Shown here piece after piece: positions 1 through 64,000 of a stretch of DNA of 64,000 nt. The notes under the pieces are model-generated. The model was not told the origin of the DNA, did no database searches, and saw only the letters and a list, made by a program, of their open reading frames with translations. The DNA is taken from the NCBI GenBank assembly GCA_003194525.1, contig NBIV01000408.1:1-64000 (forward strand). The letters run 5' to 3'. Numbering within the stretch: position 1 is the first letter of the stretch; every line of letters starts with the position of its first letter. The position numbers were made by a program, and so were the translations under genes. This stretch comes from Gracilariopsis chorda. Lineage: Eukaryota; Rhodophyta; Florideophyceae; Gracilariales; Gracilariaceae.

Positions 1-393
1 CAGATCCGATGCAAGATGACGAACACGATTGATGAAGTGTAACATTTTCTCATCATCTCGCATCTTGGCTGTGTAGAAGGCACGTCTTGCATTGATTCGG
101 TTGAGCAGCGTTTTACGCTGGAACACATCGCAAATGGCTTTCCACATTTCCGCAGCATTCTCGGTATCCCTCACATGGTCCAAATGCTCATCACTGATGC
201 TGAGACCAATAACAGCCCTGGCCTTGGAGTCTTTCTTCTTCCATGCTGACAACTCGTCATCGTCCGTAGGCCTGGTTGATTCAAGATGGTCATCGAGGTC
301 CTTGAGTGCAAGCAGCAACTCAACCTTTTGCTTCCATACATGGAAGTTATCCTCGCCCAACTTTTCAATCTTGATGCCACCGAATGAATCCAT
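1..393 (-). CDS. F1 copy A: Gag N-terminus (partial, runs off left edge)
   Basis: Minus-strand reading frame whose ATG is at 393-391, open to the window edge (131 codons). It starts MDSFGGIKIEKLGEDNFHVW and matches residues 1-131 of the F1 polyprotein seen in full at 9165-6776. This is the N-terminal part of a copia-type Gag: the WKQKVELLLAL stretch and the MRDDEKMLHFINRVRHLASDL helix are typical of the gag domain that packages element RNA. The start is chosen because the same ATG begins the frame in every F1 copy here and follows the leader directly. The rest of the element lies outside the window, so its intactness is unknown. Confidence 0.85.
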   Translation of the reverse strand, partial: MDSFGGIKIEKLGEDNFHVWKQKVELLLALKDLDDHLESTRPTDDDELSAWKKKDSKARAVIGLSISDEHLDHVRDTENAAEMWKAICDVFQRKTLLNRINARRAFYTAKMRDDEKMLHFINRVRHLASDL

Positions 394-1598
394 GCTTGGT
401 AGATGTCAACAAACAGCACAGGTGCGATGAAAGACCTACGGCACTTAAGAAGTACAAAATGGCAACAACGACAACAATAACAACAAAAACAACGACAACA
501 ACAACAACAAAACTTCAAATTTCGGGCGCACTGATGGGAGAAACTACCTCCGCTACCCTAGGGGGTCGGACCCCTGGCCCCCGGAGATGCTCCGGGTACA
601 AGACGTCTTCTTCTGTCTTCCCTCTCCTACGTCTAAGGAGAAGATGCGTCGCTCTCTACGAGGCTTCCAGAGGATGGTTAATGACCCAAGATATGCCTTC
701 ACCCAAGTATAACCCTCTCTGGCCTCTTGCAAGAACTTGCGCGACCGCAACTGAAGCTACTATGGCAACCAAAGTACGCTGCTAACGCGCAACCACTTAA
801 GGTCACACGCGGCCTGATCCTAAGAAGGAGGTCAGCCTACGCCACGTCGCCTCCCCGCACAAACGCCGAAGGGTCAGATGCACGGATCAAAAGCTCGTTA
901 TGGAATACCTTCGCAACAGCCCAAGAATCCCGACACGCAGTCAGGATCAAAACAAATAATTCAATCACCCGCACCAGCGCAGTACGCCACGGCACCCCGT
1001 CCACGGATGCACCCGCTGAACTTACCAGGTCTTAACGACCGTCACCGTTATCTGTACCAAATGGACCGGTGGAAGCCGCTCGACAATACACCCGCTTTGG
1101 TTCAAGCCGCCAGGCTCACGTCCCCGGATACCTGGAATCACCCAAAGTAACCCGGATCAACCGCTCGTCCGCACTGGACACCAGATGATGATTAAGAAAC
1201 ACGAAAAACAAACAACTGCTGAGCACACGATTCACGGAGCCCAGACTTTCGAAACTAGACCGACTCGACCTCACGGATACGACCCGACAAACGACTCGGG
1301 GATCCAAAACACAAGATAGAGGGAGTGTCACACACAAAGTAGATAGCGAACGACAACACCGGCAACAACGGAGGCCCAACTCAACAACGATAGGAAGTAA
1401 ACGTCGAACCACTACCACCACAACGCCCTCAGGGAGGAAGGCAAACCCAAGGAGAATGACCAACACCGACCAACAATGGGATCAAGACACCCGACGCAAC
1501 GACGAAGGAGGCAACAACAGCGAAACGATGAACGGCGGTGAGGGAGAGCGGCGACAGACGAACGATACGGAAAGGGATAGCGGCAGCGGTCAGCGGGG
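394..1598 (-). other. F1 copy A: untranslated leader between PBS and gag
   Basis: About 1.2 kb separates the primer-binding site from the gag ATG. No convincing coding sequence is seen on the sense strand. It holds an ACA/CAA-rich simple repeat (about 463-520; GTT-rich on the sense strand) and a structured-RNA candidate at 523-731. The leader is conserved in length and sequence in all F1 copies, so it is part of the element. Confidence 0.75.
523..731 (-). promoter_or_regulatory. Structured leader RNA candidate, F1 copy A
   Basis: Same ~210-nt block as at 24825-25032. In this copy the hairpin-2 stem reads CTTCTCC/GGAGAGG, so one U-A pair is replaced by a U-G wobble. Hairpin 4 is extended to GGGGT/ACCCC around a CCG loop. 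Both changes keep pairing. Function is inferred. Confidence 0.5.
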
Positions 1599-1612
1599 CT
1601 GGGCCCATAACC
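1599..1612 (-). other. F1 copy A primer-binding site (half initiator tRNA-Met)
   Basis: Sense-strand GGTTATGGGCCCAG directly follows the LTR end CAACA with no spacer. It is complementary to the anticodon stem-loop of eukaryotic initiator tRNA-Met (CTGGGCCCATAACC, containing the CAT anticodon), not to a tRNA 3' end. This is the priming mode known for Drosophila copia. Confidence 0.8.
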
Positions 1613-2391
1613 TGTTGAAATTTGAAAGGAAGTTGAGGGGATGGAAGGGAAGTTCGCCAGCTCTAGCTTGGATTTACTTGAAAGTCCTTCAGGCACATCT
1701 TATATACCACTCTAAACTCGAATTGCGCGGGAACACCAACTACAAGTAAAACCTAAACCACTAAGCAGGGACACTCAATACTACCAATCATCATCTAACA
1801 TGACATAGCCAGCTCAGCACAACCTCATTACACCAACGCACACCAACGCACCAATGTTCTGTAATAGTTACGTGCATACACATGACCATGACAAGGCACA
1901 AATTCACGACTCCAACACACGCCAGCACATGCCAACACATCACGGTAAATCAACACGTCACGGTAAGTCGGCACGTAACCTGTGGTGTTAGTGCCATGTC
2001 ATCATGTGGCAATGCACACAACACCCACGTCATCAATATACCCGTGCATGTGTAAACTTGTTGACAGTGCATGCGCACCTTACCATTGTACCAACCACTG
2101 CTGTACCACTTGTACCAGGTGTCAACCACTTCATCAGTATCCCCTGCACACAACGTACACTGTGACCACTGTAGTAGCTGGACACGTGGGTGTGTCCAAC
2201 CGATCCAGTTATGCCATACCACTTGTACGCACCACGTTGCATATGTACATTTGCAGTAGCCAACCAGAAGCCAGTTTCACGTTGGGTTCGCGCACACGCG
2301 CATATGCGCTTTTGCAGAGGTACCCTCTAAAACAGCCCATGCTCCCCGGAACATTTGGTTTTCAGTGACAGCACAGGTACTACTGCCAACA
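1613..2391 (-). mobile_element. LTR1, 5' LTR of F1 copy A
   Basis: 779 bp; on the sense strand it runs from TGTTGGCAG to TTTCAACA. A TATATAAG box lies about 90 bp before the LTR end (near 1697-1704). The outer flank is CCTGT of an LTR2 sequence, so copy A inserted into that LTR2; the matching duplication would be outside the window. Next to TATA it has the GATGATGATTGGTAGTATTG block that is also found, slightly changed, in LTR2. Confidence 0.88.
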
Positions 2392-2693
2392 CCTGTAAAC
2401 CACATGTAGCCACACATATTCTTCAGTACCATGCCCATTCACCTTATGCCAAGTGGCCAGTTCCGTGCCCAGGACCCATAGAATGCATAACACTTGTAAC
2501 CAATACGTTGCATATGAGTATTTGCAGTAGCCAATCATATGCCCGTTTCACGTTGGGTTTGAGAACACACGCATATGCGCTTTTGTAGAGCAGGTCCCAA
2601 GAACAGCCCTCCGTTATATCAAACTTTGGTTCCAAGCGTTGCTTTACGATGTCCCAGGACTACCAGGCACTCGACTATGTGCTAACATCAACA
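2392..2693 (-). mobile_element. LTR2 fragment (first 302 bp), truncated by F1 copy A
   Basis: Reverse complement of the first 302 bp of the LTR2 at 5963-6264, beginning TGTTGATGTTAGCAC at 2693. It stops where copy A inserted, at ACAGG. At its other end it abuts GCGCC (2694-2698) of an F1 RT region. GCGCC is the complement of the GGCGC beside the LTR2 end at 6775, so the two are the outer junctions of one F2 insertion. Confidence 0.85.
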
Positions 2694-4334
2694 GCGCCTA
2701 CCTCGTGGTGGCGCGGCACTGCCCTACTCACTGCCAGTGATGACGTCCCATCCTCATACTCCGATGCGGTGTCACGTCCTGATTCAAAAGCGTGGACCAA
2801 GGCCATGAACAGTGAGTACCAGTCTCTGATGGAGCATGACACATGGGAGTTAGTGCCGAGGCCAGCTGACAGCAACGTGATATCATCCAAGTGGGTATTT
2901 GTGCAAAAATATGAGGCTGGCGACAACGATGAACCGACAGTGAGGTACAAGGCTCGTGTGGTGGCTCGAGGGTTTCTGCAGATCGAAGGTGTAGACTTCT
3001 CCGAGACGTATGCACCAGTGGTCAAATTCACATCCATTAGAATGATTCTGTCCATTGTAGCAGTGCAGGACTATCATCTGCACCAGATGGATGTGAAGAC
3101 TGCATTCTTGAATGGCGACCTGGAAGAGACTGTGTACATGGAGCAGCCGGACGGATTCATCAAACCTGGGAACGAGGACTTGGTATGCCTTCTCAAGAAA
3201 GCCATCTATGGGCTACGACAGGCATCAAGGCAGTGGTTTGCAAAGATGTACTTGTTCCTCGTTGGTTGGATGGGTCTGAAGCCAAACCTCGCAGACGAGT
3301 GCGTCTACACCGGAGAGGTACTGGGAGCGCTTGTGATCATTGCTCTTTATGTGGACGAATTGCTCATTGCAAGTCCAAGTATGGAGACAATGAATCGCGT
3401 AAAGCGTGAACTGTCAAAACGTTTTCAGATGAAGGATCTCAGTGAAGCGCGCATGGTACTTGGGTTCGAGATCCATCGTGATCGATCCAAAAGACAGCTG
3501 TACCTGACACAGTCTGCATACACGCGTAAGGTCTTAGAACGTTTTGGCATGTTGCAGTGCAAACCAATGGACACTCCCATGGACTCCGGTGCTGACCTCA
3601 CTAAGGTAGAAGAGAATCTGACGAACATCCCGTATCGCCAGGTGATCGGTTGTCTGATGTATCTCTCTGTTGGCACTCGACCGTACATCTCGTTTGCAGT
3701 GTCCAAGCTAGCCAAGTATGTCGAGAAACCTGAAGAGACTCATTGGAAAGCGGTCAAGCGTGTTCTGCGTTACCTCAATGGCACTCGCTCCCTCGGACTT
3801 AATTATGGCACCACGACTGATACTCAGCTGTATGGATACGTAGACTCTGACTGGGCAGGTGATACATCCAATCGCAAGTCCACCAGTGGGTATGTGTTCA
3901 TGATGTGCGGTGCTCCTGTGTCTTGGAGCTCGCGCCAACAGGAAGTAGTTGCATTGTCTAGCGCTGAGGCTGAGTATGTGAGTCTGTGCAGTGGGACGAA
4001 GGAAGCGATCTGGCTGAGACGACTGTGGAGTGGCATTGGCAACGCAAGTGGACTACACGTGGATGAGTCAGTGACGCTAATGGTTGAGCCCACAACTGTG
4101 TACGTGGACAACCAAGGTTGCATCGACCTTGCTCGAAATGGAGTTGTGAACAAGCGTACTAAGCACATTGATATTCGCTTTCACTTCACCAGAGAGGCTC
4201 TACGCGACAAAGCCGTCCAGTTGCAGTACTGTTCCACGGAAGACATGGTTGCCGATATGCTGACGAAAGCGCTCGGTCGAGTTAAGCTGGCAAAGTTCCG
4301 CGGTGACTGTGGCTTGCTCCCCTTAGACCTTTGA
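2649..4334 (+). pseudogene. F1 pol 3' half: reverse transcriptase and RNase H, 5'-truncated
   Basis: 561-codon frame. Residues 1-15 come from antisense LTR2; F1 sequence starts at residue 16 (TSWWRGTALLTASDD). RT: WVFVQKYE, KARVVARGF, then QMDVKTAFLNGD with the first catalytic Asp near residue 148. The active-site motif reads YVDE (3348-3359, residues 234-237) where copia elements have YVDD, so the second catalytic Asp is Glu. RNase H: YGYVDSDWAGD (Asp ~399), SSAEAEY (Glu ~440), VDNQGCID (Asp ~487), ending near GDCGLLPLDL. Gag, protease and integrase are missing because an F2 insertion and an inversion cut the element at GCGCC. This is the only copy here with a complete RT domain, and the YVDE change should cripple it. 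The ATG at 2649 is accidental, not a native start. Confidence 0.9.
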
Positions 4335-4344
4335 AGTCAGTGAC

Positions 4345-4354
4345 AGAGGGGGGG
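4345..4354 (+). other. F1 polypurine tract
   Basis: AGAGGGGGGG lies directly before the LTR1 TGTTGG terminus and 10 bp after the pol stop. It is the expected plus-strand DNA primer site. Confidence 0.85.
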
Positions 4355-5133
4355 TGTTGGCAGTAGTACCTGTGCTGTCACTGAAAACCAAATGTTCTGG
4401 GGAGCATGGGCTGTTTTAGAGGGTACCTCTGCAAAAGCGCATATGCCCGTGTGCGCGAACCCAACGTGAAACTGGCTTCTGATTGGCTACTGCAAATGTA
4501 CATATGCAACGTGGTGCGTACAAGTGGTATGGCATAACTGGATCGGTTGGACACACCCACGTGTCCAGCTACTACAGTGGTCACAGTGTACGTTGTGTGC
4601 AGGGGATACTGATGAAGTGGTTGACACCTGGTACAAGTGGTACAGCAGTGGTTGGTACAATGGTAAGGTGCGCATGCACTGTCAACAGGTTTACACATGC
4701 ACGGGTATATTGATGACGTGGGTGTTGTGTGCATTGCCACTTGATGACATGTCACTAACACCACAGGTTACGTGCCGACTTACCGTGACGTGTTGACTTA
4801 CCGTGATGTGTTGGCATGTGCTGGCGTGTGTTGGAGTCGTGAATTTGTGCCTTGTCATGGTCATGTGTATGCACGTAACTATTACGGAACGTTGGTGCGT
4901 TGGTGTGCGTTGGTGTAATGAGGTTGTGCTGAGCTGGCTATGTCATGTTAGATGATGATTGGTAGTATTGAGTGTCCCTGCTTAGTGGTTTAGGTTTTAC
5001 TTGTAGTTGGTGTTCCCGCGCAATTCGAGTTTAGAGTGGTATATAAGATGTGCCTGAAGGACCTCCAAGTAAATCCAAGCTAGAGCTGGCGAACTTCCCT
5101 TCCATCCCCTCAACTTCCTTTCAACTTTCAACA
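4355..5133 (+). mobile_element. LTR1, 3' LTR of the inverted F1 half
   Basis: 779 bp from TGTTGGCAG to TTTCAACA, with TATATAAG at 5040-5047. It borders F2 pol sequence (CTGTTAGGTGTGAAA) with no duplicated target found on the other side. This outer LTR edge is one inferred breakpoint of the inversion covering 2694-5133. Confidence 0.9.
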
Positions 5134-5134
5134 A

Positions 5135-5968
5135 CTGTTAGGTGTGAAACTAGCACAGCCGTTGTATGTCAGTGGAATGTTACGTCGGTTTGGACTGGAA
5201 TGTAGCAAGCCTGCATGAAGCCCAATGGTGGAATCCTTCTTTTCCTCGCTTGATGCGGAGGAGGACCAGGCCCAATTTGAAGTCCAGTTGTATCAGCAGA
5301 TGATCGGGTCTCTGCTGTACCTGGCATTACGCACGCGTTTGGACATATTGGCACCTGTACTTATCCTAGCACGCTTTCAGAAAGCACCAAATCGGTATTG
5401 TCATGGAGCGGTGAAGCGTGTGCTAAGGTATTTACGTGGCACTACTCACCATGGACTTGTTTATCACCGTGGGAACCTGCTGCTGAATGGTTATGTGCAC
5501 TCTGATTACGCAGGCGACACCACGGATCTCAAGTCTTTGTCTGGCTTTATGATCAAATTTGGGTCATATGTTTGTTTCTACAGTGCCCGTAAGCAGGCGT
5601 CGTTGGCATTGTCTACAGCCGAGTCTGAGTACTACGCATTGGTGATGGCAAGTCAAGAGCTAATGTCGATATCTCGAGTACTTGAGGAATCTGGGATCCC
5701 GGTTAATGACAGTACTCCACTACGCTCAGATAATCAATGTGCGATTGACTGGGCCATTGGTAAGCGTTGCCCCTCTGGACGTGCCAAACACATTGACGTG
5801 AAGATACACTTTATCCGGGACTTGGTCAAAAGCAAGGTCATAAGCGTGGAATATGTGGCAAGTGAGGACAATGATTCTGACATACTCACTAAGCCACTTA
5901 GTCCTGCTATGACGCAATTGGTCATGGATAGAGTTGGTCTGACCCGGGAACTCGAGGAGGAGTGTTGA
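5135..5968 (+). pseudogene. F2 pol fragment: RT thumb and RNase H
   Basis: In-frame F2 pol sequence begins directly after LTR1 (LLGVKLAQPLYVSGMLRRFG, the RT thumb/connection). It is interrupted by one in-frame TGA at 5216-5218 and then continues for 247 codons from 5225. RNase H motifs: GYVHSDYAGD, STAESEYYAL, RSDNQCAID, and the C-terminal AKHIDVKIHFIRD and DILTKPL. Copia elements usually have Asp in the first motif (SDAD); here it is His (VHSD), so one catalytic acid is probably lost. The stop codon TGA at 5966-5968 lies inside the LTR2 start. Gag, protease, integrase and most of RT are absent. The sequence is clearly a different copia lineage from F1. Confidence 0.85.
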
Positions 5969-6775
5969 TGTTAGCACATAGTCGAGTGCCTGGTAGTCCT
6001 GGGACATCGTAAAGCAACGCTTGGAACCAAAGTTTGATATAACGGAGGGCTGTTCTTGGGACCTGCTCTACAGAAGCGCATATGCGTGTGTTCTCAAACC
6101 CAACGTGAAACGGGCATATGATTGGCTACTGCAAATACTCATATGCAACGTATTGGTTACAAGTGTTATGCATTCTATGGGTCCTGGGCACGGAACTGGC
6201 CACTTGGCATAAGGTGAATGGGCATGGTACTGAAGAATATGTGTGGCTACATGTGGTTTACAGGTATATGGAAGTGTGTCATGTGTGCGCTTGTGCAAGT
6301 AAGCACGTGCCATGCACGCAACACACCTAGGGTATGTACATGGATGCGGTGGCATGTGTATTTGTGCTTTGTCATTGTCATGATGATGCGAGGAAGTGTG
6401 TATACAGTGCTGCAGCATGCTGGCACATTGTTGGCATGTCCGGTTCACTTATTGTGCGTTGTTGGCTGCTTGGTTCACTTGGTGTGCGTGGTTGCAATGT
6501 GTTGTAATGTTGTTATGCCTGGTTGTACTAAGCTGTAATCAGTTTGTGCAACCCTTATTGTGTTATGTTTGATTATGATTGGTAGTATTGGGTGTCCCCA
6601 CTTAGTGCTGTAGGGTTTTTCTTGTAGTGGAAGTGCGAAGTAGATGTGCTATATAAGACTTGAAGTCGCAGTACCAAGTAAACTCGGCCCCAAGCCTGGC
6701 AACCTTCACTCTTTATTTTCTTTCTTTCTTTCCTTTTTCATTTCCGCCGAAGCCCAACTATCGTTTACATCATCA
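5963..6775 (+). mobile_element. LTR2, 3' LTR of the F2 fragment
   Basis: 813 bp from TGTTGATGTTAGC to ACATCATCA, preceded by a purine run (GAGGAGGAG). TATATAAG at 6650-6657, then a TTTC microsatellite near the end. The outer flank GGCGC (6776-6780) is the 5-bp target duplication, matched in complement at 2694-2698. Parts of its U3 match LTR1: the CGCATATGCG / AACCCAACGTGAAAC / GATTGGCTACTGCAAAT segment and the ATGATTGGTAGTATTG block before TATA. Confidence 0.88.
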
Positions 6776-9165
6776 GGCGCTCTACGCTCACGAGTGGATC
6801 TCCGAAGTGGTGCTGGATCTGGTACATCTGGCTCAACTTCTGTCTCAGCTGTGGGCTCATCGTGGCCACTGCCTGAAGCTTCTTCTGGTGGAGTATCTGG
6901 TGCAGCGGGTTCAACTTGGGCAGCATCGGTGGGTTTAGTAGAGGTGGAGGTGATGTTTGATTTCGGCTTGTCCGAGATGTCGATCTCAGCATAGTCGTCA
7001 TCATCAACGTGGTCAGTACCTTGATCTGAACCACTACATTCGTCAAACCTCACATCTCTCGACACAACCACCTTCTTCTTTTGCGCATCCCACAGTTTAT
7101 AACCATTCGATCCAGATGTGTACCCAATAAAGATCGCCTCCACGGCACGTTGCTCCAGCTCCTTCAGCTTGTGGTCCACCACTTTGTACCAGCACCGGCT
7201 ACCGAACACACGCAGATTGCTCAAGTCAGGTTCATATCCACTCCACATCTCGAGTGGTGTCACGTCACTCGGAAGGGCCTTGCAGGTGACTGGATTGCGC
7301 ACATACACTGCAACGTTCAATGCTTCAGCCCAGAAGCTCTTTGGCAGTTTCTTGTGATGCAGCATCGATCTCACCAAGTCCATGAGTGTTCGGTTGAACC
7401 GTTCGGCCAGACCATTCTGATGTGGATTGTAAGGCACCGTTCGCAGATGTTCATTACCGTGACGTTCAAGCTCTTGTGAAAACTTCTTTGACACATATTC
7501 ACCAGCATTGTCTGTGCGTAACGCATGTAGCACAGACTCACGTGCGGTGATGGTTTTCACATGTCGGTCACTCTGATTTTGAACCATCTTGAGCCACTTC
7601 ACGAACACGTGGAACACCTCATCCTTGGTCTTGAGCATGTACAAGAAGCAAAAACGGGAGTGATCATCGATGAATGTGACGAAGTAGCGTGAACCTCCCA
7701 AGGAACCTACTTGGATTGGACCACAAATGTCCAAATGCACTAGGTCCAATGGGTGCAAAGCCCGTTCCCTCCCTTGCTTGGGAGTTGGAGCACGTGTAGA
7801 TTTTCCCACTACACAAGAGTCACACACATCCATCGATTGATTCAAGTCCACATTCAGCCCTGACACAACACCGTTACGAGCCATATGTTTGATACCATCC
7901 ACATTCACATGAGCCATTCGAGCATGCCATAGTGACAGGTCAGTCACAAGTGCGTTGTCCATGTCTTCTGGTACTTCAATCGCGGTACATAGGTAGTACA
8001 GTCCTTTGATGCGAAGGCCCTGGGCGATCATGGTGTTGCCTTTGTATACACATACTTTGGTTTTGTCAAACACCACTCGCGCACCCAGGTCACACATCGC
8101 AGATACTGACAGCAGATGATACCTTAAATTCGGTACGTGCACTACTTCACCCAACCGGCACTTGCTCTTACGCCCTTCAACAGCGAGATCGAGGTGGACA
8201 CTGCCATGACCAAGAGACTCCAGCTTCGAGTCATTGCCGATACTCACACCGGCAGACTCTCTTTTGGTATAACTGTCAAACATGGACTCGTCATACGTCA
8301 TATGGGCGGTGGCACCAGAGTCAATAATCCAGTCACTGATACTTTCTTCCACAGAACCTGTCGCAATGAGACAAACAAAGTCAGAGTCACTGTCACATCC
8401 TCGTTTCTCGTTGCCGAGATTGGTCTGCACAGCTGGGTTTGCGGCAGCACTCTGCTCTTTGCTAGCTTCGTCACGTTGTCTCTTGAAACAGTTTCTCTGG
8501 ATATGCCCCTTCTTACCACAGTAGTAGCACACCATGGACTTCTTTCGTGACTGCGCACCGACCAAAGCCGTGTCACTTCCGGACTCCTCCTTGGCACGAT
8601 CGTTCATTCGCTGTTCCTCTTGCAGCAAACGACTCTTCACAAACTCTAAATCGAGTTTACGATCACTAATCGTGGTGTCAATAGCGACAATGAGGTGTTC
8701 GAAGCGGTCTGGTAGCCCACATAGGATTGCCATAGCGATGTCTTCCTCCTCAACCACTACGTCCATGCTCTTCAGATCCGATGCAAGATGACGAACACGA
8801 TTGATGAAGTGTAACATTTTCTCATCATCTCGCATCTTGGCTGTGTAGAAGGCACGTCTTGCATTGATTCGGTTGAGCAGCGTTTTACGCTGGAACACAT
8901 CGCAAATGGCTTTCCACATTTCCGCAGCATTCTCGGTATCCCTCACATGGTCCAAATGCTCATCACTGATGCTGAGACCAATAACAGCCCTGGCCTTGGA
9001 GTCTTTCTTCTTCCATGCTGACAACTCGTCATCGTCCGTAGGCCTGGTTGATTCAAGATGGTCATCGAGGTCCTTGAGTGCAAGCAGCAACTCAACCTTT
9101 TGCTTCCATACATGGAAGTTATCCTCGCCCAACTTTTCAATCTTGATGCCACCGAATGAATCCAT
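6706..9165 (-). pseudogene. F1 copy B: Gag-protease-integrase, 3'-truncated
   Basis: 819-codon frame from the ATG at 9165; F1 sequence ends at 6776 and the last ~23 codons read into antisense LTR2. Domains: Gag (1 to ~205); CCHC knuckle C213-C216-H221-C226; protease DSGA at 282-285; integrase zinc domain H414, H419, C448, C451; catalytic core D479, D552, E588, with exactly 35 residues between the last two (DD35E); then the NGYKLWDAQ linker with Trp (TGG) intact. An acidic Ser/Thr/Pro-rich linker leads to RRSTRERRAP, where F2 inserted. All motifs up to integrase look intact, so this is the best F1 5' half in the window. RT, RNase H and the 3' LTR are cut off; the matching 3' half is the inverted piece at 2694-5133. 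Confidence 0.92.
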
Positions 9166-10378
9166 GCTTGGTAGATGTCAACAAACAGCACAGGTGCGAT
9201 GAAAGACCTACGGCACTTAAGTAGTACAAAAATGGCAACAACGACAACAATAACAACAAAAACAACAACAACAACAAAACTTCAAATTCGGGCGCACTGA
9301 TGGGAGAAACTACCTCCGCTACCCTAGGGTGTCGGACCCCTGGCCCCCAGAGATGCTCCGGGTACAAGACGTCTTCTTCTGTCTTCCCTCTCCTACGTCT
9401 AAGGAGAAGATGCGTCGCTCTCTACGAGGCTTCCAGAGGATGGTTAATGACCCAAGATATGCCTTCACCAAGTATAACCCTCTCTGGCCTCTTGCAAGAA
9501 CTTGCGCGACCTCGCAACTGAAGCTACTATGGCAACCAAAGTACGCTGCTAACGCGCAACCACTTAAGGTCACACGCGGCCTGATCCTAAGAAGGAGGTC
9601 AGCCTACGCCACGTCGCCTCCCCGCACAAACGCCCAAGGGTCAGATGCACGGATCAAAAGCTCGTTATGGAATACCTTCGCAACAGCCCAAGAATCCCGA
9701 CACGCAGTCAGGATCAAAACAAATAATTCAATCACCCGCACCAGCGCAGTACGCCACGGCACCCCGTCCACAGATGCACCCGCTGAACTTACCAGGTCTT
9801 AACGACCGTCACCGTTATCTGTCCAAATGGACCGGTGGGAAGCCGCTCGACAGTACACCCGCTTTGGTTCAAGCCGCCAGGCTCACGTCCCCGGATACCT
9901 GGAATCACCCAAAGTAACCCGGATCAACCGCTCGTCGCACTGGACACCAGATGATGATTAAGAAACACGAAAAACAAACAACTGCTGAGCACACGATCAC
10001 GGAGCCCAGACTTCGAAACTAGACCGACTCGACCTCACGGATACGACCCGACAAACGACTCGGGGATCCCAAAACACAAGATAGAGGGAGTGTCACACAC
10101 AAAGTAGATAGCGAACGACAACACCGGCAACAACGGAGGCCCAACTCAACAACGATAGGAAGTAACCGTCGAACCACTACCACCACAACGCCCTCAGGGA
10201 GGAAGGCAAACCCAAGGAGAATGACCAACACCGACCAACAATGGGATCAAGACACCCGACGCAACGACGAAGGAGGCAACAACAGCGAAACGGATGAACG
10301 GCGGTGAGGGAGAGCGGCGACAGACGAACGATACGGAAAGGGATAGCGGCAGTGGTCAGCGGGGCTGGGCCCATAACC
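9166..10378 (-). other. F1 copy B leader with PBS
   Basis: Leader between gag and LTR1. PBS at 10365-10378 (GGTTATGGGCCCAG on the sense strand, initiator tRNA-Met anticodon arm). Structured-RNA candidate at 9289-9496; CAA/ACA-rich repeat about 9236-9280. No sense-strand gene. Confidence 0.75.
9289..9496 (-). promoter_or_regulatory. Structured leader RNA candidate, F1 copy B
   Basis: Same block as 24825-25032, including the near-invariant GGTAGCGGAGGTAGTTTCTC core. The hairpin-3 pairing CCGGAG/CTCCGG is altered in this copy by a G-to-A-type difference near 9351 (sense CTCTGG), giving a wobble pair. Confidence 0.45.
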
Positions 10379-11155
10379 TGTTGAAAGTTGAAAGGAAGTT
10401 GAGGGGATGGAAGGGAAGTTCGCCAGCTCTAGCTTGGATTTACTTGGAGGTCCTTCAGGCACATCTTATGTACCACTCTAAACTCGAATTGCGCGGGAAC
10501 ACCAACTACAAGTAAAACCTAAACCACTAAGCAGGGACACTCAATACTACCAATCATCATCTAACATGACATAGCCAGCTCAGCACAACCTCATTACATC
10601 AACGCACACCAACGCACCAACGTTCCGTAATAGTTACGTGCATACACATGACCATGACAAGGCACAAATTCAGGACTCCAACACACAACAGCACATGCCA
10701 ACACATCACGGTAAGTCAACACGTCACGGTAAGTCGGCACGTAACCTGTGGTGTTAGTGCCATGTCATCATGTGGCAATGCACACAACACCCACGTCATC
10801 AATAGACCCGTGCATGTGTAAACCTGTTGACAGTGCATGCGCACCTTACCATTGTACCAACCACTACTGTACCACTTGTACCAGCTGTCAACCACTTCAC
10901 CACTATCCCCTGCACACAACGTACACTGTGACCACTGTAGTAGCTGGACACGTGGGTGTGTCCAACCGATCCAGTTATGCCATACCACTTGTACGCACCA
11001 CGTTGCATATGTACATTTGCAGTTCAATCAGAAGCCAGTTTCACGTTGGGTTCGCGCACACGCGCATATGCGCTTTTGCAGAGGTACCCTCTAAAACAGC
11101 CCATGCTCCCCGGAACATTTGGTTTTCAGTGACAGCACAGGTACTACTGCCAACA
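10379..11155 (-). mobile_element. LTR1 shared by F1 copies B (5' LTR) and C (3' LTR)
   Basis: 777 bp, TGTTGGCAG to TTTCAACA on the sense strand. One side abuts copy B's PBS. The other abuts copy C's polypurine tract (11156-11165), with no host DNA or second LTR between them. One LTR serving two internal regions is the product expected from LTR-LTR recombination. The TATA box is TACATAAG here, differing from the TATATAAG of copies A and C. Confidence 0.88.
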
Positions 11156-11175
11156 CCCCCCCTCTGTCACTGACT

Positions 11176-13719
11176 TCAAAGGTCTAAGGGGAGCAAGCCA
11201 CAGTCACCGCGGAACCTTGCCAGCTTAACTCGACCGAGCGCTTTCGTCAGCATATCGGCAACCATGTCTTCCGTGGAACAGTACTGCAACTGGACGGCTT
11301 TGTCGCGTAGAGCCTCTCTGGTGAAGTGAAAGCGAATATCAATGTGCTTAGTACGCTTGTTCACAACTCCATTTCGAGCAAGGTCGATGCAACCTTGGTT
11401 GTCCACGTACACAGTTGTGGGCTCAACCATTAGCGTCACTGACTCATCCACGTGTAGTCCACTTGCGTTGCCAATGCCACTCCACAGTCGTCTCAGCCAG
11501 ATCGCTTCCTTCGTCCCACTGCACAGACTCACATATTCAGCCTCAGCGCTAGACAATGCAACTACTTCCTGTCGGCGCGAGCTCCAAGACACAGGAGCAC
11601 CGCACATCATGAACACATACCCACTGGTGGACTTGCGGTTGGATGTATCACCTGCCCAGTCAGAGTCTACGTATCCATACAGCTGAGTATCAGTCGTGGT
11701 GCCATAAGTAAGTCCGAGGGAGCGAGTGCCATTGAGGTAACGCAGAACACGCTTGACCGCTTTCCAATGAGTCTCTCCAGGTTTCTCGACATACTTGGCT
11801 AGCTTGGACACTGCCAACGAGATGTCCGGTCGAGTGCCAACAGAGAGATACATCAGGCAACCGATCACCTGGCGATACGGGATGTTCGTCGGAGGCTCTT
11901 CCACCTTAGTAAGGTCAACACCGAAGTCCCTGGGAGTGTCCATTGGTTTGCACTGCTCGGCCAGACCATTCTGATGTGGATTGTAAGGCACCGTTCGCTG
12001 ATGTTCAATACCGTGACGTTCAAGCTCTTGTGAAAACTTCTTTGACACATATTCACCAGCATTGTCTGTGCGTAACGCATGTAGCACAGACTCACGTGCG
12101 GTGATGGTTTTCACATGTCGGTCACTCTGATTTTGAACCATCTTGAGCCACTTCACGAACACGTGGAACACATCATCCTTGGTCTTGAGCATGTACAAGA
12201 AGCAAGAACAGGAGTGATCATCGATGAATGTGACGAAGTAGCGTGAACCTCCCAAGGAACCTACTTGGATTGGACCACAAATGTCCGAATGCACTAGGTC
12301 CAATGGGTGCAAAGCCCGTTCCCCCCCTTGCTTGGGAGTTGGAGCATGTGTAGATTTTCCCACTACACAAGAGTCACACACATCCATTGATTGATTCAAG
12401 TCCACATTCAGCCCTGACACAACACCGTTACGAGCCATATGTTTGATACCATCCACATTCACATGAGCCATTCGAGCATGCCATAGTGACAGGTCAGTCA
12501 CAAGTGCGTTGTCCATGTCCTCTGGTACTTCAATCGCGGTACATAGGTAGTACAGTCCTTTGATGCAACGGCCCTGGGCGATCATGGTGTTGCCTTTGTA
12601 TACACATACTTTTGTTTTGTCAAACACCACTCGCGCACCCAGGTCACACATCGCAGATACTGACAGCAGATGATACCTTAGATTCGGTACGTGCACTACT
12701 TCACCCAACCGGCACTTGCTCTTACGCCCTTCAACAGCGAGATCGAGGTGGACACTGCCATGACCAAGAGACTCCAGCTTCCATTCATTGCGGATACTCA
12801 CACCGGCAGACTCTCTTTTGCTATAACTGTCAAACATGGACTCGTCATACGTCATATGGGCGGTGGCACCAGAGTCAATGATCCAGTCACTGATACTTTC
12901 TTCCACAGAACCTGTCGCAATGAGACAAACAAAGTCAGAGTCACTGTCACATCCTCGTTTCTCGTTGCCGAGATCGGTCTGCACAGCTGGGTTTGCGGCA
13001 GCACTCTGCTCTTTGCTAGCTTCGTCACGTTGTCTCTTGAAACAGTTTCTCTGGATATGCCCCTTCTTACCACAGTAGTAGCACACCATGGACTTCTTTC
13101 GTGACTGCGCACCGACCAAAGCCGTGTCACTTCCGGACTCCTCCTTGGCACGATCGTTCATTCGCTGTTCCTCTTGCAGCAAACGACTCTTCACAAACTC
13201 TAAATCGAGTTTACGATCACCAATCGTGGTGTCAATAGCGACAATGAGGTGTTCGAAGCGGTCTGGTAGCCCACATAGGATTGCCATAGCGATGTCTTCC
13301 TCCTCAACCACTACGTCCATGCTCTTCAGATCCGATGCAAGATGACGAACACGATTGATGAAGTGTAACATTTTCTCATCATCTCGCATCTTGGCTGTGT
13401 AGAAGGCACGTCTTGCATTGATTCGGTTGAGAAGCGTTTTACGCTGGAACACATCGCAAATGGCTTTCCACATTTCCGCAGCATTCTCGGTATCCCTCAC
13501 ATGGTCCAAATGCTCATCACTGATGCTGAGACCAATAACAGCCCTGGCCTTGGCGTCTTTCTTCTTCCATGCTGACAACTCGTCATCGTCCGTAGGCCTG
13601 GTTGATTCAAGATGGTCATCGAGGTCCTTGAGTGCAAGCAGCAACTCAACCTTTTGCTTCCATACATGGAAGTTATCCTCGCCCAACTTTTCAATCTTGA
13701 TGCCACCGAATGAATCCAT
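11176..13719 (-). pseudogene. F1 copy C: Gag-protease-integrase fused in frame to RT thumb and RNase H
   Basis: 847-codon open frame from the ATG at 13719. Gag, the CCHC knuckle, DSGA protease, HHCC and integrase run as in copy B up to NGLAE, which contains the catalytic Glu (~588). The next codons are QCKPMDTP of the RT thumb, so the integrase C-terminus, linker and RT palm including the YVDD site are gone (about 1.5 kb). The frame continues through RNase H (YVDSDWAGD, SSAEAEY, VDNQGCID) to the native stop. The deletion keeps the frame open, so a shortened polyprotein could be made, but it cannot reverse-transcribe. I see no clear microhomology at the junction (near 11956). Flanked by LTR1 on both sides. 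Confidence 0.9.
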
Positions 13720-14938
13720 GCTTGGTAGATGTCAACAAACAGCACAGGTGCGATGAAAGACCTACGGCACTTAAGTAGTACAAAAATGGCAACAACGACA
13801 ACAATAACAACAAAAACAACGACAACAACAACAACAAAACTTCAAATTCGGGCGCACTGACGGGAGAAACTACCTCCGCTACCCTAGGGTGTCGGACCCC
13901 TGGCCCCCGGAGATGCTCCGGGTACAAGACGTCTTCTTCTGTCTTCCCTCTCCTACGTCTAAGGAGAAGATGCGTCGCTCTCTACGAGGCTTCCAGAGGA
14001 TGGTTAATGACCCAAGATATGCCTTCACCAAGTATAACCCTCTCTGGCCTCTTGCAAGAACTTGCGCGACCTCGCAACTGAAGCTACTATGGCAACCAAA
14101 GTACGCTGCTAACGCGCAACCACTTAAGGTCACACGCGGCCTGATCCTAAGAAGGAGGTCAGCCTACGCCACGTCGCCTCCCCGCACAAACGCCCAAGGG
14201 TCAGATGCACGGATCAAAAGCTCGTTATGGAATACCTTCGCAACAGCCCAAGAATCCCGACACGCAGTCAGGATGAAAACAAATAATTCAATCACCCGCA
14301 CCAGCGCAGTACGCCACGGCACCCCGTCCACAGATGCACCCGCTGAACTTACCAGGTCTTAACGACCGTCACCGTTATCTGTCCAAATGGACCGGTGGGA
14401 AGCCGCTCGACAGTACACCCGCTTTGGTTCAAGCCGCCAGGCTCACGTCCCCGGATACCTGGAATCACCCAAAGTAACCCGGATCAACCGCTCGTCGCAC
14501 TGGACACCAGATGATGATTAAGAAACACGAAAAACAAACAACTGCTGAGCAAACGATCACGGAGCCCAGACTTCGAAACTAGACCGACTCGACCTCACGG
14601 ATACGACCCGACAAACGACTCGGGGATCCCAAAACACAACATAGAGGGAGTGTCACACACAAAGTAGATAGCGAACGACAACACCGGCAACAACGGAGGC
14701 CCAACTCAACAACGATAGGAAGTAAACGTCGAACCACTACCACCACAACGCCCTCAGGGAGGAAGGCAAACCAAAGGAGAATGACCAACACCGACCAACA
14801 ATGGGATCAAGACACCCGACGCAACGACTAAAGAGGCAACAACAGCGAAACGGATGAACGGCGGTGAGGGAGAGCGGCGACAGACGAACGATACGGAAAG
14901 GGATAGCGGCAGCGGTCAGCGGGGCTGGGCCCATAACC
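13720..14938 (-). other. F1 copy C leader with PBS
   Basis: PBS at 14925-14938, structured-RNA candidate at 13849-14056, CAA/ACA-rich repeat about 13790-13840. Near-identical to the copy B leader. No sense-strand coding sequence. Confidence 0.75.
13849..14056 (-). promoter_or_regulatory. Structured leader RNA candidate, F1 copy C
   Basis: Same block as 24825-25032. Hairpin 3 is CCGGAG/CTCCGG as in the array copies. Confidence 0.5.
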
Positions 14939-15717
14939 TGTTGAAAGTTGAAAGGACGTTGAGGGGATGGAAGGGAAGTTCGCCAGCTCTAGCTTGGATT
15001 TACTTGGAGGTCCTTCAGGCACATCTTATATACCACTCTAAACTCGAATTGCGCGGGAACACCAATTACAAGTAAAACCTAAACCACTAATCAGGGACAC
15101 TCAATACTACCAATCATCATCTAACATGACATAGCCAGCTCAGCACAACCTCATTACATCAACGCACACCAACGCACCAACGTTCCGTAATAGTTACGTG
15201 CATACACATGACCATGACAAGGCACAAATTCACGACTCCAACACACGCCAGCACATGCCAACACATCACGGTAAGTCAACACGTCACGGTAAGTCGGCAC
15301 GTAACCTGTGGTGTTAGTGCCATGTCATCATGTGGCAATGCACACAACACCCACGTCATCAATATACCCGTGCATGTGTAAACCTGTTGACAGTGCATGC
15401 ACACCTTACCATTGTACCAACCACTGCTGTACCACTTGTACCAGCTGTCAACCACTTCACCAGTATCCCCTGCACACAACGTACACTGTGACCACTGTAG
15501 TAGCTGGACACGTGGGTGTGTCCAACCGATCCAGTTATGCCATACCACTTGTACGCACCACGTTGCATATGTACATTTGCAGTAGCCAATCAGAAGCCAG
15601 TTTCACGTTGGGTTCGCGCACACGCGCATATGCGCTTTTGCAGAGGTACCCTCCAAAACAGCCCATGCTCCCCGGAACATTTGGTTTTCAGTGACAGCAC
15701 AGGTACTACTGCCAACA
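14939..15717 (-). mobile_element. LTR1 between F1 copies C and D
   Basis: 779 bp with TATATAAG. It is copy C's 5' LTR. Its outer terminus (TGTTGG on the sense strand, at 15717) joins copy D's integrase directly at 15718, so D's RT, RNase H and polypurine tract are missing up to the exact LTR edge. Confidence 0.88.
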
Positions 15718-17427
15718 ACCGTGACGTTCAAGCTCTTGTGAAAACTTCTTTGACACATATTCACCAGCATTGTCTGTGCGTAACGCATGTAGCACAGACT
15801 GACGTGCGTTGATGGTTTTCACATGTCGGTCACTCTGATTTTGAACCATCTTGAGCCACTTCACGAACACGTGGAACACCTCATCCTTGGTCTTGAGCAT
15901 GTACAAGAAGCAAAAACGGGAGTGATCATCGATGAATGTGACGAAGTAGCGTGAACCTCCCAAGGAACCTACCTGGATTGGACCACAAATGTCCGATTGC
16001 ACTAGGTCCAATGGGTGCAAAGCCCGTTCCCCCCCTTGCTTGGGAGTTGGAGCACGTGTAGATTTTCCCACTACACAAGAGTCACACACATCCATCGATT
16101 GATTCAAGTCCACATTCAGCCCTGACACAACACCGTTACGAGCCATATGTTTGATACCATCCACATTCACATGAGCCATTCGAGCATGCCATAGTGACAG
16201 GTCAGTCACAAGTGCGTTGTCCATGTCTTCTGGTACTTCAATCGCGGTACATAGGTAGTACAGTCCTTTGATGCGACGGCCCTGGGCGATCATGGGGTTG
16301 CCTTTGTATACACATACTTTGGTTTTGTCAAACACCACTCGCGCACCAAGGTCACACATCGTAGATACTGACAGCAGATGATACCTTAGATTCGGTACGT
16401 GCACTACTTCACCCAACCGGCACTTGCTCTTACGCCCTTCAACAGCGAGATCGAGGTGGAAACTGCCATGACCAAGAGACTCCAGCTTCGAGTCATTACC
16501 GATGCTCACACCGCCAGACTCTCTTTTGGTATAACTGTCAAACATGGACTCGTCATACGTCATATGGGCGGTGGCACCAGAGTCAATGATCCAGTCACTG
16601 ATACTTTCTTCCACAGAACCTGTCGCAATGAGACAAACAAAGTCAGAGTCACTGTCACATCCTCGTTTCTCGTTGCCGAGATTGGTCTGCACAGCTGGGT
16701 TTGCGGCAGCACTCTGCTCTTTGCTAGCTTCGTCACGTTGTCTCTTGAAACAGTTTTTCTGGATATGCCCCTTCTTACCACAGTAGTAGCACACCATGGA
16801 CTTCTTTCGTGACTGCGCACCGACCAAAGCCGTGTCACTTCCGGACTCCTCCTTTGCACGATCGTTCATTCGCTGTTCCTCTTGCAGCAAACGACTCTTC
16901 ACAAACTCTAAATCGAGTTTACGATCACCAATCGTGGTGTCAATAGCGACAATGAGGTGTTCGAAGCGGTCTGGTAGCCCACATAGGATCGCCATAGCGA
17001 TGTCTTCTTCCTCAACCACTACGTCCATGCTCTTCAGATCCGATGCAAGATGACGAACACGATTGATGAAGTGTAACATTTTCTCATCATCTCGCATCTT
17101 GGCTATGTAGAAGGCACGTCTTGCATTGATTCGTTTGAGTAGCGTTTTACGCTGGAACACAGCGCAAATGGCTTTCCACATTTCCGCAGCATTCTCGGTA
17201 TCCCTCACATGGTCCAAATGCTCATCACTAATGCTGAGACCAATAACAGCCCTGGCCTTGGCGTCTTTCTTCTTCCATGCTGACAACTCGTCATCGTCCG
17301 TAGGCCTGGTTGATTCAAGATGGTCATCGAGGTCCTTGAGTGCAAGCAGCAACTCAACATTTTGCTTCCATAAATGGAAGTTATCCTCGCCCAACTTTTC
17401 AATCTTGATGCCACCGAATGAATCCAT
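15706..17427 (-). pseudogene. F1 copy D: Gag-protease-truncated integrase
   Basis: 573-codon frame from the ATG at 17427. It has Gag, the CCHC knuckle (GHIQKNC variant), DSGA protease and the integrase HHCC plus the first two catalytic Asp (SDICGP and RTDNAGEY). It ends after QELERHG, before the catalytic Glu; the last residues (CWQ) are read from the adjoining LTR1. The product would lack a complete integrase and all of RT/RNase H. It shares some substitutions with the tandem-array F1 copies (ESGGVSIG, NPMIAQG, INARQSV), so D belongs to the same subgroup as the array copies. Confidence 0.9.
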
Positions 17428-18645
17428 GCTTGGTAGATGTCAACAAACAGCACAGGTGCGATGAAAGACTTACGGCACTTAAGTAGTACAAAAATTGCAA
17501 CAACGACAACAATACAACAAAAAGAACGACAAAAACAACAACAAAACGTCAAATTCGGGCGCACTGACGGGAGAAACTACCTCCGCTACCCTAGGGTGTC
17601 GGACCCCTGGCCCCCGGAGATGCTCCGGGTACAAGACGTCTTCTTCTGTCTTCCCTCTCCTACGTCTAAGGAGAAGATGCGTCGCTCTCTACGAGGCTTC
17701 CAGAGGATGGTTAATGACCCAAGATATGCCTTCACCAAGTATAACCCTTTCTGGCCTCTTGCAAGAACTTGCGCGACCTCGAAACTGCAGCTACTATGGG
17801 AACCAAAGTACGCTGCTAACGCGCAACCACTTAAGGTCACACGCGGCCTGATCCTAAGAAGGAGGTCAGCCTACGCCATGTCGCCTCCCCGCACAAACGC
17901 CCAAGGATCAGATGCACGGATCAAAAGCTCCTTATGGAATACCTCTGCAACAGCCTAAGAATCCCGACACGCAGTCAGGATCAAAACAAATAATTCAATC
18001 ACCAGCACCAGCGCAGTACGCCACGGCACCCCGTCCACAGATGCACCCGCTGAACTTACCAGGTCTTAACGACCGTCACGGTTATCTGTCTAAATGGACC
18101 GGTGCGAAGCCGCTTGACAGTACACCCGCTTTGGTTCAAGCCGCCAGGCTCACGTCCCCGGATACCTGGAATCACCCAAAGTAACCCGGATCAACCGCTC
18201 GTCGCACTGGACACCAGATGATGATTAAGAAACACGAAAAACAAACAACTGCTGAGCACACGATCACGGAGCCCAGACTTCGAAACTAGACCGACTCGAC
18301 CTCACGGATACGACCCGACAAACGACTCGGGGATCCCAAAACACAAGATAGAGGGAGTGTCACACACAAAGTAGATAGCGATCGACAACACGGGCAACAA
18401 CGGAGGCCCAACCCAACAACGATAGCAAGTAAACGTCGAACCACTACCACCACAACGCCCTCAGGGAGGAACGCAAACCAAAGGAGAATGACCAACACCG
18501 ACCAACAATGGGATCAAGACACCCGACGCAACGACGAAAGAGGCAACAACAGCGAAACGGATGAACGGCGGTGAGGGAGAGCGGCGACAGACGAACGATA
18601 CGGAAAGGGATAGCGGCAGTGGTCAGCGGGGCTGGGCCCATAACC
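17428..18645 (-). other. F1 copy D leader with PBS
   Basis: PBS at 18632-18645; structured-RNA candidate at 17556-17763; the CAA-rich tract is shorter and more broken than in B and C. No sense-strand gene. Confidence 0.72.
17556..17763 (-). promoter_or_regulatory. Structured leader RNA candidate, F1 copy D
   Basis: Same block as 24825-25032, with the helix-forming segments present. As in the array copies, the sense strand reads GAAAGGGTTATA just before the GGTTA arm. Confidence 0.45.
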
Positions 18646-19424
18646 TGTTGAAAGTTGAATGGAAGTTGAGGGGATGGAAGGGAAGTTCGCCAGCTCTAGC
18701 TTGGATTTACTTGGAGGTCCTTCAGGCACATCTTATGTACCACTCTAAACTCGAATTGCGCGGGAACACCAACTACAAGTAAAACCTAAACCACTAAGCA
18801 GGGACACTCAATACTACCAATCATCATCTAACAGGACATAGCCAGCTCAGCACAACCTCATTACATCAACGCACACCAACGCACCAACGTTCCGTAATAG
18901 TTACGTGCATACACATGACCATGACAAGGCACAAATTCACGACTCCAACACACGCCAGCACATGCCAACACATCACGGTAAGTCAAAACGTCACGGTAAG
19001 TCGGCACGTAACCTGTGGTGTTAGTGCCATGTCATCAAGTGGCAATGCACACAACACCCACGTCATCAATATACCCGTGCATGTGTAAACCTGTTGACAG
19101 TGCATGCGCACCTTCCCATTGTACCAACCACTGCTGTACCACTTGTACCAGGTGTCAACCACTTCACCAGTATCCCCTGCACACAACGTACACTGTGACC
19201 ACTGTAGTAGCTGGACACGTGGGTGTGTCCAACCGATCCAGTTATGCCATACCTCTTGTACGCACCACGTTGCATATGTACATTTGCAGTAGCCAACCAG
19301 AAGCCAGTTTCACGTTGGGTTCGCGCACACGCGCATATGCGCTTTTGCAGAGGTACCCTCTAAAACAGCCCATGCTCCCCGGAACATTTGGTTTTCAGTG
19401 ACAGCACAGGTACTACTGCCAACA
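18646..19424 (-). mobile_element. LTR1, 5' LTR of F1 copy D
   Basis: 779 bp, TACATAAG-type TATA. The outer flank is GTCAC (19425-19429), inside an F2-type leader, so the B-C-D chain inserted there. The other duplication is not seen, as expected if the far end was rearranged. Confidence 0.87.
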
Positions 19425-19878
19425 GTCACACTATGGGGAGGGAACTGGAGCGGAGTATCTTAACGCTCAACAGCGAGGGCGCCAGCGGAGACCGTGTAAC
19501 CAAGTCTCAACGCTCGTCCAGAGGCGTCTGGTACGCGAATCACAGGCGGAGGTCGGGTCCTCTACGCCCGGAGTATACTCACGAGTAGCTCTGAAGCAAA
19601 CTCGGAAATGAAAATAACTTCGTAAGGGCGGGCGCACTGACGGGAGAAAATACCTCCGCTACCCTAAGGGTTGAACCCCTGGACCCTGGTAACTCTCTCC
19701 GGGTGAGGTACGAAATTCTTCTTGACCTACCCTGTTCTGCGCACTTCAGAACGAGCGGCTTTACAATCCGTACGCGTCGTCCCAGGTAGGTTTGTAGCTC
19801 TTGCGATAAGCGTTCACGAGTTAACCCCTGCTAGACACTTCCAGGAAAATAGCGCGGTCTTCCTTGTGCGCTGAAGCA
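19425..19878 (-). mobile_element. Divergent F2-type leader fragment
   Basis: The reverse complement aligns co-linearly with the F2 leader at about 21560-22015. Shared landmarks include GAGTATACTCCGGGCG, TCTGGACGAGCGTTGAGAC and ACACGGTCTCCGCTGGC. It is clearly more diverged than the array copies are from each other. One end is cut by the copy D LTR1, the other by the LTR2 at 19879; the PBS is lost. No gene is seen in it. Confidence 0.75.
19629..19845 (-). promoter_or_regulatory. Structured leader RNA candidate, divergent F2 variant
   Basis: Third version of the leader fold. Hairpin 2 is GTTCTG/CAGAAC (19747-19752 and 19734-19739) with a 7-nt loop; its stem differs from both F1 and F2 but is fully paired. 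Helix 1 keeps GGTT/AACC with CTAG/CTGG outside it (one wobble). Hairpin 3 is weaker (CCCGG/CCAGGG with a bulge). Hairpins 4 (GGGT/ACCC) and 5 (GGAG/CTCC) are kept. Confidence 0.5.
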
Positions 19879-21498
19879 TGTTGATGTTAGCACATGGTCG
19901 AGTGCCTGGTAGTCCTGGGACATCATGGTGCAGCACTTGGAAACAAAGTTTCATATAACGGAGGGCTGTTTTTGAGAGCTGGTTTGCAAGAGCGCATATG
20001 CGTGTGTTCTCAAACCCCACGTGAAACGGGCATATGATTGGCTACTGCAAATAGTCATATACAACGTATTGGTTACAAGTGTTATGCATTCTATGGGTCC
20101 TGCGCACGGAACTGGCCACTTGGCATAACGTGAATGGGCATTGTACTTAGTAATATGTGTGGCTACATCTGGTGTAAAGGTACATGCAGGTGTTGCATAT
20201 GTGCAGTTGTGCAAGTAAGCACGTGCCATGCACGCAACACACCTAGGGTATGTGCATGGATGTGGTGGCATGTGAACTTGTGCTTTGTCATAGTCATGAT
20301 GATGCAAGTAACTGTTTACACAGTGCTGTCACATGCTGGCACATTATTGGCATGTCTGGTTCACTTGTTGCGCATTGTTGGCTGCTTGGTTCACTTGGTA
20401 TTGTTGAAATTTGTAAGGAAGTTGAGGGGATGGAAGGGAAGTTCGCCAGCTCTAGCTTGGATTTACTTGGAGGTCCTTCAGGCACATCGTATATACCACT
20501 CTAAACTCGAATTGCGCGGGAACACCAACTACAAGTAAAACCTAAACCACTAAGCAGGGACACTCAATACTACCAATCATCATCTAACATGACATATCCA
20601 GCTCAGCACAACCTCATTACATCAACGGACACCAGCGCACCAACGTTCCGTAATAGTTACGTGCATACACATGACCATGACAAGGCACAAATTCACGACT
20701 CCAACACACGCCAGCACATGCCAACACATCACGGTAAGTCAACACGTCACGGTAAGTCGGCACGTAACCTGTGGTGTTAGTGCCATGTCATCAAGTGGCA
20801 ATGCATCAAGTGGCAATGCACACAACACCCACGTCATCAATATACCCGTGCATGTGTAAACCGGTTGACAGTGCATGCGCACCTTACCATTGTACCAACC
20901 ACTGCTGTACCAATTGTACCAGGTGTCAACCACTTCACCAGTATCCCCTGCACACAACGTACACTGTGACTACTGTAGTAGCTGGACACGTGGGTGTGTC
21001 CAACCGATCCAGTTATGCCATACCACTTGTACGCACCACGTTGCATATGTACATTTTCAGTAGCCGATCGGAAGCCAGTTTCACGTTGGGTTCGCGCACA
21101 CGCGCATATGCACTTTTGCAGAGGTACCCTCCAAAACAGCCCATGCTTCCCGGAACATTTGGTTTTCAGTGACAGCACAGGTACTACTGCCAACAGGTAT
21201 GGTTGTAATGTGTTGTTATGTTCTTATGCATGGTTGTACTAAGCTGGAATCAGTGTGTGCAACCCTTATCGTGTTATGTTTGATTATGATTGGTAGTATT
21301 GGGTGTCCCCACTTAGTGGTGTAGGGTTTTTTTGTAGTGGTAGTGCGAAGTAGATGTGCTATATAAGACTCTGAAGTCGCAGTACCAAGTAAACTCGCCT
21401 CCAAGCCTGGCAACCTTCACTCTTTATTTTCTTTCTTTCTTTCCTTTTCATTTCTGCCAAAGCCCAACATCATCTATCAACATCATTTCATATCAACA
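19879..21498 (+). mobile_element. LTR2 (5' LTR of the F2 gag copy), split by a solo LTR1
   Basis: LTR2 runs 19879-20401 and resumes at 21201, ending CATATCAACA at 21498 (about 821 bp without the insert). TATATAAG near 21360 and a TTTC repeat follow. Its 3' end differs from the LTR2s at 6775 and 22861 (which end CATCATCA), so two LTR2 subtypes exist. The F2 PBS follows directly. Confidence 0.85.
20402..21195 (-). mobile_element. Solo LTR1 with target duplication GGTAT
   Basis: 794 bp, full termini (TGTTGG...CAACA on the sense strand) and no internal region. Flanked by GGTAT at 20397-20401 and 21196-21200, a perfect 5-bp target duplication. It is 15 bp longer than the usual 779 because of a tandem duplication of ATCAAGTGGCAATGC around 20790-20818. 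Solo LTRs arise by LTR-LTR recombination of a full element. Confidence 0.92.
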
Positions 21499-22148
21499 GG
21501 TTATGGGCCCAGAGCGTCGATATTTGCAGACGTTGCTCCGTTTTAACTTCTTTTATTTTGCGTGCGCGCGTAAGATCGAGCTAATATCCTGCAAGAGACC
21601 AGCACGGGTTAACTGGTGAAAGCATATCGCGCTTGTTAGTAACCTCCCTGGGACGTTTCTTACGGATTGAGCACCCTACTCGTGAAGTGCAGGGAGTAGG
21701 GCAGGTCGAAGAAAATCGCACCTCGAACCTGGAGAGAGCATCTAGGGTCCAGGGGTTCAACCCTTAGGGTAGCGGAGGTAGTTTCTCCTGTCAGTGCGCC
21801 CGTCTTTGCGAAGTTTCATCTTTTATATTGTTTTCCGAGTGCGCTTCAGAGCCACTTTTGAGTATACTCCGGGCGTCGCGTACCCGAACTCCGCCTGTGA
21901 TTCGCGTACGGGACGCGTCTGGACGAGCGTTGAGACTTTTTTACACGGTCTCCGCTGGCATCTGAGCTGTTGAGTGTCGACAAATCTCTACTCCAGTATC
22001 TCTTTCTTACTGTGACATCAGCTACAATTCAGCGCCTGTACCGCCATCTTTCTCTTTAATCCCAGCTGATGGTCGATTCAAGGCATCGAGTCCCTCACTC
22101 TGCTACATTTGTTTTAATTACTTTGGTATTTGAACTCCTTCTGGAACA
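21499..22148 (+). other. F2 leader with PBS, unit 1
   Basis: PBS GGTTATGGGCCCAG (21499-21512) directly follows the LTR2 end, the same half-tRNA initiator-Met site as in F1. About 650 bp then precede the gag ATG; they contain the structured-RNA candidate (21590-21802) and no sense-strand gene I can support. Confidence 0.78.
21590..21802 (+). promoter_or_regulatory. Structured leader RNA candidate, F2 (unit 1)
   Basis: Helix 1: CCAG (21599) and GGTTA (21607) pair with TAACC (21640) and CTGG (21648). Hairpin 2: CCCTACTC (21674-21681) with GAGTAGGG (21694-21701). Hairpin 3: CCTGGA (21728-21733) with TCTAGG (21741-21746; TCCAGG in other units, so T21743 makes a wobble). Hairpin 4: GGGT/ACCC. Hairpin 5: GGAG/CTCC within GGTAGCGGAGGTAGTTTCTC. 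Same order and spacing as the F1 leader, with different stem sequences in hairpins 2 and 3. Equivalent positions: 29436-29648, 37282-37494, 45125-45337, 52918-53130, 60758-60970. Confidence 0.55.
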
Positions 22149-22860
22149 ATGTCTGAATCCGAAGTTGAGTCCGAAACCACCTCTGGTGTGAAGATCCCTC
22201 GCTTCCATGGTAAACGTTATACGTTATGGCGACATCGTCTACGAGCTGCATGTCCCATCAATGGAGTCTGGAATGTCGTAATATCAGGCTCGGAGGGGTC
22301 ATACAGTCCTACCACGACGCAAGCGTCGGGCTCAAGCGATCCGCAGACCACTGCAGTGTACTTGCCAAACGAGAAAAGGCATGCGCAATCATAATATGCG
22401 CACTTGGAGATGCCCCTCTGCATGTGGTTATAGACGTCGATGATGACCCTGGGATTATGCTCCAACTTCTTGATGCGAGGTATGCATCCAATAGGACAGT
22501 GTCACGTATTGCTGTACAAACCCAGCTATTCAAAATGTCGTATAATGGTCAGAATATGTCGGAATATGTCGACCGGTTTGCGTCCCTATTCTCTCAGCTA
22601 GACCGAATGGGGAAGGATGCTGCCATTCCCGAATCCCACAAGGCGCCAATACTGTTAGCCTCTATTGATCCCAACTGCTTACTGGAGTCAACGGCTGCGG
22701 CACTTCGGAAAAGGACATCTCGGAATTGACATGGGACTATGTGGTCACTACCCTCATAGACGAATATAATGCTCGCCAAGTTGATTCACCGGGTTCTGCT
22801 CATAGTCGCAAACGGATGAAGAGCAGAAGAAAGGGCAGTAGCCGTTCAAGTGGCCACACC
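22149..22860 (+). pseudogene. F2 gag, frameshifted and truncated (unit 1)
   Basis: Starts MSESEVESETTSGVKIPRF; FHGKRYTLWRHRLRAA is the N-terminal gag motif of copia-type elements. The first frame stops at 22394. The family-like sequence continues in another frame (REKACAIIICALGDAPLHVV ... LFKMSYNGQNMSEYVDRFAS, to 22729) and then in a third (KDISELTWDYVVTTLIDEYN). Two frameshifts are therefore needed, near 22310-22390 and 22690. The reading ends at an inverted LTR2 whose TGA (22861-22863) supplies the stop. No CCHC knuckle, protease or pol follows. It has little visible similarity to F1 Gag. Confidence 0.8.
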
Positions 22861-23162
22861 TGATGATGTAAACGATAGTGTAAAGATGATGTTGGGCTTC
22901 GGCAGAAATGAAAAGGAAAGAAAGAAAGAAAATACAGAGTGAAGGTTGCCAGGCTTGGGGCGAGTTTACTTGGTAGTGCAACTTCAGCGTGTTATATAGC
23001 ACCTCTACGTCACACTACAACTACAAGAAAACCCTATACCACTAAGTGGGGACACCCAATACTACCAATCATAATCAAACATAACACGATAAGGGTTGCA
23101 CACACTGATTCCAGCTTAGTACAACCATGCATAAGAACATAACAACACATTACAACCATACC
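22861..23162 (-). mobile_element. LTR2 3' part, inverted (unit 1)
   Basis: Reverse complement of the last ~302 bp of LTR2, ending CATCATCA at 22861 and cut at ATACC (23158-23162) by an F1 insertion. Its first ~118 bp on the sense strand (from GGTATGG to CTTAGTGGT) match the plus-strand LTR2 of the same unit exactly; the remainder differs at many sites and lacks the CATATCAACA end. The TATA region reads TATATAAC. Confidence 0.85.
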
Positions 23163-23941
23163 TGTTGGCAGTAGTACCTGTGCTGTCACTGAAAACCAAA
23201 TGTTCCGGGAAGCATGGGCTGTTTTGGAGGGTACCTCTGCAAAAGTGCATATGCGCGTGTGCGCGAACCCAACGTGAAACTGGCTTCCGATCGGCTACTG
23301 CAAATGTACATATGCAACGTGGTGCGTACAAGTGGTATGGCATAACTGGATCGGTTGGACACACCCACGTGTCCAGCTACTACAGTAGTCACAGTGTACG
23401 TTGTGTGCAGGGGATACTGGTGAAGTGGTTGACACCTGGTACAATTGGTACAGCAGTGGTTGGTACAATGGTAAGGTGCGCATGCACTGTCAACCGGTTT
23501 ACACATGCACGGGTATATTGATGACGTGGTTGTTGTGTGCATTGCCACATGATGACATGGCACTAACACCACAGGTTACGTGCCGACTTACCGTGACGTG
23601 TTGACTTACCATGATGTGTTGGCATGTGCTGGCGTGTGTTGGAGTCGTGAATTTGTGCCTTGTCATGGTCATGTGTATGCACGTAACTATTACAGAACGT
23701 TGGTGCGTTGGTGTGCGTTGGTGTAATGAGGTTGTGCTGAGCTGGCTATGTCATGTTAGATGATGATTGGTAGTATTGAGTGTCCCTGCTTAGTGGTTTA
23801 GGTTTTATTTGTAGTTGGTGTTCCCGCGCAATTCGAGTTTAGAGTGGTACATAAGATGTCTCTGAAGGACCTCCAAGTAAATCCAAGCCAGAGCTGGCGA
23901 ACTTCCCTTCCATCCCCTCAACTTCCTTACAACTTTCAACG
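23163..23941 (+). mobile_element. LTR1, 5' LTR of the array F1 copy (unit 1)
   Basis: 779 bp. Two changes stand out: TATA is TACATAAG, and the 3' terminus is CAACG instead of CAACA, so the conserved CA dinucleotide used by integrase is lost. It is inserted at the same GGTAT/ATACC position of LTR2 as the solo LTR1 at 20402, in the opposite orientation. Other units: 31009-31787, 38855-39633, 46698-47473, 54488-55266, 62325-63103. Confidence 0.9.
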
Positions 23942-24824
23942 GGTTATGGGCCCAGCCCTGCCGACCGCTGCCGCTATCCCTTTCCCTCATCGCTCGTCTG
24001 TCGCCGCTCTCCCTCACCGCCGTTCATCCGTTTCGCTGTTGTTGCCTCTTTCGTCGTTGCGTCGGGTGTCTTGATCCTATTGTTGGTTGGTGTTGGTCAT
24101 TCTCCTTTGGTTTGCGTTCCTCCCTGAGGGCAATGTGGTGGTAGTGGTTCGACGTTTACTTCCTATCGTTATTGCGTTGTTCCTCCCTTGTTGCCCGTGT
24201 TGTCGCCCGCTATCTATTTTGTGTGTGAAATTCCATCTATCTTGTGTTTTGGGATCCCCGAGTCGTTTGTCGGGTCGTATCCGTGAGGTCGAGTCGGTCT
24301 AGTTTCGAAGTCTGGGCTCCGTGATCGTGTGCTCAGCAATTGTTTGTATTTCGTGTTTCTTGGTCATCATCTGGTTCCCAGTGCGACGAGCGGTTGATCC
24401 GGGTTACTTTGGGTGATTCCAGGTATCCGGGGACGTGAGCCTGGCGGCTTGAACCAAAGCGGGTGTATTGTCGAGCGGCTTCCCACCGGTCCATTTGGAC
24501 AGATAACGGTGACGGTCGTTAAGACCTGGTTAGTTCAGCGGGTGCATCGGTGGACGGGGTGCCGTGGCGTACTGCGCTGGTGCGGGTGATTGAATTATTT
24601 GTTTTGATCCTGACTGCGTGTTGGGATTCTTGGGCTGTTGCGAAGGGATTCCATAACGAGCTTTTGATCCGTGCATCTTACCCTTAGGCGTTTGTGCGGG
24701 GAGGTGACGTGGCGTAGGCTGACCTCCTTCTTAGGATCAGGCCGCGTGTGACCTTAAGTGGTTGCGCGTTAGCAGCGTACTTTGGTTCCCATAGTAGCTT
24801 CAGTTGCGAGGTCGCGCAAGTTCT

Positions 24825-25032
24825 TGCAAGAGGCCAGAAAGGGTTATACTTGGTGAAGGCATATCTTGGGTCATTAACCATCCTCTGGAAGCCTCGTAGA
24901 GAGCGACGCATCTTCTCCTTAGACGTAGGAGAAGGCAGACGGAAGAAGACGTCTTGTACCCGGAGCATCTCCGGGGGCCAGGGGTCCGACACCCTAGGGT
25001 AGCGGAGGTAGTTTCTCCCGTCAGTGCGCCCG
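24825..25032 (+). promoter_or_regulatory. Structured leader RNA candidate, F1 (unit 1, reference)
   Basis: Opens with TGCAAGAGGCCAG. Helix 1: CCAG (24834-24837) and GGTTA (24842-24846) pair with TAACC (24875-24879) and CTGG (24885-24888) around a GGTGAAGGCATATC-containing loop. Hairpin 2: CTTCTCC (24912-24918) with GGAGAAG (24928-24934). Hairpin 3: CCGGAG (24960-24965) with CTCCGG (24969-24974). Hairpin 4: GGGT-CCGAC-ACCC. Hairpin 5: GGAG-GTAGTTT-CTCC. It closes with GTCAGTGCGCCCG. The same helices at the same places in the F2 leader suggest an RNA-level function such as packaging, dimerisation or translation control; that is inference. Other units: 32671-32878, 40517-40724, 48351-48553, 56144-56353, and 63987 to the edge. 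Confidence 0.55.
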
Positions 25033-25040
25033 AATTTGAA

Positions 25041-25091
25041 GTTTTGTTGTTGTTGTTGTCGTTGTTTTTGTTGTTATTGTTGTCGTTGTTG
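25041..25091 (+). repeat. GTT-rich simple repeat in F1 leader
   Basis: Imperfect GTT/GTC trinucleotide run about 70 bp before the gag ATG. Present in every F1 copy with small length differences. Probably an unstructured spacer after the folded leader block. Confidence 0.8.
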
Positions 25092-25161
25092 CCATTTTTG
25101 TACTACTTAAGTGCCGTAGGTCTTTCATCGCACCTGTGCTGTTTGTTGACATCTAATAAGC

Positions 25162-27237
25162 ATGGATTCATTCGGTGGCATCAAGATTGAAACGTTGGGC
25201 GAGGATAACTTCCATGTATGGAAGCAAAAGGTTGAGTTGCTGCTTGCACTCAAGGACCTCAATGACCATCTTGAATCCACCAGGCCTACGGAAGATGACG
25301 AGTTTTCAGCATGGAAGAAGAAAGACGCCAAGGCCAGGGCTGTTATTGGTCTCAGCATTAGTGATGAGCATTTGGACCATGTGAGGGATACCGAGAATGC
25401 TGCGGAAATGTGGAAAGCCATTTGCGATGTGTTCCAGCGTAAAACGCTGCTCAACCGAATCAATGCAAGACGTGCCTTCTACACAGCCAAGATGCGAGAT
25501 GATGAGAAAATGTTACACTTCATCAATCGTGTTCGTCATCTTGCATCGGATCTGAAGAGCATGGACGTAGTGGTTGAGGAAGAAGACATCGCTATGGCAA
25601 TCCTATGTGGGCTACCAGACCGCTTCGAACACCTCATTGTCGCTATTGACACCACGATTGGTGATCGCAAACTCGATTTAGAGTTTAAGAAGAGTCGTTC
25701 GATGCAAGAGGAACAGCGAATGAACGATCCTGCCAAGGAAAAGTCCGGAAGTGACACGGCTTTGGTCGGTGCGCAGTCACGAAAGAAGTCCAGGGTGTGC
25801 TACTACTGTGGTAAGAAGGGGCATATCCAGAGAAACTGTTTCAAGAGACAACGTGACGAAGCTAGCAAAGAGCAGAGTGCTGCCGCAAACCCAGCTGTGC
25901 AGACCGATCTCGGCAACGAGAAACGAGGATGTGACAGTGACTCTGACTTTGTTTGTCTCATTGCGACAGGTTCTGTGGAAGAAAGTATCAGTGACTGGAT
26001 TATTGACTCTGGTGCCACCGCCCATATGACGTATGACGAGTCCATGTTTGACAGTTATACCAAAAGAGAGTCTGGCGGTGTGAGCATCGGTAATGACTCG
26101 AAGCTGGAGTCTCTTGGTCATGGCAGTTTCCACCTCGATCTCGCTGTTGAAGGGCGTAAGAGCAAGTGCCGGTTGGGTGAAGTAGTGCACGTACCGAATC
26201 TAAGGTATCATCTGCTGTCAGTATCTACGATGTGTGACCTTGGTGCGCGAGTGGTGTTTGACAAAACCAAAGTATGTGTATACAAAGGCAACCCCATGAT
26301 CGCCCAGGGCCGTCGCATCAAAGGACTGTACTACCTATGTACCGCGATTGAAGTACCAGAAGACATGGACAACGCACTTGTGACTGACCTGTCACTATGG
26401 CATGCTCGAATGGCTCATGTGAATGTGGATGGTATCAAACATATGGCTCGTAACGGTGTTGTGTCAGGGCTGAATGTGGACTTGAATCAATCGATGGATG
26501 TGTGTGACTCTTGTGTAGTGGGAAAATCTACACGTGCTCCAACTCCCAAGCAAGGGGGGGAACGGGCTTTGCACCCATTGGACCTAGTGCAATCGGACAT
26601 TTGTGGTCCAATCCAAGTAGGTTCCTTGGGAGGTTCACGCTACTTCGTCACATTCATCGATGATCACTCCCGTTTTTGCTTCTTGTACATGCTCAAGACC
26701 AAGGATGAGGTGTTCCACGTGTTCGTGAAGTGGCTCAAGATGGTTCAAAATCAGAGTGACCGACATGTGAAAACCATCAACGCACGTCAGTCTGTGCTAC
26801 ATGCGTTACGCACAGACAATGCTGGTGAATATGTGTCAAAGAAGTTTTCACAAGAGCTTGAACGTCACGGTATTGAACATCAGCGAACGGTGCCTTACAA
26901 TCCACATCAGAATGGTCTGGCCGAACGGTTCAACCGAACACTCATGGACTTGGTGAGATCGATGCTGCATCACAAGAAACTGCCAAAGAGCTTCTGGGCT
27001 GAAGCATTGAACGTTGCAGTGTATGTGCGCAATCGAGTCACCTGCAAGGCCCTTCCGAGTGACGTGACACCACTCGAGATGTGGAGTGGATATGAACCTG
27101 ACTTGAGCAATCTGCGTGTGTTCGGTAGCCGGTGCTGGTACAAAGTGGTGGACCACAAGTTGAAGAAGCCGGAGCAACGTGCCGTAGAGGCGATCTTTAT
27201 TGGGTACACATCTGGATCGAACGGATACAAACTGTAG
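25162..27237 (+). pseudogene. F1 Gag-protease-integrase ending at a nonsense codon (unit 1)
   Basis: 691 codons from the same MDSFGGIKIE start as the other F1 copies. Gag, the CCHC knuckle (CYYCGKKGHIQRNC), DSGA protease, HHCC, and integrase D-D-35-E (SDICGP, RTDNAGEY, NGLAERFNR) are all present. The frame ends at TAG (27235-27237) where copy B has TGG for Trp in NGYKLWDAQ, so this is a single base change. The downstream RNase H frame at 27256 is in the same phase: only this TAG separates the two. Missense differences from copy B include IETLG, EFKKSRSMQ and NDPAKEK. Gag and integrase could in principle still be translated. Confidence 0.9.
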
Positions 27238-27255
27238 GATGCGCAAAAGAAGAAG

Positions 27256-28191
27256 GTGGTTGTGTCGAGGGATGTGAAGTTTGACGAATGTAGTGGTTCA
27301 AATCAAGATACTCACCACGTTAATGATGACGACTATGCTGAGATCGACATCATGGACAATCCGAAATCAAACATCACCTCCACCTCTACTACACCCACCG
27401 ATGCTGCCCAAGTTGAACCCGCTGCTCCAGATACTCCACCAGAAGAAGCTTCAGGCAGTGGCCACGATGAGCCCACAGCTGACACAGAAGATGAGCCAGA
27501 CGTACCAGATCCACAACCACTTCGGAGATCCACTCGTGAGCGTAGAGCGCCTACCTCGTGGTGGCGTGGAACTGCCCTACTCACTGCCAGTGATGACATC
27601 CCATCCTCATACTCGGATGCGGTGTCACGTCCTGATTCAAAAGCGTGGACAAAGGCCATGAACAGTGAGTACGAGCCTCTGATGGAGCATGACACATGGA
27701 AGTTAAGGCCAAGGCCCACTGACAGCAACGTGATATCATCCAGTGGGTATGTGTTAATGATGTGCGGTGCTCCTGTGTCTTGGAGCTCGCGCCAACAGGA
27801 AGTAGTTGCATTGTCCAGCGCTGAGGCTGAGTATGTGAGTCTGTGCAGTGGGACGAAGGAAGCGATCTGGCTGAGACGACTGTGGAGTGGCATTGGCAAC
27901 GCAAGTGGACTACACGTGGATGAGTCAGTGACGCTAATGGTTGAGCCCACAACTGTGTACGTGGACAACCAAGGTTGCATCGACCTTGCTCGAAATGGAG
28001 TTGTGAACAAGCGTACTAAGCACATTGATATTCGCTTTCACTTCACCAGAGAGGCTCTACGCGACAAAGCCGTCCAGTTGCAGTACTGTTCCACGGAAGA
28101 CATGGTTGCAGATATGCTGACGAAAGCGCTCGGTCGAGTTACGCTGGCAAGGTTCCGCGGTGACTGTGGATCGCTCCCCTTAGACCTTTGA
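27256..28191 (+). pseudogene. F1 linker and RNase H with RT core deleted (unit 1)
   Basis: 311-codon frame continuing the polyprotein after the TAG. It has the acidic linker, RRSTRERRAPTSWWRG and the first RT residues up to TDSNVISS, then jumps to SGYVLMMCGAPVSWSS in RNase H. Compared with 2694-4334, 996 bp (332 codons) are missing, between two AGTGGGTAT direct repeats (2890 and 3885 in that copy). The deletion removes the RT palm and active site and the first RNase H Asp motif, but keeps the frame. SSAEAEY and VDNQGCID remain. No RT or RNase H activity is expected. Confidence 0.9.
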
Positions 28192-28201
28192 AGTCAGTGA
28201 C

Positions 28202-28211
28202 AGAGGGGGGG
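28202..28211 (+). other. F1 polypurine tract (unit 1)
   Basis: AGAGGGGGGG immediately before the 3' LTR1 start at 28212, unchanged from the copy at 4345-4354. Confidence 0.82.
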
Positions 28212-28336
28212 TGTTGGCAGTAGTACCTGTGCTGTCACTGAAAACCAAATGTTCCGGGGAGCATGGTCTGTTTTGGAGGGTACCTCTGCAAACGCGCATA
28301 TGCGCGTGTGCGCGACCCCAACGTGAAACTGGCTTC
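28212..28336 (+). mobile_element. First 125 bp of 3' LTR1, ending at a fold-back junction (unit 1)
   Basis: LTR1 starts normally (TGTTGGCAG) but stops after ACTGGCTTC and switches to LTR1 in the reverse direction (GCCAGCTCTAGC). TTC (28334-28336) is common to both sides, a 3-bp microhomology. Same junction in each unit: 36182/36183, 44028/44029, 51825/51826, 59658/59659. Confidence 0.88.
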
Positions 28337-29041
28337 GCCAGCTCTAGCTTGGATTTACTTGGAGGTCCTTCAGGCACATCTTATGTACCACTCTAAACTC
28401 GAATTGCGCTGGAACACCAACTACAAGTAAAACCTAAACCACTAAGCAGGGACACTCAATACTACCAATCATCATCTAACATGACATAGCCAGCTCAGCA
28501 CAACCTCATTACATCAACGCACACCAACGCACCAACGTTCCGTAATAGTTACGTGCATACACATGACCATGACAAGGCACAAATTCACGACTCCAACACA
28601 CGCCAGCACATGCCAACACATCACGGTAAGTCAACACGTCACGGTAAGTCGGCACGTAACCTGTGGTGTTAGTGCCATGTCATCAATATACCCGTGCATG
28701 TGTAAACCTGTTGACAGTGCATGCGCACCTTACCATTGTACCAACCACTGCTGTACCACTTGTACCAGGTGTCAACCACTTCACCAGTATCCCCTGCACA
28801 CAACGTATACTGTGACCACTGTAGTAGCTGGACACGTGGGTGTGTCCAACCGATCCAGTTATGCCATACCACTTGTACGCACCACGTTGCATATGTACAT
28901 TTGCAGTAGCCAATCAGAAGCCAGTTTCACGTTGGGTTCGCGCACACGCGCATATGCGCTTTTGCAGAGGTACCCTCCAAAACAGCCCATGCTTCCCGGA
29001 ACATTTGGTTTTCAGTGACAGCACAGGTACTACTGCCAACA
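28337..29041 (-). mobile_element. Truncated inverted LTR1 (unit 1)
   Basis: 705 bp of LTR1 in reverse orientation, lacking its last ~45 bp at the fold-back junction. It also lacks about 29 bp between two GTCATCA repeats (near 28678-28685). It ends CTACTGCCAACA at 29041 and borders GGTAT of the next unit's LTR2. With the preceding 125 bp it forms an inverted repeat; with the following LTR2 it mirrors the LTR2(-)/LTR1(+) junction at 23162/23163. Confidence 0.88.
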
Positions 29042-29994
29042 GGTATGGTTGTAATGTGTTGTTATGTTCTTATGCATGGTTGTACTAAGCTGGAATCAGT
29101 GTGTGCAACCCTTATCGTGTTATGTTTGATTATGATTGGTAGTATTGGGTGTCCCCACTTAGTGGTGTAGGGTTTTCTTGTAGTGGTAGTGCGAAGTAGA
29201 TGTGCTATATAAGACTCTGAAGTCGCAGTACCAATTAAACTCGCCTCCAAGCCTGGCAACCTTCACTCTTTATTTTCTTTCTTTCTTTCCTTTTCATTTC
29301 TGCCAAAGCCCAACATCATCTATCAACATCATTTCATATCAACAGGTTATGGGCCCAGAGCGTCGATATTTGCAGACGTTGCTCCGTTTTAACTTCTTTT
29401 ATTTTGCGTGCGCGCGTAAGATCGAGCTAATATCCTGCAAGAGACCAGCACGGGTTAACTGGTGAAAGCATATCGCGCTTGTTAGTAACCTCCCTGGGAC
29501 GTTTCTTACGGATTGAGCACCCTACTCGTGAAGTGCAGGGAGTAGGGCAGGTCGAAGAAAATCGCACCTCGAACCTGGAGAGAGCATCCAGGGTCCAGGG
29601 GTTCAACCCTTAGGGTAGCGGAGGTAGTTTCTCCTGTCAGTGCGCCCGTCTTTGCGAAGTTTCATCTTTTATATTGTTTTCCGAGTGCGCTTCAGAGCCA
29701 CTTTTGAGTATACTCCGGGCGTCGCGTACCCGAACTCCGCCTGTGATTCGCGTACGGGACGCGTCTGGACGAGCGTTGAGACTTTTTTACACGGTCTCCG
29801 CTGGCATCTGAGCTGTTGAGTGTCGACAAATCTCTACTCCAGTATCTCTTTCTTACTGTGACATCAGCTACAATTCAGCGCCTGTACCGCCATCTTTCTC
29901 TTTAATCCCAGCTGATGGTCGATTCAAGGCATCGAGTCCCTCACTCTGCTACATTTGTTTTAATTACTTTGGTATTTGAACTCCTTCTGGAACA

Positions 29995-30706
29995 ATGTCT
30001 GAATCCGAAGTTGAGTCCGAAACCACCTCTGGTGTGAAGATCCCTCGCTTCCATGGTAAACGTTATACGTTATGGCGACATCGTCTACGAGCTGCATGTC
30101 CCATCAATGGAGTCTGGAATGTCGTAATATCAGGCTCGGAGGGGTCATACAGTCCTACCACGACGCAAGCGTCGGGCTCAAGCGATCCGCAGACCACTGC
30201 AGTGTACTTGCCAAACGAGAAAAGGCATGCGCAATCATAATATGCGCACTTGGAGATGCCCCTCTGCATGTGGTTATAGACGTCGATGATGACCCTGGGA
30301 TTATGCTCCAACTTCTTGATGCGAGGTATGCATCCAATAGGACAGTGTCACGTATTGCTGTACAAACCCAGCTATTCAAAATGTCGTATAATGGTCAGAA
30401 TATGTCGGAATATGTCGACCGGTTTGCGTCCCTATTCTCTCAGCTAGACCGAATGGGGAAGGATGCTGCCATTCCCGAATCCCACAAGGCGCCAATACTG
30501 TTAGCCTCTATTGATCCCAACTGCTTACTGGAGTCAACGGCTGCGGCACTTCGGAAAAGGACATCTCGGAATTGACATGGGACTATGTGGTCACTACCCT
30601 CATAGACGAATATAATGCTCGCCAAGTTGATTCACCGGGTTCTGCTCATAGTCGCAAACGGATGAAGAGCAGAAGAAAGGGCAGTAGCCGTTCAAGTGGC
30701 CACACC
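29995..30706 (+). pseudogene. F2 gag, frameshifted and truncated (unit 2)
   Basis: Same start and same two frameshifts as the unit 1 copy at 22149, so the damage predates the amplification. Frame segments run 29995-30240, then to 30575 in the second frame; the third ends at the inverted LTR2. Confidence 0.8.
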
Positions 30707-33007
30707 TGATGATGTAAACGATAGTGTAAAGATGATGTTGGGCTTCGGCAGAAATGAAAAGGAAAGAAAGAAAGAAAATACAGAGTGAAGGTTGCCAGGC
30801 TTGGGGCGAGTTTACTTGGTAGTGCAACTTCAGCGTGTTATATAGCACCTCTACGTCACACTACAACTACAAGAAAACCCTATACCACTAAGTGGGGACA
30901 CCCAATACTACCAATCATAATCAAACATAACACGATAAGGGTTGCACACACTGATTCCAGCTTAGTACAACCATGCATAAGAACATAACAACACATTACA
31001 ACCATACCTGTTGGCAGTAGTACCTGTGCTTTCACTGAAAACCAAATGTTCCGGGAAGCATGGGCTGTTTTGGAGGGTACCTCTGCAAAAGTGCATATGC
31101 GCGTGTGCGCGAACCCAACGTGAAACTGGCTTCCGATCGGCTACTGCAAATGTACATATGCAACGTGGTGCGTACAAGTGGTATGGCATAACTGGATCGG
31201 TTGGACACACCCACGTGTCCAGCTACTACAGTAGTCACAGTGTACGTTGTGTGCAGGGGATACTGGTGAAGTGGTTGACACCTGGTACAATTGGTACAGC
31301 AGTGGTTGGTACAATGGTAAGGTGCGCATGCACTGTCAACCGGTTTACACATGCACGGGTATATTGATGACGTGGTTGTTGTGTGCATTGCCACATGATG
31401 ACATGGCACTAACACCACAGGTTACGTGCCGACTTACCGTGACGTGTTGACTTACCATGATGTGTTGGCATGTGCTGGCGTGTGTTGGAGTCGTGAATTT
31501 GTGCCTTGTCATGGTCATGTGTATGCACGTAACTATTACAGAACGTTGGTGCGTTGGTGTGCGTTGGTGTAATGAGGTTGTGCTGAGCTGGCTATGTCAT
31601 GTTAGATGATGATTGGTAGTATTGAGTGTCCCTGCTTAGTGGTTTAGGTTTTATTTGTAGTTGGTGTTCCCGCGCAATTCGAGTTTAGAGTGGTACATAA
31701 GATGTCTCTGAAGGACCTCCAAGTAAATCCAAGCCAGAGCTGGCGAACTTCCCTTCCATCCCCTCAACTTCCTTACAACTTTCAACGGGTTATGGGCCCA
31801 GCCCTGCCGACCGCTGCCGCTATCCCTTTCCCTCATCGCTCGTCTGTCGCCGCTCTCCCTCACCGCCGTTCATCCGTTTCGCCGTTGTTGCCTCTTTCGT
31901 CGTTGCGTCGGGTGTCTTGATCCTATTGTTGGTTGGTGTTGGTCATTCTCCTTTGGTTTGCGTTCCTCCCTGAGGGCAATGTGGTGGTAGTGGTTCGACG
32001 TTTACTTCCTATCGTTATTGCGTTGTTCCTCCCTTGTTGCCCGTGTTGTCGCCCGCTATCTATTTTGTGTGTGAAATTCCATCTATCTTGTGTTTTGGGA
32101 TCCCCGAGTCGTTTGTCGGGTCGTATCCGTGAGGTCGAGTCGGTCTAGTTTCGAAGTCTGGGCTCCGTGATCGTGTGCTCAGCAATTGTTTGTATTTCGT
32201 GTTTCTTGGTCATCATCTGGTTCCCAGTGCGACGAGCGGTTGATCCGGGTTACTTTGGGTGATTCCAGGTATCCGGGGACGTGAGCCTGGCGGCTTGAAC
32301 CAAAGCGGGTGTATTGTCGAGCGGCTTCCCACCGGTCCATTTGGACAGATAACGGTGACGGTCGTTAAGACCTGGTTAGTTCAGCGGGTGCATCGGTGGA
32401 CGGGGTGCCGTGGCGTACTGCGCTGGTGCGGGTGATTGAATTATTTGTTTTGATCCTGACTGCGTGTTGGGATTCTTGGGCTGTTGCGAAGGGATTCCAT
32501 AACGAGCTTTTGATCCGTGCATCTTACCCTTAGGCGTTTGTGCGGGGAGGTGACGTGGCGTAGGCTGACCTCCTTCTTAGGATCAGGCCGCGTGTGACCT
32601 TAAGTGGTTGCGCGTTAGCAGCGTACTTTGGTTCCCATAGTAGCTTCAGTTGCGAGGTCGCGCAAGTTCTTGCAAGAGGCCAGAAAGGGTTATACTTGGT
32701 GAAGGCATATCTTGGGTCATTAACCATCCTCTGGAAGCCTCGTAGAGAGCGACGCATCTTCTCCTTAGACGTAGGAGAAGGCAGACGGAAGAAGACGTCT
32801 TGTACCCGGAGCATCTCCGGGGGCCAGGGGTCCGACACCCTAGGGTAGCGGAGGTAGTTTCTCCCGTCAGTGCGCCCGAATTTGAAGTTTTGTTGTTGTT
32901 GTTGTCGTTGTTTTTGTTGTTATTGTTGTCGTTGTTGCCATTTTTGTACTACTTAAGTGCCGTAGGTCTTTCATCGCACCTGTGCTGTTTGTTGACATCT
33001 AATAAGC

Positions 33008-35083
33008 ATGGATTCATTCGGTGGCATCAAGATTGAAACGTTGGGCGAGGATAACTTCCATGTATGGAAGCAAAAGGTTGAGTTGCTGCTTGCACTCAAG
33101 GACCTCAATGACCATCTTGAATCCACCAGGCCTACGGAAGATGACGAGTTTTCAGCATGGAAGAAGAAAGACGCCAAGGCCAGGGCTGTTATTGGTCTCA
33201 GCATTAGTGATGAGCATTTGGACCATGTGAGGGATACCGAGAATGCTGCGGAAATGTGGAAAGCCATTTGCGATGTGTTCCAGCGTAAAACGCTGCTCAA
33301 CCGAATCAATGCAAGACGTGCCTTCTACACAGCCAAGATGCGAGATGATGAGAAAATGTTACACTTCATCAATCGTGTTCGTCATCTTGCATCGGATCTG
33401 AAGAGCATGGACGTAGTGGTTGAGGAAGAAGACATCGCTATGGCAATCCTATGTGGGCTACCAGACCGCTTCGAACACCTCATTGTCGCTATTGACACCA
33501 CGATTGGTGATCGCAAACTCGATTTAGAGTTTAAGAAGAGTCGTTCGATGCAAGAGGAACAGCGAATGAACGATCCTGCCAAGGAGAAGTCCGGAAGTGA
33601 CACGGCTTTGGTCGGTGCGCAGTCACGAAAGAAGTCCAGGGTGTGCTACTACTGTGGTAAGAAGGGGCATATCCAGAGAAACTGTTTCAAGAGACAACGT
33701 GACGAAGCTAGCAAAGAGCAGAGTGCTGCCGCAAACCCAGCTGTGCAGACCGATCTCGGCAACGAGAAACGAGGATGTGACAGTGACTCTGACTTTGTTT
33801 GTCTCATTGCGACAGGTTCTGTGGAAGAAAGTATCAGTGACTGGATTATTGACTCTGGTGCCACCGCCCATATGACGTATGACGAGTCCATGTTTGACAG
33901 TTATACCAAAAGAGAGTCTGGCGGTGTGAGCATCGGTAATGACTCGAAGCTGGAGTCTCTTGGTCATGGCAGTTTCCACCTCGATCTCGCTGTTGAAGGG
34001 CGTAAGAGCAAGTGCCGGTTGGGTGAAGTAGTGCACGTACCGAATCTAAGGTATCATCTGCTGTCAGTATCTACGATGTGTGACCTTGGTGCGCGAGTGG
34101 TGTTTGACAAAACCAAAGTATGTGTATACAAAGGCAACCCCATGATCGCCCAGGGCCGTCGCATCAAAGGACTGTACTACCTATGTACCGCGATTGAAGT
34201 ACCAGAAGACATGGACAACGCACTTGTGACTGACCTGTCACTATGGCATGCTCGAATGGCTCATGTGAATGTGGATGGTATCAAACATATGGCTCGTAAC
34301 GGTGTTGTGTCAGGGCTGAATGTGGACTTGAATCAATCGATGGATGTGTGTGACTCTTGTGTAGTGGGAAAATCTACACGTGCTCCAACTCCCAAGCAAG
34401 GGGGGGAACGGGCTTTGCACCCATTGGACCTAGTGCAATCGGACATTTGTGGTCCAATCCAAGTAGGTTCCTTGGGAGGTTCACGCTACTTCGTCACATT
34501 CATCGATGATCACTCCCGTTTTTGCTTCTTGTACATGCTCAAGACCAAGGATGAGGTGTTCCACGTGTTCGTGAAGTGGCTCAAGATGGTTCAAAATCAG
34601 AGTGACCGACATGTGAAAACCATCAACGCACGTCAGTCTGTGCTACATGCGTTACGCACAGACAATGCTGGTGAATATGTGTCAAAGAAGTTTTCACAAG
34701 AGCTTGAACGTCACGGTATTGAACATCAGCGAACGGTGCCTTACAATCCACATCAGAATGGTCTGGCCGAACGGTTCAACCGAACACTCATGGACTTGGT
34801 GAGATCGATGCTGCATCACAAGAAACTGCCAAAGAGCTTCTGGGCTGAAGCATTGAACGTTGCAGTGTATGTGCGCAATCGAGTCACCTGCAAGGCCCTT
34901 CCGAGTGACGTGACACCACTCGAGATGTGGAGTGGATATGAACCTGACTTGAGCAATCTGCGTGTGTTCGGTAGCCGGTGCTGGTACAAAGTGGTGGACC
35001 ACAAGTTGAAGAAGCCGGAGCAACGTGCCGTAGAGGCGATCTTTATTGGGTACACATCTGGATCGAACGGATACAAACTGTAG
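33008..35083 (+). pseudogene. F1 Gag-protease-integrase ending at TAG (unit 2)
   Basis: Identical in translation to the unit 1 copy, with the same Trp-to-TAG change at 35081-35083. One silent difference (AAG codon GAG/GAA at 33586). All Gag, protease and integrase motifs are kept. Confidence 0.9.
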
Positions 35084-35101
35084 GATGCGCAAAAGAAGAA
35101 G

Positions 35102-36037
35102 GTGGTTGTGTCGAGGGATGTGAAGTTTGACGAATGTAGTGGTTCAAATCAAGATACTCACCACGTTAATGATGACGACTATGCTGAGATCGACATCATG
35201 GACAATCCGAAATCAAACATCACCTCCACCTCTACTACACCCACCGATGCTGCCCAAGTTGAACCCGCTGCTCCAGATACTCCACCAGAAGAAGCTTCAG
35301 GCAGTGGCCACGATGAGCCCACAGCTGACACAGAAGATGAGCCAGACGTACCAGATCCACAACCACTTCGGAGATCCACTCGTGAGCGTAGAGCGCCTAC
35401 CTCGTGGTGGCGTGGAACTGCCCTACTCACTGCCAGTGATGACATCCCATCCTCATACTCGGATGCGGTGTCACGTCCTGATTCAAAAGCGTGGACAAAG
35501 GCCATGAACAGTGAGTACGAGCCTCTGATGGAGCATGACACATGGAAGTTAAGGCCAAGGCCCACTGACAGCAACGTGATATCATCCAGTGGGTATGTGT
35601 TAATGATGTGCGGTGCTCCTGTGTCTTGGAGCTCGCGCCAACAGGAAGTAGTTGCATTGTCCAGCGCTGAGGCTGAGTATGTGAGTCTGTGCAGTGGGAC
35701 GAAGGAAGCGATCTGGCTGAGACGACTGTGGAGTGGCATTGGCAACGCAAGTGGACTACACGTGGATGAGTCAGTGACGCTAATGGTTGAGCCCACAACT
35801 GTGTACGTGGACAACCAAGGTTGCATCGACCTTGCTCGAAATGGAGTTGTGAACAAGCGTACTAAGCACATTGATATTCGCTTTCACTTCACCAGAGAGG
35901 CTCTACGCGACAAAGCCGTCCAGTTGCAGTACTGTTCCACGGAAGACATGGTTGCAGATATGCTGACGAAAGCGCTCGGTCGAGTTACGCTGGCAAGGTT
36001 CCGCGGTGACTGTGGATCGCTCCCCTTAGACCTTTGA
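35102..36037 (+). pseudogene. F1 linker and RNase H with RT core deleted (unit 2)
   Basis: Same in-frame 996-bp RT deletion as unit 1; the translation is identical. Confidence 0.9.
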
Positions 36038-37840
36038 AGTCAGTGACAGAGGGGGGGTGTTGGCAGTAGTACCTGTGCTGTCACTGAAAACCAAATGTTC
36101 CGGGGAGCATGGTCTGTTTTGGAGGGTACCTCTGCAAACGCGCATATGCGCGTGTGCGCGACCCCAACGTGAAACTGGCTTCGCCAGCTCTAGCTTGGAT
36201 TTACTTGGAGGTCCTTCAGGCACATCTTATGTACCACTCTAAACTCGAATTGCGCTGGAACACCAACTACAAGTAAAACCTAAACCACTAAGCAGGGACA
36301 CTCAATACTACCAATCATCATCTAACATGACATAGCCAGCTCAGCACAACCTCATTACATCAACGCACACCAACGCACCAACGTTCCGTAATAGTTACGT
36401 GCATACACATGACCATGACAAGGCACAAATTCACGACTCCAACACACGCCAGCACATGCCAACACATCACGGTAAGTCAACACGTCACGGTAAGTCGGCA
36501 CGTAACCTGTGGTGTTAGTGCCATGTCATCAATATACCCGTGCATGTGTAAACCTGTTGACAGTGCATGCGCACCTTACCATTGTACCAACCACTGCTGT
36601 ACCACTTGTACCAGGTGTCAACCACTTCACCAGTATCCCCTGCACACAACGTATACTGTGACCACTGTAGTAGCTGGACACGTGGGTGTGTCCAACCGAT
36701 CCAGTTATGCCATACCACTTGTACGCACCACGTTGCATATGTACATTTGCAGTAGCCAATCAGAAGCCAGTTTCACGTTGGGTTCGCGCACACGCGCATA
36801 TGCGCTTTTGCAGAGGTACCCTCCAAAACAGCCCATGCTTCCCGGAACATTTGGTTTTCAGTGACAGCACAGGTACTACTGCCAACAGGTATGGTTGTAA
36901 TGTGTTGTTATGTTCTTATGCATGGTTGTACTAAGCTGGAATCAGTGTGTGCAACCCTTATCGTGTTATGTTTGATTATGATTGGTAGTATTGGGTGTCC
37001 CCACTTAGTGGTGTAGGGTTTTCTTGTAGTGGTAGTGCGAAGTAGATGTGCTATATAAGACTCTGAAGTCGCAGTACCAATTAAACTCGCCTCCAAGCCT
37101 GGCAACCTTCACTCTTTATTTTCTTTCTTTCTTTCCTTTTCATTTCTGCCAAAGCCCAACATCATCTATCAACATCATTTCATATCAACAGGTTATGGGC
37201 CCAGAGCGTCGATATTTGCAGACGTTGCTCCGTTTTAACTTCTTTTATTTTGCGTGCGCGCGTAAGATCGAGCTAATATCCTGCAAGAGACCAGCACGGG
37301 TTAACTGGTGAAAGCATATCGCGCTTGTTAGTAACCTCCCTGGGACGTTTCTTACGGATTGAGCACCCTACTCGTGAAGTGCAGGGAGTAGGGCAGGTCG
37401 AAGAAAATCGCACCTCGAACCTGGAGAGAGCATCCAGGGTCCAGGGGTTCAACCCTTAGGGTAGCGGAGGTAGTTTCTCCTGTCAGTGCGCCCGTCTTTG
37501 CGAAGTTTCATCTTTTATATTGTTTTCCGAGTGCGCTTCAGAGCCACTTTTGAGTATACTCCGGGCGTCGCGTACCCGAACTCCGCCTGTGATTCGCGTA
37601 CGGGACGCGTCTGGACGAGCGTTGAGACTTTTTTACACGGTCTCCGCTGGCATCTGAGCTGTTGAGTGTCGACAAATCTCTACTCCAGTATCTCTTTCTT
37701 ACTGTGACATCAGCTACAATTCAGCGCCTGTACCGCCATCTTTCTCTTTAATCCCAGCTGATGGTCGATTCAAGGCATCGAGTCCCTCACTCTGCTACAT
37801 TTGTTTTAATTACTTTGGTATTTGAACTCCTTCTGGAACA

Positions 37841-38552
37841 ATGTCTGAATCCGAAGTTGAGTCCGAAACCACCTCTGGTGTGAAGATCCCTCGCTTCCAT
37901 GGTAAACGTTATACGTTATGGCGACATCGTCTACGAGCTGCATGTCCCATCAATGGAGTCTGGAATGTCGTAATATCAGGCTCGGAGGGGTCATACAGTC
38001 CTACCACGACGCAAGCGTCGGGCTCAAGCGATCCGCAGACCACTGCAGTGTACTTGCCAAACGAGAAAAGGCATGCGCAATCATAATATGCGCACTTGGA
38101 GATGCCCCTCTGCATGTGGTTATAGACGTCGATGATGACCCTGGGATTATGCTCCAACTTCTTGATGCGAGGTATGCATCCAATAGGACAGTGTCACGTA
38201 TTGCTGTACAAACCCAGCTATTCAAAATGTCGTATAATGGTCAGAATATGTCGGAATATGTCGACCGGTTTGCGTCCCTATTCTCTCAGCTAGACCGAAT
38301 GGGGAAGGATGCTGCCATTCCCGAATCCCACAAGGCGCCAATACTGTTAGCCTCTATTGATCCCAACTGCTTACTGGAGTCAACGGCTGCGGCACTTCGG
38401 AAAAGGACATCTCGGAATTGACATGGGACTATGTGGTCACTACCCTCATAGACGAATATAATGCTCGCCAAGTTGATTCACCGGGTTCTGCTCATAGTCG
38501 CAAACGGATGAAGAGCAGAAGAAAGGGCAGTAGCCGTTCAAGTGGCCACACC
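37841..38552 (+). pseudogene. F2 gag, frameshifted and truncated (unit 3)
   Basis: Same reading and same two frameshifts as units 1 and 2. Confidence 0.8.
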
Positions 38553-40853
38553 TGATGATGTAAACGATAGTGTAAAGATGATGTTGGGCTTCGGCAGAAA
38601 TGAAAAGGAAAGAAAGAAAGAAAATACAGAGTGAAGGTTGCCAGGCTTGGGGCGAGTTTACTTGGTAGTGCAACTTCAGCGTGTTATATAGCACCTCTAC
38701 GTCACACTACAACTACAAGAAAACCCTATACCACTAAGTGGGGACACCCAATACTACCAATCATAATCAAACATAACACGATAAGGGTTGCACACACTGA
38801 TTCCAGCTTAGTACAACCATGCATAAGAACATAACAACACATTACAACCATACCTGTTGGCAGTAGTACCTGTGCTTTCACTGAAAACCAAATGTTCCGG
38901 GAAGCATGGGCTGTTTTGGAGGGTACCTCTGCAAAAGTGCATATGCGCGTGTGCGCGAACCCAACGTGAAACTGGCTTCCGATCGGCTACTGCAAATGTA
39001 CATATGCAACGTGGTGCGTACAAGTGGTATGGCATAACTGGATCGGTTGGACACACCCACGTGTCCAGCTACTACAGTAGTCACAGTGTACGTTGTGTGC
39101 AGGGGATACTGGTGAAGTGGTTGACACCTGGTACAATTGGTACAGCAGTGGTTGGTACAATGGTAAGGTGCGCATGCACTGTCAACCGGTTTACACATGC
39201 ACGGGTATATTGATGACGTGGTTGTTGTGTGCATTGCCACATGATGACATGGCACTAACACCACAGGTTACGTGCCGACTTACCGTGACGTGTTGACTTA
39301 CCATGATGTGTTGGCATGTGCTGGCGTGTGTTGGAGTCGTGAATTTGTGCCTTGTCATGGTCATGTGTATGCACGTAACTATTACAGAACGTTGGTGCGT
39401 TGGTGTGCGTTGGTGTAATGAGGTTGTGCTGAGCTGGCTATGTCATGTTAGATGATGATTGGTAGTATTGAGTGTCCCTGCTTAGTGGTTTAGGTTTTAT
39501 TTGTAGTTGGTGTTCCCGCGCAATTCGAGTTTAGAGTGGTACATAAGATGTCTCTGAAGGACCTCCAAGTAAATCCAAGCCAGAGCTGGCGAACTTCCCT
39601 TCCATCCCCTCAACTTCCTTACAACTTTCAACGGGTTATGGGCCCAGCCCTGCCGACCGCTGCCGCTATCCCTTTCCCTCATCGCTCGTCTGTCGCCGCT
39701 CTCCCTCACCGCCGTTCATCCGTTTCGCCGTTGTTGCCTCTTTCGTCGTTGCGTCGGGTGTCTTGATCCTATTGTTGGTTGGTGTTGGTCATTCTCCTTT
39801 GGTTTGCGTTCCTCCCTGAGGGCAATGTGGTGGTAGTGGTTCGACGTTTACTTCCTATCGTTATTGCGTTGTTCCTCCCTTGTTGCCCGTGTTGTCGCCC
39901 GCTATCTATTTTGTGTGTGAAATTCCATCTATCTTGTGTTTTGGGATCCCCGAGTCGTTTGTCGGGTCGTATCCGTGAGGTCGAGTCGGTCTAGTTTCGA
40001 AGTCTGGGCTCCGTGATCGTGTGCTCAGCAATTGTTTGTATTTCGTGTTTCTTGGTCATCATCTGGTTCCCAGTGCGACGAGCGGTTGATCCGGGTTACT
40101 TTGGGTGATTCCAGGTATCCGGGGACGTGAGCCTGGCGGCTTGAACCAAAGCGGGTGTATTGTCGAGCGGCTTCCCACCGGTCCATTTGGACAGATAACG
40201 GTGACGGTCGTTAAGACCTGGTTAGTTCAGCGGGTGCATCGGTGGACGGGGTGCCGTGGCGTACTGCGCTGGTGCGGGTGATTGAATTATTTGTTTTGAT
40301 CCTGACTGCGTGTTGGGATTCTTGGGCTGTTGCGAAGGGATTCCATAACGAGCTTTTGATCCGTGCATCTTACCCTTAGGCGTTTGTGCGGGGAGGTGAC
40401 GTGGCGTAGGCTGACCTCCTTCTTAGGATCAGGCCGCGTGTGACCTTAAGTGGTTGCGCGTTAGCAGCGTACTTTGGTTCCCATAGTAGCTTCAGTTGCG
40501 AGGTCGCGCAAGTTCTTGCAAGAGGCCAGAAAGGGTTATACTTGGTGAAGGCATATCTTGGGTCATTAACCATCCTCTGGAAGCCTCGTAGAGAGCGACG
40601 CATCTTCTCCTTAGACGTAGGAGAAGGCAGACGGAAGAAGACGTCTTGTACCCGGAGCATCTCCGGGGGCCAGGGGTCCGACACCCTAGGGTAGCGGAGG
40701 TAGTTTCTCCCGTCAGTGCGCCCGAATTTGAAGTTTTGTTGTTGTTGTTGTCGTTGTTTTTGTTGTTATTGTTGTCGTTGTTGCCATTTTTGTACTACTT
40801 AAGTGCCGTAGGTCTTTCATCGCACCTGTGCTGTTTGTTGACATCTAATAAGC

Positions 40854-42929
40854 ATGGATTCATTCGGTGGCATCAAGATTGAAACGTTGGGCGAGGATAA
40901 CTTCCATGTATGGAAGCAAAAGGTTGAGTTGCTGCTTGCACTCAAGGACCTCAATGACCATCTTGAATCCACCAGGCCTACGGAAGATGACGAGTTTTCA
41001 GCATGGAAGAAGAAAGACGCCAAGGCCAGGGCTGTTATTGGTCTCAGCATTAGTGATGAGCATTTGGACCATGTGAGGGATACCGAGAATGCTGCGGAAA
41101 TGTGGAAAGCCATTTGCGATGTGTTCCAGCGTAAAACGCTGCTCAACCGAATCAATGCAAGACGTGCCTTCTACACAGCCAAGATGCGAGATGATGAGAA
41201 AATGTTACACTTCATCAATCGTGTTCGTCATCTTGCATCGGATCTGAAGAGCATGGACGTAGTGGTTGAGGAAGAAGACATCGCTATGGCAATCCTATGT
41301 GGGCTACCAGACCGCTTCGAACACCTCATTGTCGCTATTGACACCACGATTGGTGATCGCAAACTCGATTTAGAGTTTAAGAAGAGTCGTTCGATGCAAG
41401 AGGAACAGCGAATGAACGATCCTGCCAAGGAGAAGTCCGGAAGTGACACGGCTTTGGTCGGTGCGCAGTCACGAAAGAAGTCCAGGGTGTGCTACTACTG
41501 TGGTAAGAAGGGGCATATCCAGAGAAACTGTTTCAAGAGACAACGTGACGAAGCTAGCAAAGAGCAGAGTGCTGCCGCAAACCCAGCTGTGCAGACCGAT
41601 CTCGGCAACGAGAAACGAGGATGTGACAGTGACTCTGACTTTGTTTGTCTCATTGCGACAGGTTCTGTGGAAGAAAGTATCAGTGACTGGATTATTGACT
41701 CTGGTGCCACCGCCCATATGACGTATGACGAGTCCATGTTTGACAGTTATACCAAAAGAGAGTCTGGCGGTGTGAGCATCGGTAATGACTCGAAGCTGGA
41801 GTCTCTTGGTCATGGCAGTTTCCACCTCGATCTCGCTGTTGAAGGGCGTAAGAGCAAGTGCCGGTTGGGTGAAGTAGTGCACGTACCGAATCTAAGGTAT
41901 CATCTGCTGTCAGTATCTACGATGTGTGACCTTGGTGCGCGAGTGGTGTTTGACAAAACCAAAGTATGTGTATACAAAGGCAACCCCATGATCGCCCAGG
42001 GCCGTCGCATCAAAGGACTGTACTACCTATGTACCGCGATTGAAGTACCAGAAGACATGGACAACGCACTTGTGACTGACCTGTCACTATGGCATGCTCG
42101 AATGGCTCATGTGAATGTGGATGGTATCAAACATATGGCTCGTAACGGTGTTGTGTCAGGGCTGAATGTGGACTTGAATCAATCGATGGATGTGTGTGAC
42201 TCTTGTGTAGTGGGAAAATCTACACGTGCTCCAACTCCCAAGCAAGGGGGGGAACGGGCTTTGCACCCATTGGACCTAGTGCAATCGGACATTTGTGGTC
42301 CAATCCAAGTAGGTTCCTTGGGAGGTTCACGCTACTTCGTCACATTCATCGATGATCACTCCCGTTTTTGCTTCTTGTACATGCTCAAGACCAAGGATGA
42401 GGTGTTCCACGTGTTCGTGAAGTGGCTCAAGATGGTTCAAAATCAGAGTGACCGACATGTGAAAACCATCAACGCACGTCAGTCTGTGCTACATGCGTTA
42501 CGCACAGACAATGCTGGTGAATATGTGTCAAAGAAGTTTTCACAAGAGCTTGAACGTCACGGTATTGAACATCAGCGAACGGTGCCTTACAATCCACATC
42601 AGAATGGTCTGGCCGAACGGTTCAACCGAACACTCATGGACTTGGTGAGATCGATGCTGCATCACAAGAAACTGCCAAAGAGCTTCTGGGCTGAAGCATT
42701 GAACGTTGCAGTGTATGTGCGCAATCGAGTCACCTGCAAGGCCCTTCCGAGTGACGTGACACCACTCGAGATGTGGAGTGGATATGAACCTGACTTGAGC
42801 AATCTGCGTGTGTTCGGTAGCCGGTGCTGGTACAAAGTGGTGGACCACAAGTTGAAGAAGCCGGAGCAACGTGCCGTAGAGGCGATCTTTATTGGGTACA
42901 CATCTGGATCGAACGGATACAAACTGTAG
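40854..42929 (+). pseudogene. F1 Gag-protease-integrase ending at TAG (unit 3)
   Basis: Translation identical to units 1 and 2, with the same TAG (42927-42929). It shares the GAG codon variant with unit 2. Confidence 0.9.
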
Positions 42930-42947
42930 GATGCGCAAAAGAAGAAG

Positions 42948-43883
42948 GTGGTTGTGTCGAGGGATGTGAAGTTTGACGAATGTAGTGGTTCAAATCAAGA
43001 TACTCACCACGTTAATGATGACGACTATGCTGAGATCGACATCATGGACAATCCGAAATCAAACATCACCTCCACCTCTACTACACCCACCGATGCTGCC
43101 CAAGTTGAACCCGCTGCTCCAGATACTCCACCAGAAGAAGCTTCAGGCAGTGGCCACGATGAGCCCACAGCTGACACAGAAGATGAGCCAGACGTACCAG
43201 ATCCACAACCACTTCGGAGATCCACTCGTGAGCGTAGAGCGCCTACCTCGTGGTGGCGTGGAACTGCCCTACTCACTGCCAGTGATGACATCCCATCCTC
43301 ATACTCGGATGCGGTGTCACGTCCTGATTCAAAAGCGTGGACAAAGGCCATGAACAGTGAGTACGAGCCTCTGATGGAGCATGACACATGGAAGTTAAGG
43401 CCAAGGCCCACTGACAGCAACGTGATATCATCCAGTGGGTATGTGTTAATGATGTGCGGTGCTCCTGTGTCTTGGAGCTCGCGCCAACAGGAAGTAGTTG
43501 CATTGTCCAGCGCTGAGGCTGAGTATGTGAGTCTGTGCAGTGGGACGAAGGAAGCGATCTGGCTGAGACGACTGTGGAGTGGCATTGGCAACGCAAGTGG
43601 ACTACACGTGGATGAGTCAGTGACGCTAATGGTTGAGCCCACAACTGTGTACGTGGACAACCAAGGTTGCATCGACCTTGCTCGAAATGGAGTTGTGAAC
43701 AAGCGTACTAAGCACATTGATATTCGCTTTCACTTCACCAGAGAGGCTTTACGCGACAAATCCGTCCAGTTGCAGTACTGTTCCACGGAAGACATGGTTG
43801 CAGATATGCTGACGAAAGCGCTCGGTCGAGTTACGCTGGCAAGGTTCCGCGGTGACTGTGGATCGCTCCCCTTAGACCTTTGA
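42948..43883 (+). pseudogene. F1 linker and RNase H with RT core deleted (unit 3)
   Basis: As in unit 1 but with a private Ala-to-Ser change (RDKSVQLQY; TCC near 43761) and a silent CTC-to-TTA-type difference just before it, so unit 3 is a distinguishable copy rather than a pure duplicate. Confidence 0.88.
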
Positions 43884-45683
43884 AGTCAGTGACAGAGGGG
43901 GGGTGTTGGCAGTAGTACCTGTGCTGTCACTGAAAACCAAATGTTCCGGGGAGCATGGTCTGTTTTGGAGGGTACCTCTGCAAACGCGCATATGCGCGTG
44001 TGCGCGACCCCAACGTGAAACTGGCTTCGCCAGCTCTAGCTTGGATTTACTTGGAGGTCCTTCAGACACATCTTATGTACCACTCTAAACTCGAATTGCG
44101 CTGGAACACCAACTACAAGTAAAACCTAAACCACTAAGCAGGGACACTCAATACTACCAATCATCATCTAACATGACATAGCCAGCTCAGCACAACCTCA
44201 TTACATCAACGCACACCAACGCACCAACGTTCCGTAATAGTTACGTGCATACACATGACCATGACAAGGCACAAATTCACGACTCCAACACACGCCAGCA
44301 CATGCCAACACATCATGGTAAGTCAACACGTCACGGTAAGTCGGCACGTAACCGGTGTTAGTGCCATGTCATCAATATACCCGTGCATGTGTAAACCTGT
44401 TGACAGTGCATGCGCACCTTACCATTGTACCAACCACTGCTGTACCACTTGTACCAGGTGTCAACCACTTCACCAGTATCCCCTGCACACAACGTATACT
44501 GTGACCACTGTAGTAGCTGGACACGTGGGTGTGTCCAACCGATCCAGTTATGCCATACCACTTGTACGCACCACGTTGCATATGTACATTTGCAGTAGCC
44601 AATCAGAAGCCAGTTTCACGTTGGGTTCGCGCACACGCGCATATGCGCTTTTGCAGAGGTACCCTCCAAAACAGCCCATGCTTCCCGGAACATTTGGTTT
44701 TCAGTGACAGCACAGGTACTACTGCCAACAGGTATGGTTGTAATGTGTTGTTATGTTCTTATGCATGGTTGTACTAAGCTGGAATCAGTGTGTGCAACCC
44801 TTATCGTGTTATGTTTGATTATGATTGGTAGTATTGGGTGTCCCCACTTAGTGGTGTAGGGTTTTCTTGTAGTGGTAGTGCGAAGTAGATGTGCTATATA
44901 AGACTCTGAAGTCGCAGTACCAAGTAAACTCGCCTCCAAGCCTGGCAACCTTCACTCTTTATTTTCTTTCTTTCTTTCCTTTTCATTTCTGCCAAAGCCC
45001 AACATCATCTATCAACATCATTTCATATCAACAGGTTATGGGCCCAGAGCGTCGATATTTGCAGACGTCGCTCCGTTTTAACTTCTTTTATTTTGCGTGT
45101 GCGCGTAAGATCGAGCTAATATCCTGCAAGAGACCAGCACGGGTTAACTGGTGAAAGCATATCGCGCTTGTTAGTAACCTCCCTGGGACGTTTCTTACGG
45201 ATTGAGCACCCTACTCGTGAAGTGCAGGGAGTAGGGCAGGTCGAAGAAAATCGCACCTCGAACCTGGAGAGAGCATCCAGGGTCCAGGGGTTCAACCCTT
45301 AGGGTAGCGGAGGTAGTTTCTCCTGTCAGTGCGCCCGTCTTTGCGAAGTTTCATCTTTTATATTGTTTTCCGAGTGCGCTTCAGAGCCACTTTTGAGTAT
45401 ACTCCGGGCGTCGCGTACCCGAACTCCGCCTGTGATTCGCGTACGGGACGCGTCTGGACGAGCGTTGAGACTTTTTTACACGGTCTCCGCTGGCATCTGA
45501 GCTGTTGAGTGTCGACAAATCTCTACTCCAGTATCTCTTTCTTACTGTGACATCAGCTACAATTCAGCGCCTGTACCGCCATCTTTCTCTTTAATCCCAG
45601 CTGATGGTCGATTCAAGGCATCGAGTCCCTCACTCTGCTACATTTGTTTTAATTACTTTGGTATTTGAACTCCTTCTGGAACA

Positions 45684-46395
45684 ATGTCTGAATCCGAAGT
45701 TGAGTCCGAAACCACCTCTGGTGTGAAGATCCCTCGCTTCCATGGTAAACGTTATACGTTATGGCGACATCGTCTACGAGCTGCATGTCCCATCAATGGA
45801 GTCTGGAATGTCGTAATATCAGGCTCGGAGGGGTCATACAGTCCTACCACGACGCAAGCGTCGGGCTCAAGCGATCCGCAGACCACTGCAGTGTACTTGC
45901 CAAACGAGAAAAGGCATGCGCAATCATAATATGCGCACTTGGAGATGCCCCTCTGCATGTGGTTATAGACGTCGATGATGACCCTGGGATTATGCTCCAA
46001 CTTCTTGATGCGAGGTATGCATCCAATAGGACAGTGTCACGTATTGCTGTACAAACCCAGCTATTCAAAATGTCGTATAATGGTCAGAATATGTCGGAAT
46101 ATGTCGACCGGTTTGCGTCCCTATTCTCTCAGCTAGACCGAATGGGGAAGGATGCTGCCATTCCCGAATCCCACAAGGCGCCAATACTGTTAGCCTCTAT
46201 TGATCCCAACTGCTTACTGGAGTCAACGGCTGCGGCACTTCGGAAAAGGACATCTCGGAATTGACATGGGACTATGTGGTCACTACCCTCATAGACGAAT
46301 ATAATGCTCGCCAAGTTGATTCACCGGGTTCTGCTCATAGTCGCAAACGGATGAAGAGCAGAAGAAAGGGCAGTAGCCGTTCAAGTGGCCACACC
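45684..46395 (+). pseudogene. F2 gag, frameshifted and truncated (unit 4)
   Basis: Same start and the same two frameshifts as unit 1. This part of unit 4 is not affected by the dense indels. Confidence 0.8.
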
Positions 46396-48679
46396 TGATG
46401 ATGTAAACGATAGTGTAAAGATGATGTTGGGCTTCGGCAGAAATGAAAAGGAAAGAAAGAAAGAAAATACAGAGTGAAGGTTGCCAGGCTTGGGGCGAGT
46501 TTACTTGGTAGTGCAACTTCAGCGTGTTATATAGCACCTCTACGTCACACTACCACTACAAGAAAACCCTACACCACTAAGTGGGGACACCCAATACTAC
46601 CAATCATAATCAAACATAACACGATAAGGGTTGCACACACTGATTCCAGCTTAGTACAACCATGCATAAGAACATAACAACACATTACAACCATACCTGT
46701 TGGCAGTAGTACCTGTGCTGTCACTGAAAACCAAATGTTCCGGGAAGCATGGGCTGTTTTGGAGGGTACTCTGCAAAAGTGCATATGCGCGTGTGCGCGA
46801 ACCCAACGTGAAACTGGCTTCCGATCGGCTACTGCAAATGTACATATGCAACGTGGTGCGTACAAGTGGTATGCATAACTGGATCGGTTGGACACACCCA
46901 CGTGTCCAGCTACTACAGTAGTCACAGTGTACGTTGTGTGCAGGGGATACTGGTGAAGTGGTTGACACCTGGTACAATTGGTACAGCAGTGGTTGGTACA
47001 ATGGTAAGGTGCGCATGCACTGTCAACCGGTTTACACATGCACGGGTATATTGATGACGTGGTTGTTGTGTGCATTGCCACATGATGACATGGCACTAAC
47101 ACCACAGGTTACGTGCCGACTTACCGTGACGTGTTGACTTACCATGATGTGTGGCATGTGCTGGCGTGTGTTGGAGTCGTGAATTTGTGCCTTGTCATGT
47201 CATGTGTATGCACGTAACTATTACAGAACGTTGGTGCGTTGGTGTGCGTTGGTGTAATGAGGTTGTGCTGAGCTGGCTATGTCATGTTAGATGATGATTG
47301 GTAGTATTGAGTGTCCCTGCTTTAGTGGTTTAGGTTTTATTTGTAGTTGGTGTTCCCGCGCAATTCGAGTTTAGAGTGGTACATAAGATGTCTCTGAAGG
47401 ACCTCCAAGTAAATCCAAGCCAGAGCTGGCGAACTTCCCTTCCATCCCCTCAACTTCCTTACAACTTTCAACGGGTTATGGGCCCAGCCCTGCCGACCGC
47501 TGCCGCTATCCCTTTCCCTCATCGCTCGTCTGTCGCCGCTCCCCTCACCGCCGTTCATCCGTTTCGCCGTTGTTGCCTCTTTCGTCGTTGCGTCGGGTGT
47601 CTTGATCCTATTGTTGGTTGGTGTTGGTCATTCTCCTTTGGTTTGCGTTCCTCCCTGAGGGCAATGTGGTGGTAGTGGTTCGACGTTTACTTCCTATCGT
47701 TATTGCGTTGTTCCTCCCTTGTTGCCCGTGTTGTCGCCCGCTATCTATTTTGTGTGTGAAATTCCATCTATCTTGTGTTTTGGGATCCCCGAGTCGTTTG
47801 TCGGGTCGTATCCGTGAGGTCGAGTCGGTCTAGTTTCGAAGTCTGGGCTCCGTGATCGTGTGCTCAGCAATTGTTTGTATTTCGTGTTTCTTGGTCATCA
47901 TCTGGTTCCCAGTGCGACGAGCGGTTGATCCGGGTTACTTTGGGTGATTCCAGGTATCCGGGGACGTGAGCCTGGCGGCTTGAACCAAAGCGGGTGTATT
48001 GTCGAGCGGCTTCCCACCGGGTCCATTTGGACAGATAACGGTGACGGTCGTTAAGACCTGGTTAGTTCAGCGGGTGCATCGGTGGACGGGGTGCCGTGGC
48101 GTACTGCGCTGGTGCGGGTGATTGAATTATTTGTTTTGATCCTGACTGCGTGTTGGGATTCTTGGGCTGTTGCGAAGGGATTCCATAACGAGCTTTTGAT
48201 CCGTGCATCTTACCCTTAGGCGTTTGTGCGGGGAGGTGACGTGGCGTAGGCTGACCTCCTTCTTAGGATCAGGCCGCGTGTGACCTTAAGTGGTTGCGCG
48301 TTAGCAGCGTACTTTTGGTTCCCATAGTAGCTTCAGTTGCGCAAAGTTCTTGCAAGAGGCCAGAAAGGGTTATACTTGGTGAAGGCATATCTTGGGTCAT
48401 TAACCATCCTGGAAGCCTCGTAGAGAGCGACGCATCTTCTCCTTAGACGAGGAAGGCAGACGGAAGAAGACGTCTTGTACCCGGAGCATCTCCGGGGGCC
48501 AGGGGTCCGACACCCTAGGGTAGCGGAGGTAGTTTCTCCCGTCAGTGCGCCCGAATTTGAAGTTTTGTGTTGTTGTTGTCGTTGTTTTTGTTGTTATTGT
48601 TTGTTGTTGCCATTTTTGTACTACTTAAGTGCCGTAGGTCTTTCATCGCACCTGTGCTGTTTGTTGACATCTAATAAGC

Positions 48680-51600
48680 ATGGATTCATTCGGTGGCATC
48701 AAGATTGAAACGTTGGGCGAGGATAACTTCCATGTATGGAAGCAAAGGTTGAGTTTGCTGCTTGGACCTCAATGACCATCTTGAATCCACCAGGCCTACG
48801 GAAGATGACGAGTTTTCAGCATGGAAGAAGAAAGACGAAGGCCAGGGCTGTTATTGGTCTCAGCATTAGTGATGAGCATTTGGACCATGTGAGGGATACC
48901 GAGAATGCTGCGGAAATGTGGAAAGCCATTTGCGATGTGTTCCAGCGTAAAACGCTGCTCAACCGAATCAATGCAAGACGTGCCTTCTACACAGCCAAGA
49001 TGCGAGATGATGAGAAAATGTTACACTTCATCAATCGTGTTCGTCATCTTGCATCGGATCTGAAGAGCATGGACGTAGTGGTTGAGGAAGAAGACATCGC
49101 TATGGCAATCCTATGTGGGCTACCAGACCGCTTCGAACACCTCATTGTCGCTATTGACACCACGATTGGTGATCGCAAACTCGATTTAGAGTTTAAGAAG
49201 AGTCGTTCGATGCAAGAGGAACAGCGAATGAACGATCCTGCCAAGGAAATCCGGAAGTGACACGGCTTTGGTCGGTGCGCAGTCACGAAAGAAGTCCAGT
49301 GTGCTACTACTGTGGTAAGAAGGGGCATATCCAGAGAAACTGTTTCAAGAGACAACGTGACGAAGCTAGCAAAGAGCAGAGTGCTGCCGCAAACCCAGCT
49401 GTGCAGACCGATCTCGGCAACGAGAAACGAGGATGTGACAGTGACTCTGACTTTGTTTGTCTCATTGCGACAGGTTCTGTGGAAGAAAGTATCAGTGACT
49501 GGATTATTGACTCTGGTGCCACCGCCATATGACGTATGACGAGTCCATGTTTGACAGTTATACCAAAAGAGTCTGGCGGTGTGAGCATCGGTAATGACTC
49601 GAAGCTGGAGTCTCTTGGTCATGGCAGTTTCCACCTCGATCTCGCTGTTGAAGGGCGTAAGAGCAAGTGCCGGTTGGGTGAAGTAGTGCACGTACCGAAT
49701 CTAAGGTATCATCTGCTGTCAGTATCTACGATGTGTGACCTTGGTGCGCGAGTGGTGTTTGACAAAACCAAAGTATGTGTATACAAAGGCAACCCCATGA
49801 TCGCCCAGGGCCGTCGCATCAAAGGACTGTACTACCTATGTACCGCGATTGAAGTACCAGAAGACATGGACAACGCACTTGTGACTGACCTGTCACTATG
49901 GCATGCTCGAATGGCTCATGTGAATGTGGATGGTATCAAACATATGGCTCGTAACGGTGTTGTGTCAGGGCTGAATGTGGACTTGAATCAATCGATGGAT
50001 GTGTGTGACTCTTGTGTAGTGGGAAAATCTACACGTGCTCCAACTCCCAAGCAAGGGGGGAACGGGCTTTGCACCCATTGGACCTAGTGCAATCGGACAT
50101 TTGTGGTCCAATCCAAGTAGGTTCCTTGGGAGGTTCACGCTACTTCGTCACATTCGATGATCTCCCGTTTTTTTGCTTCTTGTACATGCTCAAGACCAAG
50201 GATGAGGTGTTCCACGTGTTCGTGAAGTGGCTCAAGATGGTTCAAAATCAGAGTGACCGACATGTGAAAACCATCAACGCACGTCAGTCTGTGCTACATG
50301 CGTTACGCACAGACAATGCTGGTGAATATGTGTCAAAGAAGTTTTCACAAGAGCTTGAACGTCACGGTATTGAACATCAGCGAACGGTGCCTTACAATCC
50401 ACATCAGAATGGTCTGGCCGAACGGTTCAACCGAACACTCATGGACTTGGTGAGATCGATGCTGCATCACAAGAAACTGCCAAAGAGCTTCTGGGCTGAA
50501 GCATTGAACGTTGCAGTGTATGTGCGCAATCGAGTCACCTGCAAGGCCCTTCCGAGTGACGTGACACCACTCGAGATGTGGAGTGGATATGAACCTGACT
50601 TGAGCAATCTGCGTGTGTTCGGTAGCCGGTGCTGGTACAAAGTGGTGGACCACAAGTTGAAGAAGCCGGAGCAACGTGCCGTAGAGGCGATCTTTATTTG
50701 GGTACACATCTGGATCGAACGGATACAAACTGTAGGATGCGCAAAAGAAGAAGGTGGTTGTGTCGAGGGATGTGAAGTTTGACGAATGTAGTGGTTCAAA
50801 TCAAGATACTCACCACGTTAATGATGACGACTATGCTGAGATCGACATCATGGACAATCCGAAATCAAACATCACCTCCACTCTACTACACCCACCGATG
50901 CTGCCCAAGTTGAACCCGCTGCTCCAGATACTCCACCAGAAGAAGCTTCAGGCAGTGGCCACGATGAGCCCACAGCTGACACAGAAGATGAGCCAGACGT
51001 ACCAGATCCACAACCACTTCGGAGATCCACTCGTGAGCGTAGAGCGCCTACCTCGTGTGGCGTGGAACTGCCCTACTCACTGCCAGTGATGACATCCCAT
51101 CCTCATCTCGGATGCGGTGTCACGTCCTGATTCAAAAGCGTGGACAAAGGCCATGAACAGTGAGTACGAGCCTCTGATGGAGCATGACACATGGAAGTTA
51201 AGGCCAAGGCCCACTGACAGCAACGTGATATCATCCAGTGGGTATGTGTTAATGATGTGCGGTGCTCCTGTGTCTTGGAGCTCGCGCCAACAGGAAGTAG
51301 TTGCATTGTCCAGCGCTGAGGCTGAGTATGTGAGTCTGTGCAGTGGGACGAAGGAAGCGATCTGGCTGAGACGACTGTGGAGTGGCATTGGCAACGCAAG
51401 TGGACTACACGTGGATGAGTCAGTGACGCTAATGGTTGAGCCCACAACTGTGTACGTGGACAACCAAGGTTGCATCGACCTTGCTCGAAATGGAGTTGTG
51501 AACAAGCGTACTAAGCACATTGATATTCGCTTTCACTTCACCAGAGAGGCTCTACGCGACAAAGCCGTCCAGTTGCAGTACTGTTCCACGGAAGACATGG

Positions 51601-51686
51601 TTGCAGATATGCTGACGAAAGCGCTCGGTCGAGTTACGCTGGCAAGGTTCCGCGGTGACTGTGGATCGCTCCCCTTAGACCTTTGA
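48680..51686 (+). pseudogene. F1 polyprotein broken by many small indels (unit 4)
   Basis: Recognisable in pieces: Gag start at 48680; main Gag in frame to 49260; knuckle and protease 49257-49532; HHCC region 49536-50087; integrase core 50012-50720; linker about 50754-51060; RNase H 51117-51686. It has the same TAG and RT deletion as the other units plus many frameshifts found only here. The indels are spread evenly through coding and non-coding parts, which suggests sequencing or assembly error rather than decay. Confidence 0.85.
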
Positions 51687-53475
51687 AGTCAGTGACAGAG
51701 GGGGGGTGTTGGCAGTAGTACCTGCTGTCACTGAAAACCAAATGTTCCGGGGAGCATGGTCTGTTTTGGGGGACCTCTGCAAACGCGCATATGCGCGTGC
51801 GCGACCCAAACGTGAAACTGGCTTCGCCAGCTCTAGCTTGGATTTACTTGGAGGTCCTTCAGGCACATCTTATGTACCACTCTAAACTCGAATTGCGCTG
51901 GAACACCAACTACAAGTAAAACCTAAACCACTAAGCAGGGACACTCAATACTACCAATCATCATCTAACATGACATAGCCAGCTCAGCACAACCTCATTA
52001 CATCAACGCACACCAACGCACCAACGTTCCGTAATAGTTACGTGCATACACATGACCATGACAAGGCACAAATTCACGACTCCAACACACGCCAGCACAT
52101 GCCAACACATCACGGTAAGTCAACACGTCACGGTAAGTCGGCACGTAACCTGTGGTGTTAGTGCCATGTCATCAATACCCGTGCATGTGTAAACCTGTTG
52201 ACAGTGCATGCGCACCTTACCATTGTACCAACCACTGCTGTACCACTTGTACCAGGTGTCAACCACTTCACCAGTATCCCCTGCACACAACGTATACTGT
52301 GACCACTGTAGTAGCTGGACACGTGGGTGTCCAACCGATCCAGTTATGCCATACCACTTGTACGCACCACGTTGCATATGTACATTTGCAGTAGCCAATC
52401 AGAAGCCAGTTTCACGTTGGGTTCGCGCACACGCGCATATGCGCTTTTGCAGAGGTACCCTCCAAAACAGCCCATGCTCCCATTTGGTTTTCAGTGACAG
52501 GTGTACAGCACAGGTACTACTGCCAACAGGTATGGTAATGTGTTGTTATGTTCTTATGCATGGTTGTACTAAGCTGGAATCAGTGTGTGCAACCCTTATC
52601 GTGTTATGTTTGATTATGATTGGTAGTATTGGGTGTCCCCACTTAGTGGTGTAGGGTTTTCTTGTAGTGGTAGTGCGAAGTAGATGTGCTATATAAGACT
52701 CTGAAGTCGCAGTACCAATTAAACTCGCCTCCAAGCCTGGCAACCTTCACTCTTTATTTTTTCTTTCTTTCCTTTTCATTTCTGCCAAAGCCCAACATCA
52801 TCTATCAACATCATTTCATATCAACAGGTTATGGGCCCAGAGCGTCGATATTTGCAGACGTTGCTCCGTTTTAACTTCTTTTATTTTGCGTGCGCGCGTA
52901 AGATCGAGCTAATATCCTGCAAGAGACCAGCACGGGTTAACTGGTGAAAGCATATCGCGCTTGTTAGTAACCTCCCTGGGACGTTTCTTACGGATTGAGC
53001 ACCCTACTCGTGAAGTGCAGGGAGTAGGGCAGGTCGAAGAAAATCGCACCTCGAACCTGGAGAGAGCATCCAGGGTCCAGGGGTTCAACCCTTAGGGTAG
53101 CGGAGGTAGTTTCTCCTGTCAGTGCGCCCGTCTTTGCGAAGTTTCATCTTTTATATTGTTTTCCGAGTGCGCTTCAGAGCCACTTTTGAGTATACTCCGG
53201 GCGTCGCGTACCCGAACTCCGCCTGTGATTCGCGTACGGGACGCGTCTGGACGAGCGTTGAGACTTTTTTACACGGTCTCCGCTGGCATCTGAGCTGTTG
53301 AGTGTCGACAAATCTCTACTCCAGTATCTCTTTCTTACTGTGACATCAGCTACAATTCAGCGCCTGTACCGCCATCTTTTCTTTTAATCCCAGCTGATGG
53401 TCGATTCAAGGCATCGAGTCCCTCACTCTGCTACATTTGTTTTAATTACTTTGGTTTTGAACTCCTTCTGGAACA

Positions 53476-54188
53476 ATGTCTGAATCCGAAGTTGAGTCCG
53501 AAACCACCTCTGGTGTGAAGATCCCTCGCTTCCATGGTAAACGTTATACGTTATGGCGACATCGTCTACGAGCTGCATGTCCCATCAATGGAGTCTGGAA
53601 TGTCGTAATATCAGGCTCGGAGGGGTCATACAGTCCTACCACGACGCAAGCGTCGGGCTCAAGCGATCCGCAGACCACTGCAGTGTACTTGCCAAACGAG
53701 AAAAGGCATGCGCAATCATAATATGCGCACTTGGAGATGCCCCTCTGCATGTGGTTATAGACGTCGATGATGACCCTGGGATTATGCTCCAACTTCTTGA
53801 TGCGAGGTATGCATCCAATAGGACAGTGTCACGTATTGCTGTACAAACCCAGCTATTCAAAATGTCGTATAATGGTCAGAATATGTCGGAATATGTCGAC
53901 CGGTTTGCGTCCCTATTCTCTCAGCTAGACCGAATGGGGAAGGATGCTGCCATTCCCGAATCCCACAAGGCGCCAATACTGTTAGCCTCTATTGATCCCA
54001 ACTGCTTACTGGAGTCAAACGGCTGCGGCACTTCGGAAAAGGACATCTCGGAATTGACATGGGACTATGTGGTCACTACCCTCATAGACGAATATAATGC
54101 TCGCCAAGTTGATTCACCGGGTTCTGCTCATAGTCGCAAACGGATGAAGAGCAGAAGAAAGGGCAGTAGCCGTTCAAGTGGCCACACC
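53476..54188 (+). pseudogene. F2 gag, one frameshift only (unit 5)
   Basis: As unit 1, but one extra A near 54016 joins the second and third frames, so residues from REKACAIII through KDISELTWDYVV to SSRSSGHT are read without a break (end 54191). The first frameshift remains. Because the surrounding unit has many indels, this A may be an error rather than an ancestral state. Confidence 0.78.
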
Positions 54189-56482
54189 TGATGATGTAAA
54201 CGATAGTGTAAAGATGATGTTGGGCTTCGGCAGAAATGAAAAGGAAAGAAAGAAAGAAATACAGAGTGAAGGTTGCCAGGCTTGGGGCGAGTTTACTTGG
54301 TAGTGCAACTTCAGCGTGTTATAGCACCTCTACGTCACACTACAACTACAAGAAAACCCTATACCACTAAGTGGGGACACCCAATACTACCAATCATAAT
54401 CAAACATAACACGATAAGGGTTGCACACACTGATTCCAGCTTAGTACAACCATGCATAAGAACATAACAACACATTACAACCATACCTGTTGGCAGTAGT
54501 ACCTGTGCTTTCACTGAAAACCAAATGTTCCGGGAAGCATGGGCTGTTTTGGAGGGTACCTCTGCAAAAGTGCATATGCGCGTGTGCGCGAACCCAACGT
54601 GAAACTGGCTTCCGATCGGCTACTGCAAATGTACATATGCAACGTGGTGCGTACAAGTGGTATGGCATAACTGGATCGGTTGGACACACCCACGTGTCCA
54701 GCTACTACAGTAGTCACAGTGTACGTTGTGTGCAGGGGATACTGGTGAAGTGGTTGACACCTGGTACAATTGGTACAGCAGTGGTTGGTACAATGGTAAG
54801 GTGCGCATGCACTGTCAACCGGTTTACACATGCACGGGTATATTGATGACGTGGTTGTTGTGTGCATTGCCACATGATGACATGGCACTAACACCACAGG
54901 TTACGTGCCGACTTACCGTGACGTGTTGACTTACCATGATGTGTTGGCATGTGCTGGCGTGTGTTGGAGTCGTGAATTTGTGCCTTGTCATGGTCATGTG
55001 TATGCACGTAACTATTACAGAACGTTGGTGCGTTGGTGTGCGTTGGTGTAATGAGGTTGTGCTGAGCTGGCTATGTCATGTTAGATGATGATTGGTAGTA
55101 TTGAGTGTCCCTGCTTAGTGGTTTAGGTTTTATTTGTAGTTGGTGTTCCCGCGCAATTCGAGTTTAGAGTGGTACATAAGATGTCTCTGAAGGACCTCCA
55201 AGTAAATCCAAGCCAGAGCTGGCGAACTTCCCTTCCATCCCCTCAACTTCCTTACAACTTTCAACGGGTTATGGGCCCAGCCCTGCCGACTGCCGCTATC
55301 CCTTTCCCTCATCGCTCGTCTGTCGCCGCTCTCCCTCACCGCCGTTCATCCGTTTCGCCGTTGTTGCCTCTTTCGTCGTTGCGTCGGGTGTCTTGATCCT
55401 ATTGTTGGTTGGTGTTGGTCATTCTCCTTTGGTTTGCGTTCCTCCCTGAGGGCAATGTGGTGGTAGTGGTTCGACGTTTACTTCCTATCGTTATTGCGTT
55501 GTTCCTCCCTTGTTGCCCGTGTTGTCGCCCGCTATCTATTTTGTGTGAAATTCCATCTATCTTGTGTTTTGGGATCCCCGAGTCGTTTGTCGGGTCGTAT
55601 CCGTGAGGTCGAGTCGGTCTAGTTTTCGAAGTCTGGGCTCCGTGATCGTGTGCTCAGCAATTGTTTGTATTTCGTGTTTCTTGGTCATCATCTGGTTCCC
55701 AGTGCGACGAGCGGTTGATCCGGGTTACTTTGGGTGATTCCAGGTATCCGGGGACGTGAGCCTGGCGGCTTGAACCAAAGCGGGTGTATTGTCGAGCGGC
55801 TTCCCACCGGTCCATTTGGACAGATAACGGTGACGGTCGTTAAGACCTGGTTAGTTCAGCGGTGCATCGGTGGACGGGTGCCGTGGCGTACTGCGCTGGT
55901 GCGGGTGATTGAATTATTTGTTTTGATCCTGACTGCGTGTTGGGATTCTTGGGCTGTTGCGAAGGGATTCCATAACGAGCTTTTGATCCGTGCATCTTAC
56001 CCTTAGGCGTTTGTGCGGGGAGGTGACGTGGCGTAGGCTGACCTCCTTCTTAGGATCAGGCCGCGTGTGACCTTAAGTGGTTGCGCGTTAGCAGCGTACT
56101 TTGGTTCCCATAGTAGCTTCAGTTGCGAGGTCGCGCAAGTTCTTGCAAGAGGCCAGAAAGGGTTATACTTGGTGAAGGCATATCTTGGGTCATTAACCAT
56201 CCTCTGGAAGCCTCGTAGAGAGCGACGCATCTTCTCCTTAGACGTAGGAGAAGGCAGACGGAAGAAGACGTCTTGTACCCGGAGCATCTCCGGGGGCCAG
56301 GGGTCCGACACCCTAGGGTAGCGGAGGTAGTTTCTCCCGTCAGTGCGCGCCCGAATTTGAAGTTTTGTTGTTGTTGTTGTCGTTGTTTTTGTTGTTATTG
56401 TTGTCGTTGTTGCCATTTTTGTACTACTTAAGTGCCGTAGGTCTTTCATCGCACCTGTGCTGTTTGTTGACATCTAATAAGC

Positions 56483-58559
56483 ATGGATTCATTCGGTGGC
56501 ATCAAGATTGAAACGTTGGGCGAGGATAACTTCCATGTATGGAAGCAAAAGGTTGAGTTGCTGCTTGCACTCAAGGACCTCAATGACCATCTTGAATCCA
56601 CCAGGCCTACGGAAGATGACGAGTTTTCAGCATGGAAGAAGAAAGACGCCAAGGCCAGGGCTGTTATTGGTCTCAGCATTAGTGATGAGCATTTGGACCA
56701 TGTGAGGGATACCGAGAATGCTGCGGAAATGTGGAAAGCCATTTGCGATGTGTTCCAGCGTAAAACGCTGCTCAACCGAATCAATGCAAGACGTGCCTTC
56801 TACACAGCCAAGATGCGAGATGATGAGAAAATGTTACACTTCATCAATCGTGTTCGTCATCTTGCATCGGATCTGAAGAGCATGGACGTAGTGGTTGAGG
56901 AAGAAGACATCGCTATGGCAATCCTATGTGGGCTACCAGACCGCTTCGAACACCTCATTGTCGCTATTGACACCACGATTGGTGATCGCAAACTCGATTT
57001 AGAGTTTAAGAAGAGTCGTTCGATGCAAGAGGAACAGCGAATGAACGATCCTGCCAAGGAAAAGTCCGGAAGTGACACGGCTTTGGTCGGTGCGCAGTCA
57101 CGAAAGAAGTCCAGGGTGTGCTACTACTGTGGTAAGAAGGGGCATATCCAGAGAAACTGTTTCAAGAGACAACGTGACGAAGCTAGCAAAGAGCAGAGTG
57201 CTGCCGCAAACCCAGCTGTGCAGACCGATCTCGGCAACGAGAAACGAGGATGTGACAGTGACTCTGACTTTGTTTGTCTCATTGCGACAGGTTCTGTGGA
57301 AGAAAGTATCAGTGACTGGATTATTGACTCTGGTGCCACCGCCCATATGACGTATGACGAGTCCATGTTTGACAGTTATACCAAAAGAGAGTCTGGCGGT
57401 GTGAGCATCGGTAATGACTCGAAGCTGGAGTCTCTTGGTCATGGCAGTTTCCACCTCGATCTCGCTGTTGAAGGGCGTAAGAGCAAGTGCCGGTTGGGTG
57501 AAGTAGTGCACGTACCGAATCTAAGGTATCATCTGCTGTCAGTATCTACGATGTGTGACCTTGGTGCGCGAGTGGTGTTTGACAAAACCAAAGTATGTGT
57601 ATACAAAGGCAACCCCATGATCGCCCAGGGCCGTCGCATCAAAGGACTGTACTACCTATGTACCGCGATTGAAGTACCAGAAGACATGGACAACGCACTT
57701 GTGACTGACCTGTCACTATGGCATGCTCGAATGGCTCATGTGAATGTGGATGGTATCAAACATATGGCTCGTAACGGTGTTGTGTCAGGGCTGAATGTGG
57801 ACTTGAATCAATCGATGGATGTGTGTGACTCTTGTGTAGTGGGAAAATCTACACGTGCTCCAACTCCCAAGCAAGGGGGGGAACGGGCTTTGCACCCATT
57901 GGACCTAGTGCAATCGGACATTTGTGGTCCAATCCAAGTAGGTTCCTTGGGAGGTTCACGCTACTTCGTCACATTCATCGATGATCACTCCCGTTTTTGC
58001 TTCTTGTACATGCTCAAGACCAAGGATGAGGTGTTCCACGTGTTCGTGAAGTGGCTCAAGATGGTTCAAAATCAGAGTGACCGACATGTGAAAACCATCA
58101 ACGCACGTCAGTCTGTGCTACATGCGTTACGCACAGACAATGCTGGTGAATATGTGTCAAAGAAGTTTTCACAAGAGCTTGAACGTCACGGTATTGAACA
58201 TCAGCGAACGGTGCCTTACAATCCACATCAGAATGGTCTGGCCGAACGGTTCAACCGAACACTCATGGACTTGGTGAGATCGATGCTGCATCACAAGAAA
58301 ACTGCCAAAGAGCTTCTGGGCTGAAGCATTGAACGTTGCAGTGTATGTGCGCAATCGAGTCACCTGCAAGGCCCTTCCGAGTGACGTGACACCACTCGAG
58401 ATGTGGAGTGGATATGAACCTGACTTGAGCAATCTGCGTGTGTTCGGTAGCCGGTGCTGGTACAAAGTGGTGGACCACAAGTTGAAGAAGCCGGAGCAAC
58501 GTGCCGTAGAGGCGATCTTTATTGGGTACACATCTGGATCGAACGGATACAAACTGTAG
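56483..58559 (+). pseudogene. F1 Gag-protease-integrase with extra frameshift (unit 5)
   Basis: Same as unit 1 up to residue ~607. An extra A in AAGAAAACTGCC (near 58298) shifts the frame and stops it at 58324. The correct frame resumes at about 58329 and ends at the shared TAG (58557-58559). Confidence 0.88.
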
Positions 58560-58577
58560 GATGCGCAAAAGAAGAAG

Positions 58578-59513
58578 GTGGTTGTGTCGAGGGATGTGAA
58601 GTTTGACGAATGTAGTGGTTCAAATCAAGATACTCACCACGTTAATGATGACGACTATGCTGAGATCGACATCATGGACAATCCGAAATCAAACATCACC
58701 TCCACCTCTACTACACCCACCGATGCTGCCCAAGTTGAACCCGCTGCTCCAGATACTCCACCAGAAGAAGCTTCAGGCAGTGGCCACGATGAGCCCACAG
58801 CTGACACAGAAGATGAGCCAGACGTACCAGATCCACAACCACTTCGGAGATCCACTCGTGAGCGTAGAGCGCCTACCTCGTGGTGGCGTGGAACTGCCCT
58901 ACTCACTGCCAGTGATGACATCCCATCCTCATACTCGGATGCGGTGTCACGTCCTGATTCAAAAGCGTGGACAAAGGCCATGAACAGTGAGTACGAGCCT
59001 CTGATGGAGCATGACACATGGAAGTTAAGGCCAAGGCCCACTGACAGCAACGTGATATCATCCAGTGGGTATGTGTTAATGATGTGCGGTGCTCCTGTGT
59101 CTTGGAGCTCGCGCCAACAGGAAGTAGTTGCATTGTCCAGCGCTGAGGCTGAGTATGTGAGTCTGTGCAGTGGGACGAAGGAAGCGATCTGGCTGAGACG
59201 ACTGTGGAGTGGCATTGGCAACGCAAGTGGACTACACGTGGATGAGTCAGTGACGCTAATGGTTGAGCCCACAACTGTGTACGTGGACAACCAAGGTTGC
59301 ATCGACCTTGCTCGAAATGGAGTTGTGAACAAGCGTACTAAGCACATTGATATTCGCTTTCACTTCACCAGAGAGGCTCTACGCGACAAAGCCGTCCAGT
59401 TGCAGTACTGTTCCACGGAAGACATGGTTGCAGATATGCTGACGAAAGCGCTCGGTCGAGTTACGCTGGCAAGGTTCCGCGGTGACTGTGGATCGCTCCC
59501 CTTAGACCTTTGA
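58578..59513 (+). pseudogene. F1 linker and RNase H with RT core deleted (unit 5)
   Basis: Translation identical to unit 1, with the same 996-bp RT deletion. Confidence 0.9.
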
Positions 59514-61310
59514 AGTCAGTGACAGAGGGGGGGTGTTGGCAGTAGTACCTGTGCTGTCACTGAAAACCAAATGTTCCGGGGAGCATGGTCTGTTTTGGAG
59601 GGTACCTCTGCAAACGCGCATATGCGCGTGTGCGCGACCCCAACGTGAAACTGGCTTCGCCAGCTCTAGCTTGGATTTACTTGGAGGTCCTTCAGGCACA
59701 TCTTATGTACCACTCTAAACTCGAATTGCGCTGGAACACCAACTACAAGTAAAACCTAAACCACTAAGCAGGGACACTCAATACTACCAATCATCATCTA
59801 ACATGACATAGCCAGCTCAGCACAACCTCATTACATCAACGCACACCAACGCACCAACGTTCCGTAATAGTTACGTGCATACACATGACCATGACAAGGC
59901 ACAAATTCACGACTCCAACACACGCCAGCACATGCCAACACATCACGGTAAGTCAACACGTCACGGTAAGTCGGCACGTAACCTGTGGTGTTAGTGCCAT
60001 GTCATCAATATACCCGTGCATGTGTAAACCTGTTGACAGTGCATGCGCACCTTACCATTGTACCAACCACTGCTGTACCACTTGTACCAGGTGTCAACCA
60101 CTTCACCAGTATCCCCTGCACACAACGTATACTGTGACCACTGTAGTAGCTGGACACGTGGGTGTGTCCAACCGATCCAGTTATGCCATACCACTTGTAC
60201 GCACCACGTTGCATATGTACATTTGCAGTAGCCAATCAGAAGCCAGTTTCACGTTGGGTTCGCGCACACGCGCATATGCGCTTTTGCAGAGGTACCCTCC
60301 AAAACAGCCCATGCTTCCCGGAACATTTGGTTTTCAGTGACAGCACAGGTACTACTGCCAACAGGTATGGTTGTAATGTGTTGTTATGTTCTTATGCATG
60401 GTTGTACTAAGCTGGAATCAGTGTGTGCAACCCTTATCGTGTTATGTTTGATTATGATTGGTAGTATTGGGTGTCCCCACTTAGTGGTGTAGGGTTTTCT
60501 TGTAGTGGTAGTGCGAAGTAGATGTGCTATATAAGACTCTGAAGTCGCAGTACCAATTAAACTCGCCTCCAAGCCTGGCAACCTTCACTCTTTATTTTCT
60601 TTCTTTCTTTCCTTTTCATTTCTGCCAAAGCCCAACATCATCTATCAACATCATTTCATATCAACAGGTTATGGGCCCAGAGCGTCGATATTTGCAGACG
60701 TTGCTCCGTTTTAACTTCTTTTATTTTGCGTGCGCGCGTAAGATCGAGCTAATATCCTGCAAGAGACCAGCACGGGTTAACTGGTGAAAGCATATCGCGC
60801 TTGTTAGTAACCTCCCTGGGACGTTTCTTACGGATTGAGCACCCTACTCGTGAAGTGCAGGGAGTAGGGCAGGTCGAAGAAAATCGCACCTCGAACCTGG
60901 AGAGAGCATCCAGGGTCCAGGGGTTCAACCCTTAGGGTAGCGGAGGTAGTTTCTCCTGTCAGTGCGCCCGTCTTTGCGAAGTTTCATCTTTTATATTGTT
61001 TTCCGAGTGCGCTTCAGAGCCACTTTTGAGTATACTCCGGGCGTCGCGTACCCGAACTCCGCCTGTGATTCGCGTACGGGACGCGTCTGGACGAGCGTTG
61101 AGACTTTTTTACACGGTCTCCGCTGGCATCTGAGCTGTTGAGTGTCGACAAATCTCTACTCCAGTATCTCTTTCTTACTGTGACATCAGCTACAATTCAG
61201 CGCCTGTACCGCCATCTTTCTCTTTAATCCCAGCTGATGGTCGATTCAAGGCATCGAGTCCCTCACTCTGCTACATTTGTTTTAATTACTTTTGAACTCC
61301 TTCTGGAACA

Positions 61311-62022
61311 ATGTCTGAATCCGAAGTTGAGTCCGAAACCACCTCTGGTGTGAAGATCCCTCGCTTCCATGGTAAACGTTATACGTTATGGCGACATCGT
61401 CTACGAGCTGCATGTCCCATCAATGGAGTCTGGAATGTCGTAATATCAGGCTCGGAGGGGTCATACAGTCCTACCACGACGCAAGCGTCGGGCTCAAGCG
61501 ATCCGCAGACCACTGCAGTGTACTTGCCAAACGAGAAAAGGCATGCGCAATCATAATATGCGCACTTGGAGATGCCCCTCTGCATGTGGTTATAGACGTC
61601 GATGATGACCCTGGGATTATGCTCCAACTTCTTGATGCGAGGTATGCATCCAATAGGACAGTGTCACGTATTGCTGTACAAACCCAGCTATTCAAAATGT
61701 CGTATAATGGTCAGAATATGTCGGAATATGTCGACCGGTTTGCGTCCCTATTCTCTCAGCTAGACCGAATGGGGAAGGATGCTGCCATTCCCGAATCCCA
61801 CAAGGCGCCAATACTGTTAGCCTCTATTGATCCCAACTGCTTACTGGAGTCAACGGCTGCGGCACTTCGGAAAAGGACATCTCGGAATTGACATGGGACT
61901 ATGTGGTCACTACCCTCATAGACGAATATAATGCTCGCCAAGTTGATTCACCGGGTTCTGCTCATAGTCGCAAACGGATGAAGAGCAGAAGAAAGGGCAG
62001 TAGCCGTTCAAGTGGCCACACC
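61311..62022 (+). pseudogene. F2 gag, frameshifted and truncated (unit 6)
   Basis: Same two frameshifts as unit 1; the extra A of unit 5 is absent. Confidence 0.8.
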
Positions 62023-63103
62023 TGATGATGTAAACGATAGTGTAAAGATGATGTTGGGCTTCGGCAGAAATGAAAAGGAAAGAAAGAAAGAAAATACAGA
62101 GTGAAGGTTGCCAGGCTTGGGGCGAGTTTACTTGGTAGTGCAACTTCAGCGTGTTATATAGCACCTCTACGTCACACTACAACTACAAGAAAACCCTATA
62201 CCACTAAGTGGGGACACCCAATACTACCAATCATAATCAAACATAACACGATAAGGGTTGCACACACTGATTCCAGCTTAGTACAACCATGCATAAGAAC
62301 ATAACAACACATTACAACCATACCTGTTGGCAGTAGTACCTGTGCTTTCACTGAAAACCAAATGTTCCGGGAAGCATGGGCTGTTTTGGAGGGTACCTCT
62401 GCAAAAGTGCATATGCGCGTGTGCGCGAACCCAACGTGAAACTGGCTTCCGATCGGCTACTGCAAATGTACATATGCAACGTGGTGCGTACAAGTGGTAT
62501 GGCATAACTGGATCGGTTGGACACACCCACGTGTCCAGCTACTACAGTAGTCACAGTGTACGTTGTGTGCAGGGGATACTGGTGAAGTGGTTGACACCTG
62601 GTACAATTGGTACAGCAGTGGTTGGTACAATGGTAAGGTGCGCATGCACTGTCAACCGGTTTACACATGCACGGGTATATTGATGACGTGGTTGTTGTGT
62701 GCATTGCCACATGATGACATGGCACTAACACCACAGGTTACGTGCCGACTTACCGTGACGTGTTGACTTACCATGATGTGTTGGCATGTGCTGGCGTGTG
62801 TTGGAGTCGTGAATTTGTGCCTTGTCATGGTCATGTGTATGCACGTAACTATTACAGAACGTTGGTGCGTTGGTGTGCGTTGGTGTAATGAGGTTGTGCT
62901 GAGCTGGCTATGTCATGTTAGATGATGATTGGTAGTATTGAGTGTCCCTGCTTAGTGGTTTAGGTTTTATTTGTAGTTGGTGTTCCCGCGCAATTCGAGT
63001 TTAGAGTGGTACATAAGATGTCTCTGAAGGACCTCCAAGTAAATCCAAGCCAGAGCTGGCGAACTTCCCTTCCATCCCCTCAACTTCCTTACAACTTTCA
63101 ACG

Positions 63104-64000
63104 GGTTATGGGCCCAGCCCTGCCGACCGCTGCCGCTATCCCTTTCCCTCATCGCTCGTCTGTCGCCGCTCTCCCTCACCGCCGTTCATCCGTTTCGCCG
63201 TTGTTGCCTCTTTCGTCGTTGCGTCGGGTGTCTTGATCCTATTGTTGGTTGGTGTTGGTCATTCTCCTTTGGTTTGCGTTCCTCCCTGAGGGCAATGTGG
63301 TGGTAGTGGTTCGACGTTTACTTCCTATCGTTATTGCGTTGTTCCTCCCTTGTTGCCCGTGTTGTCGCCCGCTATCTATTTTGTGTGTGAAATTCCATCT
63401 ATCTTGTGTTTTGGGATCCCCGAGTCGTTTGTCGGGTCGTATCCGTGAGGTCGAGTCGGTCTAGTTTCGAAGTCTGGGCTCCGTGATCGTGTGCTCAGCA
63501 ATTGTTTGTATTTCGTGTTTCTTGGTCATCATCTGGTTCCCAGTGCGACGAGCGGTTGATCCGGGTTACTTTGGGTGATTCCAGGTATCCGGGGACGTGA
63601 GCCTGGCGGCTTGAACCAAAGCGGGTGTATTGTCGAGCGGCTTCCCACCGGTCCATTTGGACAGATAACGGTGACGGTCGTTAAGACCTGGTTAGTTCAG
63701 CGGGTGCATCGGTGGACGGGGTGCCGTGGCGTACTGCGCTGGTGCGGGTGATTGAATTATTTGTTTTGATCCTGACTGCGTGTTGGGATTCTTGGGCTGT
63801 TGCGAAGGGATTCCATAACGAGCTTTTGATCCGTGCATCTTACCCTTAGGCGTTTGTGCGGGGAGGTGACGTGGCGTAGGCTGACCTCCTTCTTAGGATC
63901 AGGCCGCGTGTGACCTTAAGTGGTTGCGCGTTAGCAGCGTACTTTGGTTCCCATAGTAGCTTCAGTTGCGAGGTCGCGCAAGTTCTTGCAAGAGGCCAGA
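63104..64000 (+). other. F1 leader (unit 6, cut by window edge)
   Basis: PBS at 63104-63117, then non-coding leader matching the other units. The gag ATG would lie about 320 bp beyond the edge. Confidence 0.75.

Follow-up and report, generated by a model that had tools for sequence, protein, structure and literature searches.

To our knowledge, packaging signals of LTR retrotransposons have been defined for very few elements, and those do not align between families. In HIV-1, the psi/DIS leader comprises several hairpins, with a dimerisation site near a purine Gag-binding loop. The leader of MMTV is built on the same lines in the available part of its description (PMC8096270). Within Ty1/copia, the 5' RNA of Ty1 folds into a structure of about 300 nt (TIPIRT) on which translation start, packaging and reverse transcription depend in cis, and kissing hairpins are proposed to start its dimerisation, according to the accessible portion of the account (PMC5454406). 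In barley, copia packaging and dimerisation signals are kept even in the Gag-less BARE2, where the text available describes them as common to the close subfamilies BARE1 and BARE2 (PMC3735527). LTR elements can also bear small-RNA-like sequence, as do Cassandra, Helenus and Ajax, in which, as far as the accessible text goes, 5S rRNA or tRNA lies in the LTR of short non-autonomous elements (PMC10886601).

The DNA analysed here (the window) is a 64,000-nt stretch of the red alga Gracilariopsis chorda, part of contig NBIV01000408.1 (C408). A block of 207–217 nt lies between the primer-binding site (PBS) and gag in its copies of three copia families, F1, F2 and an F2 relative (F2r):

24825-25032, plus strand: structured leader block of F1 (lineage A), the reference copy
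32671-32878 and 40517-40724: 100% identical copies of the F1 block
48351-48553 and 56144-56348, plus strand: further copies of the F1 block
523-731, 9289-9496, 13849-14056 and 17556-17763, minus strand: further copies of the F1 block
63987 onwards: copy of the F1 block that leaves the window at its end
21590-21802, plus strand: structured leader block of F2 (lineage B)
29436-29648, 37282-37494, 45125-45337, 52918-53130 and 60758-60970: further copies of the F2 block
19629-19845, minus strand: structured leader block of F2r (lineage B)

There are thus ten F1 copies (nine inside the window, one running off its end), six of F2 and one of F2r. The three copies named in the initial annotation were located where it had placed them; they can be aligned over the full 207–217 nt, with a mean column identity of 80%. 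On sequence grounds, we read the block as a structured RNA module of Copia (Ty1/copia) genomic RNA that would act in cis in an AUG-poor PBS–gag leader. It resembles TIPIRT in being a structured 5' RNA of a Ty1/copia element. However, the Ty1 structure is, in the part of its description available, a pseudoknot that reaches into GAG and holds the PBS, whereas the present block lies between PBS and gag, has other helices and is common to three lineages (PMC5454406). The block itself, 91–884 nt past the PBS, does not form a TIPIRT-like pseudoknot enclosing that site.

The survey covered a single genome of 91.3 Mb in 1081 contigs. A 35-nt pattern from the 3' part of the block, allowing up to three mismatches, has 659 matches (324 + 335) in 91 Mb, against none for its reversed control at the same tolerance. 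From DNA searches (the best 40 places of each) and regions that were read, 108 block copies out of these 659 matches were examined. For the all-pairs covariation analysis, two truncated matches were set aside (108 matches, 86 distinct rows), while the analyses of block identity, AUG and stop content and the H2 loop dropped six partial copies and kept 102 of 108 (82 distinct). The copies belong to seven families: F1; F2, F2r and F4; and F3a, F3b and C4, the last known from a single diverged, decayed copy. Because F4 is akin to F2r (about 75% nucleotide identity in gag) and F3a to F3b (72% identity in RT), these represent three Copia lineages rather than seven: A (F1), B (F2, F2r, F4) and C (F3a, F3b, C4). 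An exclusion-pattern search for new families returned five matches, all variants of known ones. A 22-nt pattern and a looser 32-nt pattern had no exact matches in prokaryote and viral contigs, as expected of a collection without eukaryotes.

The initial annotation recognised no known RNA family in the block, and none of 4227 Rfam families matches the window at the gathering score. With E values up to 5, no match between 19000 and 25400 falls on a block, and two sub-threshold snoRNA matches both lie outside. Judged from titles and the starts of abstracts, the literature surveyed holds no recognisable description of the block; most subscription papers and all preprints fall outside this coverage.

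The carriers are Ty1/copia elements (Pseudoviridae), with a copia-type Gag and integrase ahead of RT in lineages A, B and C. The Pfam domains Retrotran_gag_2, gag_pre-integrs, rve and RVT_2 occur in this order in F1 (L022), F2r (L020, with RT cut short) and F3b (L012); RNase H is not among the Pfam matches of these three. Zinc knuckles in Gag are detected by Pfam in window F1 and F3b and by motif in F2r. Across families, gag starts 114–346 nt downstream of the block, as in the reference element:

25162-27237, plus strand: F1 gag–integrase reading frame, beginning 129 nt past the block

F3b is a 5.4-kb element present at >99% identity at seven sites (L012, L015, L016, L018, L019, L025 and L026), with LTRs of about 214 nt that are identical in three of five copies compared and a stop-to-stop frame of 1340 codons; these features indicate that it moved recently.

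A copia gag frame follows the block in 10 of 11 copies read in context, plus one further copy, and in L021 the F4 block is instead followed by LTR sequence. This association weighs against the idea that an ancestral element picked up the block as a non-coding RNA of its host, as does the lack of an Rfam match over the window at the gathering threshold. A compact, multi-helix module that is portable among element families is what such a capture might look like, and one divergent gene of the host might escape searches that each score the best 40 places. Nothing speaks positively for this origin, which the initial annotation had listed among its guesses, and we regard it as very improbable. The block resembles the sequences in Cassandra, Helenus and Ajax in its small-RNA-like character, but differs from what the accessible text reports of them in being an internal leader without Rfam match in elements that have gag and pol (PMC10886601).

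Copia copies, both in tandem and in inverted orientation, occupy the window, and beyond about 21 kb they recur with a period near 7846 nt. From 21190 to 63000, F2 pieces alternate with F1 elements in a tandem array of that period, and by eye the F1 copies in it appear to lack RT, the RT start running into RNase H. RT is absent there as judged from the reading frames, but an array of period 7846 may be DNA amplification, and it was therefore set aside as evidence of non-autonomous elements. Also by eye, a long inverted LTR-like pair (20420–21499 and 22880–23943) flanks the truncated internal region of an F2 copy, so that the composite unit is palindromic. Elsewhere, L028 (C123:9000–18900) is an F2-type tandem with a period of about 2825 nt that bears the block and has short frames only; it may be a non-autonomous derivative or else a tandem that arose at the DNA level. 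By eye, members of the F1/F2 group are concentrated near contig ends (C39, C61, C62, C64, C10, C21, C27, C52 and C101). Clustered copia copies, often at contig ends, are likewise described for CoLT, the centromeric Copia-like transposon of oomycetes, and by this analogy the window may be centromeric, although CoLT is set beside F1 by description only and the available part of that description includes no leader RNA (PMC7082073).

The RNA of the block is much better conserved than the proteins encoded behind it. Medoid blocks of different lineages are 66–78% identical when C4 is excluded, and the C4 block is 62–71% identical to those of lineages A and B. In contrast, Gag identity is 18.4% between A and C (250 columns) and 21.4% between B and C (220), with a local match of only 33 amino acids between A and B, and RT identity is 32.8% between A and C, 45.7% between A and B (105) and 29.2% between B and C (130). 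Outside the block, leaders cannot be aligned between the three lineages (the best match is 19 nt, E 0.087). In four of four comparisons within lineages, no other part of the leader is as well conserved as the block, which scores 0.76–0.81 against 0.17–0.75 for the flanks, where the upstream values for F4 and F3a are rough as their upstream ends lack a PBS anchor, and 0.64–0.79 for the first 300 nt of gag. Conservation of an RNA across lineages with such different Gags is surprising, and may mean a shared reader or an exchange of modules.

The following helices were resolved in the reference copy:

24830-24834 (GAGGC) with 24891-24895 (GCCTC), plus strand: helix P1 in F1; three of five pairs change two-sidedly across families
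24838-24842 with 24882-24886, plus strand: helix P2 in F1, with one A-C mismatch in this array
24858-24861 with 24869-24872, plus strand: helix P3, three of four pairs in F1
24911-24935, plus strand: hairpin H2, with an ACGT palindrome in its apical loop and a stem whose sequence varies by family yet pairs
24937-24954, plus strand: hairpin H3, AGAC/GTCT in F1
24959-24975, plus strand: hairpin H4, with a purine-rich apical loop (GAGAG) in lineages B and C
24978-24998, plus strand: hairpin H5, CC-AGGG/CCCT-GG, with A-U replacing G-C in F3a and F4
25004-25018, plus strand: hairpin H6, GGAGG/TCTCC, near-invariant and followed by GTCAGTGCGCCCG to 25032

Across families, P1 appears as GAGGC/GCCTC, GAGAC/GTTTC, GTGTC/GACAC, GGAAC/GTTCC and GAGGC/GCTTC, and in one F1 branch GATGC faces GCGTC. 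P2 is AAGGG/CCCTT, or AGAGG/CCTCT in two other aligned F1 copies. P3 has three of four pairs in F1 and F2r and is complete, with two-sided changes, in F2, F3a, F3b and F4. The stem of H4 is CCCGG/CCGGG in F1, CCTGG/CCAGG in F2 and CCGGG/CCCGG in F3, so that its third pair is U-A, C-G or G-C. In addition, TGCG at 25025–25028 may pair with TGCA at 24825–24828 (P0), but P0 and H6 hardly vary and are therefore uninformative on structure.

Much of the structure proposed in the initial annotation is retained here. Its second hairpin indeed has three unrelated stems that each pair, the GGAG/CTCC hairpin and the 3' block ending in GTCAGTGCGCCCG are near-invariant, and the hairpins that it numbered 2, 4 and 5 hold in F3a, F3b and F4, families it had not seen, and hold poorly in the decayed C4. 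The two-sided change it described in hairpin 3 is present, with AGAC/GTCT in F1 where F2 and F2r have AGGT/ACCT, but F3a, F3b and F4 have one mismatch each (by eye, the alignment being out of register). Its first helix, CCAG+GGTTA with TAACC+CTGG, required revision: CCAG/CTGG has no consistent register, GGTTA/TAACC breaks in F3 and C4 without compensation, and the covarying helices in their place are P1 and P2, with GTTA/TAAC as a possible inner extension of this region. H4 had been missed.

These helices emerge from a structure-blind scan, in which all four-pair helices in MAFFT alignments were ranked by two-sided change and the null re-placed substitutions along the tree. With seven rows, the ranking was P1, H2, P2 and P3 (level with an incompatible helix, 81–84/101–104), followed by H5. 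With 24 rows, it was P1, an incompatible helix (108–111/141–144), H2, P2, P3, H4 and H5. P1, P2, P3, H2, H4 and H5 are mutually compatible (nested). The top score was 1.48 with seven rows (null maximum 1.24) and 1.30 with 24 rows (null maximum 0.91), reached in neither case by any of 100 nulls. Helices with at least three covarying pairs numbered seven with 24 rows, against at most four in nulls, and six with seven rows, which one null in 100 equalled; the summed score was reached by 0/100 nulls with 24 rows and by 4/100 with seven. Compensatory change in nested helices therefore exceeds a phylogeny-aware null, the mark of a conserved structured RNA.

In a 13-row alignment, 93.2% of cells pair, and 55 cells are changed on both sides, compared with 18.8 ± 3.6 after shuffling and 4–13 after sliding; further pair types are no more numerous than in shuffled data (36 vs 36.0). 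Since the structure was partly derived from this same alignment, pairs were instead transferred by plain, structure-blind pairwise alignment. The number of transferred positions that pair exceeded the null mean in 18 of 18 comparisons, 11 of them with no null in 500 as high; F2 against F2r was the weakest (28/500). For example, F1 keeps 43 of the 44 F2r pairs (null 32.2 ± 2.3), and F3b keeps 47 of 47 (null 36.0 ± 2.3). Two-sided changes exceeded the null mean in 17 of 18 comparisons, the exception being C4 against F3a (none) and the weakest of the remainder F4 against F1 (60/500). Together, the scans and this transfer support the conserved, compensated RNA that had been proposed. An R-scape-like all-pairs analysis of the 86 rows with a tree-based null gave a single significant pair, 11–67 in P1 (E 0.02), because the alignment contains only three independent lineages; many non-pairs also score highly, reflecting shared descent. 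Thermodynamic stability was dropped as evidence of structure, as folding energies of four sequences are not below those of shuffled ones (z −1.05, 0.02, 0.26 and 0.34).

The fate of pairs in old copies indicates where selection acts. In 26 old F3a copies (mean divergence from the reference 12%), 1029 of at most 1222 cells are paired, against 989 ± 9.6 in the null and with no null in 300 as high. This is a small excess, perhaps due to shared subfamily changes, and pairs are nevertheless being lost. Single copies of F1, F2, F2r, F4 and F3b, at 18–32% divergence, keep 42–46 of 47 pairs, and C4 keeps 39; this count used a structure-fitted alignment, unlike the pairwise transfer. Loss in old F3a copies and retention among families fit selection for mobility in cis, not a host function of the copies. 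The fold is real and under selection in active elements, a conclusion we hold with high confidence. Matched two-sided changes keep the folds, and the block probably has an indispensable function, of which packaging of the RNA into particles would be an example.

The initial annotation would have given way had the block proved to be an ordinary coding exon. All three frames contain stops in seven of seven family medoids. Indeed, nothing favours a conserved coding exon, a chance resemblance or simply recent shared ancestry; the stops, the compensatory changes and the flanks that cannot be aligned between lineages make the likelihood of these explanations negligible.

The leader as a whole is depleted of AUG, as seen in five leaders from four families. 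Between PBS and gag, F1 has two AUGs in 1245 nt (L022) and two in 1220 nt (window), with 0/500 shuffles as low in each case; F3b has none in 773 nt (2/500), F2r one in 791 nt (4/500) and F2 two in 651 nt (19/500). Six of seven medoid blocks lack AUG (expected sum 7.3), while 24 of the 82 distinct copies have one, mostly in F3a. This depletion and the stops in every frame indicate that the block is non-coding and the leader probably scanned, so that an IRES would not be needed.

A translation or export element is nonetheless a candidate role. In one such explanation, the block would bind a constant host component (an export receptor, the ribosome, an RNA-binding protein) so that the intronless RNA is exported from the nucleus, stabilised or translated, in the manner of a constitutive transport element or an IRES. 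Constitutive transport elements are known from simple retroviruses. A fixed host partner predicts what is observed, namely a block that stays 66–78% identical (without C4) while Gags are 18–21% identical where alignable. However, the AUG-depleted PBS–gag leader fits scanning, which argues against an IRES as the sole entry, and an export element would not be tied to one position, yet wherever PBS and gag can both be placed the block is between them. A host-factor role is thus possible, if on balance unlikely.

The primer-binding sites of the carriers bear on a further alternative, in which the block positions the tRNA primer or RT at the initiation of reverse transcription. The following sites precede the block in F1 and F2:

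23942-23955, plus strand: F1 PBS, GGTTATGGGCCCAG, which with the next base forms 15 nt complementary to tRNA-Met(CAT) positions 26–40
21499-21512, plus strand: F2 PBS, 14 nt complementary to tRNA-Met positions 27–40

GGTTATGGGCCCAG is common to F1 and F2 copies (exact at all 16 sites; chance 0.02 with up to one mismatch), and matching tRNA-Met(CAT) genes are present in the same genome. Judged from this complementarity, the F1 and F2 sites are of the half-tRNA type, predicted to pair with the anticodon arm of tRNA-Met. Drosophila copia also uses a half-tRNA primer. In F3b, the sequence that starts after the LTR, TGGTAGCA, is complementary over 8 nt to the tRNA-Met 3' end, unlike the anticodon-arm sites of F1 and F2.

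All three lineages could therefore pair with the same tRNA-Met (15 nt in F1, 14 in F2, 8 in F3b). The block also lies in the leader downstream of the PBS, where Ty1, in the available portion of its description, has tRNA-complementary Boxes 0 and 1 (PMC5454406). Furthermore, the invariant tail (24994–25032 in the window) contains GGTAGC and TGCGCC, complementary to tRNA-Met positions 70–75 (3' end) and 9–14 (D arm), respectively, and present in F1, F2, F2r and F3b. Two such shared hexamers are not significant, however, as 333 of 5000 shuffled tRNAs do as well. The annealing site moreover varies by lineage, the distance from PBS to block ranges from 91 to 884 nt, and most helices of the block are uninvolved. 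An initiation element of this kind is accordingly rather improbable.

Among the functional guesses of the initial annotation, packaging or dimerisation is the best supported, and we infer it, tentatively and with slightly less than even confidence, to be the main role of the block. It fits best because of the position of the block, the AUG-poor leader, the palindromic H2 loop and the purine-rich H4 loop. Its place in an AUG-poor leader, after the PBS and ahead of gag, is that of psi/DIS signals. A palindrome of 4–6 nt occupies the H2 loop in 51 of 54 distinct copies of F1, F2, F2r, F4 and F3b (one F2 row left out): ACGT in F1; GCGC, TGCA, GTGCAC and TGCGCA in lineage B; and CGCG and TCGCGA in F3b. 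It is absent in C4 and present in seven among 12 F3a copies listed (27 in all). Palindromes of 4 nt are common by chance in such loops, and three lineages amount to three trials. By analogy only, the H2 palindromic loop and the H4 purine loop recall the dimerisation and Gag-binding loops of retroviral leaders, which in the available text on MMTV likewise have a dimerisation site near a purine-loop Gag-binding site among several hairpins; the function was shown there, whereas here it is deduced, and no sequence homology is known (PMC8096270).

Under packaging and dimerisation, the palindromic loop of H2 would be shown to a second RNA copy and make a kissing contact, while the zinc-knuckle region of Gag would bind H4, with its purine-rich loop, together with H5, H6 and the near-invariant 3' tail. 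Such binding would sort full-length RNA into particles. Several points count against this role. The RNA is conserved but Gag is only 18–21% identical, which a host-bound element explains at least as well; no dispersed non-autonomous element carrying the block was shown; and the invariant hexamers are complementary to the primer tRNA, albeit not significantly.

It is conceivable, though doubtful, that the one module common to three Copia lineages is a common-currency packaging RNA. Such a currency would persist either because one fold is recognised by different Gags (or by a host factor) or through swapping between families, which could occur by template switching in mixed particles. The barley elements resemble this case in keeping copia packaging and dimerisation signals even without Gag, but according to the available part of the report those signals are common to close subfamilies, not to lineages with Gags of about 20% identity (PMC3735527). 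If true, a common-currency module would let families mobilise each other's RNAs. With the fold come a covariance model that is ready for use, a natural series of compensatory variants and copies by the hundred. These make it possible to ask by what means copia RNA is selected, dimerised, primed or exported, and whether one signal serves several families.
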